In this document: piece after piece, positions 1 to 49,464 of the stretch
How the letters are laid out: each line of letters begins with the position of its first letter
How positions within the stretch are numbered: position 1 is the first letter of the stretch
Origin: a virus
IMG/VR virus record: IMGVR_UViG_3300045941_000323
Span: 1 to 49,464 of that record
Length of the DNA stretch: 49,464 nucleotides
Direction: 5' to 3' (one strand)
Notes under the pieces: model-generated
The model's input: the letters and a program-made list of their open reading frames with translations, nothing else
What the model was told of the DNA's origin: nothing
Databases searched by the model: none
Made by a program: the position numbers and the translations under genes

Positions 1-244
1 CGGCCGAACCGACGGCCGAATCGACGGCCGAATCGACGGCCGAACCGACGGCCGAATCGACGGCCGAATCGACGGCCGAACCGACGGCCGAACCGACGGC
101 CGAATCGACGGCCGAACCGACGGCCGAATCGACGGCCGAATCGACGGCCGAACCGACGGCCGAATCGACGGCCGAATCGACGGCCGAACCGACGGCCGAA
201 CCGACGGCCGAATCGACGGCCGAACGGACGGCCGAACGGACGGC
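1..244. repeat. 12-bp coding minisatellite, left array
   Basis: Twenty head-to-tail units CGGCCGAANNGA with no indels, where NN is only CC, TC or CG (8, 10 and 2 units). In order the variants read C T T C T T C C T C T T C T T C C T G G, writing G for CG. On the minus strand each unit encodes Ala-Val-X-Ser, with X = Gly, Asp or Arg. The frame is open and continues from the gene that starts at 535, so the array is coding DNA. The contig begins inside the array. Confidence 0.97.
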
Positions 245-535
245 CTTTACCGTCCTGGGCTGGCGCCTGATGAGCTCGATGTAGAGCGACGCGATTGGCG
301 CAGCCAGCGCGAGCACCAGCGGCGAGGGGGCCAGGACGATTCCCTTCGGTTGCTCGAGATCGGCAAAGCGATAGCAGGCGCGGACCCCACGCTCAAACGT
401 CTCGACGTCCGCCGGCTGGCACGACAGACCAATGCGAATCCACCGCTGAGCGTAGGGCAGCATCATCGCCTGCTCAGCGTCGTTGAGTCGATCGATTCGC
501 TTGCGTTTTTTGAACTGATCGGCCATCAAGTTCAT
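1..535 (-). CDS. DUF6745-like repeat protein, N-terminal part (runs off the left end)
   Basis: This is the 5' portion of a minus-strand gene cut by the contig end. About 97 unique residues (beginning MNLMADQFKKRKRID) hold a helical segment with W-I-R-I-G-L-S and a short hydrophobic stretch, followed directly by AVRS/AVDS/AVGS tetrapeptides to position 1. The ATG at 535 overlaps the upstream stop (TAATG) and has AGGAG eight bases upstream; the ATG at 526 lacks this spacing. The layout (N-terminal domain, long tetrapeptide repeat, C-terminal DUF6745) matches a family I recall from actinobacteria, planctomycetes and phages. The C-terminal part lies at the other end of the window, 49464-48310, in the same repeat frame. 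Biochemical role unknown. At least 561 residues in total if joined. Confidence 0.8.
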   Translation of the reverse strand, partial: MNLMADQFKKRKRIDRLNDAEQAMMLPYAQRWIRIGLSCQPADVETFERGVRACYRFADLEQPKGIVLAPSPLVLALAAPIASLYIELIRRQPRTVKAVRSAVRSAVDSAVGSAVGSAVDSAVDSAVGSAVDSAVDSAVGSAVDSAVGSAVGSAVDSAVDSAVGSAVDSAVDSAVGSA

Positions 536-780
536 TACTGCTGCTCCTGGTTAAGAGACTCCTGACCATCGACGTCCTCAATCGCCGCCTGGATCGCCAT
601 GCGGTGGCTGTCGCTCCCCGGCTCGGTGCGGTACAGCCGCCAGATCTTGTCGCGCAGCTCGGGCGGGACCTTGAACCAGTGATAGGGGCACATCACGTGG
701 ATCGAGCTCTTGCGCTGCCGCCAGCAGCCGTTGACCGGACACTTCAGGCGGCGTTTCGCTAGGGCACTGGCTTCGGACAT
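535..780 (-). CDS. small Cys/His-rich phage protein
   Basis: An 81-residue protein with C14, C19, C31 and H34 (CPVNGC, then CPYHW), followed by F-K-V-P-P-E-L-R-D-K-I-W-R-L-Y-R. Small phage proteins of the type 'CxxHWFxVPxxLRDxxWxxYR' share this pattern; the Cys/His set suggests one zinc site. It may bind nucleic acid or protein, but no function is established. It sits four bases after the preceding gene, and its stop overlaps the next start in TAATG, so it is translationally coupled to the repeat protein. Confidence 0.85.
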   Translation of the reverse strand: MSEASALAKRRLKCPVNGCWRQRKSSIHVMCPYHWFKVPPELRDKIWRLYRTEPGSDSHRMAIQAAIEDVDGQESLNQEQQ

Positions 781-783
781 GGT

Positions 784-1017
784 TCACCTCGCAGTGTGGG
801 CCAGGACGAACTTGTCGACGCAATCGGCCGCCGGCGTGACGCCCAGCTCGCGGCCGCGGCGGAGGACCTCCTCGCAGCGAGCCACGTTGACCGGCGATCC
901 GCCGACGACCAGGCCGTACTGGCGGCTGGCGTCGAGCAGCAGGCAGGCCTCGGCGATGTCGACCGCCTCCTGCCACTCGGCGGGCGTCTGCGGCTCGCGA
1001 TAGGTGGCTTCCTTCAT
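784..1017 (-). CDS. hypothetical protein, 77 aa
   Basis: A small soluble, mainly helical protein without a family I can name. The ATG at 1017 was chosen because it overlaps the stop of the replication-initiator gene in the ATGA arrangement used throughout this operon. Longer starts upstream in the frame only read the shadow of the initiator gene. It is co-transcribed with the initiator and may be an accessory replication factor, an inference from position only. Confidence 0.75.
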   Translation of the reverse strand: MKEATYREPQTPAEWQEAVDIAEACLLLDASRQYGLVVGGSPVNVARCEEVLRRGRELGVTPAADCVDKFVLAHTAR

Positions 1018-2063
1018 GGCGCCTCCTCGGCGGCCGCGGCTCGCCAGAACGGACCCGACTTCGCGGCGATCGCATCGAGCGCCGCGCGGGCCTCGGGGAC
1101 GTACGGCAGCGCCCGTCGCCAGTGCTTGCTCCCCACCAGGTTGCAGAACGCCGCCACGCGGCTCTTCTTGACCTCGCTGTCGGCCAGGTGCCAGGCGTAC
1201 AATGCCCCGGCCAGCACCAGCAGCAGGTCGGCCTCGGTCGGGCCCGCCACGGGCGCCGCCAGCGAGAGCTGCTGCTGGTGCCAGACGACGATCGGCGCGG
1301 CCGGCGGACGCAGGTGAGTAAGTTCCAGCACCCGCCAGACGCCATAGCGGAGCTTGCCGGCCGGCCGAGGCGTGATGAGCCTCGGCGCGGCGGCGGCCAG
1401 CTCGGGGATCTCCGCCAGGAGCGAATTCCGCAGGCCGTCCTGGGCAGCCGGCTTCCACGCCGAGCCTGCCTTGCCGGCGACCGTCTTCCACGACGGGTCG
1501 GCGGCGTCGGGCCTCGTCCGCGGCACAGTCGCAGCTTGCGACGGCCCGGCCTCCGGTACCGGTAACGGTTCCGGAGCGGAATGATTTCCCGGGAAGATTT
1601 CTTCCTTAAGAGAAGTGGCATCCTGCGACCACGTAGTGGCACCGTGCGACCACGTAGTGGCAGGATGCGACTGTGACACTGTGACGCCGAGCTCGCGCAC
1701 CGACGAGAGCGCCAGCGCCTGCACCGTCTCCCAGTGGAGCCGGTATTCGTTCTTGCGGGCGGCCCCGTCGGCGTCGCTCGTCTGCCGGACTTCGAGCACC
1801 CCCAGGTCGGACAACCGGTTCACCAGGCGAATGACCGTCGAGCGGTTGCACCACAGCAGATCGGCCAGCTCGTCGTAATCGCGAACCAGCCCGGCTTGCT
1901 CGTTCTCGTAGTTGGCGATCATCAGGCAGAACTGCCAGTGTTTGAGGTCGGTCCACCGCTGCCGCTTGAGGGCCGTCCGCAGCAGCCGCAGGCGATCCGA
2001 CTGCCGACTGGAGAAGTCGAGCAGGTACTGGTTGGCGTCCGGGGGCTTCGTGCCGCGGGCCAC
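1014..2063 (-). CDS. replication initiator-like winged-helix protein
   Basis: A 349-residue protein with an N-terminal winged helix-turn-helix (about residues 25-105: K-H-W-Q-F-C-L-M-I, then D-E-L-A-D-L-L-W-C-N-R-S-T-V-I-R-L-V-N-R-L). A low-complexity linker follows, then a second helical domain from about 200. The domain plan resembles phage replication initiators of the lambda O type, which bind iterons inside their own gene. The linker is encoded by 21-bp direct repeats beside an AT-rich stretch (1580-1680), as expected of such an origin. Start is GTG at 2063 with AGGAG nine to ten bases upstream. Its stop overlaps the next gene (ATGA). Initiator function is inferred; a transcription regulator is the alternative. 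Confidence 0.6.
   Translation of the reverse strand: MARGTKPPDANQYLLDFSSRQSDRLRLLRTALKRQRWTDLKHWQFCLMIANYENEQAGLVRDYDELADLLWCNRSTVIRLVNRLSDLGVLEVRQTSDADGAARKNEYRLHWETVQALALSSVRELGVTVSQSHPATTWSHGATTWSQDATSLKEEIFPGNHSAPEPLPVPEAGPSQAATVPRTRPDAADPSWKTVAGKAGSAWKPAAQDGLRNSLLAEIPELAAAAPRLITPRPAGKLRYGVWRVLELTHLRPPAAPIVVWHQQQLSLAAPVAGPTEADLLLVLAGALYAWHLADSEVKKSRVAAFCNLVGSKHWRRALPYVPEARAALDAIAAKSGPFWRAAAAEEAP
1580..1680. other. candidate replication origin: AT-rich stretch plus 21-bp iterons
   Basis: Two tandem 21-bp units (1624-1644 and 1645-1665) share TGCGACCACGTAGTGGCA. A partial unit precedes them (AGTGGCATCC, 1614-1623) and another follows (TGCGACTGTGACAC, from 1666). Each unit contains CCAC-GTA-GTGG dyad symmetry. 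Immediately beside them, 1580-1613 is strikingly AT-rich for this genome. Iterons plus a melting region inside the putative initiator gene is the lambda ori/O arrangement. The repeats encode a Ser/Thr-rich linker, so they cost the protein little. Confidence 0.5.
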
Positions 2064-2075
2064 GATCGATCGCTC

Positions 2076-2369
2076 CTAGCTGGCCGCTCTCTTGGTGATG
2101 CGAGCCGCCTGCTCGACGTTGTCGAAATGGTTGTTGACGGTGACCTGCGTCGGCTTCGTCTTGGCGCCCAGGACGTAGTCGAAGAATAGCTTTTGGGCGG
2201 CGGCGTCTCCCGACTTGGCCCGCTCAACGATCTTTTTGATCACGTCAGCGACATCGGACTCCGAGACGCCGTTGTAGATCGCCTTGCGGAGCTTGCTCTG
2301 GTACGTTTGCTCCTCGGGGAGCAGCTCGCCTTCGATGGCGGCAAGCGCGAGGGTTTTTCGTTCGGACAT
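2076..2369 (-). CDS. hypothetical phage protein, 97 aa
   Basis: A helical, charged protein with a conserved-looking core (A-I-Y-N-G-V-S-E-S-D-V-A-D-V-I-K) and a tail V-N-N-H-F-D-N-V-E-Q-A-A-R-I-T-K. I recall similar small proteins near terminase or replication genes in other phages, without known function. Start ATG at 2369 has AAGGA seven bases upstream. It overlaps the 3' end of the preceding gene by about 130 bases in another frame. Confidence 0.8.
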   Translation of the reverse strand: MSERKTLALAAIEGELLPEEQTYQSKLRKAIYNGVSESDVADVIKKIVERAKSGDAAAQKLFFDYVLGAKTKPTQVTVNNHFDNVEQAARITKRAAS

Positions 2370-3289
2370 AGCGGTTTCCTTTTCACATCGGGCGCGACTG
2401 CGTACAGGGAGACATTGCCGCCCGGGCGGCCCGTGCGGACGGCGCGATCGAGACGAACCACCAGGCCGGCTTCCACCAGCTCGGAGAGATAGGTGCCGCG
2501 GCGGTCGGGGTGCTTTCGGCCGCCGTTGGCGCTGAGGCCGTTGTGGCGGGCCGACTTCCAGCGGAGCCCGAGCACCTCGCAGATTTGCCGCCGCGTGTGC
2601 GGTCCGCGATCGTAGAGCACGTTCAGGACCTGGACGGCCCGCGGCCGCAGCTTGAAACCGGTCCAGCCCTGCTTGGCCGCAAAATCTGCAAATGCCTTGG
2701 CCCGGACTTCGGCGAGTGACTTCAGGCCGGCATTTCGCAACTGCTCGCGCGTTTTGTTCGCGACCCGCCGGCGACGTCGCTGGTGCAGCAGATTGTCAGG
2801 CAGGCCCAGGTTGCGGCGGCGCTCGCTGATACAAGAGCGGCTGATCGGCACCTGCGGATGGCGGCGGTTCCACTCCGCCGCGATTTCCGTGTCGCACCAG
2901 CCGGCGGCGTGCTCTTCCTTGAGGAACGCGGTCAGGCCGAGCTGCTTGTAGATCGGTCCCTTGAGGCCCTTGGTGAGCTTCAGCTTGCAGGCTCGCGGCC
3001 AGATGGTCGTGAGCGACAACCCCATGGCCGCAGCGACTTCCCGCCAAGGCATCGTGTGCGCCAGCTCGCGGAGCCTGGCTTCCTCGGCCGGAGTCCAACG
3101 ATGTTGGTGGAAACGCGCCAGCCCGAGCTGCTTGCGGGCGTACTTGATTTGCTCGGGCGTGAACTGCTCATCGAACAGCTCGGCGAGCTGCCCATCGTCG
3201 AGATTGTCGGGAAAGCTGAAATAGCGACGCAGCCGCGCATCGAAGTGCGGCTTCCAGCCGACCGGTCGCTTCCTCCTCGGCCGACTCAT
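2240..3289 (-). CDS. DNA-binding protein with Myb/SANT-like and winged-helix modules
   Basis: 349 residues. About residues 62-105 (R-W-T-P-A-E-E-A-R-L-R-E-L, then V-A-A-A-M-G-L-S-L-T-T-I) look like a SANT/HTH unit; 110-165 look like a second HTH. About 215-300 form a winged helix (R-R-Q-I-C-E-V-L-G-L-R-W-K-S-A-R, then Y-L-S-E-L-V-E-A-G-L-V-V-R-L), probably a transcription regulator. ATG at 3289 overlaps the upstream stop (ATGA). The last 40 residues read the next gene out of frame and look unlike protein, so the original end may have been lost by mutation. Confidence 0.75.
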   Translation of the reverse strand: MSRPRRKRPVGWKPHFDARLRRYFSFPDNLDDGQLAELFDEQFTPEQIKYARKQLGLARFHQHRWTPAEEARLRELAHTMPWREVAAAMGLSLTTIWPRACKLKLTKGLKGPIYKQLGLTAFLKEEHAAGWCDTEIAAEWNRRHPQVPISRSCISERRRNLGLPDNLLHQRRRRRVANKTREQLRNAGLKSLAEVRAKAFADFAAKQGWTGFKLRPRAVQVLNVLYDRGPHTRRQICEVLGLRWKSARHNGLSANGGRKHPDRRGTYLSELVEAGLVVRLDRAVRTGRPGGNVSLYAVAPDVKRKPLCPNEKPSRLPPSKASCSPRSKRTRASSARRSTTASRSPMSLT

Positions 3290-3768
3290 GGCAGGATAAT
3301 CCCTCCTGGCGAAATCTCCTCGCCGAGGGCGGCGTGGGCGGCGTGCGCCGCGAGGAACTGCTCGCCGTCGTGCGTGTGCGGATCGACGGGCTCAAAGCAA
3401 CCGACGAACCCGCGGCGGACGACTTCGGCCGTCGCCGGTCCGGCGTGAGCCAGCATGTCGCCCAAGGCGTCTGCGAACCCACGGGCAAAACCCGCCGCCT
3501 GGTGGACGTGCCCCTGCACCTCTGGATGCCGCAGTCCGAGCTGCAGCACGGCCAGCGTGGCGAAGGCGGTCATCACGTCGAGCTGGATCGGCGGGAAGCC
3601 CAGCGCCGCGATCGGGCCGATTTCCCGCAGCCAGAGCTGCCCGAGCTCGTCCTCGCCCAGCTTAGGGAGGCAGGCCGAGCAGATCGTCCGCTCGGCGTCG
3701 ATCCACGCGCAGCCGCCGGCACAGGCTCTCTCTGCCGTGCAGCCGCAGAATTTGCAGGTGCCGCTCAT
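3286..3768 (-). CDS. zinc-finger-like phage protein
   Basis: 160 residues. The N-terminus carries CKFCGCT, then C-A-G-G-C-A-W-I and I-C-S-A-C-L, a pattern I know from small phage proteins ('CxxCGCTxxxACxGGCxW'), likely one or two zinc sites. The rest is helical with a C-terminal H-T-H-D-G-E-Q-F. ATG at 3768 overlaps the preceding stop (ATGA), which decides it over an upstream ATG twelve codons away. Function unknown. Confidence 0.8.
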   Translation of the reverse strand: MSGTCKFCGCTAERACAGGCAWIDAERTICSACLPKLGEDELGQLWLREIGPIAALGFPPIQLDVMTAFATLAVLQLGLRHPEVQGHVHQAAGFARGFADALGDMLAHAGPATAEVVRRGFVGCFEPVDPHTHDGEQFLAAHAAHAALGEEISPGGIILP

Positions 3769-4316
3769 TGGGGCTCCCTCGGTGATGGAACGCGAAGCAT
3801 CCACAGGACCCAGGCGGCAACCGCATCGGCGAGCTGCGACAGCAGCGACGACTGAGGCGCAGCCTGGGAAAGAAACGCCTTGGCTTCCGGAGACGTCAGC
3901 GCGATGGCTGGCGCCTCGAAGACCGCCGCCGGCGGGATCGCCAGCGCGGCGGCAAGCTGCTCTGTGCTGGTGACCGGCTCAGCGATCGGCGTCACCGTGC
4001 AGGTCGCCGAGCTGAAGCAGTTGCACTCGGCCGGCGGGCGGATCGTGGCAAACTCCAGCCGCCGCTTCGACGGCGGATGGCACTTCCCGCACGCGCAGCC
4101 GGTCACGATCTCGACGTGGGCCAGGTCGGCCGGGCCCGCGGCGGCGAAGACCGCGTCCACCTGGCGGCGGCGCGGCCGGTTCGCTTCCACCAGCTCGGCA
4201 CTGGCCCCCACCATCGTCAGCACGTCGATCGCCATGGCGGCGTCGACGAAGTCGAGGGGGACCGACCACCCTTCCCGGCCGTGGAACTCGTGCACGTGGA
4301 CGAAGAACTGCATCAT
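3765..4316 (-). CDS. hypothetical protein, 183 aa
   Basis: The N-terminus M-M-Q-F-F-V-H-V-H-E-F-H-G-R-E-G-W is followed by a Cys-rich centre (C-A-C-G-K-C-H, then C-N-C-F-S-S-A-T-C) that may bind metal. An Ala/Pro-rich tail ends in a short amphipathic helix. The start at 4316 overlaps the upstream stop in ATGA; the frame extends further upstream only as Arg-rich shadow sequence. No family recognised. Confidence 0.72.
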   Translation of the reverse strand: MMQFFVHVHEFHGREGWSVPLDFVDAAMAIDVLTMVGASAELVEANRPRRRQVDAVFAAAGPADLAHVEIVTGCACGKCHPPSKRRLEFATIRPPAECNCFSSATCTVTPIAEPVTSTEQLAAALAIPPAAVFEAPAIALTSPEAKAFLSQAAPQSSLLSQLADAVAAWVLWMLRVPSPREPQ

Positions 4317-4579
4317 GTGGCTCGCTCCTTCCTCTCCGCGGTGAAAACCTCCGGCACGTCCACCGCGATGCCCAGCCGCTGCAGCAGCTCGTCCACGTCG
4401 TGCTCGTCGCCGAACACGGCCTCCTGGACGTAATCGTTGGGCTCGTCGATCGCCGGCTCGATCTCCAGCAGAACGAGCACGGCCTCCTCGAGGTCGCACA
4501 GCGCCTGCACGTTGCTGCCGCTGATCGACAGCAAGGCCGCGAGCTGCTGGTACTGGCTTTTGGTGATGGTCCTGGTCAC
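4313..4579 (-). CDS. hypothetical acidic protein, 88 aa
   Basis: An acidic, helical protein. The likely start is GTG at 4579, directly after the previous stop (TAAC-GTG) with GAGGAGGAG a few bases upstream; the earlier in-frame start would sit inside the preceding gene. Its stop overlaps the next start (ATGA). No recognised domain. Confidence 0.72.
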   Translation of the reverse strand: MTRTITKSQYQQLAALLSISGSNVQALCDLEEAVLVLLEIEPAIDEPNDYVQEAVFGDEHDVDELLQRLGIAVDVPEVFTAERKERAT

Positions 4580-4580
4580 G

Positions 4581-4883
4581 TTACTCCTCCTCGAGCCCAC
4601 CCTCGGCAAAATCGAACTGCAACTGTCCCTGCCGCGTGCGCCGGCCTCGGATCGGATCGATGGCTCGCGAAGGACTCTTGGCGCTGGTCAGCGGGAAAAT
4701 CAGCACGTCGTCCGGATCCTGCGGGTGCGGCTTGATTTCAATTTCGAGCTTGATCCTCCGCCCCTTCACGATTGCCGGCCGTTTCTTACAGTCGTCGACC
4801 ATGACGGCGACCTGCTGGTCGAAGTCCTCCGCCAATCCCGGGATAAGGTGCAGCGTCTCGAGTTTCAGCGTCGCAGTCTTCAT
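4581..4883 (-). CDS. hypothetical phage protein, 100 aa
   Basis: Begins MKTATLKLETLHLIPGLAED and carries D-D-C-K-K-R-P, then a beta-rich K-L-E-I-E-I-K-P-H-P-Q-D-P-D-D-V. I recall similar 'MKTxTLKLETLxL' proteins in early regions of other phages, with no known role. Start ATG at 4883 overlaps the csrA stop (ATGA), so its translation is probably coupled to csrA. Confidence 0.8.
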   Translation of the reverse strand: MKTATLKLETLHLIPGLAEDFDQQVAVMVDDCKKRPAIVKGRRIKLEIEIKPHPQDPDDVLIFPLTSAKSPSRAIDPIRGRRTRQGQLQFDFAEGGLEEE

Positions 4884-5074
4884 GTTCCCGCCTGACCTCC
4901 ACTCTCTCGACTCTGCCCTCTCTCCCGCGGCAGCAGCTCCTTCCGCAGCACCCGCACGTCGCTGGGCGCGTCGATCCCCAGCCTGACCTGGCGTCCGTCG
5001 ATGCGGATCACCGTGATCTGGATGTCGTCGCCGATCATGATCTGCTCGTCGCGCTTCCTCGATAGCACTAGCAT
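4880..5074 (-). CDS. csrA: CsrA/RsmA-family translational regulator
   Basis: A 64-residue protein that follows the CsrA family from residue 1: MLVLSRKRDEQIMIGDDI, then I-T-V-I-R-I-D-G-R-Q-V-R-L-G-I-D-A-P and V-R-V-L-R-K-E. Residues known to contact RNA in CsrA (L4, R6, V42, R44) are present. CsrA dimers bind GGA-containing hairpins in mRNA leaders, usually blocking ribosome access. The start has AGGAGGA five to six bases upstream, and this leader is itself GGA-rich, so autoregulation is possible. A phage copy could retune host carbon, motility or biofilm mRNAs or time the phage's own early genes (inference). Confidence 0.96.
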   Translation of the reverse strand: MLVLSRKRDEQIMIGDDIQITVIRIDGRQVRLGIDAPSDVRVLRKELLPRERGQSRESGGQAGT

Positions 5075-5241
5075 CGTGCTCCTCCTTGATCTTTGAAAAA
5101 CCTGCGTAGGATTCCTTTCAGGCCGGCGACCGGGATCTCCGTTCCCGATCGCCGCACACGTCCCTGCACCACGCGGCAGATCCGTTTGCCGCCCGACCGG
5201 CGGTTCCGCCCGCCGGCCCTTCCGCCCCAGGCGGGCCGCAC
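5068..5241 (-). CDS. possible small basic protein upstream of csrA
   Basis: A 57-codon frame opening with GTG at 5241 and ending at TAG 5068-5070, overlapping the csrA start. It is Gly/Arg-rich at first, then I-P-V-A-G-L-K-G-I-L-R-R-F-F-K-D. No ribosome-binding site precedes the GTG, and the region could equally be a csrA leader. Listed because the gap between the flanking genes is otherwise unexplained. Confidence 0.22.
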   Translation of the reverse strand: MRPAWGGRAGGRNRRSGGKRICRVVQGRVRRSGTEIPVAGLKGILRRFFKDQGGARC

Positions 5242-5282
5242 GTGGCAATGGCGTGCGGCCCGGCCCTGGCGGACTCAGTGAC

Positions 5283-5552
5283 TCACGGTTCAGCAGCCTG
5301 GAGCTGCTGCTGCTGGTTGTGCTGGATCAGCGCCAGGACCTCGGCGGCGCCGCGGGTGCGGATCACGCCGTCGCGGTCTTCGGCGGCCTCGGCCCGCGTG
5401 TCGTAGTCGCCCCACTCGGGGTTGTCGGGCGTGAGGTTGCTGGCGTCGACGATCCACTTGGCTCCCTTCCTGCGGACCGGCATCAGCCGCCGCGCACGCA
5501 GCACGGCGGAACCGGGCCGCTGCTGCCGACTTTTGGCCAGTGGTTTTCTCAT
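5283..5552 (-). CDS. hypothetical protein, 89 aa
   Basis: A basic N-terminus, then K-W-I-V-D-A-S-N-L-T-P-D-N-P-E-W-G-D-Y-D-T-R-A-E-A and a Gln-rich C-terminal helix. The start at 5552 overlaps the previous stop (ATGA). No domain recognised; it may be a small nucleic-acid-associated early protein. Confidence 0.7.
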   Translation of the reverse strand: MRKPLAKSRQQRPGSAVLRARRLMPVRRKGAKWIVDASNLTPDNPEWGDYDTRAEAAEDRDGVIRTRGAAEVLALIQHNQQQQLQAAEP

Positions 5553-5932
5553 GAGGCGGTCCCTCCGCTGTGCGGCCTGGCGGCTGCCGCCGCCCGCAGC
5601 CGGCGCTCCGTCCGCTCGCGCTGGACCTGCCTCTCCCCCCGGATGGCACAGGCGATCTCACGCACCTGGCTCTCGGGCAGCTCGAAGCGCTCGTAGGGGA
5701 GCTTGGCGACGCACTGCCACTTGAATGGCTGATACGCGGCCAGGGCCAGGTCGTCGTCGCCCAGGCAGTCGGCGACGATCGCCAGCGCGAGCTGGGCCGG
5801 TCCGCTGCCGCCGTAGCCCCACTCGAAGCCGGTCAGGCTGTGGTTGACCAGGTCGCGGCGCTCCGGCAGCGGCTGGCCGTCGACGGTGACCCAGACGCCA
5901 CTCGCATCGCGCTGGCCGCGGTAGATTTTCAT
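5549..5932 (-). CDS. DUF6166-like protein
   Basis: 127 residues beginning M-K-I-Y-R-G-Q-R-D-A-S-G-V-W-V-T-V-D-G. The central F-E-W-G-Y-G-G-S-G-P-A-Q-L-A-L-A-I-V-A-D and the following Y-Q-P-F-K are the signature I associate with DUF6166, a small domain common in phages and mobile elements, function unknown. The start at 5932 overlaps the upstream stop (ATGA); longer upstream reading is the shadow of the neighbouring gene. The basic C-terminal tail may bind nucleic acid. Confidence 0.82.
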   Translation of the reverse strand: MKIYRGQRDASGVWVTVDGQPLPERRDLVNHSLTGFEWGYGGSGPAQLALAIVADCLGDDDLALAAYQPFKWQCVAKLPYERFELPESQVREIACAIRGERQVQRERTERRLRAAAAARPHSGGTAS

Positions 5933-6282
5933 GACAGGCCTCCCGACGCGCAGGCGATTGCTTCTTCGACCGTGTGAAAAAAGCCCCAGGACGTCGATCG
6001 GTCCCAGGCGCCGCCGTCGAGGCATCGCACGTTGTACCGAATGCCTTCCGGCCAGGCTTCGAGCCATTTCTGCCGGTCGATTGCCCAGCACGCGCGCCCG
6101 GCGTCTGCGTATGGATCGGTGCGCTCCGCATAGAAACGATCCAGCCTGTCGATCGTCTCCGTGACGATGTAGGGCTTGCCCCACCAGCGCATGTGACTTT
6201 GCGGCCGCGCCTCGTTCGGCGTATTGTCGAAGTCGGCCGGCAGTTTCGGATCGAGCGGTACGAGGCGGGTGATCGTGGTCAT
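5929..6282 (-). CDS. hypothetical protein, 117 aa
   Basis: A Trp-rich soluble protein (M-R-W-W-G-K-P-Y, A-C-W-A-I-D-R-Q-K-W, W-D-R-S-T-S-W-G-F-F-H). It begins three bases after the preceding gene and its stop overlaps the next start. No family recognised, but composition and coupling argue that it is real. Confidence 0.75.
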   Translation of the reverse strand: MTTITRLVPLDPKLPADFDNTPNEARPQSHMRWWGKPYIVTETIDRLDRFYAERTDPYADAGRACWAIDRQKWLEAWPEGIRYNVRCLDGGAWDRSTSWGFFHTVEEAIACASGGLS

Positions 6283-6285
6283 GAC

Positions 6286-6648
6286 TTACACCCCCCCGCT
6301 TGATTCCAACTGCTCCCGGATCAGCCGCTCAATGGCGGCCAGGCTCCACGTTCCGCCGGCGTGGCTGACGTCGTACTGGCGACAGATCGCCTGGGCGAGC
6401 TGCGGCACGCGCGCGTCCCGCGCCAGCAGCCCAGCCTGGAACCCGTGCCACAGCAACCGCGCCCTGGGGACGTCCTCGGTGCGGCACTTCACCGTGCCGT
6501 AGGCGTTGTCGACGATCACCACGTCGCCGTCGCCGTGGCTCAACTCGACTAGCAGGCGGCGGAAGGCGTGCGCCAGCTCGAGCGGGATGCGAATGGAATC
6601 GATGACGATCCGGCCGTGATCGTCGTCGATCTCAGTGGTTGCTTCCAT
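6286..6648 (-). CDS. hypothetical protein, 120 aa
   Basis: A mixed alpha/beta protein (H-G-R-I-V-I-D-S-I-R-I-P-L-E-L, then V-V-I-V-D-N-A-Y-G). The start M-E-A-T-T-E-I-D at 6648 follows AAGGAGACC in the leader. It is the first gene after the hairpin at 6671-6701 and may head the tightly coupled early cluster. Function unknown. Confidence 0.75.
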   Translation of the reverse strand: MEATTEIDDDHGRIVIDSIRIPLELAHAFRRLLVELSHGDGDVVIVDNAYGTVKCRTEDVPRARLLWHGFQAGLLARDARVPQLAQAICRQYDVSHAGGTWSLAAIERLIREQLESSGGV

Positions 6649-6670
6649 GTGCGGTCTCCTTGAGGAAAGG

Positions 6671-6701
6671 GGCCCGCTCCGGCCAGGACGCGGAGCGGGC
6701 C
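6671..6701 (-). terminator. perfect 11-bp hairpin in an early leader
   Basis: GGCCCGCTCCG (6671-6681) and CGGAGCGGGCC (6691-6701) form a perfect stem with a 9-base loop, about 23 bases upstream of the gene starting at 6648. On the minus strand it is followed by CCTTTCC, a weak T tract, so it may be an attenuator or processing site and not a strong terminator. I see nothing else in 6649-6838. Confidence 0.35.
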
Positions 6702-6838
6702 ATTGGCACAAGCGCGCGCCGGGAAACGCTCCCGACTTGCGGCGATAGTTGTTCCCGCAGGAACGCGGCTCACCGCCACGCCGGCCCGTTCCGCTGTGAA
6801 AGCAGGAAAGCAGCGGCCGCTGGGCAGCGGGTGCACTC

Positions 6839-7039
6839 TCAGTCGCAGCAGCTCCGCGCCCGCGGCCGCTCGCCGTAGGGCGGGAGGATGACTCTCAGGA
6901 ATTCGCCAGCACGCCGCACAATCCCAGGCCGATCGCGATGGCGATGAAACGAACCTGCCTTGGCGTCGCCAGTGGCGGCCAGGCACACTCCCAACGCGCC
7001 GGCGATCGCCGCCAGGCGCAACAAGAACGAACGTCGCAT
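6839..7039 (-). CDS. small exported protein with signal peptide
   Basis: 66 residues: MRRSFLLRLAAIAGALGVCL, then A-A-T-G-D-A-K-A-G, a classic signal peptide (basic n-region, hydrophobic core, A-K-A cleavage site), followed by a short His/Arg-rich mature part ending in C-C-D. ATG at 7039 has GGAGG five bases upstream, which decides it over the ATG four codons earlier. It sits between the integrase terminator and the early cluster. It may act in the periplasm, for example in lysogenic conversion (inference). Confidence 0.72.
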   Translation of the reverse strand: MRRSFLLRLAAIAGALGVCLAATGDAKAGSFHRHRDRPGIVRRAGEFLRVILPPYGERPRARSCCD

Positions 7040-7155
7040 GCAAACCTCCATGCGCTAGAGAAAAGACGCTCCCGGCCGACCCAGGACCCTTTTCCGGGCA
7101 AGCCGAAAGCGCCGGACCGCCGGCGACGACAAGCCGCCGGCTTTCACGAAGTGCC

Positions 7156-7210
7156 AAGAAAACCGGCCCGCGCGTGAGGAGCCTCGGCTGTGTGAGACCG
7201 CGCGGACCGG
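7156..7210 (-). terminator. integrase transcription terminator
   Basis: On the minus strand, just after the integrase stop, CCGGTCCGCGCG (7210-7199) pairs with CGCGCGGGCCGG (7174-7163) in a 12-bp stem with one wobble, followed by TTTTCTT. A second hairpin (GCCGGCG/CGCCGGC) lies just beyond, at about 7120-7142. The loop is long (24 bases), but the T tract supports rho-independent termination. Confidence 0.55.
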
Positions 7211-7222
7211 CACCGAGATGAA

Positions 7223-8362
7223 TCAGTTGAGCAGCAGCGGCAGCATCGTCCGCAGATAATTCACGACGATATCGCCGACGTAGGAGCGCCGCGTCGTGCG
7301 GCCGCTGGCATGATCGAGGCCTGCCCGGGCCGCTTCCTGCCCTTCGCGGGCGCCGAGCAGGTCGAGCTGCACGCCGTGCGTCCGCCGCCAGGCGTGGGGC
7401 GACTGCCGCGAGGCCTCGGGGATCCCGGCCTTCTGCTGCAGCTCGCTGTGCAGCGTGAGGAAGTGGCGATAGCCGCAGGCCGCCGGCAAGATCGGCTCGT
7501 CGGCCGGCGGCTCGCCGCGGCATTGGCGCACGCAGGCCAGCAGCAGGCAGAGCTGCTGGTGCAGCAGGATCTCCGTGGCCTTGCCGGTCTTGACGATCTC
7601 GCCGGGGACCGCGAGCCAGGTGTCGCGGCCGCGGTGCTCGAGGTGCCGCCAGCGGAGCTCGATCACTGTGCCGGAGCGCAGGCCGGTGAAGTAGAACAGG
7701 GCCAGTCGCGTCTGCCACCACAGTTCGCAGGTGATCCAGGGCGGCAGCTCGGGCCGACTCATCAGCCTGGCCGCGGCCGCGATCTGCCGCGCTTGCTCCA
7801 CCGAAAACGGCGGCTTGGGCTCCCACTCGCTGGTGACGATCGGCACATAGGGCACCTCCTGCAAAATTCGCGCCCGGGCGTGGCTCGGATCGTAGCGCGG
7901 GCCGGCGGCGCGGATCAGCGTCGCCAGCCGCGTGCGATGCGTTTTGATTCGCTCGCTCCCCAGCGGCCAGTAGGAAGGATAATCGGTCAGCGGTCCGATC
8001 TTGTGCGACCGGCCGCGCGGGACGCCTTTGCAGCACCAGCCCCATTCGGGGAGCGTGCCGATGAAATCGATGCAGGCGTCGTCTGCCGTGAGGAGCAGCG
8101 GCGGATCGCCGGTGATCTGCTCCCAGTACCGGAGCAGCGTCTCGTAACCCTCGAACGTCGCAGACGCCGCCTGCCGCGGCTTGAGCACGGCATCGCAGAA
8201 CCAATTCTCGAAGAACTGCCGCAGCGTCCAGAGCAACCGCGGCTCGCGCTGGGACGCTTCCCGCTGCTCTTTGGTGAGGAGCCGCGGTCGATCCTCTTGC
8301 AGATCGGCGGCAAATAAGCGCAGCGCCGGCCGCGAGCCGGGTTCGTGGGACGTCGAGATCAT
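7223..8362 (-). CDS. int: tyrosine recombinase / phage integrase
   Basis: 379 residues. An N-terminal core-binding region (about 30-170) precedes the catalytic domain with the expected active site: R229 in T-G-L-R-S-G-T-V-I-E-L, a Lys around 258-261, H323 and R326 in S-P-H-A-W-R-R-T-H-G, H351 in L-D-H-A-S-G and nucleophile Y361. It would join attP to a host attB and, with an excisionase that I cannot identify, reverse the reaction. ATG at 8362 (M-I-S-T-S-H-E-P) starts where sequence becomes protein-like; upstream in-frame sequence is Cys/Arg-rich shadow. The attP-like tRNA fragment is about 0.8 kb away. Confidence 0.95.
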   Translation of the reverse strand: MISTSHEPGSRPALRLFAADLQEDRPRLLTKEQREASQREPRLLWTLRQFFENWFCDAVLKPRQAASATFEGYETLLRYWEQITGDPPLLLTADDACIDFIGTLPEWGWCCKGVPRGRSHKIGPLTDYPSYWPLGSERIKTHRTRLATLIRAAGPRYDPSHARARILQEVPYVPIVTSEWEPKPPFSVEQARQIAAAARLMSRPELPPWITCELWWQTRLALFYFTGLRSGTVIELRWRHLEHRGRDTWLAVPGEIVKTGKATEILLHQQLCLLLACVRQCRGEPPADEPILPAACGYRHFLTLHSELQQKAGIPEASRQSPHAWRRTHGVQLDLLGAREGQEAARAGLDHASGRTTRRSYVGDIVVNYLRTMLPLLLN

Positions 8363-8801
8363 GGGCGGAGGTCGTTTGGTTGGTGAGCCCGCTCGCAGCG
8401 TACCCACCCTGCCTCGAAACCAAAACTTCCTGAGCGAACCATCGCAGCAAGCGTGCCCGCTGAATGGCCGGAGGCAAGCGATCGAGCAGGGACGGCGCCA
8501 GGTTTTTCTCCAGTGCGCTACCGCTCGTCGCAACTGGCAAAACCTTGAGGGGCCACAGAGCAGAGGCCGGCCGCATCCAGCAGCCCAGTGAAGCAAGGGA
8601 TGTTCGCTGGGCCTCTGTTCCGGCCCCTGCGCTGTGGCTCCTGTCGGATCCCTTGCTGGCTTCCATCGCCGGCCTTCCCTGAGTGACGCCATTCGAAGAT
8701 CAGGCGTCTGGAAGGCCGAGGATGCGTTTGCCGTGGCCGTTTCAGTCGCCCGCTGGAATCAATCCAGCGGGGGGCCAGTGTGACTAATAGCTCACAAGAA
8801 G
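8363..8801. other. non-coding stretch between repressor and integrase
   Basis: About 440 bases without a convincing gene; open frames here lack ribosome-binding sites and have atypical composition. It contains a 9-bp perfect hairpin at 8749-8771 (CCCGCTGGA, loop ATCAA, TCCAGCGGG) without a T tract and an operator-like dyad at 8780-8795. It probably holds the integrase promoter and its controls. Confidence 0.5.
8780..8795. promoter_or_regulatory. candidate repressor operator O1
   Basis: GTGACTAATAGCTCAC, a GTGA-N8-TCAC dyad of 16 bp, lies seven bases past the repressor stop and upstream of the integrase. The same architecture recurs upstream of the repressor at 9068-9083, suggesting two binding sites for the XRE protein. 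Confidence 0.5.
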
Positions 8802-9044
8802 TCAAGCGGCGTGGACTCGAATTTTTCTGAGGAAGTCCACAGATACCCCAAAAGCGTCGGCCATGGCGAAGAGTACCTCCACGCTCGGCAGCATGTGGCC
8901 GTTTTCAATCCGGCTCACATGTTCGCGGGCAATCCCGCACTTATCGGCCAGCTCCTGTTGAGACCAGCCCTTCGCCTCCCGCAATTCGCGGACGTTTTCT
9001 CCCACGATGCGCCGCAGCTCCGTCGTGTCGATCATTTCGTCCAT
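8802..9044 (-). CDS. XRE-family (Cro/CI-type) repressor
   Basis: 80 residues, one HTH_XRE domain: V-R-E-L-R-E-A-K-G-W-S-Q-Q-E-L-A, then C-G-I-A-R-E-H-V-S-R-I-E-N-G and V-L-F-A-M-A-D-A-F-G-V. There is no C-terminal peptidase domain, so SOS cleavage of the LexA/CI kind is not expected. Two starts are possible. ATG 9044 would give a leaderless mRNA if a TATCAT -10 at 9051-9056 is used, as for lambda cI from PRM; ATG 9035 has GGAG nine bases upstream. GTGA-N8-TCAC dyads flank the gene. It probably maintains lysogeny and autoregulates. Confidence 0.88.
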   Translation of the reverse strand: MDEMIDTTELRRIVGENVRELREAKGWSQQELADKCGIAREHVSRIENGHMLPSVEVLFAMADAFGVSVDFLRKIRVHAA

Positions 9045-9067
9045 CTCCGCATGATACCAAGAACCGC

Positions 9068-9083
9068 GTGACTGAAAGGTCAC
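9068..9083. promoter_or_regulatory. candidate repressor operator O2
   Basis: GTGACTGAAAGGTCAC (GTGAC-N6-GTCAC), 24 bases upstream of the repressor start and overlapping the -35 side of its likely promoter (TATCAT at 9051-9056 as -10). Matches O1 in the outer GTGA-N8-TCAC. Confidence 0.5.
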
Positions 9084-9144
9084 AGCCCCATCTGCCCCGC
9101 TTTCCCAAAGGCATAGCTCCGCACAGAGGCTGCTGAGTTCCAAC

Positions 9145-9186
9145 GCGAACGGCCGCACGTAACATGCGTCACGTGCGGCCGTTCGC
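9145..9186. repeat. perfect 16-bp inverted repeat beside attP
   Basis: GCGAACGGCCGCACGT (9145-9160) and its exact complement at 9171-9186, with loop AACATGCGTC. It lies 7 bases beyond the tRNA 3' end at 9193. It could be a host tRNA terminator captured with attP, an integrase arm-binding site or a protein-binding palindrome. No T tract follows on either strand, so simple termination is not favoured. Confidence 0.6.
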
Positions 9187-9192
9187 AACCAG

Positions 9193-9228
9193 TGGAGGCG
9201 AAGGGGCTCGAACCCTCAACCTCAGCAT
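9193..9228 (-). other. attP candidate: 3' end of a tRNA gene
   Basis: Read on the minus strand, this segment has a T-arm (GAGGG, loop TTCGAGC, CCCTT), a 7-base acceptor strand CGCCTCC and discriminator A. No matching 5' half (GGAGGCG) or anticodon arm lies upstream, so this is a tRNA 3' fragment and not a tRNA gene. Tyrosine integrases commonly use such a fragment as attP, restoring the host tRNA on integration. The nearby integrase and repressor support this. Confidence 0.7.
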
Positions 9229-9288
9229 TGCGAACGTGACGGTGTCGGGCGGTAACGGTCGCGGGAAGTTTGCCGGCGAAGGTTTTTC

Positions 9289-9317
9289 TTGACAGCGGCC
9301 GGCGGCGGCCTGATGAT
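9289..9317 (+). promoter_or_regulatory. cargo promoter P1
   Basis: TTGACA (9289-9294), 17-base spacer, GATGAT (9312-9317), preceded by TTTTT and followed by GCGTCGAT. It drives the membrane protein gene starting at 9345. Almost the same string is present as P2 (43271-43243, minus strand), which argues that it is functional. Confidence 0.7.
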
Positions 9318-9344
9318 GGCGACGCGTCGATCGAGGAAGCTCTT

Positions 9345-9935
9345 ATGGTGTCTGGCGGCAGCCCAAATCCGTACGCTCCGACGGCCGGAGAGTCGCCGCC
9401 CAAGTCGCCCAGGCCATCGACCTGGTTGCTAGCGGGGACCGCGGCGGTCGCGGCGTTTCTCGGGCTGGCAGCCGGCTACCTCCTGGCGCGGCCGCAGGTG
9501 CTTCGCTTGCTGGCGGAAAACGAGGCGCTACGGATCGAGGTCGAAAAGGAAAGGCGCCGGGGCATGGAAGCCAGGGACGAGCTGGCCGAAGTCACCCAGC
9601 GGCTCCTGCGTGAGGAGTCGGAACGCCGCCGGTTGCCTGGCGAGGCGGTGACTCTGCTGATCGCGATGTCGAATCACAACGGCGGCGACTTCCTGGTGCA
9701 CGGCGAAGGGCTGGTTTACTTTGAAAAGGAATATGCCGATAAGTCCGACGCCCGGTCGGCGGCCCGATGGCACGCAGCAGTCGGAGAGTTGCAACGCCGC
9801 GGTCTGATCGACTTCATCGCCAGCCGCGACAACGGCACCGGCTACGGCCTCCGGTTCTATCGGCTCACGAAAGATGGTTTCGAAGTTGCGGATTCGCTGG
9901 CCCAGCGGCAGCCAACAGAGAAGGGGAGCCCGTAA
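9345..9935 (+). CDS. membrane-anchored coiled-coil protein (cargo gene)
   Basis: 196 residues. Starts M-V-S-G-G-S-P-N-P-Y-A-P-T, an N-P-Y-A-P-like opening I associate with planctomycete membrane proteins. One transmembrane segment (about 29-52) and a charged coiled coil (about 57-95) follow, then a winged-helix-like end (A-A-V-G-E-L-Q-R-R-G-L-I-D, R-F-Y-R-L-T-K-D-G-F-E-V). ATG 9345 has GAGGAAG five bases upstream. It is plus-strand with its own promoter P1, opposite to its neighbours: the plan of a prophage-expressed moron. Function unknown. Its 3' end overlaps the convergent gene by 79 bases. Confidence 0.78.
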   Translation: MVSGGSPNPYAPTAGESPPKSPRPSTWLLAGTAAVAAFLGLAAGYLLARPQVLRLLAENEALRIEVEKERRRGMEARDELAEVTQRLLREESERRRLPGEAVTLLIAMSNHNGGDFLVHGEGLVYFEKEYADKSDARSAARWHAAVGELQRRGLIDFIASRDNGTGYGLRFYRLTKDGFEVADSLAQRQPTEKGSP

Positions 9936-10213
9936 TTTGGGTGGCGAAGAAACAGCCCGCGTTCGGCCAGCAGCCAGGTCATGCCGCTCTTGCTCAAGGT
10001 GACGGGATAGTACCAGTCATCGTCGGCATATTCCGGCGGCCCGGTGACCACCCCTTCACTGCCGTCGATCCAGACGACCTCGCTGTGGAGCCCGTAGCGT
10101 GGCTCGTGCGGCCAAGGGAGGCGGCTCTCGCTTCTCGTTTCCGTCCATGTGACCGCGAAGCAGACGAGGACGAGAAGCGGAATCTTCCGCAGGCTGCGTG
10201 TTGCGCTGTGCAT
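9857..10213 (-). CDS. exported protein at the end of the late operon
   Basis: 118 residues with a signal-peptide-like N-terminus (R-S-L-R-K-I-P-L-L-V-L-V-C-F-A-V) and a Trp/Tyr-rich body (D-D-W-Y-Y-P-V-T-L-S-K-S-G-M-T-W-L-L). It starts nine bases after the tail-tip gene and is the last gene of the late transcription unit, where lysis or surface functions often sit. The final 26 codons lie antisense to the convergent cargo gene. No family recognised. Confidence 0.6.
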   Translation of the reverse strand: MHSATRSLRKIPLLVLVCFAVTWTETRSESRLPWPHEPRYGLHSEVVWIDGSEGVVTGPPEYADDDWYYPVTLSKSGMTWLLAERGLFLRHPNYGLPFSVGCRWASESATSKPSFVSR

Positions 10214-10222
10214 GAGTTGTCA

Positions 10223-12343
10223 CTACACCGGCGCCGTCATGGCCCGCAGGTCGAGCTCGGCGAACTGGGTGCGAAGGGTGTAGCGGCCCTGCACCAGGTC
10301 GAAGGTGATGCTGGTGATCACGCTGTTGATCTCCTCGAGGTCCGTGCCGTCGGGCCGCTTCAGCTTGGTGACGATCTGGCCGACGTTGTAGGGACAATCG
10401 AGGGTGCGGACGGATAGCGTCAGCGTGCGGCGGGTCTGCTTGTACCACTCGTAGGCGACGCGGGCCAGGTCCTTCAGCTCCTCGCTGTCGTCCAGGATCC
10501 AGCCGCTGCTGGTCGATTTCTTCAGCGTGCCGTCGGCCTTCACCTCGAAGGGCGTGTCGATCTTCAGGTACTCCATCCGCTTGCCGGGGAACTCGAGGAT
10601 CAGATCGCGGACGACGTCGCCGGCGTCCTCGGGCGTGTCGGGCCACTGTGCCTCGGCCCAGTTGTCGGTCTCCAGCGCGACGGTGAGCAGCAGGTCCCCC
10701 CAGTCGAGGTCCTTCTTCCAGTCGACCGTATCCGTGGCGTCGGCCGGCGTGAAATCGGTCTTGGCCAGGATGTGCTGCGGCGCACCGGAGACGTTGACGA
10801 AAAAGCCCAACGCCTCATGCCGCATGTGGACCGATGCCGACCAGGTCCGCCCCTGCGTCTCCGCGGCGGCGGCCAGCGTCGAGCCGCGGCTGAGCCGGTC
10901 GAGCTGGTAGTAGCGCGTCCCCTCCTTGATGAAGGCCAGCGGCGGGATGTACTCGACCCGCGAGCCGCTCGGCGCACCGCTCGAGCTGAGGTCCGGCGAT
11001 GGCGTCGTGTAATCGACGCCGTCCCGCAGCGGCAGGACGCTGAGGAAGCGGGCCATGGGCGGGTAGGCGCGGATCACCTTGCCATTGACGGTTTCTGCTA
11101 CGTCTGGCAGCCAGATGTCTAGCCTCTCCGGCTTGACCTTGAAATAGCGAAACACGCGCAGAAAACGCTCGTTGGCGCGGAACTCCTGATTGGCGTTCAT
11201 CCGGCCGATCGGGTCGGTCGCCGGCGGATAGCTCCCCGAGCTGCTGGCCGCCGTGTTGTACTCGGTCTTCAGCGCGTCGGTCCAATCCTTGTCGAATTCG
11301 CCGTTGCCAGAGTCGTAATCCAGCGGGCCGCAGACGACGACCCGTTCGCCGCGGGCGATCACGCGATCGAAACGGGTGGCGTCGTCGCCCCCGACCGAGC
11401 ACTCCTCGACCAGGTTGTCCTGGCTGGCATCGATCTCGACCGTATCGGCGTTGGCCGTGATCGTCGTGCCGCCGGGAAGGTCGAGGTCCTGGTGGTTGAA
11501 GTTGAAGGGCGTGATCTCGATCCCGGTCTCCACGTCCAGATCGAGCTGCACGACGAGACGCCAGGAGAGCAGCCGGCGGCGGTCCATCAGCATTGATAGC
11601 ACAGTGCGGACGCTGCGGCCGTGCAGGCCGTCGAGCGAGCCCTGGAAGGCGCCCAGGATCCCGCCGTCGTCGGCCCGCGAGAAGGGGATCTGCTCGTTGC
11701 CGTCGACGTCCTTGGGCATGTGGTACCCGACCAGATAGTCGAGGATGTCGCGGCCGGCCCACTCGAACGCGTCGACGTCGGGGTTTTCGATGAAGACCGG
11801 GCCCTCTTCGCCGTCGGGCTCCATGTTCCCCAGCAGGCGCCGGCTCTCGCGGTAGCCGCCGGCCGGGTTGAAGGGGAGGGCCCGCTCGATTTCCCTCTCC
11901 ATCACGGTGCCGGCGATATTGATGTTGCAAAAGCTCGAGTCGAGCGGCACGCGTTCCAGGAAGAACTCCAGGCCCAGCGCCCGGAGCTGCTGCTGGCCGA
12001 CGATCGGCTCGCCGGGGAGCCCCGACTCGCCGCCGTAGCGCCTGGCGTCAGCGACAAACACGCCGTACCACCGCCGCGGCTCGGGATCGCCCGGGAGGAT
12101 GCCGCCGAGCTGCACCTTGACCAGCTGGCCGTCGAGATCCTTCGGCGCGCGAGTCTGAAAGTCCTCGTCGGTGAAGCCCTCGACGCGGCCAAAGTCCCAG
12201 TGGAACTCGGCATGCGAGAACTCGGTGCCGCAGGCCTCGGTGAAGCTGTCGCAGTACAGCTCCTCCTGCTCGCTCCAGTCGTCCGCCCAGCGCTCCTTGG
12301 TGTAGACCTTGGCGGCGCGATACGGGAGGGGCTCGAGGGGCAT
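10223..12343 (-). CDS. tail-tip / baseplate hub-like structural protein
   Basis: 706 residues, the largest protein after the tape measure in the tail cluster and last of its structural genes, the position of tail-tip or host-attachment proteins in siphophages. The sequence is beta-rich (E-I-T-P-F-N-F-N-H-Q-D-L-D-L-P-G-G, E-Y-I-P-P-L-A-F-I-K-E-G-T-R-Y-Y) with a C-terminal region (Y-K-Q-T-R-R-T-L-T-L, N-V-G-Q-I-V-T-K-L, I-T-S-I-T-F-D-L) reminiscent of phage hub domains. Role assigned from order and composition; no catalytic motif seen. Confidence 0.6.
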   Translation of the reverse strand: MPLEPLPYRAAKVYTKERWADDWSEQEELYCDSFTEACGTEFSHAEFHWDFGRVEGFTDEDFQTRAPKDLDGQLVKVQLGGILPGDPEPRRWYGVFVADARRYGGESGLPGEPIVGQQQLRALGLEFFLERVPLDSSFCNINIAGTVMEREIERALPFNPAGGYRESRRLLGNMEPDGEEGPVFIENPDVDAFEWAGRDILDYLVGYHMPKDVDGNEQIPFSRADDGGILGAFQGSLDGLHGRSVRTVLSMLMDRRRLLSWRLVVQLDLDVETGIEITPFNFNHQDLDLPGGTTITANADTVEIDASQDNLVEECSVGGDDATRFDRVIARGERVVVCGPLDYDSGNGEFDKDWTDALKTEYNTAASSSGSYPPATDPIGRMNANQEFRANERFLRVFRYFKVKPERLDIWLPDVAETVNGKVIRAYPPMARFLSVLPLRDGVDYTTPSPDLSSSGAPSGSRVEYIPPLAFIKEGTRYYQLDRLSRGSTLAAAAETQGRTWSASVHMRHEALGFFVNVSGAPQHILAKTDFTPADATDTVDWKKDLDWGDLLLTVALETDNWAEAQWPDTPEDAGDVVRDLILEFPGKRMEYLKIDTPFEVKADGTLKKSTSSGWILDDSEELKDLARVAYEWYKQTRRTLTLSVRTLDCPYNVGQIVTKLKRPDGTDLEEINSVITSITFDLVQGRYTLRTQFAELDLRAMTAPV

Positions 12344-12385
12344 GGGCGGAGGTCAGAGGTCGGAGATCAGAGAGCAGAGGTCAAA
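12344..12385. repeat. heptamer repeat (GGTCAGA family) at gene junction
   Basis: GGTCAGA, GGTCGGA, GATCAGA, GAGCAGA and GGTCAAA run head to tail from 12351, with a looser copy before. It fills the gap between the start of the tail-tip gene and the stop of the next gene. One of several unrelated 7-bp repeats at late-gene junctions. Confidence 0.8.
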
Positions 12386-12396
12386 GCAGGACGTCA

Positions 12397-12915
12397 CTAA
12401 CCAAACACCAGCACGTAATCGAAGCTCTCGGTTCCGGTCCCCGAGACGTCGATCGTTGTGTCGCCGGCGGCGACCGTTTGCACGTTGGTCGATTTGCCGT
12501 TCCAGCCGGCAGCCCAACCGGGGCTGTCATTGGCCGACAGCGGCTTGGTGGCCACGACGCGGCCGGTGGCGTGGGCGTTGAAGTTGTAGCCGTTGGCGGC
12601 GCCGGGCACGACGACGATGTCGCCCGTGTTGCCGGCCCGGTTGCCGAAGAACCAGGCGATCAGCTTCTTGCCCGTGGCGTCGTACGTGCCGCCGCCCGGC
12701 TTGGGGAGCGCGGTCAGGTCGAGCGTCTTGGCGCCGGCGACCAGGGCGATCGTGTCGGTGATGATCTGCACGCCCGGGGGCGTGGTGGCGGCGTTGAAAT
12801 GTTCGTTCTTGTTGAACTTGTCGTGCTGAATGACCGGGTTGGCGACGCCGTCGACGTTGGTGTCGAGCGTCTCGCGGGTGGTCATCGCCAGGATAAAGCG
12901 GCCGTCGATGGTCAT
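12397..12915 (-). CDS. probable virion (tail) protein, 172 aa
   Basis: Ser/Thr/Gly/Asn-rich, beta-type composition (T-P-P-G-V-Q-I-I-T-D-T, Y-N-F-N-A-H-A-T-G-R-V-V, T-I-D-V-S-G-T-G-T-E-S-F-D-Y-V-L-V-F), typical of phage structural proteins. Located between tape-measure-adjacent genes and the tail-tip protein. No family recognised; could be a tail decoration or fibre-attachment protein. Confidence 0.7.
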   Translation of the reverse strand: MTIDGRFILAMTTRETLDTNVDGVANPVIQHDKFNKNEHFNAATTPPGVQIITDTIALVAGAKTLDLTALPKPGGGTYDATGKKLIAWFFGNRAGNTGDIVVVPGAANGYNFNAHATGRVVATKPLSANDSPGWAAGWNGKSTNVQTVAAGDTTIDVSGTGTESFDYVLVFG

Positions 12916-12924
12916 GGGTCACCA

Positions 12925-12945
12925 GGGTTCAGGGTTCAGGGTTCA
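12925..12945. repeat. heptamer repeat GGGTTCA x3 at gene junction
   Basis: Three exact GGGTTCA units between two tail genes; the TGA stop of the upstream gene (12943-12945) is formed by the last unit. The same heptamer recurs four times at 16291-16318. Confidence 0.9.
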
Positions 12946-13365
12946 GGAGGATGAGGGTGTGCGGACCATCACCAGCTCCCAGTTGGCTTCCAAAATGGCG
13001 GTGCTCCCCGGCGTCAGACCGCCGACGATCACGCTGCAGCGGTAGCAGCCGATGAGCTCGACGCGGAGGACCTTGATCTGCAGGCCGAGCGTCGTCCAGT
13101 TGAAGTCGCTCTGCACCAGGTCGAGGAGGCCTTGCCGCACGGCTTCCTGGTAGTCGCTGTCGAAGTAGGCCAGCCCGAAGTCGCGGGTCGGCACGTCGAC
13201 GCGGGACAGGAGCGTGAACGGGCGGCCGCGGCGAAGCGAATCCGTGAACTGCAGGCCTTCGACGCCGAGGCGGCCATGCACGAGCAGCTCCGTCCCGGGC
13301 GTCTGCACGGGTCCGAGCAGGGCCATGAAGTTGAGCGGGCCGATCGAGTTCTGGGGCAGGGACAT
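12943..13365 (-). CDS. tail protein downstream of tape measure, 140 aa
   Basis: A compact alpha/beta protein (G-R-L-G-V-E-G-L-Q-F-T-D-S-L-R-R-G-R-P-F, D-S-D-Y-Q-E-A-V-R-Q-G). It starts three bases after the tape-measure stop, the place of minor tail or distal-tail proteins in lambda-like phages. No family recognised. Confidence 0.7.
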   Translation of the reverse strand: MSLPQNSIGPLNFMALLGPVQTPGTELLVHGRLGVEGLQFTDSLRRGRPFTLLSRVDVPTRDFGLAYFDSDYQEAVRQGLLDLVQSDFNWTTLGLQIKVLRVELIGCYRCSVIVGGLTPGSTAILEANWELVMVRTPSSS

Positions 13366-13368
13366 GGA

Positions 13369-15096
13369 TCACTGGTTGTTGGCTTTGTCGACATTCGGCG
13401 GAATGACGGTCGGCGCCTTGGCAGCCTCCTTAAGTTGTGCGTTGAGCTGCTGCTCCATGAGCGAGATCATCCGGTCGATCCTCGTCACGAGCGCCTCGTT
13501 ATCCTGGCGCTGCTGATCGGTGGAGGCGCTGCGCCCAGCAACCTCGGAGCGAACGACCTGCAGGCGGTGAATCGACTCGGGGAGCAGGTTTGGCTCCTCA
13601 CCTCCGGTCAGGAATCGCGTAAATGCAGCGCCCCGCGCATGCGCCGTGCGATACGCCCAGCTGTATCCGGCGGCCTTGAAAATCTCGTCAAGGTCTTCCT
13701 GCGTCTGCAGCGATTGAGCCGCTTGGCCGTACGATCTCGCTGGAGTCGATTTGAATTCGCCAACCAGTGGCTCGCGCGCGACCGATGGAATTCCGCCTGC
13801 CGCCGCCAGTTGTCGTTCGCCTTCACCCGCCGATCCGGCAATTGCCGACTGCACGTCGGAAATCGCCTGGGGTGTGAGCAGACCGATCCGCGTGTCGTAA
13901 CCCTGTCCGAGCACGGCATTGGCGATGTCGGGCCGCTGCTGCAGCAGCGCTAGGCGCTCCATGCCGGGTTGGGTTGCGTAGAACTTATTCTTGAGAACGT
14001 CTTCGGGCCCGCGAATTCGCCCAGGTCCCTGGCTCGATGCCATGCCCAGCGCCAGGGTTTCCAGCGTGCGCGGGTCGAGGTCAGCACGCCGGCCGGCAAC
14101 GAGCACGCCCATCGCCTGGTCGGCGCTCATGCCTGACGCGGTCATCTCGGCGACCGTCCGTTGAAAGCGATCGCTCGAAACTTCGCCGAATTTGTCGCCG
14201 ACAAGACGCTGGAGCGTCAGGGCCAGGCCAGTTGTTTGTTGTGGCGTTCTCTCCGGCTGCGCCTCTGCCAGATCGCCAACCGCCCTGGCAAACGCTCCAG
14301 GATCCCGCTGCAAAAATGCAAGACGCGCAGTCTCATCGGCTAGCGCTTCGCGCTGCGATGATGGCAGCGTGGGAGCGGCGCCAGAAATTCCGCCGAAGGC
14401 AGCGAACCACTGATCTTTCGTAGCGCCTTGGACGCCGCCGGCCCGACGCATCAGCTCCGGCATTCTGAGCAAGTCGCCCGATGCTGAAAGTGTCTGGGCG
14501 GTCGTTACAGCCAGACCCTGCTGGTGCGTCTTGACGTTCTCGATTTCGTCAGACCAGTCACGGTAACCTTCGACGACGAGATCAAGGACCTTGTCGATCG
14601 CAAACAGACCACCGACCATTCCCGTCAGTGAGGCGATGTTGCTGTCGATAACCGGCTGCAAATCTCCCAAACCCATTCCGGCAGTGCGCGTTTCCTCCAT
14701 CTGGGCTCTTAGTTTTTTAAGCCCGTCTGCCCACTTCGAATGACCCTCCAGAATTGGCCGCTGCTGCTCGCCGATCGTGCGCAGGCCGGCGGCCCAGGTT
14801 TCCGACGTGCTCTTGGCCTTTTCCCCGGTGCCGAGCATCACCTCCCGCAGCGTGCGGTAGCGGCCGCTGAGCTGGCTGATCATTGCCTCGGCGGCCCGTT
14901 GATGCTCGGTCAGCCGCTGCTGCTCCTGCGACACAGACCGCAGGCCGGCCGTCCAGGCGTCCCCCGCCTGCTTGGACTTGTTCTGGATGTCGCCGAGCTG
15001 CTGCTTGAGCTTCTCATTGTCGGCCTGCATCCGCTGGAAGCTCTTGATGACTTCCGCGTCATTGACCGACCAGCCGAGCTCGGTTTTTGCGCTCAT
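13369..15096 (-). CDS. tape measure protein
   Basis: 575 residues. The N-terminal 150 are coiled coil with internal duplication (T-A-G-L-R-S-V-S-Q-E-Q-Q-R beside A-A-G-L-R-T-I-G-E-Q-Q-R). A hydrophobic segment follows (I-A-S-L-T-G-M-V-G-G-L-F-A-I-D-K-V-L), then a long helical region and a C-terminal helix. Length, composition and position directly after the frameshifted tail chaperone identify the tape measure, which sets tail length and forms a conduit for DNA entry. It is short for the family, implying a short siphovirus tail. ATG 15096 lies one codon beyond the frameshift-product stop. Confidence 0.82.
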   Translation of the reverse strand: MSAKTELGWSVNDAEVIKSFQRMQADNEKLKQQLGDIQNKSKQAGDAWTAGLRSVSQEQQRLTEHQRAAEAMISQLSGRYRTLREVMLGTGEKAKSTSETWAAGLRTIGEQQRPILEGHSKWADGLKKLRAQMEETRTAGMGLGDLQPVIDSNIASLTGMVGGLFAIDKVLDLVVEGYRDWSDEIENVKTHQQGLAVTTAQTLSASGDLLRMPELMRRAGGVQGATKDQWFAAFGGISGAAPTLPSSQREALADETARLAFLQRDPGAFARAVGDLAEAQPERTPQQTTGLALTLQRLVGDKFGEVSSDRFQRTVAEMTASGMSADQAMGVLVAGRRADLDPRTLETLALGMASSQGPGRIRGPEDVLKNKFYATQPGMERLALLQQRPDIANAVLGQGYDTRIGLLTPQAISDVQSAIAGSAGEGERQLAAAGGIPSVAREPLVGEFKSTPARSYGQAAQSLQTQEDLDEIFKAAGYSWAYRTAHARGAAFTRFLTGGEEPNLLPESIHRLQVVRSEVAGRSASTDQQRQDNEALVTRIDRMISLMEQQLNAQLKEAAKAPTVIPPNVDKANNQ

Positions 15097-15099
15097 CGA

Positions 15100-15995
15100 T
15101 CAACGGGCGACGATGTAGTTGGAAACTTGCGGATCGGGGACACCGTAGCCGATCGCTAGGAGCCAGAGGTCGGCGTGGCTGGGCCGGTACCCGGGGAGCC
15201 GCCCCTGGGCCCAGGCGTAGTACTCTCCGTGCCTGGTGGCGACGGCTTTTTTTTTGCCGCCTCCGACACTTCGCTGAAGCGGATCCAGTCCACGGCCGCC
15301 GACAGGATGGACAGGTAGCTGTCCCGATCAACGGCCTGGACGATCCGCTGCTCAGCGTGATCGAAGCGGTAATTGATCGACAGCGACAGCACGGCCAGGT
15401 CGAAGGCCTTCCGCTTGGAAAAACCGACCTCGTCATCCGGCTTGTCGCGGTTGGTCAGCCATTGATGGACGATCGCCAGCTCATCGAAAAACCGCTGATA
15501 GCTGGCCTTCACCCGTTCCACCAGCTCGCCGGCGTTGCCCAGGTGCATGTGGCAGGGCAGCTCAGTCGTATCGTCGGGGCGGCGAATGATCGGGACCTGC
15601 CACGGCTGCTCGTCGCCGAGGGTCAGGACATAGCCGCCATACATCCGCTTGCGGCGCAGGTCCTCGGGGGTCGGTGGCTGGTCCGGATTCCAGCCGATGT
15701 AGGCGCTGGTCTTCAGTCCCGGCGTGCGGACCTCCCATTTCTGGTGCTGAGGGTAGAAGCCCCAGTGCTCGGGAATGTCGCGAGTCGGGTTTTCCTTCAG
15801 CGCGCAGAGGAACGTACCGGAGTGGCCGCCGGGGCCCTTTTTGCTCCAGGGCATGATCGCGACGTCCCCTTCGTGCACGACGTCGGCCAGCAGCTCGTCG
15901 ATGCCGGCGGCCTGCAAGACGGGACGGTGCAGCTTCTGGGCTTTCACCAGATCGCGGGCTTCGACGTTGGGCAGGAAATAAATCGGCTGGGCCAT
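15100..15995 (-). CDS. tail assembly chaperone, -1 frameshift product (GT-like)
   Basis: The frame starting M-A-Q-P-I-Y-F-L-P-N at 15995 is read to A9 at 15255-15247. Slipping back one base there replaces a Pro/Gly/Thr-rich tail with 48 residues of ordinary protein (A-V-A-T-R-H-G-E-Y-Y-A-W-A-Q-G-R-L-P-G-Y, then D-L-W-L-L-A-I-G-Y-G-V-P-D-P-Q-V), ending at TGA 15100-15102 four bases before the tape measure. The product is 298 residues. This mirrors lambda G/GT and its relatives, where a fixed G:GT ratio is needed to load the tape measure. The position between tail tube and tape measure is the expected one. Confidence 0.75.
15156..15995 (-). CDS. tail assembly chaperone, zero-frame product (G-like)
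   Basis: 279 residues without frameshift; ends at TAG 15156-15158 after a Pro/Gly/Ser/Thr-rich tail that looks like out-of-frame reading. The body is helical and Trp/Arg-rich (K-R-K-A-F-D-L-A-V-L-S-L-S-I-N-Y-R-F-D-H). It shares its first 250 residues with the longer GT-like form. Proposed role: chaperone that binds the tape measure and recruits tail-tube subunits. Confidence 0.72.
   Translation of the reverse strand: MAQPIYFLPNVEARDLVKAQKLHRPVLQAAGIDELLADVVHEGDVAIMPWSKKGPGGHSGTFLCALKENPTRDIPEHWGFYPQHQKWEVRTPGLKTSAYIGWNPDQPPTPEDLRRKRMYGGYVLTLGDEQPWQVPIIRRPDDTTELPCHMHLGNAGELVERVKASYQRFFDELAIVHQWLTNRDKPDDEVGFSKRKAFDLAVLSLSINYRFDHAEQRIVQAVDRDSYLSILSAAVDWIRFSEVSEAAKKKPSPPGTESTTPGPRGGSPGTGPATPTSGS
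15247..15255 (-). promoter_or_regulatory. A9 slippery site for programmed -1 frameshift
   Basis: GGC-A9-GCC on the coding strand, read GCA-AAA-AAA-AAG in frame zero. Both tRNALys anticodons can re-pair after a one-base slip. It is the longest A run seen in this GC-rich genome and sits exactly where tail chaperone genes carry their shift. Transcriptional slippage on A9 could give the same product. Confidence 0.75.
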
Positions 15996-16051
15996 GGGGC
16001 GTCTTCAGACTGCGAGAGGAATGGGGCCGCGGGGCGCCAAGGCGCAGAGAA

Positions 16052-16285
16052 TCAGGGCGATCGTCGCTTCTCTCGCCTGACGACTTTCGCCGGCTCTGCG
16101 CTCTCGGCTGCCTCCGCGGTTTTTTCCTGCGGCTTGAGCCGCTCGCGCCACGGCGGCGTCTGGGCCAAGGCCGCCGGCGTGATGCCTTGGGCCACCGCCT
16201 CGGCGTGCAGCTCGGCCGTCAGCTGATCGTGCTGCGAGGAGGCGAGGAGTTTTTTTTCTTCGTCGGTGAGTTGCTTGTCGGACAT
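16052..16285 (-). CDS. hypothetical protein between tail tube and chaperone, 77 aa
   Basis: A charged helical protein (T-D-E-E-K-K-L-L-A-S-S-Q-H-D-Q-L). The C-terminal part E-K-T-A-E-A-A-E-S-A-E-P-A-K is encoded by a GCGGAGGCAGCCGAGAG-like stretch resembling planctomycete intergenic repeats, so its end may derive from such a repeat. Function unknown; position suggests a tail accessory. Confidence 0.65.
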   Translation of the reverse strand: MSDKQLTDEEKKLLASSQHDQLTAELHAEAVAQGITPAALAQTPPWRERLKPQEKTAEAAESAEPAKVVRREKRRSP

Positions 16286-16290
16286 GGGAA

Positions 16291-16318
16291 GGGTTCAGGG
16301 TTCAGGGTTCAGGGTTCA
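16291..16318. repeat. heptamer repeat GGGTTCA x4 at gene junction
   Basis: Four exact head-to-tail GGGTTCA units in the gap between the tail-tube gene stop and the next start. Same family as 12925-12945. Confidence 0.92.
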
Positions 16319-16341
16319 GGAAATCGCCAATCCGCAATCCA

Positions 16342-17271
16342 TTACGTGATCATGCTGCCGGTGGTGATGGTGAGCGGATCGGCGGCCGGGTTGCTGGTCA
16401 GCGCCGTGACACGCAAGCGGGTCATCGCGTCCTGATTGCCGCCGCCGGTCGCCTCCTCGACCGTGGCCAGGGCCGAGCCGAGGTCGATCAGGATGTGCTG
16501 GGCGTCGCCGTCGGCGTAGGGCCCGGTCTTCTTGTAGCGCCGCAGGTACCACTTGCCGTCGGTCAGCTCGACGCCGCTTCCGATCGTGGGCAGGATCATG
16601 TCGAAGCCGGCCGCCGAGAGGATCGGCGACGTCTCCTGCTCGTAGGCGTGCGTGGCGTACTGCTCGCCGTCGCCGGTGCCGATCACGACGCGGCGCTGGA
16701 AATCGATCGTCGATTCCTGGACGCCGGCGATCGTGACGGTCGTCGGAATGGTGTCCGTGATCTTCACCGGGCCCTGGAACCAGCGGTCGGCGCTGGCCGG
16801 CGTGCCGGCGAGGGCCACGCTCCCCGTGTAGACCAGGGGCACGGCGGCGCCGTTGTAAATCGCGTACAGCGTGCAAAAAGCGCGGGCCGGCCGCTTGTCG
16901 CCGGCGGTGATGCGGTCGACCGAGAGGCAGGCCATGGCTGCCCGGTACCGCTGGTGCACGGGGGAGGCGTCGGGCTCGCGGGTGGAGAGGTTCTTGGTCT
17001 TCTTGAAGTAGATGTCGGTATTGCCGGCCGACAGGTCGATCAGGTGCACGCCGTTGGTGCCGCCCAGGCCCAAGAGCGTGGCGAGCTGCTCGGTTTCGAA
17101 GGTCACCAGCGGCTTGACGCTGGGAATCGTCGCGTTCATGGGGTACGGCAGGCCGGCCGGCGTGCTGAGCAGCACCTCGCACTCGGGGCTGACGCGCGAA
17201 TTCTCGATCAGCGACACGAAGTTGGCGCCGTTGACGATGCCGTGCAGGACGTATTTGGCGGAAATGGTCAT
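16342..17271 (-). CDS. major tail (tube) protein
   Basis: 309 residues, beta-rich (P-L-V-Y-T-G-S-V-A-L-A-G-T-P, T-I-P-T-T-V-T-I-A-G-V-Q-E-S-T-I-D-F, G-S-G-V-E-L-T-D-G-K-W-Y-L-R-R-Y), ending in a Thr-rich L-T-I-T-T-G-S-M-I-T. Size, composition and position two genes upstream of the tape measure fit the subunit that stacks into the tail tube. Assigned from context; no diagnostic motif. Confidence 0.68.
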   Translation of the reverse strand: MTISAKYVLHGIVNGANFVSLIENSRVSPECEVLLSTPAGLPYPMNATIPSVKPLVTFETEQLATLLGLGGTNGVHLIDLSAGNTDIYFKKTKNLSTREPDASPVHQRYRAAMACLSVDRITAGDKRPARAFCTLYAIYNGAAVPLVYTGSVALAGTPASADRWFQGPVKITDTIPTTVTIAGVQESTIDFQRRVVIGTGDGEQYATHAYEQETSPILSAAGFDMILPTIGSGVELTDGKWYLRRYKKTGPYADGDAQHILIDLGSALATVEEATGGGNQDAMTRLRVTALTSNPAADPLTITTGSMIT

Positions 17272-17273
17272 GG

Positions 17274-17301
17274 TGAGTCGTGAGTGGTGAGTGGTGAGTG
17301 G
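17274..17301. repeat. heptamer repeat TGAGTGG x4 at gene junction
   Basis: TGAGTCG followed by three TGAGTGG units, immediately beside the stop of the gene ending at 17302. The same family occurs at 22805, 23602 and 44761. Confidence 0.92.
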
Positions 17302-17925
17302 TCAGGCGGCGATCGTCCGGGGACTGCTCCAGGCGCTGAACCGGGCGACGACGCGGTCGTTGAGGAACTGCACCAGCAGATCGTTTTCCTCCGTGGTGAC
17401 CGTGGTGATTTCTTTGGCCTTGTCGGGCTGCAGGCCGGCGTCGCGATCGATCCGCAGACGTTTGTAGTCGCGGAATTTGCGCCCCCGGCCATAGGTCCAG
17501 CCCTCATCGACGGCCTGCTGGCGATCGCCCACGAAGCGCCGCATGGTCATGTAGCGCGGCCCGGTCAGCGTCAGCTTGACGCGGGTCGGCGTGGCCCGGA
17601 TGGCCGCGGCCGCCTTGACGCGGTTTTCCAGCTCGCCCGAAAAGACGTTGTCGATGTTGCCGCCGTACTTCGCGTAGACGCGGATGGGCCCGCGTTTTTC
17701 ACCCCACCTGGCGGCAATGTGCTTCTTGCGCAGATACTTCGACCGACGCGGCTGGTGGCCGTACTTCTGCGGCGCTTGGCTGGTGAAGTGCTGCGGCAGG
17801 ATCTCCTGGTGCCACTTAAGGGCCAGCTCGGCCAGGGCCTCCCGCTGGATCCGCTGCCAGGCCCGCTGCGACATGTCGGGCGGCTGGGAATAGCGGAGCG
17901 TCGCTTTGAGGATCGGCACAGCCAT
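17302..17925 (-). CDS. head-tail / tail completion protein
   Basis: 207 residues, very basic and helical at first (R-A-W-Q-R-I-Q-R-E-A-L-A-E-L-A-L-K-W-H-Q-E-I-L-P), then beta segments (T-R-V-K-L-T-L-T-G-P-R-Y-M). This resembles the HK97 gp10/lambda gpZ type of minor tail proteins that join tube to connector. It overlaps the upstream gene in TGATG and precedes the tail-tube gene, the usual place. Confidence 0.6.
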   Translation of the reverse strand: MAVPILKATLRYSQPPDMSQRAWQRIQREALAELALKWHQEILPQHFTSQAPQKYGHQPRRSKYLRKKHIAARWGEKRGPIRVYAKYGGNIDNVFSGELENRVKAAAAIRATPTRVKLTLTGPRYMTMRRFVGDRQQAVDEGWTYGRGRKFRDYKRLRIDRDAGLQPDKAKEITTVTTEENDLLVQFLNDRVVARFSAWSSPRTIAA

Positions 17926-18449
17926 CAGCCACCTCCTCCGGACCCCGAGGGATCCCAGGTGATGATGGTCTCCAGGAAGAAGTAGGGGCGGTTGGTCTGC
18001 TTATCGCTCTCCGTGTTGGGATTGCTCATCGCCATAGGGATCGAGTCGCGCCAGACCTGCACGGTGAGATTGTCGTCCGTCAGGCTCAGCGCCTCGATCT
18101 CGGCAAAGACCCCATCCACGAAGTTGAGGAAGTCGATCGCGGCGTCTTTGAGCTGCTCTTGCGTGTCGATCGCCACGCGGGCCAGGTCGATCGTCTTCAG
18201 GGCCAGCGCGCCGTTGCGATCGAAGGTCGTGCAACTGTCGCGGGTCGATTGCGTCTCCTTCGGCGTGATCACCCAATAGGGAAATGGCGAGGCGTATGGG
18301 TTTTCCAGGTGCGGATAGAAGATGCGGCTCTTCATCTGCTCGGCGGTCGGACTGCCCCCCACGCGGGCCTGTGCCGTTGCGGAGTTGGCGATCAGCCGCT
18401 CGAGCTTCTGAATCGATTCTCCTCGCACGCCGGTGGCGGCAATCGTCAT
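17925..18449 (-). CDS. tail terminator-like protein
   Basis: 174 residues: a helical N-terminus, then F-P-Y-W-V-I-T-P-K-E-T-Q-S-T-R-D, a beta region and Y-F-F-L-E-T-I-I-T-W-D at the end. Position upstream of the completion and tube genes suggests the lambda gpU role of capping the finished tube (inference). ATG at 18449 begins protein-like sequence; upstream in-frame reading is Arg-rich shadow. Stop overlaps the next start (TGATG). Confidence 0.58.
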   Translation of the reverse strand: MTIAATGVRGESIQKLERLIANSATAQARVGGSPTAEQMKSRIFYPHLENPYASPFPYWVITPKETQSTRDSCTTFDRNGALALKTIDLARVAIDTQEQLKDAAIDFLNFVDGVFAEIEALSLTDDNLTVQVWRDSIPMAMSNPNTESDKQTNRPYFFLETIITWDPSGSGGGG

Positions 18450-18451
18450 GA

Positions 18452-18862
18452 TCAGCTCCCCGCCAGCGGTTCGGCGTAAATGATCCAGCGGGGCAGGTAA
18501 AAGTCGTCTTCGCCGCCGGCGGAGCGATCGAAGCGGAACTCGACGGCATAGAACTTGCCGCCAGTGGGGAAATAGCTGGCCGGGACGACGGCTTTGAAGT
18601 TGTAGCCGGTCGCGTCTTTCTTCCACATGCCGCCGGTCTGCAGCGCGTTGAAGATGACATTCGCGGTGACGTAGGGGATCTCCGTCGAGATCTGCGTGCC
18701 GCTGACGTCGGCCAGCGCATTGGCGCGGCTGTCGTACTGGAAGACCTTGGCATACACGGCCGTGATGTCCGCCTGCAGGACGAGGGCCCCGGCGATCTCG
18801 ACGCGATCGAGGAACGTCTTGGGGTTGTCCTCCAGTCCGATTTGAATGCGCGGCTCGCTCAT
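18452..18862 (-). CDS. virion protein with BppU/fibre-like beta composition, 136 aa
   Basis: A beta-rich protein (V-L-Q-A-D-I-T-A-V-Y-A-K-V-F-Q-Y-D, G-M-W-K-K-D-A-T-G-Y-N-F-K-A-V-V-P). The layout (a gained-input clause, then a 'G-Y-N-F' strand and 'F-Y-A-V-E-F-R-F') is common in phage surface proteins that hold fibres. Follows the repeat-containing gene by four bases. Function inferred only. Confidence 0.6.
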   Translation of the reverse strand: MSEPRIQIGLEDNPKTFLDRVEIAGALVLQADITAVYAKVFQYDSRANALADVSGTQISTEIPYVTANVIFNALQTGGMWKKDATGYNFKAVVPASYFPTGGKFYAVEFRFDRSAGGEDDFYLPRWIIYAEPLAGS

Positions 18863-18866
18863 GCGG

Positions 18867-19769
18867 TCAGCCCTCCACGCATTGCGAGGCGAGTGTGCCG
18901 TGCTCGTAGGCCATGCCCACGAGCGACTGATGCTCGTAGAGCTGGCCGGCCAGGCTCGCGTGTTCGTAGCAGACCCAGGCGACCGTGCCGTGCTCGTAGA
19001 GCTGCCGGGCCAGGCTCTGATGCTCGTAGCACTGGCTGGCCAGCGAATACATCGGACCGGCGGCGCCGCTGGAGACGATCAGCGCCAGCGCCTCGTCCAG
19101 CTCCACCGCCAGGCCGATCGCCAGCCGCTTGAAGTGCGCCACCGCCAGCGCGGTGTCGGTTTCGACGGCTAGGCCGATCGTGCGACTCTTGAGCTCCAGC
19201 AGAGGAAATGCCGTGTCCAGCTCGCTGACCTGGCCGATGGCGAGGGATTTCTGCGCTGTGATTGTCTGCGCCGTGTCCGTCTCCGCCGCCTGGCCGATGG
19301 CTTTGGTTTTTCGAGCGGTCAGCGCCAGGGCGCTGTCCGTTTCACTGGCCAGGCCGAGCGTGTTGTCAGCCGTCATCGGCAGCGATTCGTCGGTTTCGCT
19401 CGCCAGCCCGAGCTGCTTGGTCTTGCGGGCGGTCACCGCCAGCGCGGTATCGGTTTCGCTGACCTGGCCGATGGCTTTGGTTTTCTTGGCGGTCAGCACC
19501 AGTGCCGTATCCGTTTCGCTGGCCAGCCCGAGCGTAGCCGACTTGCGGGCGGTGACCCCCAGGGCCGAATCGGTCTCCATCACCATCCCGATGGCCTTGG
19601 TCTTTCGCGCCGTCAGGGCCAGCGCCGTGTCGGTTTCCGAGACGCGCCCGATCGGCACCGCCAGCCGCAGGGCCGTGTCCGTCTCGGTGACCAGGCCAAT
19701 AGTCACCGTTTGGCCGCCACTCGATTGAGCGGCCCCAGGCAGCAACGGTTGATACCACCAGCCACTCAT
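18867..19769 (-). CDS. repeat-built tail surface protein (ETDTA repeats)
   Basis: 300 residues, almost entirely repeats. Residues about 22-235 hold eleven 16-20-residue units of the type I-G-Q-V-S-E-T-D-T-A-L-A-L-T-A-R-K-T-K-A. Residues 246-295 hold five 10-residue units of a second type (Q-L-Y-E-H-x-S-L-A-x). 'ETDTA' arrays occur in phage tail proteins I recall, with no assigned role; they probably form a repetitive beta or fibre structure. Overlaps the upstream gene in TGATG. Repeats make copy-number change likely, so the length may vary between related phages. Confidence 0.75.
   Translation of the reverse strand: MSGWWYQPLLPGAAQSSGGQTVTIGLVTETDTALRLAVPIGRVSETDTALALTARKTKAIGMVMETDSALGVTARKSATLGLASETDTALVLTAKKTKAIGQVSETDTALAVTARKTKQLGLASETDESLPMTADNTLGLASETDSALALTARKTKAIGQAAETDTAQTITAQKSLAIGQVSELDTAFPLLELKSRTIGLAVETDTALAVAHFKRLAIGLAVELDEALALIVSSGAAGPMYSLASQCYEHQSLARQLYEHGTVAWVCYEHASLAGQLYEHQSLVGMAYEHGTLASQCVEG
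18885..19034 (-). repeat. 30-bp coding repeat (YEHxSLAxQL), five copies
   Basis: Five tandem 30-bp units at the 3' end of the ETDTA gene encode Q-C-Y-E-H-Q-S-L-A-R, Q-L-Y-E-H-G-T-V-A-W, V-C-Y-E-H-A-S-L-A-G, Q-L-Y-E-H-Q-S-L-V-G and M-A-Y-E-H-G-T-L-A-S. The invariant Y-E-H in every unit suggests a shared structural or metal-binding role. Confidence 0.85.
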
Positions 19770-20113
19770 CAGGCCACCTTACGAATCGACCATTCGACTG
19801 TGATCGTGCCGGAAATCGCATCCAGCGTTGCGTCCCAGCCGTGCATCAGGATCAGCGACGGGCTGACGAAAATTGGCGGAGACTGCGGGCCGACCAGGTT
19901 CGACTGAAACACGATCCGCTGCGTGCCGCCCGATTGCACCTTTTCATACACCCGGATTTGCAGCTCGTCGCCGCTGACCATGTCGCTGACGTCGAGGAAG
20001 ATTTGAAACACGCCGTCCGATGTCTCGACGTCGGGACCGGCACTGTCGGTGGTCATTGAGTGTTCAGTGGTACCGACTGCTTCGCTGCCGGCAAAGGCTT
20101 CGGTGATTGCCAT
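19769..20113 (-). CDS. small virion protein, 114 aa
   Basis: A beta-sandwich-like protein (D-G-V-F-Q-I-F-L-D-V-S-D-M-V-S-G-D-E-L-Q, I-R-V-Y-E-K-V, F-V-S-P-S-L-I-L-M-H-G-W-D). I recall similar proteins beside tail-fibre genes in other phages. Role unassigned. Two bases separate it from the gene upstream. Confidence 0.7.
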   Translation of the reverse strand: MAITEAFAGSEAVGTTEHSMTTDSAGPDVETSDGVFQIFLDVSDMVSGDELQIRVYEKVQSGGTQRIVFQSNLVGPQSPPIFVSPSLILMHGWDATLDAISGTITVEWSIRKVA

Positions 20114-20115
20114 CG

Positions 20116-20964
20116 TTATCCCCCTAGCCCGTAGGCTGCGATGCTGCGTCCTGTATCGCCGGCACCTGAACTTGCCGCAGACCTAGCGTAGACGTTTGCA
20201 CCGGACGGGATGTCTTGTTGGCACTTTCCAAGCGGGAAGCTACTGCCCTGCTCCGCTGCTGTACAGATTTTAATGTGATGATCCAGGCAGGTGATCTTGT
20301 TGGTTACATCGCCAGCAGCAATTTCGGACAGATAGGACATCGCTGTTTGCGTACTGTCAGTGACACCCATGCCAGCTTGCCACCACCAGATGTTGTCCGC
20401 GATTGCGGATGCCAAGCTAACGTATGAACTGAACACAGTTGAACCAGGAGTTATAGCCGTACCTTCCGTCGTGCCGGTGTTTACTCCATAAGCACGGACG
20501 AACGATCCAGCTTTCACCAAGTCTGGTCTGGTCGGTTTCCCGAATAGTTGTACGTAAACTCGGAGACCAGCAGCGGCTACGTTGGATTGGACTGCGGCTG
20601 CCAGAGCCGTCCCGGCCTTGATGTACAGTGGGAAGTAGTACCACTCGCCGCCCAGAGCATTTGCATCGGGACCACCGGTCAACAGATTGGGAATAATGGT
20701 GCCCCAAGTCGTGCCGCCGGTAGGGTCGGACTTGATGTCCACCAGAAAGTTTCGGCCAGATGCAGCACTTGAACCTCCAACAAAGCCTACTGCAATGAGG
20801 TAGCAATCTTCTGTTAGAACGGTGTCAGAGAGTATCTCCACGTCTGAGCCTTTGGTATTGGCAGACCCAGCAGCGGCCACGCTCGTACCCATGCTGTTAC
20901 CAAAGTTTACGGCACCCTGATTGCCTACGGTCCACAGAAAACTGTTGCCGGGAGTCCAGAGCAT
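20116..20964 (-). CDS. virion surface / fibre protein of differing composition
   Basis: 282 residues, Gly/Ser/Thr/Ala-rich, beta-type (G-N-Q-G-A-V-N-F-G-N-S-M-G-T, C-Y-L-I-A-V-G-F-V-G-G-S-S, E-W-Y-Y-F-P-L-Y-I-K-A-G). The DNA is visibly poorer in GC than its neighbours and uses more A/T-ending codons, a sign of recent exchange, common for fibre and surface genes. Probably exposed on the particle; a host-range role is possible. No enzymatic motif seen. Confidence 0.65.
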   Translation of the reverse strand: MLWTPGNSFLWTVGNQGAVNFGNSMGTSVAAAGSANTKGSDVEILSDTVLTEDCYLIAVGFVGGSSAASGRNFLVDIKSDPTGGTTWGTIIPNLLTGGPDANALGGEWYYFPLYIKAGTALAAAVQSNVAAAGLRVYVQLFGKPTRPDLVKAGSFVRAYGVNTGTTEGTAITPGSTVFSSYVSLASAIADNIWWWQAGMGVTDSTQTAMSYLSEIAAGDVTNKITCLDHHIKICTAAEQGSSFPLGKCQQDIPSGANVYARSAASSGAGDTGRSIAAYGLGG

Positions 20965-20993
20965 TAGTTTGAGGTGGGGACAGGAGTGGGGGT

Positions 20994-21467
20994 CTATGCC
21001 GCCCGGAAGAATCCCGCGGAGTTGAGTTGCACGGTGATGTCGCTGCCGTCCGGCGTGACAACAAAATCGTGCAGTGTCATGGGCACGACGTTGGCATCGG
21101 TGCCTCCGGTCGAATCGGAGTCATACGCAAACACGACGTCATTGAACCCGTCGCCGGCGGCCACGGCCGTCCACGTCTGATCGGGCAGATCGACGTCCAC
21201 GCGGTCATTCGTGTCGTCGTACGTGATGGTGATCGAGCCGGTGTTGTCGATCGTCTTGCGGGCGTAGTTGGTGTTGGTGACTTCGTTGGTGGCGCCGCTG
21301 ACCAGGTCGCTGATCGTGTCCTTGTCGCGGAGCACGGCGTCGGTCTCGATGCCGCTGGTGGCCAGCACCAGGATCACGAAGATGGAGTTGGTCGGATCGT
21401 TGCCGTTGACCCGCTCGGCGAATTCCGACACCCTCCCCTTGGACCGGTTGAAGACAAAATCTGCCAT
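20994..21467 (-). CDS. virion protein, 157 aa
   Basis: A beta-rich acidic protein (I-F-V-I-L-V-L-A-T-S-G-I-E-T-D, S-I-T-I-T-Y-D-D-T-N-D-R-V-D-V-D-L, T-W-T-A-V-A-A-G-D). The layout, N-terminal 'FNRSKGR', a hydrophobic strand and long Asp/Thr-rich strands, is common in phage head-decoration or tail proteins. Function assigned from context. Confidence 0.7.
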   Translation of the reverse strand: MADFVFNRSKGRVSEFAERVNGNDPTNSIFVILVLATSGIETDAVLRDKDTISDLVSGATNEVTNTNYARKTIDNTGSITITYDDTNDRVDVDLPDQTWTAVAAGDGFNDVVFAYDSDSTGGTDANVVPMTLHDFVVTPDGSDITVQLNSAGFFRAA

Positions 21468-21497
21468 CGTGCTGTCCCTTTTCCGGCTGCCGGCGCT

Positions 21498-22037
21498 TCA
21501 GGCCGCCTGCACTTTGGTTGGTGCGACGGCGATCAGTTCGCACTCGTATTCGTGCGTCACGATCGCCGTGGCCGTGATCGTTCCCGTTGGCCGGTGCTTT
21601 TCCGGCACGCGGGCCATGTACTCCGCCTGCGAACAGGGGTATTTGCCCGGGTTGCGCAGCACCTTGTATCGCGCGTCCACCTTTTGGCCCTGCTCATCGA
21701 GCAGGTGGACGATGATCTCGTCGCACTCGACGAACACGTGGATTTTCGCGTTGGGATTGTGCGGCGGGCCGCCGGGCGCCGTGGCGATGCGTTCGTTGAC
21801 GCGGGTCATCAGGCCGTCCGCGGCATGCCTGGTGACGAGCTTCTCCGCGATCCGCATCCTGGCCGGCGGCTCCTCGAGCGGCCGCTGGGTCACCGGCTCG
21901 ACGAAGATCAGCCCCAGGCAGGGCCAAGGTTTCTGCGCTCCGGTCCGCTCGTCGAACCGCGGGCCTTGCGACTTGTCGGCCAGCTTGCGCAGGGCAAACC
22001 CCTGCACGGCGGCGGGGCGGGTTTTTGGTTTTGGCAT
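21498..22037 (-). CDS. hypothetical head-tail region protein, 179 aa
   Basis: An alpha/beta protein with V-H-L-L-D-E-Q-G-Q-K-V-D-A-R-Y-K-V-L and C-E-L-I-A-V-A-P. It lies between capsid-related and tail genes, 11 bases from its upstream neighbour. I do not recognise a family; a connector or completion role is possible. Confidence 0.65.
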   Translation of the reverse strand: MPKPKTRPAAVQGFALRKLADKSQGPRFDERTGAQKPWPCLGLIFVEPVTQRPLEEPPARMRIAEKLVTRHAADGLMTRVNERIATAPGGPPHNPNAKIHVFVECDEIIVHLLDEQGQKVDARYKVLRNPGKYPCSQAEYMARVPEKHRPTGTITATAIVTHEYECELIAVAPTKVQAA

Positions 22038-22048
22038 CGCTTCGGCTC

Positions 22049-22441
22049 CTACAGGTGATTGCCACCCATCCGCTGCACCTTCCGGCGGATGAACAGCAGC
22101 GCCCAGCTCGTGCCATCATCGTCGTCGGTCTCGCCGGCGAACGACCAGGCCAGGTCCTCGTCGAGCGACGTGCCTTCGCTCTCGATCCACAGCCGATCGC
22201 CAGGCTGCGGATTGTCGATGCCGCCGCTGGCCGACCGCTTGCACCACAGCCAGCCCCGCTCCTCCTCGGTGATTCCCAGCGGCGAGTCGGACCGGTTTTC
22301 GACGGGATCCCACACGCCCACGAGCTGCCGGGCGCCGCCGCCGGCGGCGGGCAGGTAGAAGACCGTCTCCGCGAACTCGTCCTCCTGCAGGAAGACGGGG
22401 TCGAGGTCGGCGGCCATCTGCTGCTTGAGCGTATTGACCAC
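22049..22441 (-). CDS. head closure / connector-like protein, 130 aa
   Basis: Begins M-V-N-T-L-K-Q-Q-M-A-A-D-L-D-P-V-F-L, then E-F-A-E-T-V-F-Y-L and G-D-R-L-W-I-E-S-E-G-T, ending W-A-L-L-F-I-R-R-K-V. The pattern 'D...F....EFAE...Y' followed by a small beta barrel is what I know from head-closure proteins. Position after the capsid cluster fits. Confidence 0.62.
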   Translation of the reverse strand: MVNTLKQQMAADLDPVFLQEDEFAETVFYLPAAGGGARQLVGVWDPVENRSDSPLGITEEERGWLWCKRSASGGIDNPQPGDRLWIESEGTSLDEDLAWSFAGETDDDDGTSWALLFIRRKVQRMGGNHL

Positions 22442-22538
22442 GGGTCACTCCGGGGGATACGAAAGCAGCGGCGCTTGCCGACGCGGGGATTTTTCCCGCC
22501 AGGTCGTAGTGCAGGCGCCGCTGGTTGGCGGTCGGGCC

Positions 22539-22793
22539 TTACAGGCCCAGGATCTCGCGGCAGTCGGCGACGCGCCCTTCGCGGCCGGCGTCGTGTAGCG
22601 CGTCTCGCTCGTCGGCAGTCAGCTCGCCGGCCCGCTGCTCGGCGGCGTCGTCATCCACGCCGCACTGCTTTTTGACGACCGCTACCACGTAGGCGTGCTG
22701 GTCTTCGGCCGTATAGCTGGCGTCGCGGGTCTCTTTGGCGGCCGCGGCATGGTCGGCGGGCGACGCCGCCGGCGTGTTCTTTCTCTTAGCCAT
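22539..22793 (-). CDS. small acidic/helical protein in head cluster, 84 aa
   Basis: A charged, Ala-rich helical protein (A-D-H-A-A-A-A-K-E-T-R-D, D-D-A-A-E-Q-R-A-G-E-L-T). It sits between the lectin-like head gene and the connector gene, where small DNA-packaging (gpFI-like) proteins occur. Function unknown. Confidence 0.6.
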   Translation of the reverse strand: MAKRKNTPAASPADHAAAAKETRDASYTAEDQHAYVVAVVKKQCGVDDDAAEQRAGELTADERDALHDAGREGRVADCREILGL

Positions 22794-22804
22794 GGAAACT
22801 CTCG

Positions 22805-22825
22805 TGAGTGGTGAGTGGTGAGTAG
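22805..22825. repeat. heptamer repeat TGAGTGG x3 at gene junction
   Basis: Two exact TGAGTGG units and TGAGTAG in the gap between two head genes. The remaining gap to 22892 contains CCGAGGATCCTCCGGAGGATCC, a local palindrome. Confidence 0.9.
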
Positions 22826-22892
22826 TGGGGAAACCGCAGACAGCCGCCGAGGATCCTCCGGAGGATCCTGGGAGCCATCGCGATCAGGCCGG

Positions 22893-23570
22893 TTACAGGC
22901 CGTCGCGATACTTGAGCTCGACTTCCAGGAGCGTCACGCCGTTGGTCTGAACGTTGGCGGTCTTCTGCAACTGGATGAACGGCTGCAGGCCGGCCGTGTA
23001 GTTCGACATGTCGAACGTCGTGCCTTCGGCGACCGGCTCGCCGTCGACGAAGAACCGCACGTCCTTCTTCCCGCGGGCGAAGCTGATGACGAAGTCCTTG
23101 GCGGCGTTGATCAGCGTCTTCCCGGTCGCCTTATCGTCGTTGTCGTTGACGTTGTCGTCCGTCTCGACGACGACGGCGGTCGTGCTGGCCGAGCCGTCGA
23201 TCTTGAACTGGGCGTTCGCCGTCGTGCTGTCGGGGTTGTCGTTGCGCGCGCTCTTCAGGCCGAACGTCAGCGTGCTCGTGGCATCGACGGCCGCCTGGTT
23301 CATGATGACCCGCAGGCGGATCTCGACGATGTCGTCGATGTCGATCTGCAACAGATCGGCCAGAGCTGCATCGACGTTTTGCACCTCGTTCGTGTTGTCG
23401 AAGTCGATCTTCAGACCGCGGCCGTTGGAGGCCGACGGCGGCGCATACGTCGGCGTGCCGGCGGCCGACGTGTCGGTCATCTTCCAGTTGTGGCCGACGT
23501 TGCTGCCGGCAGTGGGCGAATAGACGCGATGCCCGAAAAAGGTATCGCGCCAAGTGGTGACTTTTTTCAT
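22893..23570 (-). CDS. head decoration-like protein (lectin-type beta fold)
   Basis: 225 residues, beta-rich: R-D-T-F-F-G-H-R-V-Y, then L-Q-I-D-I-D-D-I-V-E-I-R-L-R-V, F-V-I-S-F-A-R-G-K-K-D-V-R-F-F-V-D-G-E-P-V and an end with L-L-E-V-E-L-K-Y-R. The strand pattern with 'VRFFVDGEPV' is typical of concanavalin-like jelly rolls. It directly follows the capsid gene, as lambda D-type decoration genes do, but is larger. Confidence 0.6.
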   Translation of the reverse strand: MKKVTTWRDTFFGHRVYSPTAGSNVGHNWKMTDTSAAGTPTYAPPSASNGRGLKIDFDNTNEVQNVDAALADLLQIDIDDIVEIRLRVIMNQAAVDATSTLTFGLKSARNDNPDSTTANAQFKIDGSASTTAVVVETDDNVNDNDDKATGKTLINAAKDFVISFARGKKDVRFFVDGEPVAEGTTFDMSNYTAGLQPFIQLQKTANVQTNGVTLLEVELKYRDGL

Positions 23571-23601
23571 GATTCAAGCTCCCGGAGGGAGTGGTAAGTT
23601 G

Positions 23602-23622
23602 TGAGTGGTGAGTGGTGAGTGG
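23602..23622. repeat. heptamer repeat TGAGTGG x3 at gene junction
   Basis: Three exact units, preceded by looser copies from 23588, in the gap between the capsid fusion gene and the next head gene. Confidence 0.9.
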
Positions 23623-23686
23623 TCGTCAGCCGGCGGCGAACCTGCCGCCGGGATCCCGGAGCGAGGTTTCGCTCCGGCTGAGGTCA

Positions 23687-26296
23687 TTACGCGCCGTTGT
23701 GCCGCTGCAGGCCGCGGAAATCGAGCGCCTTGACGCCAAAGGCGAAGTAGATCCGCCGCTTGATCGCCAGTTGCTGGAAGGCCGTCTCCTGCTCGATCAC
23801 CGGCGCCGGCATCCCTTCGAGGGTGGCGTATTCGACGGTGTCCACGTCGGCCGAGTCGGCCGCCAGGTAGTGGATCAGGTCGCTGCCTCCGGAAGAACTG
23901 GCGCCCAGCTCGGCGTCCTCGATCGGCTCGAGCACCCCCTTCCAGATGTTGACCTCGCCGGCGTTGCCGCTGGTGGTCACCGACAGACTGCCCAGCGCGG
24001 TATACACCACCCCGTGGCGGACCGGCGGGATGAGCACGTACCGCGGCGGGATGTTGAGGGCCGCCGACTCGGTGGAGAGCCCCTTCTGTTCCCGCATCTT
24101 CTGGTTCATCGTGTTCCAGGCGGCAATGAAGTCGGCCGCCGTGGCCAGCGCGCCGGTCGTGATGTTGTTGTGACCAGTCGGGACGGCCGAGGCGTGGAAC
24201 AGGGCCACGGCGTCGGCCAGGGCCGCGTTGTCCTTGAGGACCTGGTACGCCAGGCGGTTGGTCTTCCGCCGCATGGCATTGCCCATCTTCTGCGGCGCTT
24301 CCATGAAGCTGCCGAGCTGGTCGTTGACGATGAGCTGCCAGGAGTGGCTGAAGATCTCGCCCCACACGGTCAGGCGATACTTTTCCTTGCCGTCGGTGAG
24401 GGTCGTCTCTTCGAACTCGCCGTCTTCCGGAATGGCCTTCGGATCGCCGAACTCGCCCGCGATGATCCGGTGCACGTCCTTGAAGTCGGGGATGTCCTGC
24501 CCCTTGCGACACCACTGCTGGTACGTCGAGCGGCCGTCGTCGTAGCTGCGCCGCAGCGAGACGTTGGCAGCGTCGAAAAGGATATTGGAAAACATCCCGC
24601 TGACGTTGAAGCCGGCGCCGTCGGAGCTGGCGAACAAGCTCGACAGCCCCAGTTGGTGCGGGTTGGCACCCATCGCGAGCTGGGCGATCTGCATCGGGGC
24701 CAGGTTCAGGACCCGCATGGCCGGCGCGCCGGACACGATCAGGCACTGCTGGGCGATCCCAAGCAGGCTCCGCGGGCCGCCGGCGACCGGTTTCCAGTCC
24801 ACGTAGGCCTGCTGGCCGGCGTCGAAGATCTGTTTGGGCATGGCGCCGATGAGCGAGCGCTGCAGGATCGCGTCGCGGGCGGCGATGCGGAACTTGTCGC
24901 GCTCGGCGTCTCCGCCAGTGATCGACGTTGCGCCTGGCGCGTTGGCCGCGCAGTGCTCGGCCGCCGCTTTCTGGATCCGGCGGACCGCCGCCTGGAGCGT
25001 CAGCGGCTGGCCGTTGTCGCGGGCGATGATGAGCTCGTTGGCCAGCTCGAGCTGCCGGTCCTGGGGGACCTGGCTCATGCGGACCGCGGCCATGATGTCG
25101 GCGGCCCGGTCATCCGGGGCGATCGCGACCGGCTGAAGGTTGCCAACGACGGTAGCGAGCCCGGCCGTCGCCGGCGGCGTGGCCGGGGCGCTGGCCGCCT
25201 TGATGTGCGCTTCGAGCGCCGCCAGTTGGTCATCTTCCTTCGCAGGAAGATCCTGCCCCCTGGCGGCGAAGAAGCGGGCCAGCGCGGCCGAGGCCTCGTC
25301 ATTCGTGGCCGTGATCGCGCACATGCCGATCCGTACCAGCGCGCCGAAGATTTTTGGATTCATGTTCAAACCCTTCAGTGAAAAAGCCGGCTCGCTGGAA
25401 CGATCCGCTTGAGCCTTGGCGGTTACTCCGAGTTCAGAAAGCACCTGTTCGAGCGTGGCGATCCGATCGACCAGGCCGGCCGCTTTGGCGTCTTCCGCCA
25501 TCAGCATCCGCCCCGCGCCGAAACGGCTCTTCACAACAGCCGCACTGACGCCGCGGTGCTTGGCGACGTCGGCGATAAACTTTTCGTAGGTCTGATCGAC
25601 GATCGCCTGGCGATACGCCTTGGCGTCGGCGGTGAGGCTCTCGCCGGCGACTCCCTCCGCCTTGCCGTCCGGTTTGCGCGTGACGGTCGTCTCGTAGCCT
25701 TCCTTCTCTTCCCAACCCGCGGTGCTGTAGTGCACCATCAGCACGCCGATCGAGCCGACCCAGCCGCTGGGAGTGACGACCACTTCGTCGCACGCGGTGA
25801 GCAGCCAGATGCCAGCCGATGCGGCCTCGCTGTTGGCCACGCCGATGATTCGCTTTTTGCCGCGGGCGGCGAAGATCTTGCCGGCCAGCTCCTCGACGCC
25901 GAAAACGCTGCCGCCCGGCGTGTCGAAATTCAGCACGATCGTGCCGACGTTGCCGTCGGCCAGCGCCCGATCGAAGACCTTGCCGACGGCTTCGGTCGAG
26001 CAGCCGCCGGAGATGTCTTCCATCAGCCCCATCCGCTGGCAGATCGTCCCCATCACGTTGATCAAGGCGACCTTTTTGCTTTCGGGCGTATCGCTGACGG
26101 ACGCCGGCTGAGGCCGGCCGCTGACCGCGGCGGCGATCTCCTCGCGCGATAGGACCTCGCCGGCACTGCGCCGCTCGAGGAATTGGCGGATCGCCTGCAG
26201 CTTCTCCTCGCGGATGGCCCAGGGCGTGCCATAAACGGCCCGCACGATCGACTGGTAGCGGCGCTTGGGTCGCTTTCGTGTTGCGTCACGCGGCAC
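23687..26296 (-). CDS. S49 prohead protease-major capsid protein fusion
   Basis: 869 residues from GTG 26296, which overlaps the portal stop and has AGGAAG seven bases upstream. About 70-300 is an S49 (SppA/lambda C-like) peptidase: D-T-P-G-G at 125-129 and the nucleophile region A-A-S-A-G (Ser about 160) followed by A-C-D-E-V-V-V and G-S-I-G-V. About 315-470 is helical, scaffold-like; 480-869 is the capsid domain. An internal ATG at 25363 preceded by GAAGGG would give a 558-residue scaffold-capsid form, like lambda Nu3 within C. The protease would mature the prohead. Fusions of protease and capsid are known in some phages. Confidence 0.85.
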   Translation of the reverse strand: MPRDATRKRPKRRYQSIVRAVYGTPWAIREEKLQAIRQFLERRSAGEVLSREEIAAAVSGRPQPASVSDTPESKKVALINVMGTICQRMGLMEDISGGCSTEAVGKVFDRALADGNVGTIVLNFDTPGGSVFGVEELAGKIFAARGKKRIIGVANSEAASAGIWLLTACDEVVVTPSGWVGSIGVLMVHYSTAGWEEKEGYETTVTRKPDGKAEGVAGESLTADAKAYRQAIVDQTYEKFIADVAKHRGVSAAVVKSRFGAGRMLMAEDAKAAGLVDRIATLEQVLSELGVTAKAQADRSSEPAFSLKGLNMNPKIFGALVRIGMCAITATNDEASAALARFFAARGQDLPAKEDDQLAALEAHIKAASAPATPPATAGLATVVGNLQPVAIAPDDRAADIMAAVRMSQVPQDRQLELANELIIARDNGQPLTLQAAVRRIQKAAAEHCAANAPGATSITGGDAERDKFRIAARDAILQRSLIGAMPKQIFDAGQQAYVDWKPVAGGPRSLLGIAQQCLIVSGAPAMRVLNLAPMQIAQLAMGANPHQLGLSSLFASSDGAGFNVSGMFSNILFDAANVSLRRSYDDGRSTYQQWCRKGQDIPDFKDVHRIIAGEFGDPKAIPEDGEFEETTLTDGKEKYRLTVWGEIFSHSWQLIVNDQLGSFMEAPQKMGNAMRRKTNRLAYQVLKDNAALADAVALFHASAVPTGHNNITTGALATAADFIAAWNTMNQKMREQKGLSTESAALNIPPRYVLIPPVRHGVVYTALGSLSVTTSGNAGEVNIWKGVLEPIEDAELGASSSGGSDLIHYLAADSADVDTVEYATLEGMPAPVIEQETAFQQLAIKRRIYFAFGVKALDFRGLQRHNGA

Positions 26297-27920
26297 GGCT
26301 GGGCTTCCTTTTGGCGGGAGGTCCGGCCGGTTCTTGGCCTTGGCCTTCGGACTCCTGTCCCCTGTCCCCTGACCCCTGACCCTGGTCCACCTGGTCGGGC
26401 TGGCCAAAGTTCAGGCCATGCGCCTCGGCGCTTTCCCGCTCGCGCTCCTGCTGCTGGTCGTTTTCTTCCCAGTCGCCTCCCTTGGCGGAGACATACCCTT
26501 CGCGCGTTCCCAGGCCGTTGTCGATTTCCAGCACGGCGGCCCGCGCGTCATCCCACGGATTCACGCTCAGCCACCCCTCGGTGCGCCAATTCCGCTTCAT
26601 CCACTCGTCCAGGTCGCTTTGGAGCTGGCTGGGACGAGGAAAACCGTCCAGGCCCGCCAGGGAGGCGGCCTTGGTGAACCGCAGATCGGTGGGGCGGCAG
26701 AAGTGATTGACGACGAACTTTTGCAGAGGCCGGAACTGCTTGCGATCGCGGTTGGCCCCAGCTCGCAGCGACGAAAAGTTGCCGCGCGAGTAGTCGCGGA
26801 ACATTTCTTCGTAGGAGAGCCCCATTCCAATCGAGATCGTCCGCTCGATCAGCAGGATCCACGCCTCCTGCTCGCTGGTCGGCGTGTTGGGGCCGATCCC
26901 CTGAATGCTCGCATCCTTCCCGCGGAAGCGGCCGATGATCCCTGGCTCGATCTTCTCGAGCGGGTTGCCGTTCATGTCTGTGACCACCGAGCCTTCGCTG
27001 TCATCTTCCAGCCCGGCGAAGTCGGCGTCCTCTTCGCCCGTCTTCAGCATCACGGCGAAGCAGCTCTTGATCGCCGAGGCCATCAGCTCGTTGTCCTGGT
27101 AATAACCGAGCGACCAGAGTGATTTCACGACCGCCTTGAGCATCGACAGGCCGCGCCGCTGCCCGATCCGCTGCTTGAAGAAGGCATAGTGGCAGTCGCG
27201 AGCGTCGATCCGCACCGGCTCCCAGGCCATGCCGGCGTCGGACGGATGGGCCGGCCGGATCCAGTAGGCGAGCGTGCGGCCAGTGGCCTGATCGAATTCG
27301 ATGCCACGCTGGATGGGATTGCCCGCTTTGCGGCGGTTCTGCCAGGCGACCAGGTCGTCCTTTTCGTCGGCGAAACGCTCCTCGGGGATCAGCTCCAGGG
27401 CCAGCTTCACCCGATGATCGCGGTATTGATCGGGGCTGAGGGTCCAGTAGCGCGTCAGGCAGCCGCCAGCGACGATGATCTCCAGCAGCCACAGTGCTTG
27501 CAGCTCGTAAATGTGCTGCTGGCCGGTTAGGTCCGCTTCGTTCTGGTATTCGCCCCCCCACCAGTTCCAGGCCTCGGTCCACTTTTGCCGCCGCCCCTGG
27601 TCGGGGAAGGTGGGCTTTGGGGTGATGCCGCAGCCGATCACATTGGCGACGTAGGACTCGACGCCGCTTTTGGCGGCCGGGTTGTTTTCCACCAGATCGC
27701 GCGCGCGGCGGAGCAGCAGGTCGCTGCTCATGCGGTGGATGCTCGTCGGCGACTGGCTGGTCGGCATCCAGTCATCGGTGAGCCGATCGCGGCCGGCGGC
27801 GGCCAGGCCGTCGCTATAGCCGGCCATGAAGCCGTGCGTCCGCGTGCGTGCGCGGGGAGGCGCTTTTTGGGAGCTCGGCCAGAGCCAGGAAAACCAGCCG
27901 CCAGCGGTGCGCTTGGCCAT
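26286..27920 (-). CDS. portal protein, lambda type
   Basis: 544 residues. The sequence T-S-I-H-R-M-S-S-D-L-L-L-R-R-A-R-D-L, E-N-N-P-A-A-K-S-G-V-E-S-Y-V-A-N-V-I-G-C-G-I, then L-L-I-E-R-T-I-S-I-G-M-G-L-S-Y-E-E-M-F-R-D-Y-S is the core of lambda-type portals. It forms the dodecameric ring at the unique vertex through which DNA enters and leaves. ATG at 27920 (overlapping the gpW stop, TGATG, with GGGAGG eight bases upstream) is preferred over a TTG two codons earlier. The C-terminal tail is low-complexity and partly repeat-derived. Confidence 0.92.
   Translation of the reverse strand: MAKRTAGGWFSWLWPSSQKAPPRARTRTHGFMAGYSDGLAAAGRDRLTDDWMPTSQSPTSIHRMSSDLLLRRARDLVENNPAAKSGVESYVANVIGCGITPKPTFPDQGRRQKWTEAWNWWGGEYQNEADLTGQQHIYELQALWLLEIIVAGGCLTRYWTLSPDQYRDHRVKLALELIPEERFADEKDDLVAWQNRRKAGNPIQRGIEFDQATGRTLAYWIRPAHPSDAGMAWEPVRIDARDCHYAFFKQRIGQRRGLSMLKAVVKSLWSLGYYQDNELMASAIKSCFAVMLKTGEEDADFAGLEDDSEGSVVTDMNGNPLEKIEPGIIGRFRGKDASIQGIGPNTPTSEQEAWILLIERTISIGMGLSYEEMFRDYSRGNFSSLRAGANRDRKQFRPLQKFVVNHFCRPTDLRFTKAASLAGLDGFPRPSQLQSDLDEWMKRNWRTEGWLSVNPWDDARAAVLEIDNGLGTREGYVSAKGGDWEENDQQQERERESAEAHGLNFGQPDQVDQGQGSGDRGQESEGQGQEPAGPPAKRKPSRAA
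26355..26382. repeat. heptamer repeat CTGTCCC/CTGACCC inside the portal 3' end
   Basis: CTGTCCC twice and CTGACCC twice, head to tail, inside the 3' end of the portal gene, where they encode a Gln/Gly/Glu/Ser-rich tail. A junction-type repeat that has become coding. Confidence 0.85.
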
Positions 27921-28189
27921 CAGCAATCCCTCCCGCGCGGGCGCTGGAGAGAGGCGAGGCGAAACACTTTGCGGCTGCCGCGGGAGGCCTTGGCCTCGTA
28001 CCGCTCGATCTGCTCTTCGATCACGCGCAGGGCCTCGTCGGGAGCTCGGGTCGTGTGCCGGCGGCCGCGGATCATGTAATCGATAGTGAGCCGCCCGCTG
28101 GCCATCTGCGCGACGATGGAGTCGCGGGCCGTCTTGAGGGCTTCCAGGTGGTCGGCGTCGGAGAGGGCCAAAGCGGGTCGGGCAGGCAT
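27920..28189 (-). CDS. gpW-like head-tail joining protein
   Basis: 89 residues: L-E-A-L-K-T-A-R-D-S-I-V-A-Q-M-A-S-G-R-L, I-D-Y-M-I-R-G-R-R-H-T-T-R-A-P-D-E-A-L-R, then a helix E-E-Q-I-E-R-Y-E. The alpha-beta-beta-alpha layout matches lambda gpW, which binds the portal after DNA packaging. Gene order terminase-W-portal-protease is that of lambda (A, W, B, C). Confidence 0.82.
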   Translation of the reverse strand: MPARPALALSDADHLEALKTARDSIVAQMASGRLTIDYMIRGRRHTTRAPDEALRVIEEQIERYEAKASRGSRKVFRLASLQRPRGRDC

Positions 28190-28285
28190 TCCTGCCTGCC
28201 GCCGTGAGTGCGCGCGAAGTCTCTAAAGAGACCTATTGCGCGATTTGGCGGATTCAAGAGCGCGGGACCGCTAGCGGCGGCGGAA

Positions 28286-28322
28286 AGATGGAACCGCGGA
28301 GGCGCGGAGGACGCGGAGAGAA
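28286..28322. repeat. host-type GCGGAGGCGCGGAGGACGC repeat
   Basis: AACCGCGGAGGCGCGGAGG and GACGCGGAGAG in the gap between two late genes. Related GCGCAGAG/GCGGAGG strings lie at 16031-16052, 44855-44890 and 47578-47650. I know such strings as dispersed intergenic repeats of planctomycetes and some other bacteria. Confidence 0.6.
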
Positions 28323-28324
28323 CG

Positions 28325-28549
28325 TCAGGAGACGTGCAATCCGTGAATTTGCGAGATGAGCCGGAGGAATCCCTCGACGCCGGCCTGGTCATCGTCACAT
28401 ACACCAATCAATGGTACGGCCCCGCGCGACGTCATCACCAGCGAGTACGTCGAGCCGCTGGGATGATGAAAGTGGCCGGTGGCAGCAGTGCTGTCGCCGA
28501 TCGGAAACTGCTGGAGATGCAGCGGCCCGCCAATAAATAGCACCATCAT
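28325..28549 (-). CDS. hypothetical protein, 74 aa
   Basis: M-M-V-L-F-I-G-G-P-L-H-L-Q-Q-F-P-I-G-D, then Y-S-L-V-M-T-S-R-G-A-V-P-L-I-G-V. ATG 28549 has GGAG eight bases upstream. A short beta-rich protein between terminase and gpW; no family recognised. The gap to its right, 28550-28755, holds a CCGGCC/GGCCGG dyad at about 28724-28738 and nothing else I can name. Confidence 0.65.
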   Translation of the reverse strand: MMVLFIGGPLHLQQFPIGDSTAATGHFHHPSGSTYSLVMTSRGAVPLIGVCDDDQAGVEGFLRLISQIHGLHVS

Positions 28550-28755
28550 TGCAAGGTCTCCTTCAGGCAAACGGATTGTAGTCGCCGGCGAGCTGCCGGC
28601 GGCAGGTCCATCAGGCCCAGGACGCCGCAGCTAAGGGAAAAAAGCTGCTGAATTCTGATCGGGATCTCCGGCGGCTCCGCTTGCTGCTTAGTATCCCGCA
28701 TGGCTCATGTGTCATCCCGGCCGAATGATCGGCCGGCAAACACGAGGAGCCGACG

Positions 28756-29001
28756 ATGATCACGCGCAGCACGCACGACGAAGCAGTCGCCCGGGATGTC
28801 CGGGAATGGGAAATGTCAGGCCTTTGGGTTGATGGCGGCCGCTGGTTGCCGGCCCGCAATGGGACGCTCGAATACTTCCCGTCCAAGCGGGAGATTCGGG
28901 CCAAATGCCGGCTGCTGCGCAAACGAGCCCCCCGCCACGGGGCCCACAAACGGGCCCCGCGGGGCGGCGAGTTCGCCGTGGGCACGACGGCCGGAGTTTA
29001 G
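28756..29001 (+). CDS. small basic protein on the opposite strand of the late operon
   Basis: 81 residues: S-T-H-D-E-A-V-A-R-D-V-R-E-W-E-M-S-G-L-W-V-D-G-G-R-W-L, then a Lys/Arg-rich part. ATG has GAGGAG six bases upstream. It is the only plus-strand gene between 10 and 38 kb and sits between minus-strand late genes, so it probably has its own promoter and is expressed at another stage, like a moron. Function unknown. The CCGGCC/GGCCGG dyad just upstream could be its operator. Confidence 0.55.
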   Translation: MITRSTHDEAVARDVREWEMSGLWVDGGRWLPARNGTLEYFPSKREIRAKCRLLRKRAPRHGAHKRAPRGGEFAVGTTAGV

Positions 29002-29045
29002 CCCATCTTCGCGCCAGTGGGCCACGTGGGCGGCCACGCGACGGG

Positions 29046-29156
29046 TTACGGCAGCCAGCGGCTCCAGAAGAAGCTGATCAGCCAGGCCAGCACGACGACG
29101 CCGACGGCTGCGCCCATGATGCCGGCCAGGATCCCGACGAAGACGGTCATGCTCAT
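29046..29156 (-). CDS. 36-aa single-pass membrane protein
   Basis: M-S-M-T-V-F-V-G-I-L-A-G-I-M-G-A-A-V-G-V, then V-V-L-A-W-L-I-S-F-F-W-S-R-W-L-P: almost all one transmembrane helix with a basic aromatic end. The ATG overlaps the previous stop (ATGA), which supports translation. Size suits a membrane-disrupting or holin-like peptide, but no lysis gene is adjacent; could also serve in membrane-associated assembly. Confidence 0.62.
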   Translation of the reverse strand: MSMTVFVGILAGIMGAAVGVVVLAWLISFFWSRWLP

Positions 29157-29410
29157 GCGTCGGCCTCGGGAGTAGGGCGGACCCAGGCATGGCCGCAGTC
29201 GTCGCAGATGCAGTACTGCTTGCTGCCAACGATGCGATAGACGCGCGTGCTGGTGTGATGCTCGCTGCGTGGGCAACGGCCGGCGTGGATCCGCTGCTTT
29301 TTCAGCGGCAGCCGGTTGTCGATCGCCGCCGGCGACTCGCTGCGAGCTGGCTGTTGGGCGACTTTGGCCGCTTTTGTCGGTACCTGTTTGCTTTTGTTGG
29401 ACGTCTTCAT
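29153..29410 (-). CDS. zinc-ribbon protein (Com-like)
   Basis: 85 residues. A basic N-terminal tail, then C-P-R-S-E-H-H-T-S-T-R-V-Y-R-I-V-G and Y-C-I-C-D-D-C-G-H-A-W-V, a zinc ribbon like the Mu Com type of RNA-binding translational regulators and other phage ribbons. Coupled to the large terminase gene in ATGA. It may regulate or recruit nucleic acid during packaging (inference). Confidence 0.7.
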   Translation of the reverse strand: MKTSNKSKQVPTKAAKVAQQPARSESPAAIDNRLPLKKQRIHAGRCPRSEHHTSTRVYRIVGSKQYCICDDCGHAWVRPTPEADA

Positions 29411-31362
29411 GGGCGAGATAGCCAGCCGCCAGGCCGGCGAAGAGGGGTATGGGACTGCGGCCGCGGCCGCGGTTTACTCTTTTTCTTGGCCGGCGGCTCG
29501 TCGGCTGCCGGCTTGTCCTCGATTTCCTTGCCCCGGTTGCGGAGCAGCATGGCAACGTAGCTGTAGCGCTTGGCGTCGCGCTGGTCGTTGGGAATCGTAT
29601 CGTCGATCCGGTCCCATGATTCGCGCGGCAAATTGCGGGCGTCGAGCTTTTGCACCGGAGCATCGTTGAGGAGCTGCTCGAGGTAATCGCGATGCGCGTC
29701 GACGGCGGCCTGGTAGATCGACATGCTGCCGGAGTCGCCGGGCTGAATGTCGTGCAGCACGCGCTCCATCCAGTCTTGAGTGGTGACCGTGTCCACCAGC
29801 ACCAGCGGCCGGCCAGGTGCAGCCGTGTTTTCGCCGAGCCGAGTCTTCTTGTAAGCCACCCCCATCGCCGTGCTCGAACCTTTGCAGGGGATCAGCGCGA
29901 CGCCTAGCTGCTTGGCCCGATCGCAGAGCGCGTAAACCCCTTTTGGCCGGCTGCCGGAGTCCATCAGCGCCAGGGCGATGCGGCGGCTGCCTCCGCCGAC
30001 GAGCTCGTACGGGCGGGCCAGCCAGGCGAGCAGCTCCGTCTCGCTGTCTACCGTGCCGTAATCGACCGTGTGGCAGCGGGCGCCAGGTCCCCAGGCATCG
30101 ACGTGGAGCACGTAGTGATCTTCCTGCTTGTCCACGCCGGCGGTGAGCAGTTTGTAACCTTTGGGTACCTTGCCGCGGCCGACGGCCAGCGGGCCCTCGC
30201 TGTGAATCAGCCGCTTGCCGAGCGTCTCCCAGTTCTCTTGGTTCTTGACCAGCTCCCACGTCCTCGCTTCCCAGCCGTTGACGAAGCCGCGCAAGAGATG
30301 TGGTCGCTCGTGCACGTGGACGAACTTGGCTGCGATGTCTCCCCAGGTCAGCGACAGCGCGTAGAGGCTGGAGAGCTGCGAGCCGTATTCGGGCCCGTCG
30401 CGGAGCGGATCGCCGGTGATCCAGTCACTGTCGGCCCAGCCGCTCCACAGCGGGCGGCCTGCGTCGCGCTGCCGCTTGGCGGCCTTGCGCGCTCTCTTGT
30501 CGTCGCAGCCGCACCCTTCGGGGATCCAAACTCCGGAGCGCATCATCGGGCCGCGATCGCGATCGTGATTGGCCTTGCCGCAATGAGCACACTCGTAGCG
30601 AGCCGTCTGGCGGGCCAGCTCCCGATCGGAGCGGCCGCCGGCGGGCTTGTCCCAGCGGAGGTTTTTCGTCTCCAGGAGCTGGTAGCGGCCGCAGCGCTGA
30701 CATTCCACCCAATAGTGGGCGTTGCAGCTCGCCAGCCGCCCGCGCTCGACGCGCGACGTGTGCTTGAGGGCTGGGGTCCCCTCGAGCAGGACCTTGTGCA
30801 GCGGCACGTCCTTGAAGCGATCCAGAAACAGCTCCTGCGGATCGCCTTCCTTGCTGGTCTTCTGATGCTCCCATTTATCGATTTCGTTGCCGTGCCCGAG
30901 CTTGATCTGCTTATCGGCCAGAGTCGCCGGCGAGCGGGCCCAGGCCACGTAGAGTTTTGAGAATGCCAATCGCAGGAGATCCGCGCGCCGCAGGTGCTTG
31001 GGAGGGAGCTGATCGCGCAGCGGCGGACACCGCTCGATCATGCCGACCGTCCGCTCGACGACGTCGGTGGCCAGCTTGCGATCGGCGCTGACGAGCATCA
31101 TCGGCGATGGGTCGCAGTCGGCCGTCTTCTCGATCGCGACCTGCCCAAAAAATGACTTCCCAAGCCTGCTCCCCCACTGCAGCCAGATCTTGCGGATTTC
31201 GCGGCAGTCGAAGGCGTCCATCGGTCCGCCGGGGGCCCCGATATGCGGATAGGCGAAATCGTTGTAGGGCTCACCCGAGTCCGTGAAGACGTTGGCCTGG
31301 GCCCAGTCGAGCGTGCGAATGGGGACGCGGGGCGCGAAGATCGACCAGGCGGCGTTAAGCAT
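29407..31362 (-). CDS. terminase large subunit, gpA family
   Basis: 651 residues. Walker A at 64-70 (G-S-R-L-G-K-S), a central ATPase, two Cys pairs (V-E-C-Q-R-C-G, Y-E-C-A-H-C-G) as in lambda gpA-type terminases, and a C-terminal RNase H-like nuclease region (T-A-G-V-D-K-Q-E-D-H-Y, A-L-M-D-S-G-S-R). It cuts concatemers and pumps DNA into proheads. ATG 31362 overlaps the small-subunit stop (ATGCTTAA). Relatives in this family use cos or pac ends; which applies here cannot be read from the sequence. The C-terminus is Lys/Pro-rich. Confidence 0.92.
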   Translation of the reverse strand: MLNAAWSIFAPRVPIRTLDWAQANVFTDSGEPYNDFAYPHIGAPGGPMDAFDCREIRKIWLQWGSRLGKSFFGQVAIEKTADCDPSPMMLVSADRKLATDVVERTVGMIERCPPLRDQLPPKHLRRADLLRLAFSKLYVAWARSPATLADKQIKLGHGNEIDKWEHQKTSKEGDPQELFLDRFKDVPLHKVLLEGTPALKHTSRVERGRLASCNAHYWVECQRCGRYQLLETKNLRWDKPAGGRSDRELARQTARYECAHCGKANHDRDRGPMMRSGVWIPEGCGCDDKRARKAAKRQRDAGRPLWSGWADSDWITGDPLRDGPEYGSQLSSLYALSLTWGDIAAKFVHVHERPHLLRGFVNGWEARTWELVKNQENWETLGKRLIHSEGPLAVGRGKVPKGYKLLTAGVDKQEDHYVLHVDAWGPGARCHTVDYGTVDSETELLAWLARPYELVGGGSRRIALALMDSGSRPKGVYALCDRAKQLGVALIPCKGSSTAMGVAYKKTRLGENTAAPGRPLVLVDTVTTQDWMERVLHDIQPGDSGSMSIYQAAVDAHRDYLEQLLNDAPVQKLDARNLPRESWDRIDDTIPNDQRDAKRYSYVAMLLRNRGKEIEDKPAADEPPAKKKSKPRPRPQSHTPLRRPGGWLSRP

Positions 31363-32107
31363 CGGCAAGCTGAGACAGCAGACGCAGCACAGCATCCACT
31401 CGGTTGCGGGCCAGGGTAAACGCGGCCGTGCGGATCTCGGCCGGGGATTCCTTGGCCAGCGCGTCGGGCAGGCCGTCGAGGATCGACCGGGCGACGGCAA
31501 ACTGCTCGGCGTATTCACGCACGACGTCGGCCTTCTCGACCAGCTTCCCTTCCAGAATGTCGGTCTTGAGCTTGATCGCCCGAGCCTGCTGCCGCTCCTT
31601 GTCGCGCCGGGCGAGCAGGATCTGCTTTTGAGCGCCGGAGATTTTGCCGCGGATCGCGCCCGGGCCGCCCTGCCTTGGCAGCAGATTCTCGCGACGCCAG
31701 GTCTCGATCGCTGCCAGATCGCCGCGTGGGCAGCCGCGGCCGAACCAGCGGTGCAGCATGCTCGAGCTGATGCCGAGCTCGGCGGCGAGGCGCGTCGCGG
31801 ATTCGTCGGACTCGACTGGTCGGAGCCTAAGCTGGTCATGTAGCCATGCGGCGTAGCGGAACAAGTCGATCGTTTTGTCGTCGCCGACCCGCATGCCGGC
31901 CTTGGCGCGGTGCGATCGCAGTCGGCGGTCATCGATGACCTGGCCGGCCGGCGTCGAGTTGAGCAGGCGAATCAGCTCGCCGGGCTTCAGGCGGCGGGGG
32001 TCGGACGCCACGTCGGCAATCAATGCGGCCAGGGCACGTGCCAGTGCGACCGGAATATCCCGAGCGCGTCTGGAGATGCGAGGCCCCTTTTGTCGAGGGT
32101 TCTGCAT
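31355..32107 (-). CDS. terminase small subunit
   Basis: 250 residues. N-terminal module L-I-R-L-L-N-S-T-P-A-G-Q-V-I, D-K-T-I-D-L-F-R-Y-A-A-W-L, then a helix-turn-helix (A-T-R-L-A-A-E-L-G-I-S-S-S-M-L-H-R-W-F-G-R-G) and a C-terminal coiled coil. DNA-recognition HTH plus oligomerising helix beside the large subunit is the gpNu1 plan. Start M-Q-N-P-R-Q-K at 32107 begins protein-like sequence. The N-terminal module resembles the whole of the next small protein upstream (32188-32388). Confidence 0.8.
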   Translation of the reverse strand: MQNPRQKGPRISRRARDIPVALARALAALIADVASDPRRLKPGELIRLLNSTPAGQVIDDRRLRSHRAKAGMRVGDDKTIDLFRYAAWLHDQLRLRPVESDESATRLAAELGISSSMLHRWFGRGCPRGDLAAIETWRRENLLPRQGGPGAIRGKISGAQKQILLARRDKERQQARAIKLKTDILEGKLVEKADVVREYAEQFAVARSILDGLPDALAKESPAEIRTAAFTLARNRVDAVLRLLSQLADA

Positions 32108-32187
32108 AGCCCTGCGCGGTTTCGGCCGCGTGGCGGTTAGGGGATCGCGCGCGGTTTGTACCCGCTGCGGTCCCCGTCTTGGGGCAA

Positions 32188-32388
32188 TCAATCCACCTGG
32201 CCCGCAAGCCAGGCGGTATATCGAATTAGGTGGACCGTGCCGTCGGCGTTCGTCGGAGCACCGGCGGCCAGGTCCTTCTCGACGTCGGCCGCGATGACCT
32301 TGCCGCCGGCGGCCGACAGGACGGTGGCGAGCTGCGGCACGGTCAGTGCCGCGGGGTTCATCTTCGCCGGCGGTTGCTGCTTGGGCAT
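32188..32388 (-). CDS. small protein paralogous to the terminase N-terminal module
   Basis: 66 residues: L-T-V-P-Q-L-A-T-V-L-S-A-A-G-G-K-V-I-A, then A-P-T-N-A-D-G-T-V-H-L-I-R-Y-T-A-W-L. I recall this 'TxPQLAxxLxAxGG...APxNxDGTxxLxxYAAWL' unit next to terminases of other phages. It aligns by eye with the N-terminus of the small terminase and may share its DNA or partner-binding role. Start ATG 32388 taken as the first in-frame Met of protein-like sequence. Confidence 0.75.
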   Translation of the reverse strand: MPKQQPPAKMNPAALTVPQLATVLSAAGGKVIAADVEKDLAAGAPTNADGTVHLIRYTAWLAGQVD

Positions 32389-32590
32389 TTGTAAAGGCGC
32401 TGCCTTGCAAGACTCACCACGGTTGCCAATCGTCCCGTCGGCTCGTGCCACACTTGATGTCCCGGTGGGAGGCCCGCGCATCACGGGTTGCGTCCAGTGG
32501 CCCATTCACGAGTTGTTCCAACAGCTCTCCAAAAGTGTGGCAACGGTACAGAGCTTTTCCTTTTCGTGGTGAGTCGTGCGAGACAGCGCG

Positions 32591-33961
32591 TCAGGCGGCC
32601 TTCTTCTTCGTTTTTCTGATTGTCTGTCGACGAACACCAGGCGCTAGCTTCGCCTTCTTCCCTGCGAATGCTTCCCAGCGCTGCACGATCACGTCGCAGT
32701 ACAGCGGGTCGAGTTCCATCAGCCGCGCGTGGCGATCGGTCTGCTCGGCGGCGATCAGCGTCGAGCCACTGCCGCCGAAAAGATCGAGGACCCGCTCGCC
32801 TGGTCGCGACGAGTACTGCATCGCCCGGATCGCCAACTCGACCGGCTTCTCGGTGAGGTGGACCATCTTTTGCGACGGCACCTTCTTGACCTCCCATACG
32901 TCGCGGATGTTCCGCGGGCCGAGGTACACGTGCGCTTTCCCTTCCTTCCACCCATAGAAGCACCACTCGTGCGCGGTCATGAAGTCTTTGCGCGTCAGCA
33001 CCGGCTGATTTTTGACCCAGATGATCGCCTGGCTGAAATACAGTCCCGCGGCCGCCAGCGGCGCCGGGTAGTTGGAGACGTTGCTGAAGCCGCCCCACAC
33101 ATAGAACGCGCGGCCTGGGTCGAGAGCGGCCGCCAGGTTGGCAAACCAGGCGGCAAGCATCTTGGCGAAATCACCATCGGTAACGAAATCGTTGGCCAGC
33201 GGCCGGTCCTTGGGCCGCAGCTTCTTGTCGGTCCGTTTTACCTTTCCGGGATCGCGGGCGACGTCGAACCCCTGGTGATGGGTGGATTCGAACGACGACA
33301 AGCCCGCGGCGATTGCATTGTTGCTCCGCGGCTCGACTTTCACGTTGTAGGGCGGGTCGGTGTTGACGAGCTGCACGCTCTGGCGATTGAGGAGCCGCCC
33401 GACGTCATCGGGTTTGCGGCTGTCGCCGCATAGCAAGCGGTGGTTCCCAAGGATCCACAGATCGCCCGGCTGTGTGATCGCCTTGTCGGGTGGCGCTGGG
33501 ACGTCGTCGGGGTCGGTCAGTCCCGCGGCCAGATCGCCGTTGAGGAGCCTGGCGAGCTCGTCGCCGTCGAAGCCGAGCAGGCCGAGCTCGTAATTGCACG
33601 CCTTCAAATCCGAGACCTCGGCCGCCAGCAGCTCGAAGTCCCACTCCGCGATCTCGGCCGTCTTGTTGTCGGCGATGCGGAACGCCTTGACCTGGTCGGG
33701 CGTGAGACCCTTGGCGACTTTGACTGGTACCCGCTCGAGGCCGAGCTTCTGCGCCGCCAGGTAGCACGTGTGACCGCAGATGATCACGCCGCCGGCGTCG
33801 ACGACGATCGGCTTCTGGAAGCCAAACTCCTTGAGCGACGCAGCGACCGCATCGACGGCGGCCGCGTTGCGTCGCGGATTCCGCTCATACGGCTTGAGTC
33901 TCGCCAACGGCCACAGGGCGATTTGAAGTATGGCGGCGGGTCGCCGAATGCGTCGGGCCAT
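32591..33961 (-). CDS. ParB-domain DNA methyltransferase
   Basis: 456 residues. An N-terminal ParB/Srx-like domain (about 15-110: P-Y-E-R-N-P-R-R-N, I-V-V-D-A-G-G-V-I-I-C-G-H-T, K-A-F-R-I-A-D-N-K) with His-Thr where many members have His-Arg. Then an N4/N6 methylase with DPPY at 202-205 and F-G-G-S-G at 395-399, the beta-class order. It would methylate adenine or cytosine in a short site, protecting phage DNA from host restriction or marking DNA for packaging or replication. Located just upstream of the terminase genes. A common phage gene; target site unknown. Confidence 0.92.
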   Translation of the reverse strand: MARRIRRPAAILQIALWPLARLKPYERNPRRNAAAVDAVAASLKEFGFQKPIVVDAGGVIICGHTCYLAAQKLGLERVPVKVAKGLTPDQVKAFRIADNKTAEIAEWDFELLAAEVSDLKACNYELGLLGFDGDELARLLNGDLAAGLTDPDDVPAPPDKAITQPGDLWILGNHRLLCGDSRKPDDVGRLLNRQSVQLVNTDPPYNVKVEPRSNNAIAAGLSSFESTHHQGFDVARDPGKVKRTDKKLRPKDRPLANDFVTDGDFAKMLAAWFANLAAALDPGRAFYVWGGFSNVSNYPAPLAAAGLYFSQAIIWVKNQPVLTRKDFMTAHEWCFYGWKEGKAHVYLGPRNIRDVWEVKKVPSQKMVHLTEKPVELAIRAMQYSSRPGERVLDLFGGSGSTLIAAEQTDRHARLMELDPLYCDVIVQRWEAFAGKKAKLAPGVRRQTIRKTKKKAA

Positions 33962-33969
33962 CTTATTTC

Positions 33970-33990
33970 AACTGTGAACTGTGAACTGCG
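33970..33990. repeat. heptamer repeat AACTGTG x3 upstream of methylase
   Basis: AACTGTG, AACTGTG and AACTGCG head to tail, nine bases upstream of the methylase start. The remainder of 33991-34233 holds A7 tracts and GGCCGGGCCCC-type GC-rich sequence; no gene is evident. ACAGCGGCCG occurs at 34150-34141 (minus), the string found in P1-P3. Confidence 0.8.
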
Positions 33991-34233
33991 AAAAAAACTT
34001 TCCGAAGCGCAAAAAAAGCGCAATCGCCAACTGGCGCGGCCGGGCCCCCCGGCGGGGAGGACCCGTTAATTCGTAGTGCGCCACGTGGCCACGCGTTGAG
34101 CGATCGCGAAGAGGCGAAGGTGATTCAAGCATGGAGAGATCGGCCGCTGTTGGGCCTGCTAATGCGCCATGCAAGATGGCCGTTTTTCGACGTGTTTACT
34201 GGACTTACGTCAACGCGGACTGTTCATAAGTCC

Positions 34234-34341
34234 TTATCGCCGGAAGATGGTGACTACTGTACGAGCGATCAAAGCGACCAACCATACGCACATCAGCAGC
34301 CCCGCTGCCGCCATCATCCATGGCGCACTCACAGCCAACAT
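34234..34341 (-). CDS. possible small membrane protein, 35 aa
   Basis: M-L-A-V-S-A-P-W-M-M-A-A-A-G-L-L-M-C-V-W, then L-V-A-L-I-A-R-T-V-V-T-I-F-R-R: one strong transmembrane helix with a basic end. The frame is open upstream for longer without a start near a good ribosome site, so the start is uncertain. Position after the thioredoxin-like membrane protein and peptidase raises a lysis (holin) role. Confidence 0.4.
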   Translation of the reverse strand: MLAVSAPWMMAAAGLLMCVWLVALIARTVVTIFRR

Positions 34342-34385
34342 CCACCAGCCTGCGAAGAGCTGGCGGATGCGACTGACGAACCGCT

Positions 34386-35633
34386 CTACTGGACCGGGAT
34401 CATCCCCTTCGCGAACTCCTCGAGCTTCGCGAGCAAGGCGGCGAATTGCTCGTCGTTCAGGAATGTCGGCTTGCCTGTCGACTTCCGGTAGTTGCGGAAC
34501 AACTTCAGGCCCAGGCCGATTAGGCCGTAGATGCCTCCGCCCCCGGCCAGCGCCATCAGTACGCTGACTATCAGCGTCGTCAGCGATACGCCGGGCGTCG
34601 CCGGCGCCACCGCCGCGGGCGTCTTCTGCTTCGCTTCCTCCTCGGCCTTCTTCTTCGCCGCGGCCTCTTCCTGCGCCCGCTTCAGGTCGGCGATCTGCCT
34701 GGCCAGGGTCACCTGCTGAAACGCCGCCGCCGCTTCGTCCAGCGTCGCCTGCTTGCTCACCTGCGACAGCAAAAACTCCGCGTCGCATTCCGGGCAGGCC
34801 GCCTTGATCTGCTCGACCGTTGCCGCCACGCGCGGCGGAATGATCGTCTGCGGAAACACGAGCCCCGGCGTCTCCGGCGGATTGGTCGGCGCCAGTACAA
34901 AAGGGGGCGGGCTGCCGCCGGCCTCCTGCTGGATGTCGCCTTGCCGCCGCGCGAGCATTCGCACGCGGCGTAGCGAATCAACATACTTGCCGAGCCCGCT
35001 GGCCATCGCCGCCGTCAGCTTTTCGGGATCGCCGTCGTAACCGCTCGACATGAACGCGATCTCGGCGTGCTTGCCAAAAGCGCCGGTAATCGGCGGCTGC
35101 ACAATCAGCGTGGGAAATTCGTCGATCTTTCGCTTGATGAACCGCTCGAGCTTGCGGGCCCAGTCGCGGCCGACGTCGCCGTCGTACCGCAGCTCGTGAA
35201 AATGCATGTGGCTGGCCGGCGTGGAGATCAGCACGCCCTGGCGGTCTTCGACCTCGACCCAATCGCGGTAGGCGCCGGCGAGTAGATCGGATTTCAATCG
35301 CTGGCAGGCCTGGCAGCCGCCGCGTGTCAGCACGGTGAGGTGCCACTTGTGGCTGTCGTCGGCCGGCGTCTGCGCCGCCTGGGCGATCAGGTCCTCCCCT
35401 TCATCGGCCCGGGCCTGGCCGTCGATGTGCTCGACCATGTTGCCGCGCATGGCGATCTCGCGCCGGGCCGAGCTGGGCACGTCGGTCTCGTCAGCTCCAG
35501 CGATGGCCACCAAGGCCAGGCCTCCGATCAGCGCAGCGGCCGCGGCCGCCACGAACCATAGAAAGCCACTCGTTCGCGAGCGCCGCCGCTCCAGCAGATC
35601 TCCCAGCGTCATCTCGAATTGATCGCGCTTCAC
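34386..35633 (-). CDS. membrane-anchored thioredoxin-like protein
   Basis: 415 residues. N-terminal transmembrane segment (about 23-45: F-L-W-F-V-A-A-A-A-A-A-L-I-G-G), then a periplasm-facing domain with a thioredoxin-type C-x-x-C (G-G-C-Q-A-C-Q-R-L-K, about 108-113) and I-V-Q-P-P-I-T-G. A second pair C-P-E-C is near 280; a coiled coil (A-Q-E-E-A-A-A-K-K-K) and a second transmembrane helix (about 350-370) follow. A thiol-disulfide role at the envelope is plausible. I do not recognise a characterised homologue. Start has no strong alternative. Confidence 0.65.
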   Translation of the reverse strand: MKRDQFEMTLGDLLERRRSRTSGFLWFVAAAAAALIGGLALVAIAGADETDVPSSARREIAMRGNMVEHIDGQARADEGEDLIAQAAQTPADDSHKWHLTVLTRGGCQACQRLKSDLLAGAYRDWVEVEDRQGVLISTPASHMHFHELRYDGDVGRDWARKLERFIKRKIDEFPTLIVQPPITGAFGKHAEIAFMSSGYDGDPEKLTAAMASGLGKYVDSLRRVRMLARRQGDIQQEAGGSPPPFVLAPTNPPETPGLVFPQTIIPPRVAATVEQIKAACPECDAEFLLSQVSKQATLDEAAAAFQQVTLARQIADLKRAQEEAAAKKKAEEEAKQKTPAAVAPATPGVSLTTLIVSVLMALAGGGGIYGLIGLGLKLFRNYRKSTGKPTFLNDEQFAALLAKLEEFAKGMIPVQ

Positions 35634-35679
35634 GGCATCACCTCCCAGGGGATTTGTCCCTCGTGTGTGTCATTTAATG

Positions 35680-36285
35680 TCACTGCCACCAGGTCGTCGG
35701 CTCGGGGGGGCTGGCTGGCGCCGGCCCGTCATACACCACGATCCATGGTCCGCTGGCCAGGTGCAGGCGGCGAAAATCCGCCTCGCTATACCAGTCGATC
35801 TTGTGCGTGCTGTTGTTGTTGCAGACGCCCCACGGCTTGGCCTCGCCGGGCCGGTAGGCGTACAGCGTCTGGAAGTGCCTAGTGCCGGCACCGATGGCGC
35901 AAAAGCGGTTCGTCGCCGCGCAGTACTTCATCCACGGAAACGTGTAATCGGCCCCGGTGACGTTGAAGATCCGCATGCCCCGCGAGCGGGCATAGCCGGC
36001 CACCCGTGATGGGCTGGAGCCGCCGCGGACCGCCGGCCCGTAGGCAGAGTCCCACAGCAGCGTCGCGCCGTTCTCGTCGCGATGCCACCAGCCCTGCATG
36101 CCGTTGGAGCATTGCACGCAACTTCCGTCTGGGTTGCGGTAGTTGGCGCGGACGTCGGGATCGAGATCCATGCTCTGCGGCAGCTCATCAGCGGAGCAAG
36201 TGCGAGCGACCAGCAGGCCGCCCAGCGCCACGTAAAGAAAAGCCATCCAGAACAAATCGGCCAGCGTGCGACGGAGGTTGTGCAT
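35680..36285 (-). CDS. exported papain-like cysteine peptidase-like protein
   Basis: 201 residues. An N-terminal signal or anchor segment (F-W-M-A-F-L-Y-V-A-L-G-G-L-L-V-A), then N-P-D-G-S-C-V-Q-C-S-N-G-M-Q (candidate nucleophile Cys), R-V-A-G-Y-A-R-S-R-G, H-F-Q-T-L-Y-A-Y (candidate His) and V-C-N-N-N-S-T-H-K-I-D-W-Y-S (candidate Asn/Asp). The order Cys-His-Asn fits papain-like/C39 peptidases. I recall this 'SCVQCSxG...HFQTL...CNNNS' family from phages, without assigned role. It may be the endolysin or a virion maturation peptidase. It starts two bases after the upstream stop (TGAGGATG). Confidence 0.6.
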   Translation of the reverse strand: MHNLRRTLADLFWMAFLYVALGGLLVARTCSADELPQSMDLDPDVRANYRNPDGSCVQCSNGMQGWWHRDENGATLLWDSAYGPAVRGGSSPSRVAGYARSRGMRIFNVTGADYTFPWMKYCAATNRFCAIGAGTRHFQTLYAYRPGEAKPWGVCNNNSTHKIDWYSEADFRRLHLASGPWIVVYDGPAPASPPEPTTWWQ

Positions 36286-36287
36286 CC

Positions 36288-36722
36288 TCACGATTCTGGC
36301 GGCCGCTGAGAGCTGATTCCCTTTCCCGCGGCCGCCTCGGCGGCGCAGGCGACGCACGGCCAGACGCGCACCAGGCCGTGCCGGGGACACCGCCTGGGTG
36401 CACGGATCCCCTTGGGCCGAAATTCCTGGCCGGCATCGATCATGTGCTGATATCGGCGCCAGACGCTTTTGTAGCTGACGCCTCTCACCAGCTCGGCGAT
36501 CCGCCGCAGCGTATGTCGCGACTCGGCCAGCCGCCGGCGAATGGCGGCGTCTTTCTGTTTGGGGAGCTCGCGGCGCCGCCGGCGGGCAATACGATGTCGG
36601 ACCGCCAGGCGATGGACGGTGCTCTTGCTGCGCCTGATTGTGCGGCCAGCCTGGTCGAGCGTCTTGCCCTTGGCCAGCAGGGACCGCAGGCGCGCCAGCG
36701 TGCGCGCCGTCTCGGGTTTCAT
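36288..36722 (-). CDS. HTH regulator with C-terminal Cys/His motif
   Basis: 144 residues, very basic. About 10-50 (L-A-K-G-K-T-L-D-Q-A-G-R-T-I-R-R-S-K-S-T-V-H-R-L) is a helix-turn-helix of the resolvase/MerR-like sort; a second HTH lies about 70-95. The tail C-P-R-H-G-L-V-R-V-W-P-C-V-A-C may bind zinc. A leader hairpin (36747-36766) with a short T run sits 25 bases upstream. Probably a transcription regulator of the peptidase or late genes. Confidence 0.68.
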   Translation of the reverse strand: MKPETARTLARLRSLLAKGKTLDQAGRTIRRSKSTVHRLAVRHRIARRRRRELPKQKDAAIRRRLAESRHTLRRIAELVRGVSYKSVWRRYQHMIDAGQEFRPKGIRAPRRCPRHGLVRVWPCVACAAEAAAGKGISSQRPPES

Positions 36723-36746
36723 TTGCTAGCACCGCCGCACGACAAA

Positions 36747-36766
36747 GGGCCGCCTCAATGAGGCCC
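36747..36766 (-). terminator. leader hairpin upstream of the HTH regulator
   Basis: On the minus strand GCCTC-ATT-GAGGC with outer GGG/CCC pairs and TTTGT after it, 25 bases before the ATG at 36722. It may attenuate the regulator's transcript. Confidence 0.35.
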
Positions 36767-36861
36767 GGGCCAGGTCGCGCGGCGATCCTTACAAAGCGCG
36801 GCGATAGCGGCGAGCGGCAAAAACGTCCTGAGTTTGCCGCCTCTTCTGATATAGTGACGCC

Positions 36862-36962
36862 GAGCGTCCCGCTTGGCAACGAATTTTCACCTTGGCCGGC
36901 TGCGATCCACCTGGGGCATCCCTAGCGGCGACTTCAGGGCCGGCTCGCAGCCGGCCTTTTTT
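36862..36962 (+). ncRNA. candidate small RNA with intrinsic terminator
   Basis: A plus-strand unit of about 100 bases lying between two minus-strand genes. It has a TATAGT -10 (36850-36855) with a weak CTGAGT -35 at 16 bases, and ends in a strong terminator (36938-36962). No open frame with a ribosome site is present. GGCCGGCTGCGA at 36894-36905 is perfectly complementary to TCGCAGCCGGCC at 36945-36956, so a 12-bp long-range stem competes with the 8-bp terminator stem. Transcription is inferred, not shown. Confidence 0.5.
36938..36962 (+). terminator. strong rho-independent terminator
   Basis: GGCCGGCT-CGC-AGCCGGCC followed by TTTTTT, plus strand. No plus-strand protein gene lies upstream, which is why a small RNA is proposed. 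Its last T overlaps the stop codon of the minus-strand gene at 36962. Confidence 0.85.
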
Positions 36963-37180
36963 CATTGGCCGGCCGGCATGAAATCGACGTAGAACTGCCT
37001 GCCCTCTTCGAACTGCCGCGCGGCGGCCTCGTTGATCGTGCTGAGCGTGATGCTGCCGCCCGGGGTGTACTTGTAAAACTCGTCGTTTTCCGGACTTCCA
37101 CCGGTTACTGGCGAGAGCTTGATGCAGAATCCACCGTTCTCTGGTTGAACGGAATCGACGCGGAATTTTGCACGGACCAT
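36962..37180 (-). CDS. conserved small phage protein, 72 aa
   Basis: M-V-R-A-K-F-R-V-D-S-V-Q-P, then L-S-P-V-T-G-G-S-P-E-N-D-E-F-Y-K-Y-T and G-S-I-T-L-S-T-I-N-E-A-A, F-Y-V-D-F-M-P-A. This 'PVTGGSPENxxFxKYTPGGxIxLSTxNxxAAxQF' protein is one I know as a frequent uncharacterised phage protein. Beta-rich; the run of conserved Gly/Pro/Asn suggests a small barrel. Function unknown. Confidence 0.82.
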   Translation of the reverse strand: MVRAKFRVDSVQPENGGFCIKLSPVTGGSPENDEFYKYTPGGSITLSTINEAAARQFEEGRQFYVDFMPAGQ

Positions 37181-37199
37181 GGCATTTCTCCTGTGGTGG

Positions 37200-37445
37200 T
37201 TATCTGTGCCCCATGAATTGAGCCGCCAGTTTGCGCCGGGCCCGCCGCCCGGCCTTGGTCCGACTGGTCGGCGTCCGCAGCCCGGGAGCGGGAGCGATGA
37301 TCTCCGACAGCGGCTGCCGAATCCGAATCTCCGGCGAGAGACTGCCGGCGACGATCTGACGGACGCCGATCAGGGCGGCTCGATTGCCCAGCAGTGCGGC
37401 CCGGGCAAGCGCAGCGGGGACGGTGATTGTGCGCGGCTCACCCAA
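37200..37445 (-). CDS. hypothetical basic protein, 81 aa
   Basis: Opens with TTG at 37445, overlapping the preceding stop by eight bases (TTGGGTGA), then P-R-T-I-T-V-P-A-A-L-A-R-A-A-L-L-G-N-R and an Arg/Lys-rich end. Uncertain start. May bind nucleic acid; no family recognised. Confidence 0.5.
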   Translation of the reverse strand: MGEPRTITVPAALARAALLGNRAALIGVRQIVAGSLSPEIRIRQPLSEIIAPAPGLRTPTSRTKAGRRARRKLAAQFMGHR

Positions 37446-37710
37446 AGCAAAACTCCCGCTGCGCGTCGATATGGATCTCCAGGGCGGGCCCGCTGTAGCC
37501 GCTCTCGTCGGTGCGGGTGCCGCAGCGAATTCGCCGGCCGCGGCGGCGGAGGACGGCGACGACCGCCTTGATCAGCGGCGCCGGCCACAGCCGCACATCG
37601 ACGATCAGCCACTGCGTCGGCGACGGGAGCGTGGCCTCGGCGCGGGCAATCGTCGTCTCGATCCGCTCCACGGCGGCAGACAGCAGCTCGCGCGCGTCGG
37701 TCCCGTCCAT
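37438..37710 (-). CDS. hypothetical protein, 90 aa
   Basis: M-D-G-T-D-A-R-E-L-L-S-A-A-V-E-R-I-E-T-T-I, then W-L-I-V-D-V-R-L-W-P-A-P-L-I-K-A-V-V. A compact alpha/beta protein that starts immediately after the preceding stop. Function unknown. Confidence 0.65.
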   Translation of the reverse strand: MDGTDARELLSAAVERIETTIARAEATLPSPTQWLIVDVRLWPAPLIKAVVAVLRRRGRRIRCGTRTDESGYSGPALEIHIDAQREFCFG

Positions 37711-38025
37711 TTATGCGGCCTTCGAGATCGTCAGTGTCGGTTCTTGTTCCCGCTCGGCCATCACCTTATCGGCGGCCGCTTTTCCCATATCCCTCGTGTA
37801 GAGCGCCTTCCAGTCGACGCGCTTGCGCACCATCTCAACCAATAGCGTGAAGGCCCCGATGACCAGGCAGCGGGCCTTGCCCCCGAGTTTCTGCACCAGA
37901 GGCGTCCATTCGTCCTCTTGTTCGCGCTGCCGCTTGGCCAGGTCGTTGGCTTCGCTGCGCAGCTTGTCGATCTTGGCCTGGCGGGCCTGGTATTCCTCCA
38001 GCTCGGCGATCGTCGGCTTGGCCAT
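37711..38025 (-). CDS. hypothetical coiled-coil protein, 104 aa
   Basis: T-I-A-E-L-E-E-Y-Q-A-R-Q-A-K-I-D-K-L-R-S and N-D-L-A-K-R-Q-R-E-Q form a coiled coil; a hydrophobic helix L-V-I-G-A-F-T-L-L-V-E-M-V follows. First gene of the leftward cluster, divergent from the sigma-factor operon. Function unknown; it stands by the promoter region shared with the phage sigma gene. Confidence 0.68.
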   Translation of the reverse strand: MAKPTIAELEEYQARQAKIDKLRSEANDLAKRQREQEDEWTPLVQKLGGKARCLVIGAFTLLVEMVRKRVDWKALYTRDMGKAAADKVMAEREQEPTLTISKAA

Positions 38026-38055
38026 GCACGCCTCGGGCAGATTTGTAAAGCAAGA

Positions 38056-38084
38056 TTGACAAAAGCGCCGCCGCCAGACATGAC
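38056..38084 (+). promoter_or_regulatory. candidate promoter of the sigma-factor operon
   Basis: TTGACA (38056-38061), 17-base spacer, CATGAC (38079-38084), upstream of the plus-strand sigma gene in the divergent gap 38026-38174. The -35 is exact; the -10 is weak, which suggests an activator or host sigma specific to early phase. Spacing equals that of P1, P2 and P3. Confidence 0.45.
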
Positions 38085-38174
38085 CTGGCGGCAGCGGGCT
38101 CGAAAGGACTTTGCAACCGGGAACATCTTGGGCGGCGCTGCGCCGCTGATTCCCTTTCCCGCCGGCGGGAGGGA

Positions 38175-38882
38175 ATGGGAATCAGTCAGTCAGCTCGCGG
38201 CAGACTGGCAGGCATGGACCTGGACTACCTGCGCCGCTGCCGCATCCGCCTGCCGCGAGCCGAAGAGGCGCGGCTAGCCCGGGCGATGCGGCACGGCGAC
38301 CAGGACGCCCGCCGGCGGCTCATCGAATCGCAGCTCCCGCTGGTGGTCAGCATCGCCCGCCGCTACGTCCGCCCGCACGTGCCGCTGGACGACCTCTGCC
38401 AGGTCGGCGCCATGGCGCTGATCCGCTGCCTGACGAAATTCCGGCCGCGCAAGGGGCGCCTCTCCACCTTCTGCCACCAGCAGATCCTGTGGTCGCTCGA
38501 CCACTTCGTCGCCAAGAACAGGTCGCTCGTCTCGCGGCCGGCCAACCGCCCCGCTCCCCACCTCTCGGCGGCCTGGGACGCAGCGCTCGACGTGGTGTCG
38601 CTCGATGAGGCGCCCGTGAAGCAGATCGCCTGTGCCGACGAGTCGGGCGAGGTCCTGGATGCCGATCAGAACGAGCTCCGCTGGCGGCAGCTCGAGGCCG
38701 CCGCGTTCGCGCGACTCACGCCGCAGCAGGCGCTGGTCCTCCGCGGCCGCCTCGACGGCCTGCTGCTCCGCGAGCTGGCGGCCGAGATCGGGGTTTCGAA
38801 AGAACGCGTCCGCCAGATCTACCAGGCGGCGATCGCACGCCTGCAGGCCGAGCTGATCGGCTCCGCGGGGGCCAAGCCATGA
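38175..38882 (+). CDS. sigma-70 family RNA polymerase sigma factor
   Basis: 235 residues. Region 2 (about 35-115): L-P-L-V-V-S-I-A-R-R-Y-V, P-L-D-D-L-C-Q-V-G-A-M-A-L, F-R-P-R-K-G-R-L-S-T-F-C. Region 4 (about 180-230): L-T-P-Q-Q-A-L-V-L-R-G-R, A-A-E-I-G-V-S-K-E-R-V-R-Q-I-Y-Q-A-A-I. Regions 1.1 and 3 are lacking, as in group 3/4 factors. It could redirect host polymerase to late promoters of this phage. The start is ambiguous: ATG 38175 (GGGAGGGA, very close) or ATG 38214. It opens the plus-strand operon; the next gene overlaps in ATGA. Confidence 0.9.
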   Translation: MGISQSARGRLAGMDLDYLRRCRIRLPRAEEARLARAMRHGDQDARRRLIESQLPLVVSIARRYVRPHVPLDDLCQVGAMALIRCLTKFRPRKGRLSTFCHQQILWSLDHFVAKNRSLVSRPANRPAPHLSAAWDAALDVVSLDEAPVKQIACADESGEVLDADQNELRWRQLEAAAFARLTPQQALVLRGRLDGLLLRELAAEIGVSKERVRQIYQAAIARLQAELIGSAGAKP

Positions 38883-39340
38883 AGCGCCGCCCGCCCGACG
38901 ACCAGACCCCGATCGCCCGCCCGGCGACGCCGCACGCGCCACGCGTCGGCCGGCTGCGGGTGGTGCTCAATTCCGACCTGGTCGCAGGGGCTACGACGAG
39001 CGTCTCGCTGCTGGTGTTCGATCCTGTCACCGAACGGTGGCTCGATAGCGGCGAGGACATTGACGACGTCCGCGAGATCATCCTCGACGACGGCGACAAG
39101 TTTCTGGCCGGCACACTGGGCTGGATCGAGTGGTACTTCACCACCTGGGTCTTCGACACAACGGCCTGCGATCCGCACGACAGGACGCTGGGCGGCCCCA
39201 TTCCGCCGCCGAGCGCCCCATCGGGTGGCGACGGCACGCTGCTGGGCCATGGCGGAGAAGGGGTGTTGCTGGCGCTAGTCGGTGAAAGCGGAGGCGGCGA
39301 CGCCAATAGCTTTTACGAAAGTTATCTCATTCCCAAATAG
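38879..39340 (+). CDS. probable virion protein, 153 aa
   Basis: A beta-rich domain (R-L-R-V-V-L-N-S-D-L-V-A-G-A-T-T-S-V-S-L, E-R-W-L-D-S-G-E-D-I-D-D-V, W-I-E-W-Y-F-T-T-W-V-F-D) and a Gly/Ser-rich tail with F-Y-E-S-Y-L-I-P-K. Overlaps the sigma gene (ATGA). The 'ATTSVSLxVFDPxTxxWxDSG' strand pattern is known to me from phage tail or head-fibre proteins. Confidence 0.65.
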   Translation: MKRRPPDDQTPIARPATPHAPRVGRLRVVLNSDLVAGATTSVSLLVFDPVTERWLDSGEDIDDVREIILDDGDKFLAGTLGWIEWYFTTWVFDTTACDPHDRTLGGPIPPPSAPSGGDGTLLGHGGEGVLLALVGESGGGDANSFYESYLIPK

Positions 39341-39352
39341 AAAGGTTTCATC

Positions 39353-39793
39353 ATGTCTGGAGTGCTACTGCGGGCCCCGAGCGGTCAAATTGCTGTCATC
39401 GCGGCCACGGAAAAGACGGTCATCCAAATCATTGCGGCGACGCAGCATCGGGTGAAGGTCAACCGGATCGCGGTCACGTTCGAAGGGGCCACGAGCACCG
39501 ACGCGCCGGCGCAGGTCAGGATCGCCAAGCAGACCACGGCCATCGGCACGGAGGCGGCGGTGACGGTCGTCAAGGTCGGCGACTTCGGCGAGACGATCCA
39601 GACCACAGCCAAAAAGTACGGCAACTCGGAGCCGACGACGACGGACGTCTACGATCAGGACCTGGTGCCCGTCTATCAGGGGGGCCGGATCTTCCTCGGG
39701 CCGTACTGGATTCCCGGCGGCGGCCGCCTGGGGGTGCTGGTGACGAGCCCCGTGAATGTGGACTGCGCCGTCACCGTCGACATGGAAGAGTAA
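39353..39793 (+). CDS. virion protein, 146 aa
   Basis: A beta-rich protein (V-L-L-R-A-P-S-G-Q-I-A-V-I-A-A, V-K-V-N-R-I-A-V-T-F-E-G-A-T-S-T-D-A-P-A, G-R-I-F-L-G-P-Y-W-I-P-G-G-G-R-L). This 'receptor-binding/decoration' layout recurs in phage structural clusters. Located four bases before the large Cys-rich protein; both probably assemble together. Confidence 0.68.
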   Translation: MSGVLLRAPSGQIAVIAATEKTVIQIIAATQHRVKVNRIAVTFEGATSTDAPAQVRIAKQTTAIGTEAAVTVVKVGDFGETIQTTAKKYGNSEPTTTDVYDQDLVPVYQGGRIFLGPYWIPGGGRLGVLVTSPVNVDCAVTVDMEE

Positions 39794-39796
39794 CCG

Positions 39797-41392
39797 ATGG
39801 CCCACAAACTCCGTCACGGGCGCTGCTGCTGCGGATGCGTCATTGCGACGAACAATTTCCAGTCGAATCTCGACAACATGACCGGCACGGGCACGATTGC
39901 TGGCGGAGTGCTAACTCTCGACGCTGGTGAGCAAGAGGTTTTCAACGAGGCGGCGGCCAGTGAAGCCGATGGGCAACATCTGCTCACTTACGCGGCTACG
40001 GAGGACGCCACTGCCGCCGTGCGGCTGAAGCTGGCCCGTGTGGATGATGACACCTACCTCTTTGGCGAGTTCGGGGTTGATGCTGGCGAGGGCACGATTC
40101 GCCTGGGACAGCGCAGCGGCGGCAGCGACATCTATCTGACGGATGCGGAGACGATTTCGGACACCGGCAGTCACCTGACCGCCGCCCACGAGTTACTGCT
40201 GTGCTGGCAGCCGGGAGACGAGCAGCCGCCTGACACGTTGAGCTTCGTCACGCCTGTGGATGCGATTCTTAGCTCAACCGGCTGGATGGACCCCGATAAC
40301 ATGCTGCTGTTTGACGGCTCTGTCGCGCTTTACGACCTGGGCGCAGCGTCGGTCAGCAACCAGTTGATCGTTTCGTTCAAACCACCGCCAGTGCCGCCTG
40401 GTGCGACGCTCGACGGGTTTGTCGTTGCTTTGCACGGCAGCAGTGCCGGGGCATCGCCCGTGACGGCGACTTGCCAGTTTTCAATCGATCCGTACTCATC
40501 GGACGACCGCGGGCCAGTCGATATGACGGTACTTGGCCCCTACGTTTTCGGCGCAGACGACGACCCGTGGGACTTCGGCGGCACGGCGGTGCAGTTCAAT
40601 GGCGCCACGTCGGTGACGGCCATGTTTGTGTTTTTCAACGACGATCCGATGAACCCGGCGCAGCTCGCGGCGGATTTTATTGGCCTGGTTGTCTACGGCA
40701 CGACGGCCGGCAGGGAGCAGGGCCTGCTGCAATTCAGGATCAGGAACAACGGCACCGGGCAGTATCAGTGCATCAGCAGCCGGGCAGCGTATTCGACGGG
40801 GCTGCAAGCCGGGCTGCGATCGGAAACGGGCACCTGGGACTTCACTGAGGCCACGTTTTCCTATCTGGATTCGGAGGAGCATCCGCAGTGCCCAGACTGC
40901 TGCGAGGTCCCGCCCGACTGCGACAGCAACGCTTGCGACGAGGACAACCAGCCGCCGGGCGAGATGGTCGTCAACGCGGGATCCTGGAGCCTGAGCGCTG
41001 GTACTCGCAACTGCAACGGCTGCACTGCGTTTGGCGGCGACTACATCGTCAGCACGAGCATGTCGGCGTCGCAGTCGGATTTCGCCACGCATTGCCAGTG
41101 GAAGTACGTGAACGAGATCGCTGGGGACTGCAGCGGCCAGGACTACAAGGAGGCAGTCGTTTTGGCCCTCATCGACAACCAAGATGGGACACACAAGTGG
41201 ACGGTTCTCATCCAGTTCGCGTCTGACAACGAAAGACTGCGACAAGTCACCTACGAGTCCGATGACATCGACAATGGTCCGTGCATGGCGATGCCCGTTA
41301 CGCTCACCAAAATTTTGGACATACAGACCGGGACGCCGCCCGACGTGTGCCCCGGCACTTCGCCCGGCACCATATCGATCGACGTGCCATGA
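39797..41392 (+). CDS. Cys-rich receptor-binding-like virion protein
   Basis: 531 residues. It opens G-R-C-C-C-G-C-V-I-A-T-N-N-F-Q-S-N-L-D; the first half is beta-rich with lectin-like strands (T-G-T-I-A-G-G-V-L-T-L-D-A-G, Y-L-F-G-E-F-G-V-D), then C-P-D-C-C-E-V-P-P-D-C-D-S-N-A-C hinge, then a second beta domain. The Cys pairs suggest metal or disulfide stabilisation outside the cell. Likely a fibre, tip or head-surface protein. Two-domain layout with Cys-rich hinge occurs in planctomycete-associated proteins I recall, without function. Confidence 0.62.
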   Translation: MAHKLRHGRCCCGCVIATNNFQSNLDNMTGTGTIAGGVLTLDAGEQEVFNEAAASEADGQHLLTYAATEDATAAVRLKLARVDDDTYLFGEFGVDAGEGTIRLGQRSGGSDIYLTDAETISDTGSHLTAAHELLLCWQPGDEQPPDTLSFVTPVDAILSSTGWMDPDNMLLFDGSVALYDLGAASVSNQLIVSFKPPPVPPGATLDGFVVALHGSSAGASPVTATCQFSIDPYSSDDRGPVDMTVLGPYVFGADDDPWDFGGTAVQFNGATSVTAMFVFFNDDPMNPAQLAADFIGLVVYGTTAGREQGLLQFRIRNNGTGQYQCISSRAAYSTGLQAGLRSETGTWDFTEATFSYLDSEEHPQCPDCCEVPPDCDSNACDEDNQPPGEMVVNAGSWSLSAGTRNCNGCTAFGGDYIVSTSMSASQSDFATHCQWKYVNEIAGDCSGQDYKEAVVLALIDNQDGTHKWTVLIQFASDNERLRQVTYESDDIDNGPCMAMPVTLTKILDIQTGTPPDVCPGTSPGTISIDVP

Positions 41393-41811
41393 TGAGCAGT
41401 TTGTGCGTGCCCAACAACGACGGTCTGTGCGCTGTGTGCGGCCGTCCTCTCTCCGCCAAGTATCCGGACGCGAAGCGCGTCTGCCGACTACCGCCAAACG
41501 AACCGCAACGGGGACCTGGCACCGAATTGAAAGGCATCTTCCGCCGGCTGGGCTTCTCTGCGAAGTCCGGCTGCGGCTGTGAGAAGCTCCGGCTGGAGAT
41601 GGACCGCCTCGGCGTCACCGGCTGCCGGCAGAATTTTGATTTGCTTGTGGGCAAGCTGAGGAAGAAGTATCACCAGACGACGAAAGGCGAGCGTGCTCGG
41701 GCCGCAGCGGCGGCGCTGTTTACTGGATTGGCATTCCATCTCGATTGGGCAGACCCGATTCCCTCACTACTGCGGCTGGCAATCGACCGGGCGGCTACTG
41801 CTGAATCTTGA
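41389..41811 (+). CDS. Cys-rich phage protein, 140 aa
   Basis: L-C-V-P-N-N-D-G-L-C-A-V-C-G-R-P-L, then G-P-G-T-E-L-K-G-I-F-R-R-L-G, G-C-G-C-E-K and V-T-G-C-R-Q-N-F-D-L-L-V-G. I know this 'GPGTELxxLLxxLGxxxxxGCGCxxxxxxMDxxGxxGC' protein from other phages and planctomycete genomes. It is a small zinc-binding-like protein, unknown role. The start overlaps the upstream stop (ATGA). Its end overlaps the convergent pilin-like gene by 17 bases. Confidence 0.75.
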   Translation: MMSSLCVPNNDGLCAVCGRPLSAKYPDAKRVCRLPPNEPQRGPGTELKGIFRRLGFSAKSGCGCEKLRLEMDRLGVTGCRQNFDLLVGKLRKKYHQTTKGERARAAAAALFTGLAFHLDWADPIPSLLRLAIDRAATAES

Positions 41812-42895
41812 CGGTTCGCTCCAGAACGTGAACGACCTCGGGAACTATCGTCACGTCGCACGGCTCATTGGTGCCGGCTGGTGCCAGCAAGTCGCAATGC
41901 CAGTCCGCACCGATCAGGGTGACGTTCTGCTGGCCGCTGCTGGCCTCGTCTGAATCGGAGACCTTGTACCAGCCGAAGTATTGGAGCGTGCCAGTGCTGC
42001 TCGGGAGCGTGCGGCCCAGCATCACCCATGCGCCGGATTTCAAGTCGAGCGGTTTGCCGAACGCAGGCCGCTCTGTAATCGTCACTTCCCCGCCGCCGAA
42101 TCCGTCCGCGTGCCAGTCTGTCGCTTGAATCTCCGCAGTGACCTCGGGCCACGGATGCGGTTCTGGGCCGCCGCTGCCGGGGACGTGCAGACCTTCTCCC
42201 GACCGGTTCCGGCAAACGACGATGGACAGTACGTACTCATCGCCAATCACAGGGACCAGCGGATTGTATTTCGGCACCAGAGTTGCGAACCAAGTCAATC
42301 GCCCTTCCTCTTGGCGGCGACCAGCATCGCTGCCGACCTTTGTGTAAAGCTGCACGGCGGGCAGCGCGTTATTGTCTGGCCGTTCGTAAATCAACTGGTC
42401 CTCAATCCGAAACACCTTGTCGGCTTGCAGGTAGGCCATCGGAGCCGCGGCACCGTTCGTCAGGTTCAGCCGCACCATGCGGCCGGCGTGCGGAGCTTCG
42501 GCGGCATCAACGGCAGGGAACCAAGACCAGCGGGCGCTATTGTCCGTCCCAGCGGCTGTGTCCTCTTGGCGATTGTGCGCCCAGCCCATCGGGTCGATGC
42601 AGAAAGCGTATCCGTAAAGCGGAGTGCCGGCCTGCTGGAACGTGACTGGAACCACGACTGGCACCGGCGGCGAAGCGGTCCAGTCCATCGCAATCCACCT
42701 GTCGCGGCGGTTCATGCCCTCAACCTCGAAAGTGGCGACTGCTGACTCCCCGCCGCCTTGCGACAGGCGGGCATTCTCGCCCTTGCGGATATTGGCACCG
42801 GACATCGTGAGGGTCGCCAGCACCGCCAGCAGCCCCACGGAAAACACCACGATAGCGAATAGGACTTCCAAGAGGGTGACGCCGCGACGTTTCAT
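41795..42895 (-). CDS. PilV-like type IV pseudopilin (cargo gene)
   Basis: 366 residues. Type III signal M-K-R-R-G/V-T-L-L-E-V-L-F-A-I-V-V-F-S-V: cleavage after G5, mature Glu5 present, then a hydrophobic helix (6-30). The rest is a large beta-rich domain (P-V-V-V-P-V-T-F-Q-Q-A-G-T-P-L-Y-G-Y). Such proteins are prepilin-peptidase substrates that join type IV pilus or type II secretion pseudopili in the inner membrane. A phage copy could modify host pili, twitching, uptake or phage receptors. It overlaps the previous gene (ATGA) and lies in a three-gene cargo operon from promoter P2. A structural virion role is unlikely. Confidence 0.85.
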   Translation of the reverse strand: MKRRGVTLLEVLFAIVVFSVGLLAVLATLTMSGANIRKGENARLSQGGGESAVATFEVEGMNRRDRWIAMDWTASPPVPVVVPVTFQQAGTPLYGYAFCIDPMGWAHNRQEDTAAGTDNSARWSWFPAVDAAEAPHAGRMVRLNLTNGAAAPMAYLQADKVFRIEDQLIYERPDNNALPAVQLYTKVGSDAGRRQEEGRLTWFATLVPKYNPLVPVIGDEYVLSIVVCRNRSGEGLHVPGSGGPEPHPWPEVTAEIQATDWHADGFGGGEVTITERPAFGKPLDLKSGAWVMLGRTLPSSTGTLQYFGWYKVSDSDEASSGQQNVTLIGADWHCDLLAPAGTNEPCDVTIVPEVVHVLERTVKIQQ

Positions 42896-43077
42896 CGGTT
42901 GCTCGCTCCTATCAACAGAACCGTTGCAACGGAAAAAAGACCGACGCCCCATAGCAGCGGAACATCACTGGCTGGGATCTGACGAGCCGCGGCAAGTAGC
43001 TGGCCGCCACACCCCAGCCCGACACCTGCCGCCGTGACCACCACGAGGAGAGACGCCAAAGAGAATTGCAGTTTCAT
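42892..43077 (-). CDS. 61-aa two-helix membrane protein (cargo operon)
   Basis: M-K-L-Q-F-S-L-A-S-L-L-V-V-V-T-A-A-G-V-G, then a second helix L-L-W-G-V-G-L-F-S-V-A-T-V-L-L-I. The opening F-S-L-x-x-L-L-V-V-V-T is one I associate with planctomycete inner-membrane proteins. Overlaps both neighbours (ATGA). Probably a membrane partner of the pilin. Confidence 0.72.
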   Translation of the reverse strand: MKLQFSLASLLVVVTAAGVGLGCGGQLLAAARQIPASDVPLLWGVGLFSVATVLLIGASNR

Positions 43078-43211
43078 ACGGCCCTATTCGCTGCCCGCCT
43101 ACCAGGAAAGCTGCCGAGCATGAACAAGCCGGCACCCAATCCAATCGCCAGTGCAGTGATCACGACGAGCAACTGCGCAAGCGAGAACTGCCACCTGCCC
43201 GGTGATCGCAT
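43074..43211 (-). CDS. 45-aa single-helix membrane protein (cargo operon)
   Basis: M-R-S-P-G-R-W-Q-F-S-L-A-Q-L-L-V-V-I-T-A, then L-A-I-G-L-G-A-G-L-F-M-L-G. One transmembrane helix with the same F-S-L-A-x-L-L-V-V motif as the next gene, which suggests a duplicated pair. First gene after promoter P2. ATG at 43211 with GGAGGG in the leader. Confidence 0.68.
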   Translation of the reverse strand: MRSPGRWQFSLAQLLVVITALAIGLGAGLFMLGSFPGRRAANRAV

Positions 43212-43242
43212 GGAAAGAAACCCTCCAAATCGACGCGCCTCC

Positions 43243-43271
43243 ATCATCGGGCAGGCGGCGGCCGCTGTCAA
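43243..43271 (-). promoter_or_regulatory. cargo promoter P2
   Basis: TTGACA (43271-43266), 17-base spacer, GATGAT (43248-43243). With flanks TTTTTC upstream and CGCGTCGAT downstream it matches P1 (9289-9317) over roughly 45 bases. Drives the pilin-like operon. Confidence 0.72.
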
Positions 43272-43272
43272 G

Positions 43273-43308
43273 AAAAAGGCCCATGGCGGGAATCGGAACC
43301 GCCATGGG
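43273..43308 (-). terminator. terminator before the pilin cargo operon
   Basis: On the minus strand CCCATGGCGG and CCGCCATGGG form a perfect 10-bp stem (9-base loop), followed by CC and T5. It ends transcription from the early operon and from P3; its T run is followed at once by the P2 -35, insulating the cargo operon. Confidence 0.75.
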
Positions 43309-43354
43309 CTGCGTCGATCAGGGGCAGGGGGCAGAGCCGCCCCGCGCAAAGACC
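43273..43354 (-). ncRNA. candidate small RNA upstream of the cargo operon
   Basis: Promoter P3 (43389-43361) and the terminator at 43308-43273 bracket about 82 bases with no ribosome site or open frame. The transcript would contain a GGGGC-N6-GCCCC hairpin followed by the terminator stem. Could be a regulator RNA, or a leader processed from the early operon. Inferred. Confidence 0.42.
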
Positions 43355-43360
43355 GCTGGC

Positions 43361-43389
43361 ATTATAGGGGCGGAAGCGGCCGCTGTTGA
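43361..43389 (-). promoter_or_regulatory. promoter P3 with consensus -10
   Basis: TCAACA (43389-43384), 17-base spacer, TATAAT (43366-43361), minus strand. The sequence at the -35/spacer junction, ACAGCGGCCGC, is the same as in P2 (and ACAGCGGCCG in P1), indicating common ancestry or a shared binding site. The rest of 43309-43511 holds no gene that I can support. Confidence 0.6.
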
Positions 43390-43511
43390 GATTCGAGCCG
43401 GGCGATCGGGAAAACCGCTTTTCCGACGCACCAGCATGCCCCAGGATCGACGATCGCCAGGCCGGACGTGTTCTGACACCTGTCGCTTTCGGGCTTTTCA
43501 GGCCGGCAGTC

Positions 43512-43766
43512 TCAAGAGGCAATCATCGGATCCCGCACCGCCGGCGACTGATGCACCGTCCACTCGAGGCGCCTGTTCCAGACGGCGGCGATCTCCGCCG
43601 GCGAGAAGTAGGGCGCCTGGCCGAACAGCCCCACGCAGGCCCGGCAGCCGCTGCAGGAGACGAACCACTCCCACGCCCCGCGGAGGACGTGCGATCGCAC
43701 CTTCACGTACGCCGGCTCGCCGCCGCAGAAGGGGCACGACTTGAGCGGAGGCAGGTGCTGGGTCAT
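43512..43766 (-). CDS. Lar-type zinc-finger protein
   Basis: 84 residues: L-K-S-C-P-F-C-G-G-E-P-A-Y, C-S-G-C-R-A-C-V-G, then A-E-I-A-A-V-W-N-R-R. The 'PCPFCGG...CxxCxA...AxxxWNRR' pattern is that of Lar-like restriction-alleviation proteins and their many phage relatives. In Rac, Lar modulates type I restriction; here the role is unproven. It begins directly after the previous stop (TAG-ATG) and is last in the early operon. Confidence 0.82.
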   Translation of the reverse strand: MTQHLPPLKSCPFCGGEPAYVKVRSHVLRGAWEWFVSCSGCRACVGLFGQAPYFSPAEIAAVWNRRLEWTVHQSPAVRDPMIAS

Positions 43767-43973
43767 CTACGCTCCAAACAGCCACTCGCGGACGGTGACG
43801 CCGGCGGCGGCCGCTTCCTCCTCGATCGCTTTGCGGAGCTTGCGCAGGGCCCGCACTTCGAGTTGCCACACGCGGGCGCGGGAAATGCCGAGCTTGGCGG
43901 CGATTACCTTTAGGTCCTCGCCGCCGCGCCGCACGCCGGGCACGAGCATCTTCTGGTAGAAGGGAAGGGCCAT
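43767..43973 (-). CDS. free-standing sigma region 4-like protein
   Basis: 68 residues: D-L-K-V-I-A-A-K-L-G-I-S-R-A-R-V-W-Q-L-E, then V-R-A-L-R-K-L-R-K-A-I-E, the HTH of sigma-70 region 4 ('G-V-S-R-E-R-V-R-Q-I-E-x-x-A-L-x-K-L-R'). No region 2 is present, so it cannot act as a whole sigma factor. It may bind -35 elements or compete with host sigma for polymerase, for example as an anti-sigma or appropriator (inference). Confidence 0.75.
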   Translation of the reverse strand: MALPFYQKMLVPGVRRGGEDLKVIAAKLGISRARVWQLEVRALRKLRKAIEEEAAAAGVTVREWLFGA

Positions 43974-43976
43974 CAG

Positions 43977-44234
43977 TCACTCCTGCAGGCCGGCCACGTG
44001 GATCCGGTTCTCTTTCACGTAATCGAGAAAATCCCGCAGTGCCTCCTGTGGTGTGGCGTGTGGGCCAAATTCGTGCTGGCGATTGGCAGCACTCCATGCG
44101 TTCCAGTTGTTGACGACTTTGAAGCACCATCCGTGCGCAAATCGGCCGAGGGTGTACTCGTAGACCTGCGACGGTCGATGCGTGAAAAGTTGATCGACTT
44201 CATTGAGCAGAGCTTCTAGCGACTCTGTGTTCAT
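43977..44234 (-). CDS. hypothetical protein, 85 aa
   Basis: A small alpha/beta protein (E-A-L-L-N-E-V-D-Q-L-F-T-H, Y-T-L-G-R-F-A-H-G-W-C-F-K-V-V-N-N-W-N-A-W). It lies between the ATPase and the sigma region-4 gene with a few-base gaps. No family recognised. Confidence 0.68.
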   Translation of the reverse strand: MNTESLEALLNEVDQLFTHRPSQVYEYTLGRFAHGWCFKVVNNWNAWSAANRQHEFGPHATPQEALRDFLDYVKENRIHVAGLQE

Positions 44235-44241
44235 CGGACCC

Positions 44242-44739
44242 TCACTTCTTCACGACGTTGACCTTCATGTCCTCGACGCCCTTGTAACCCTCCTCGCCCT
44301 CGCGGGTCAGGAAGCCGAGCTTCACCAGCTCGCCGAGCTCGCGGTAGACGTTGGCCTTGCCCGGGTCGCCGCCGGTCCGCTTCAGCTCGGTCCAGACCGA
44401 GTAACCTTTTTTCGTCTCGGCGAAGAAGTTGTCGCGGATCATCAGGGCCAGGCGGCCGCGGAGCGACTTGCCCTCGGCGGCGATCGTGACGGTCTCGACC
44501 TCGACCTCGAGCTCCGGTTGCTTCAGCAGCACCTTGAGCAGCGCCGGCGCCTCCTTGGCCAGGCGGGCCTTGAAGCGCTGGTAGAGCTGCTCTTCGTCGA
44601 TGGGGCCTGCCGCTGGCGGCGAGTTGTCAGGAGCGGCGACGGTCCGCCGGATCTCGTCGATCTTTTGCGTCATCGGCATCTGCCAGGTCTCGAGCAGCTC
44701 GATGACTCGATCGAGCTTCGCTTCGGCGGCGGCGGACAT
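44242..44739 (-). CDS. possible independent internal start: winged-helix protein
   Basis: ATG at 44739 (M-S-A-A-A-E-A-K-L-D-R-V-I-E-L-L) has AGGAGGA seven to eight bases upstream, a stronger ribosome site than most genes here have. The 165-residue product starts with a coiled helix and ends in a winged helix and V-E-D-M-K-V-N-V-V-K-K. It may be translated both alone and as the end of the ATPase fusion. Confidence 0.5.
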   Translation of the reverse strand: MSAAAEAKLDRVIELLETWQMPMTQKIDEIRRTVAAPDNSPPAAGPIDEEQLYQRFKARLAKEAPALLKVLLKQPELEVEVETVTIAAEGKSLRGRLALMIRDNFFAETKKGYSVWTELKRTGGDPGKANVYRELGELVKLGFLTREGEEGYKGVEDMKVNVVKK

Positions 44740-45891
44740 GAATTCTTCCTCCTGATCGGGTGAGTGGTGAGTGGTGAGTGGTGAGTGGGGCGGCACAGGC
44801 GTCCAATTGGTGGCGAGGGTCTCGGGATTTTCAAAGTTGTCCGCGGCGACAATCGCCTCCGCGGTCTCTGCGCCTCCGCGGTTCACTTGCTCGGCCGGCG
44901 GCCGCGGCGGCGGTGGCGCCGGCAAATGCTCCCTGGCCACGTCGCGGGCCTCGAAGTTTTCCAGCCACGGCGGCCAGACGTAGGTCTTGATCGCGTGCCG
45001 GCCCCAGCAGGCGTAGAACTGCCCCAGCTCGAGCGTGGCGACGTCCTCCGCCTTGGGGCGCTTGATGCCGGCGGGGATCATCTGGATCGTCCGCTTCAGC
45101 TCGTTCAGCTCGCGCTGCACGCCGAGGATCCAGACGCTGGCCGCCTGGCGCACGACCGTATCGACGCCGGCGATGTCCTGCGAGTCGCAGAGGAGAAAAT
45201 TCCCCAGGGCGGCGCCCTTGCGGGCCATGGCGATCGCCTCGTCCTTGGCCGGGGCCGACCGGTTCCGCGGGGCGAACTCCCAGGCCTCCGGAAAGACGGT
45301 CAGCACCTGGTGCTCGTGACGGTTGATCTGCTCGAGGCACGCCCGGATGACCAGCGCCTGGAGCTGCCCGCCGACGCCGGCCAGGTCCATCACGTTCAGC
45401 CCGGGCTCGAGCCGCAGAACGTCGGTTGCGGCCAGGGCCTGCATCTCCGGCACGACCAGGTCGAGATACTCGCGGATCAGCGTGTAGGCCTCCTCGTTCC
45501 GGCCACCTTTCGATTTGCCGAGCAGCTTCACGACGTTGCTCCGCACGCCGGCCAGCGACGTCGCTCCCTTGGCGGCCTGGATCAGCCAGAACCGCTCGTA
45601 CTTCATCGACCGCTGGCCCAAAGCCGAGGCGAGGATCGTCTCGACCAGCCGCCAGTGGATCGGCTGCTGGCCTTCGCGGGGCAGGAACGGACGGATGCGG
45701 CGGCCGTCGAACCGCTCGCCGCGCTTGGTGATGAAGGCGATCGCCCGCTGGCCGCTCCGCTCGACGATGGCCCGCAGGGTCGTGGTCTTGCCCGAGAGCT
45801 GCGTCTGGCCGGTGACGAACGTGTGCGCCAGCGGGATTTTTACCTCGGCGCCAGTGCCGACTTCGAAGCCAAGGGGGATCGTGGTGGTCAT
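44242..45891 (-). CDS. HerA/FtsK-like ATPase fused to a C-terminal winged-helix protein
   Basis: 549 residues. Residues 20-310 form a P-loop ATPase: Walker A G-Q-T-Q-L-S-G-K-T-T at 28-37, L-N-V-M-D-L-A-G-V-G, a Walker B-like V-F-P-E-A-W-E-F. HerA-type motors translocate or unwind DNA. About 320-383 is a linker encoded by intergenic-type repeats (NRGGAETAEA and PPHSPLTTHHSP). Residues 385-549 look like a separate small protein with a winged helix (V-Y-R-E-L-G-E-L-V-K-L-G-F-L-T-R-E), whose Met at 44739 has AGGAGG. Two neighbouring genes were probably joined in frame. Role in replication, packaging or exclusion unknown. Confidence 0.8.
   Translation of the reverse strand: MTTTIPLGFEVGTGAEVKIPLAHTFVTGQTQLSGKTTTLRAIVERSGQRAIAFITKRGERFDGRRIRPFLPREGQQPIHWRLVETILASALGQRSMKYERFWLIQAAKGATSLAGVRSNVVKLLGKSKGGRNEEAYTLIREYLDLVVPEMQALAATDVLRLEPGLNVMDLAGVGGQLQALVIRACLEQINRHEHQVLTVFPEAWEFAPRNRSAPAKDEAIAMARKGAALGNFLLCDSQDIAGVDTVVRQAASVWILGVQRELNELKRTIQMIPAGIKRPKAEDVATLELGQFYACWGRHAIKTYVWPPWLENFEARDVAREHLPAPPPPRPPAEQVNRGGAETAEAIVAADNFENPETLATNWTPVPPHSPLTTHHSPDQEEEFMSAAAEAKLDRVIELLETWQMPMTQKIDEIRRTVAAPDNSPPAAGPIDEEQLYQRFKARLAKEAPALLKVLLKQPELEVEVETVTIAAEGKSLRGRLALMIRDNFFAETKKGYSVWTELKRTGGDPGKANVYRELGELVKLGFLTREGEEGYKGVEDMKVNVVKK
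44761..44788. repeat. heptamer repeat TGAGTGG x4 inside the ATPase linker
   Basis: Four TGAGTGG units within the coding region, translated on the minus strand as P-H-S-P-L-T-T-H-H-S-P. Beside it, 44855-44890 matches the GCGGAGGCGCAGAG-type host repeat. Both are typical of gene junctions elsewhere in this genome. Confidence 0.9.
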
Positions 45892-45899
45892 CTACAGCT

Positions 45900-46952
45900 T
45901 CACCCGCTGACCGTTGCAAAGGACATTGAGGAACGGGGCGTTGGGAACTCGTTCCATTCGTGGCCGTCGGGCAACCGGCCGGCGGCTTTCTTGCCGACGC
46001 GCACCGGCTGGCTCGAGCAGTTGAGTTCCTGGCCGCGCGGATTATCGGGATTGCCATCCTGCTCCGACGGCAGCCACTCCCCCCACTGCTTGAAGAAGAA
46101 GGCGACGCCGGCGGCCTGGCACTGATCGCGCAGCGAGCGGAACCAGTCGGGATGCGACGGCCGAGCGTGCGGTCCACTTTCGCCGCCGGCGATGATCCAG
46201 TCGAGGAGAGACTTGCCCGGGAAACATTCGCAGTCGGTGTTGCCGCGGCACTTGCAGACCTTCGGCGTGATCCACTTCCATAGGTCAATCGCCCCGAGCA
46301 GCGGCTCGGCACTCACAAACCGCACGGCCGCCGGCGTCTGGAGGAGCCACGGTATCCGCTCGTCGGCCCGCTGCTGGTCCTCGGCACTGACCCCCAGCCA
46401 GACGTTGGGCAGCGGCCAATAGTTGCCGTCGCCCACGCTGGCACCGTGCGTGCCGTTGATCGCCCGGAGGTCGCGCACGCGGTTCCTGCCCGTCGGCGTG
46501 CGAGTGGCGGCATACGCGTCGTCATCGACGACGAATTCAGCCTGGCATGCGGTAAGCCGATTCGCCTGGTCGGCAAACCAGTCCGCCATGCGCTGGGCCC
46601 GCTTGGTCAGGATCTGGAACGTGTGCTGCCCGCAGTTGCTCATCACCCCGAAGACTTGGCGGATGAACGCGTCCGGCACGTCCTCGTGGAACAAGTCGCT
46701 CATCGAGTTGACGAACACACGTCGAGGCTTACGCCACTTGAGCGGCACGTCTAGCTTGTGCGGCAGGCAGCGGACTTTCCCGTTGAAGTGCTTGGCCGTC
46801 GTCAGACCGGCGTAGTCAGCCTGCCCCATCGCTTCCAGCCGGCGCGTCATCGTCGCGGCGTAGCAGTGGGCGCAGCCGGGGGAGACGGCTTCGCAGCCGG
46901 CCAGGCAGTTCCAGGATGCGTCGGTCCACTCGATCGAGCTGGTGATGGCCAT
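45900..46952 (-). CDS. DUF5131 (phage Gp37/Gp68) protein
   Basis: 350 residues. N-terminal I-E-W-T-D-A-S-W-N-C-L-A-G-C, then V-S-P-G-C-A-H-C-Y-A (C16, C20, C27, C30), later F-V-N-S-M-S-D-L-F-H and Q-I-L-T-K-R-A, W-L-G-V-S-A-E-D-Q, F-V-S-A-E-P-L-L-G and W-I-I-A-G-G-E-S-G, all hallmarks of the phage Gp37/Gp68 (DUF5131) family. The Cys cluster is suggestive of a metal or iron-sulfur centre, as in radical SAM-like proteins. Reaction unknown. ATG 46952 has GAGG five bases upstream, which decides it over a start five codons earlier. Confidence 0.92.
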   Translation of the reverse strand: MAITSSIEWTDASWNCLAGCEAVSPGCAHCYAATMTRRLEAMGQADYAGLTTAKHFNGKVRCLPHKLDVPLKWRKPRRVFVNSMSDLFHEDVPDAFIRQVFGVMSNCGQHTFQILTKRAQRMADWFADQANRLTACQAEFVVDDDAYAATRTPTGRNRVRDLRAINGTHGASVGDGNYWPLPNVWLGVSAEDQQRADERIPWLLQTPAAVRFVSAEPLLGAIDLWKWITPKVCKCRGNTDCECFPGKSLLDWIIAGGESGPHARPSHPDWFRSLRDQCQAAGVAFFFKQWGEWLPSEQDGNPDNPRGQELNCSSQPVRVGKKAAGRLPDGHEWNEFPTPRSSMSFATVSG

Positions 46953-46959
46953 CGGCACC

Positions 46960-47232
46960 TCACACAAAACTGGGGACGCACTTCTTCCCGCTGAAGTTGA
47001 CCGGCCAGCGGTCGCACGACTCGAGCGCGAGCTGCTTGTAGGCGGCCAGCAGCTCGCGGCGGGGGATCCGCACCCAGAACGACCAGGGATAGGCCTGGCA
47101 GCAGCTCACGCGGACGAAGCGGTCGTTGGCATCGACGACCTGGCCGCATACGCTGGCGCCGGGCGCGAACACGATCCGCACGTGCTGGCCGGCGGCCAGG
47201 TCCCAGGTGCTCATCTTCACTTCGCCGTTCAT
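46960..47232 (-). CDS. hypothetical protein, 90 aa
   Basis: A small beta-barrel-like protein (M-S-T-W-D-L-A-A-G-Q-H-V-R-I-V-F, V-C-G-Q-V-V-D-A-N-D-R-F-V-R-V). Strand pattern resembles SH3/OB-like small domains. The start overlaps the previous stop (ATGA). Function unknown. Confidence 0.68.
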   Translation of the reverse strand: MNGEVKMSTWDLAAGQHVRIVFAPGASVCGQVVDANDRFVRVSCCQAYPWSFWVRIPRRELLAAYKQLALESCDRWPVNFSGKKCVPSFV

Positions 47233-47576
47233 CTCTGCGCCTTTCGAATCGCGAAGTAACCGATATGCACAAACATCTCTACTGAGCCCTCACCGTCACC
47301 GAACCGAGAATCTTCATCGATTCGACGAATGAACAGCCCGGGGATAAGCCCACCGATCTCGGAATTGATGTCTTGACGTTTAAGGATTTCACGGATCTTC
47401 TCCTCAACAAAAAGCTGACAGTCTTCAAGGGTGGCCCGAGGCCCGTCGAATGACGGAACACCGTCGCAAGTCGCCTTGAAAAAAAGCGCTAGCCTCAGCG
47501 CTGCCAAATCAGTCACGCGCAGGTATTCCGGGGTCGATACAGGCTCCCAAGTCGCGATCGGCTTTTCTTTTTTCAT
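47229..47576 (-). CDS. hypothetical protein, 115 aa
   Basis: M-K-K-E-K-P-I-A-T-W-E-P-V, then L-A-A-L-R-L-A-L-F-F-K-A-T-C-D-G-V-P-S-F and F-V-E-E-K-I-R-E-I-L-K-R. An alpha/beta protein. ATG at 47576 overlaps the preceding stop (ATGA); the frame upstream of it is shadow sequence. No family recognised. Confidence 0.7.
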   Translation of the reverse strand: MKKEKPIATWEPVSTPEYLRVTDLAALRLALFFKATCDGVPSFDGPRATLEDCQLFVEEKIREILKRQDINSEIGGLIPGLFIRRIDEDSRFGDGEGSVEMFVHIGYFAIRKAQR

Positions 47577-47842
47577 CGCTGCGCCTCCGCGCCTCTGCGT
47601 GAGCTTTTGCCGGCGGGATTCTCTCGCAGAGGCGCAGAGCCCGCGGAGAATTTCCGCACGGCAAACCGGCTGACCACGTGCAGCTCGCCGCCGGCGAACT
47701 GAACCAGGCACGAATTTCTCGAGCCGCGGGCCAGCAGGCGGCAGCGGCGACCGAACAGCTCGGGCCGATATTTGCGCCAGCGGTAGACGTGGGTGCACTT
47801 CATGCCGTGGGCTGGGTCGGCGGAGGACGCGGATTCAGGCAT
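47573..47842 (-). CDS. conserved small phage protein (CxHVYRWRxY...), 89 aa
   Basis: M-K-C-T-H-V-Y-R-W-R-K-Y-R-P-E-L-F-G-R-R-C, then L-L-A-R-G-S-R-N-S-C-L-V-Q-F and H-V-V-S-R-F-A-V-R. I know this compact basic protein from many phages; function unknown. The start at 47842 has GAGG seven bases upstream. The C-terminal 20 residues (S-S-R-R-G-A-E-A-Q-R) are encoded by a GAGGCGCAGAG-type host repeat at 47578-47650, so the gene end is repeat-derived. Confidence 0.78.
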   Translation of the reverse strand: MPESASSADPAHGMKCTHVYRWRKYRPELFGRRCRLLARGSRNSCLVQFAGGELHVVSRFAVRKFSAGSAPLRENPAGKSSRRGAEAQR

Positions 47843-47865
47843 GGCTTTCCCTCGCCGGGTATGGC

Positions 47866-48285
47866 CTAATCGAGAACCCGCCGCAGCTCTTCGGCGTACG
47901 CTCGCTGATAGACCACTCCATAGACTCCTGGCGGCAGCGTGACATCGCCATGCTCAGGGTGATTGACGCGGCAGCCTCCGGGCGCCTCGATGACCGGGCC
48001 ATCGAGCGGCGTGGTGTCGCGCAGGCGATACATCGTGATGCCGTCGAGGGCGGCCAGGCAGTGCCGGCTCCCCTGCGTCGTTCCCGGCGCGAGTTGCGCG
48101 CTCGGCTCGCGAAGCTTCACAGCGCCGTCGGGAACGCGATCGAGGCACACCAGCAGCAGATCGCCCTGTGCCCAGGCGTCGCCAGGGCTCATCGTGGCGA
48201 TTGCGTGCTCGTCGTCATTCCTGATCGACTCGGCGTGCTTCTGCAAATGCTTGAGAATCCGAGCGGGCGTGAGGGAGGCCTTCAT
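47866..48285 (-). CDS. partner protein of the DUF6745 gene, 139 aa
   Basis: Core D-A-W-A-Q-G-D-L-L-L-V-C-L-D-R-V-P-D-G-A-V, then V-N-H-P-E-H-G-D-V-T-L-P-P-G-V-Y-G-V-V-Y-Q-R-A-Y. I recall proteins with this 'QGDVLLxRLDxxPxxA...EHxxIxLPPGxYxVxxQREY' plan encoded next to DUF6745 genes in bacteria and phages; here the pair is conserved. Beta-rich; may bind a small ligand or partner. ATG 48285 has AAGG nine bases upstream; an ATG three codons earlier is alternative. Confidence 0.72.
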   Translation of the reverse strand: MKASLTPARILKHLQKHAESIRNDDEHAIATMSPGDAWAQGDLLLVCLDRVPDGAVKLREPSAQLAPGTTQGSRHCLAALDGITMYRLRDTTPLDGPVIEAPGGCRVNHPEHGDVTLPPGVYGVVYQRAYAEELRRVLD

Positions 48286-48309
48286 ACGTTTCATCCTTTC
48301 TTAAAGAAT

Positions 48310-49464
48310 TCAGGAGCGGCCGATAATGTTCATCCGTCGGCCGTCGGCCAGTCGGCTTCCGGTCCACAGCCAGTTTTGCGCCTGTTCGCACGTTTCGATC
48401 GCTGGATCGACTTCGAGCGCATAGACGCGGGCGGTTGACGGGCAGTGACACACGAGGACGGTCATGCCCTGGCTCGTGCGCATGAGCGCTTCGCGAGTGT
48501 TTTCCACGGCGTTGGGCCGCTGATGGATCACCTTCGCGCCGCACTGCTCGAGGTACTTGGGCCAACCAAATCGCTCAATGCGAATGCGTTTGACTTCCTC
48601 GTTTTTCTCGCCATGGATCTGCGCCAGAGTCTGCGTGTCTGGCCACATGACGATCTGCTCGGTGACCTGCACTCCGCTGAGGTACCACAGACCCCAGCCG
48701 TCTCGATAGCGAATTGCCATACCGTCGTCGCTGTGCAAGCGGCCGTTTTCGAGGTGCAGGCGCTCCGGTCGATCAGCCGCCATCACAAAATCTTTGTGAG
48801 CGAACCACCAGCCGACCGACGTTTGTGCCTCGTTGAACGCTACGCATTTGGCAAACTCAGGCAAGTCGAGCCCGCAGACCTCGAAGAAAAAAGTCCGCCA
48901 CGCGCACCAGCCAAGCCAGAAGTGGCCGCCGTAGATGCAGCTCCACAGTCTGCCGAGCACCGAATCGACGGCCGAACCGACGGCCGAATCGACGGCCGAA
49001 CGGACGGCCGAATCGACGGCCGAACGGACGGCCGAATCGACGGCCGAATCGACGGCCGAACCGACGGCCGAATCGACGGCCGAACGGACGGCCGAATCGA
49101 CGGCCGAACGGACGGCCGAATCGACGGCCGAACGGACGGCCGAATCGACGGCCGAACCGACGGCCGAACGGACGGCCGAATCGACGGCCGAACCGACGGC
49201 CGAACCGACGGCCGAACCGACGGCCGAACGGACGGCCGAACGGACGGCCGAATCGACGGCCGAATCGACGGCCGAACCGACGGCCGAACCGACGGCCGAA
49301 TCGACGGCCGAACCGACGGCCGAATCGACGGCCGAATCGACGGCCGAACCGACGGCCGAACCGACGGCCGAACGGACGGCCGAATCGACGGCCGAACCGA
49401 CGGCCGAATCGACGGCCGAATCGACGGCCGAACCGACGGCCGAACGGACGGCCGAACGGACGGC
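48310..49464 (-). CDS. DUF6745-like repeat protein, C-terminal part (runs off the right end)
   Basis: The frame is open from the contig end through the AVxS array (168 residues) into a unique domain of 216 residues (48960-48310): L-G-R-L-W-S-C-I-Y-G-G-H-F-W-L-G-W, later L-H-S-D-D-G-M-A-I-R-Y-R-D-G-W-G-L-W-Y, V-E..., V-K-R-I-R-I-E-R-F-G-W-P-K-Y-L-E, the signature I associate with DUF6745. A GTG at 48960 is an alternative start, but the in-frame repeat with a matching N-terminal gene at 1-535 makes a longer protein far more likely. Function unknown; the repeat may be an elongated helical rod or a partner-binding array. Confidence 0.82.
   Translation of the reverse strand, partial: AVRSAVRSAVGSAVDSAVDSAVGSAVDSAVRSAVGSAVGSAVDSAVDSAVGSAVDSAVGSAVGSAVDSAVDSAVRSAVRSAVGSAVGSAVGSAVDSAVRSAVGSAVDSAVRSAVDSAVRSAVDSAVRSAVDSAVGSAVDSAVDSAVRSAVDSAVRSAVDSAVGSAVDSVLGRLWSCIYGGHFWLGWCAWRTFFFEVCGLDLPEFAKCVAFNEAQTSVGWWFAHKDFVMAADRPERLHLENGRLHSDDGMAIRYRDGWGLWYLSGVQVTEQIVMWPDTQTLAQIHGEKNEEVKRIRIERFGWPKYLEQCGAKVIHQRPNAVENTREALMRTSQGMTVLVCHCPSTARVYALEVDPAIETCEQAQNWLWTGSRLADGRRMNIIGRS
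48961..49464. repeat. 12-bp coding minisatellite, right array
   Basis: Exactly 42 units, same sense as the left array. Variant order from 48961: T C T G T G T T C T G T G T G T C G T C C C G G T T C C T C T T C C G T C T T C G G (C, T, G for CC, TC, CG; 13, 18 and 11 units). CG units are much more frequent here than on the left. A nine-unit string TTCCTCTTC also occurs in the left array, but the arrays are not copies of each other. Confidence 0.97.

Follow-up and report, generated by a model that had tools for sequence, protein, structure and literature searches.

A pseudopilin-homologue operon, possibly for lysogenic conversion, in a phage with a probable planctomycete host

The DNA analysed here (the window) has 49,464 bases and makes up one entire virus record. 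Three minus-strand open reading frames span positions 43211 to 41795 and encode products of 45, 61 and 366 aa, each pair joined by an ATGA overlap, at the coordinates that a first-pass annotation of this DNA had given. Going 5' to 3' along the minus strand, one meets a promoter-like sequence (P1), a terminator, a promoter (P2), the 45-aa protein, the 61-aa protein and the 366-aa pilin. At its stop the pilin gene shares 17 bases with the end of a convergent plus-strand reading frame that finishes at 41811. The features of the locus are as follows.

43361..43389, minus strand: promoter-like P1, TCAACA-17-TATAAT, before the terminator; ACAGCGGCCGC is common to P1 and P2
43273..43309, minus strand: intrinsic terminator directly before P2, with an 11-bp stem and a U tract
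43243..43271, minus strand: promoter P2, TTGACA-17-GATGAT, sigma-70-like by consensus match, predicted to drive the operon
43229-43277, minus strand: 49-bp block containing P2, 43/49 identical to 9283-9331
43074..43211, minus strand: first gene of the operon; encodes a small 45-aa membrane protein with a single hydrophobic segment and the QFSLAQLLVVITA motif
42892..43077, minus strand: second gene, coupled by ATGA to the gene on either side; encodes a small 61-aa membrane protein with two hydrophobic segments and the QFSLASLLVVVTA motif
41795..42895, minus strand: minor pseudopilin, 366 aa, class III signal MKRRG/VTLLEV; homologue of the fourth pseudopilin of a planctomycete cluster

The N-terminus of the 366-residue protein, MKRRG/VTLLEVLFAIVVFSVGLLAVLATL, matches the Pfam N_methyl family PF07963 (E = 9e-6, 25.5 bits against a cut-off of 21.2), which bears out the earlier claim of a complete prepilin signal, and it is the sole N_methyl match in the 49-kb record. 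The short basic leader, Gly at -1, Glu at +5 and hydrophobic helix that mark prepilin-like proteins are all present. The label "PilV-like" holds for the first 30-odd residues, which are the part that the PilV and GspI names fit. Both equivalog cut-offs are missed, that for PilV (TIGR02523, 24.8 against 52.2 bits) and that for GspI (TIGR01707, 16.9 against 44.35 bits), and by these profiles "PilV" is simply the nearest name. The predicted structure (mean pLDDT 68.9, pTM 0.71) opens with a 51-residue N-terminal helix, after which come beta-rich domains, as in pilins. In fold searches neither a pilin nor any other fold matched significantly: no Foldseek hit reached E <= 0.001, and the best VIA Z was 7.7, for a C-terminal beta-rich region. 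The description of the protein as foreign to phage structure is fair, because the PHROGs gave no structural match.

Planctomycete genomes, reached through a DUF1559 query, yielded full-length chromosomal relatives of the pilin, the outcome that the proposed homology search had been meant to look for. One is from 'Candidatus Anammoximicrobium' (36% identity over pilin residues 4-365, E = 7e-28) and another from genome G363 (E = 1e-29). Identity to the two nearest relatives is 34-37%, and 36-37% in a three-way alignment. An 11-sequence alignment, 25-35% identical end to end, contains 24 invariant columns; invariance was counted with the phage protein included and therefore shows that this protein does not depart from the other sequences. 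A profile search recovered full-length family members from 12 of 392 planctomycete genomes; its remaining matches were mostly to the N-terminal helix alone.

In the loci of full-length matches that were opened, the homologue is the last of a run of pseudopilins and in most cases the fourth of four; the exceptions are G004, which shows two pseudopilins, and 'Candidatus Anammoximicrobium' (G007), whose contig starts inside the run. In G349, the one case checked for GspF, a GspF gene (E = 3e-58) lies directly before the run, and in both G007 and G349 the next reading frame after the homologue is GspK/PilX-like. Sequence comparison places the phage pilin as a full-length homologue of the fourth pseudopilin in a planctomycete cluster of GspF, four pseudopilins and a GspK/PilX-like gene. 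In the tree it pairs with the 'Candidatus Anammoximicrobium' copy (support 93/88), on a long branch of 2.65 changes per column. Because the relatives lie in pseudopilin clusters, one of them after GspF, the target may just as well be a type II secretion-like pseudopilus as a pilus; sequence alone fits both, and either may be the case.

Mobile elements gave a different picture. Pattern scans of IMG/VR viral contigs (with the single sequence, the three-sequence alignment and the N-terminus) found no pilin relative, although such scans need short exact patterns that distant viral relatives could escape. INPHARED phages and PLSDB plasmids contained no significant relative. The same was true of genome contigs searched with the single pilin sequence, probably because the patterns were too strict; the search of the planctomycete phylum then found the relatives described above. 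Partial loci of kin phages, which are distant and not syntenic at the operon position, carried no pilin or FSL gene, and their one pattern match (L005) was without a pilin signal by eye. The two neighbours of the operon, 39797-41392 and 44242-45891, had no match in INPHARED phages. The proposal that the unit is cargo agrees with a pilin not found in other phages and with a cargo-like architecture.

The 45-aa and 61-aa proteins are related to each other, with 15/23 identical residues in the N-terminal membrane segment (E = 1e-8 for the pair), and do share the motif attributed to them. The further claim, that this motif is seen in planctomycete membrane proteins, is weakly backed: 1.56 Mb of planctomycete DNA gave a single clear case (RFSLRSLLILM), and 149 genomes gave no match below E = 0.06. 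The suggestion that the unit was captured from the host thus divides: the pilin belongs to a planctomycete chromosomal pseudopilin family, and a host origin of the small proteins is weakly indicated. Neither small protein has a significant match in Pfam, the PHROGs, NCBIfam or PADLOC. A defence-system reading of the operon was also tried and rejected, PADLOC giving no match for the operon. The small-protein motif QFSLAxLLVVxT resembles the prepilin helix GFTLVELLVVI minus Gly-1 and Glu+5; this likeness is speculation, since the Pfam N_methyl profile does not match the motif.

Third-position GC (GC3) is 0.74 in the pilin gene and 0.58-0.67 in the small genes, against 0.83-0.92 in most phage genes measured, and spans 0.58-0.78 across the operon and an isolated gene at 9345-9935. 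The neighbour at 39797-41392 is likewise lowish (0.77), and composition is for this reason not decisive.

A terminator followed by a promoter does precede the operon, as first annotated. The terminator, GCCCATGGCGG-N9-CCGCCATGGGC-CTTTTTCTT (43309-43273), forms a hairpin in the computed fold, and a promoter scan gave two sites in the 3-kb region against 0.4 expected. The P2 hexamer GATGAT is an imperfect match, scored against the sigma-70 consensus, from which the host's sigma-factor preference may differ. Of two features looked for in morons, a promoter of their own separated from upstream phage transcription is present, by consensus matches, as this terminator-promoter pair, and a downstream terminator was not found on the minus strand just after the pilin (after 41795). 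As a separate observation, P1 runs into a strong terminator about 80 nt on (43275-43361, minus strand), an arrangement that could give a small RNA or an attenuator; Rfam has no match in the window.

The 49-bp block containing P2 recurs once in the window, where the copy scores 68 and everything else 32 or less; searches of 199 planctomycete genomes and of viral contigs did not turn it up. The copy lies in the following region.

9283..9331, plus strand: second copy of the P2 promoter block, upstream of the isolated 9345-9935 gene
9345..9935, plus strand: isolated single-TM protein P0004, 196 aa, NPYAPT N-terminus, behind the second promoter-block copy; moron-like
9189..9221, minus strand: tRNA 3'-end-like stretch GGTTGAGGGTTCGAGCCCCTTCGCCTCCACTGG, candidate attP, not called a tRNA by ARAGORN
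8802..9035, minus strand: CI/Cro-like HTH regulator, near the integrase
7223..8362, minus strand: tyrosine integrase, suggesting a temperate lifestyle

The P0004 gene begins about 120 bases from the tRNA-like stretch and adjoins the regulator and integrase. Relatives of P0004 were absent from viral contigs, and 49 genomes gave one weak match. Two isolated membrane-protein units with one promoter type fit the idea of lysogenic-conversion genes.

The record also carries a terminase, a portal and a protease-capsid fusion, which together with the tyrosine integrase and the CI/Cro-like regulator indicate a tailed, temperate phage. The fusion is a single 869-aa reading frame (23687-26296, minus strand) matching both head maturation protease and major head protein families. 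The two contig ends (1-245 and 48960-49464) belong to the same 12-bp tandem repeat, whose unit is CGGCCGAACCGA. This suggests that the genome is circular and was cut within the repeat, and also that a repeat-rich protein extends across the join. A long inverted repeat stands beside the candidate attP, and neither the candidate attP nor a host tRNA was matched in 19 planctomycete genomes. The phage probably has a planctomycete host, judging by sequence kinship: a provirus-like contig in a planctomycete genome (G204:C19) carries capsid (40%), portal (41%) and terminase (29%) homologues, which support this host without proving it.

Several other genes of the record deserve mention. A small protein at 4880-5074 (minus strand) reads like CsrA (MLVLSRKRDEQIMIGDDIQITVI...) and has a homologue on the same provirus-like contig. 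A DNA methylase (PF01555) at 32591-33961 (minus strand) also has a weak ParB N-terminal domain match below the cut-off. A sigma-70-family factor at 38214-38882 (plus strand) heads the plus-strand gene run that converges on the pilin operon. On the operon's other side, 43512-43766 (minus strand) matches the restriction alleviation protein Lar (PF14354) above the cut-off, and 44242-45891 (minus strand) encodes a P-loop-type ATPase that is conserved in nine other viral contigs (best segment 49-75% identity) and weakly matches the defence protein MADS mad8 (E = 5.5e-7).

Neither a prepilin peptidase (Peptidase_A24) nor an assembly ATPase (T2SSE) is encoded in the record, nor does it hold a second N_methyl match; the pilin must therefore rely on host machinery. 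The explanation we favour, at a probability of roughly 0.55, is that the operon is a lysogenic-conversion (moron-like) unit that places a variant minor pseudopilin into a host filament. The pilin gene would have been captured or descended from the fourth pseudopilin gene of a planctomycete GspF/four-pseudopilin cluster and would be expressed from its own sigma-70-type promoter, insulated by the terminator from upstream phage transcription. The host prepilin peptidase would cut the product after Gly5 and methylate it, and the protein would be inserted through its N-terminal helix and become part of the host's own filament, the minor-pilin (tip/initiation) complex being the likeliest place. In that position it may replace or compete with the host copy, or shift the ratio of minor to major subunits. 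The number of filaments, their dynamics or their tip chemistry would then change, and with these adhesion, secretion or sensitivity to phages that use the filament. The pair of small membrane proteins is presumed to help or inhibit the same membrane step.

Analogies for such effects come from other systems. Overexpressed minor pilins change pilus dynamics, and minor-to-major stoichiometry controls these dynamics in Vibrio cholerae (PMC13249403). In Pseudomonas, a phage protein that disables type IV pili leads to superinfection exclusion (PMC8764522; PMC11436027). A bolder proposal, which we regard as conjecture with rather long odds, is that the phage remodels the host filament with its own minor pseudopilin plus two pilin-like, uncleavable peptides that tune or poison assembly, giving surface conversion or superinfection exclusion by subunit replacement.

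That no sister phage carrying the operon was found counts against lysogenic conversion by a variant pseudopilin, and weighs in favour of a neutral capture, in which a host pseudopilin gene acquired by illegitimate recombination is passing cargo with no role between phage and host. The operon is known from one record, kin phages are without it in the stretches seen, and the pilin sits on its long branch. Against this, the frame is full length and the family's conserved columns are retained, although identity to the host copies known is about 36%. Such retention is a sign of long purifying selection, some of which may have acted in an unsampled host. The unit also has its own upstream promoter and terminator, and the same promoter block serves a second unit. 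Neutral capture is accordingly unlikely, yet still deserves weight. That the operon's presence is an artefact, a host fragment joined into a phage contig by chimeric assembly, is a much poorer prospect. It would suit a single record and a second, 99.98% identical IMG/VR record (L162, over 20487-38838) that ends at 38838, short of the operon. The operon is nonetheless interior, with genes having viral homologues on its right and a sigma-factor module on its left; no chromosomal cluster seen has its arrangement, a second copy of its promoter block lies elsewhere in the record, and both contig ends lie in one tandem repeat, as for a circular genome.

Two further readings assign the operon to the phage's own lytic or structural functions. 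The small membrane proteins could be a holin/antiholin-like or other lysis pair to which the pilin is incidental, as their tiny size, their one and two hydrophobic segments and their translational coupling would allow; we consider this improbable, given that the operon holds no endolysin, that they are co-transcribed with the pilin, share a motif and have their own promoter, that neither PHROGs nor Pfam gave a holin match, and that other membrane-protein candidates lie at 34.4-36.3 kb. The pilin itself could be a fibre-like virion part with a pilin-like N-terminus, next to a convergent neighbour (39797-41392) that could be a tail-type protein, and pieces of it weakly resemble viral fibres in Foldseek. 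All of those matches are insignificant, though, a class III signal exports a protein to the inner membrane, and the full-length homologues are chromosomal pseudopilins of secretion-type clusters, not virion proteins, making this the most far-fetched of the alternatives.

Phages that alter host pili are known from Pseudomonas and act mostly through small inhibitors, and both planctomycete filaments and planctomycete phages are little studied. An intact minor filament subunit on a probable planctomycete phage would differ from such inhibitors, and through its gene one could study the function of the conserved four-pseudopilin cluster and its possible use as a phage receptor. In the part of the literature that was searched, we found no description of a minor pseudopilin of the planctomycete-cluster type carried by a phage; phage-borne pilin-like genes as a kind are already known, as PHROG 3433 'pilin' attests.

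Compared with known systems, the phage pilin shares its class III signal, length class and invariant columns with the fourth pseudopilin of the planctomycete cluster, for example those of 'Ca. Anammoximicrobium' (G007:C65) and Blastopirellula marina (G001:C1). Unlike the cluster member, it stands alone, without GspF, other pseudopilins or a GspK-like gene, and it follows two small membrane-protein genes behind a phage-borne promoter. To PilV and GspI it is alike in the N-terminal 30-odd residues and not in the rest. PHROG 3433 'pilin', classed under moron, auxiliary metabolic gene and host takeover, and other prepilin-like PHROGs illustrate that phages can carry pilin N-termini; the PHROG 3433 profile does not match the window pilin (P0001), whereas GspG-like host pilins do match it. 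The outcome may be like that of PfsE of Pf4, gp05 of D3112 and Aqs1 of DMS3, with altered pili or superinfection exclusion (PMC8764522, PMC11436027). Those three are inhibitors of assembly or regulation, whereas the window pilin would be a subunit of the filament.
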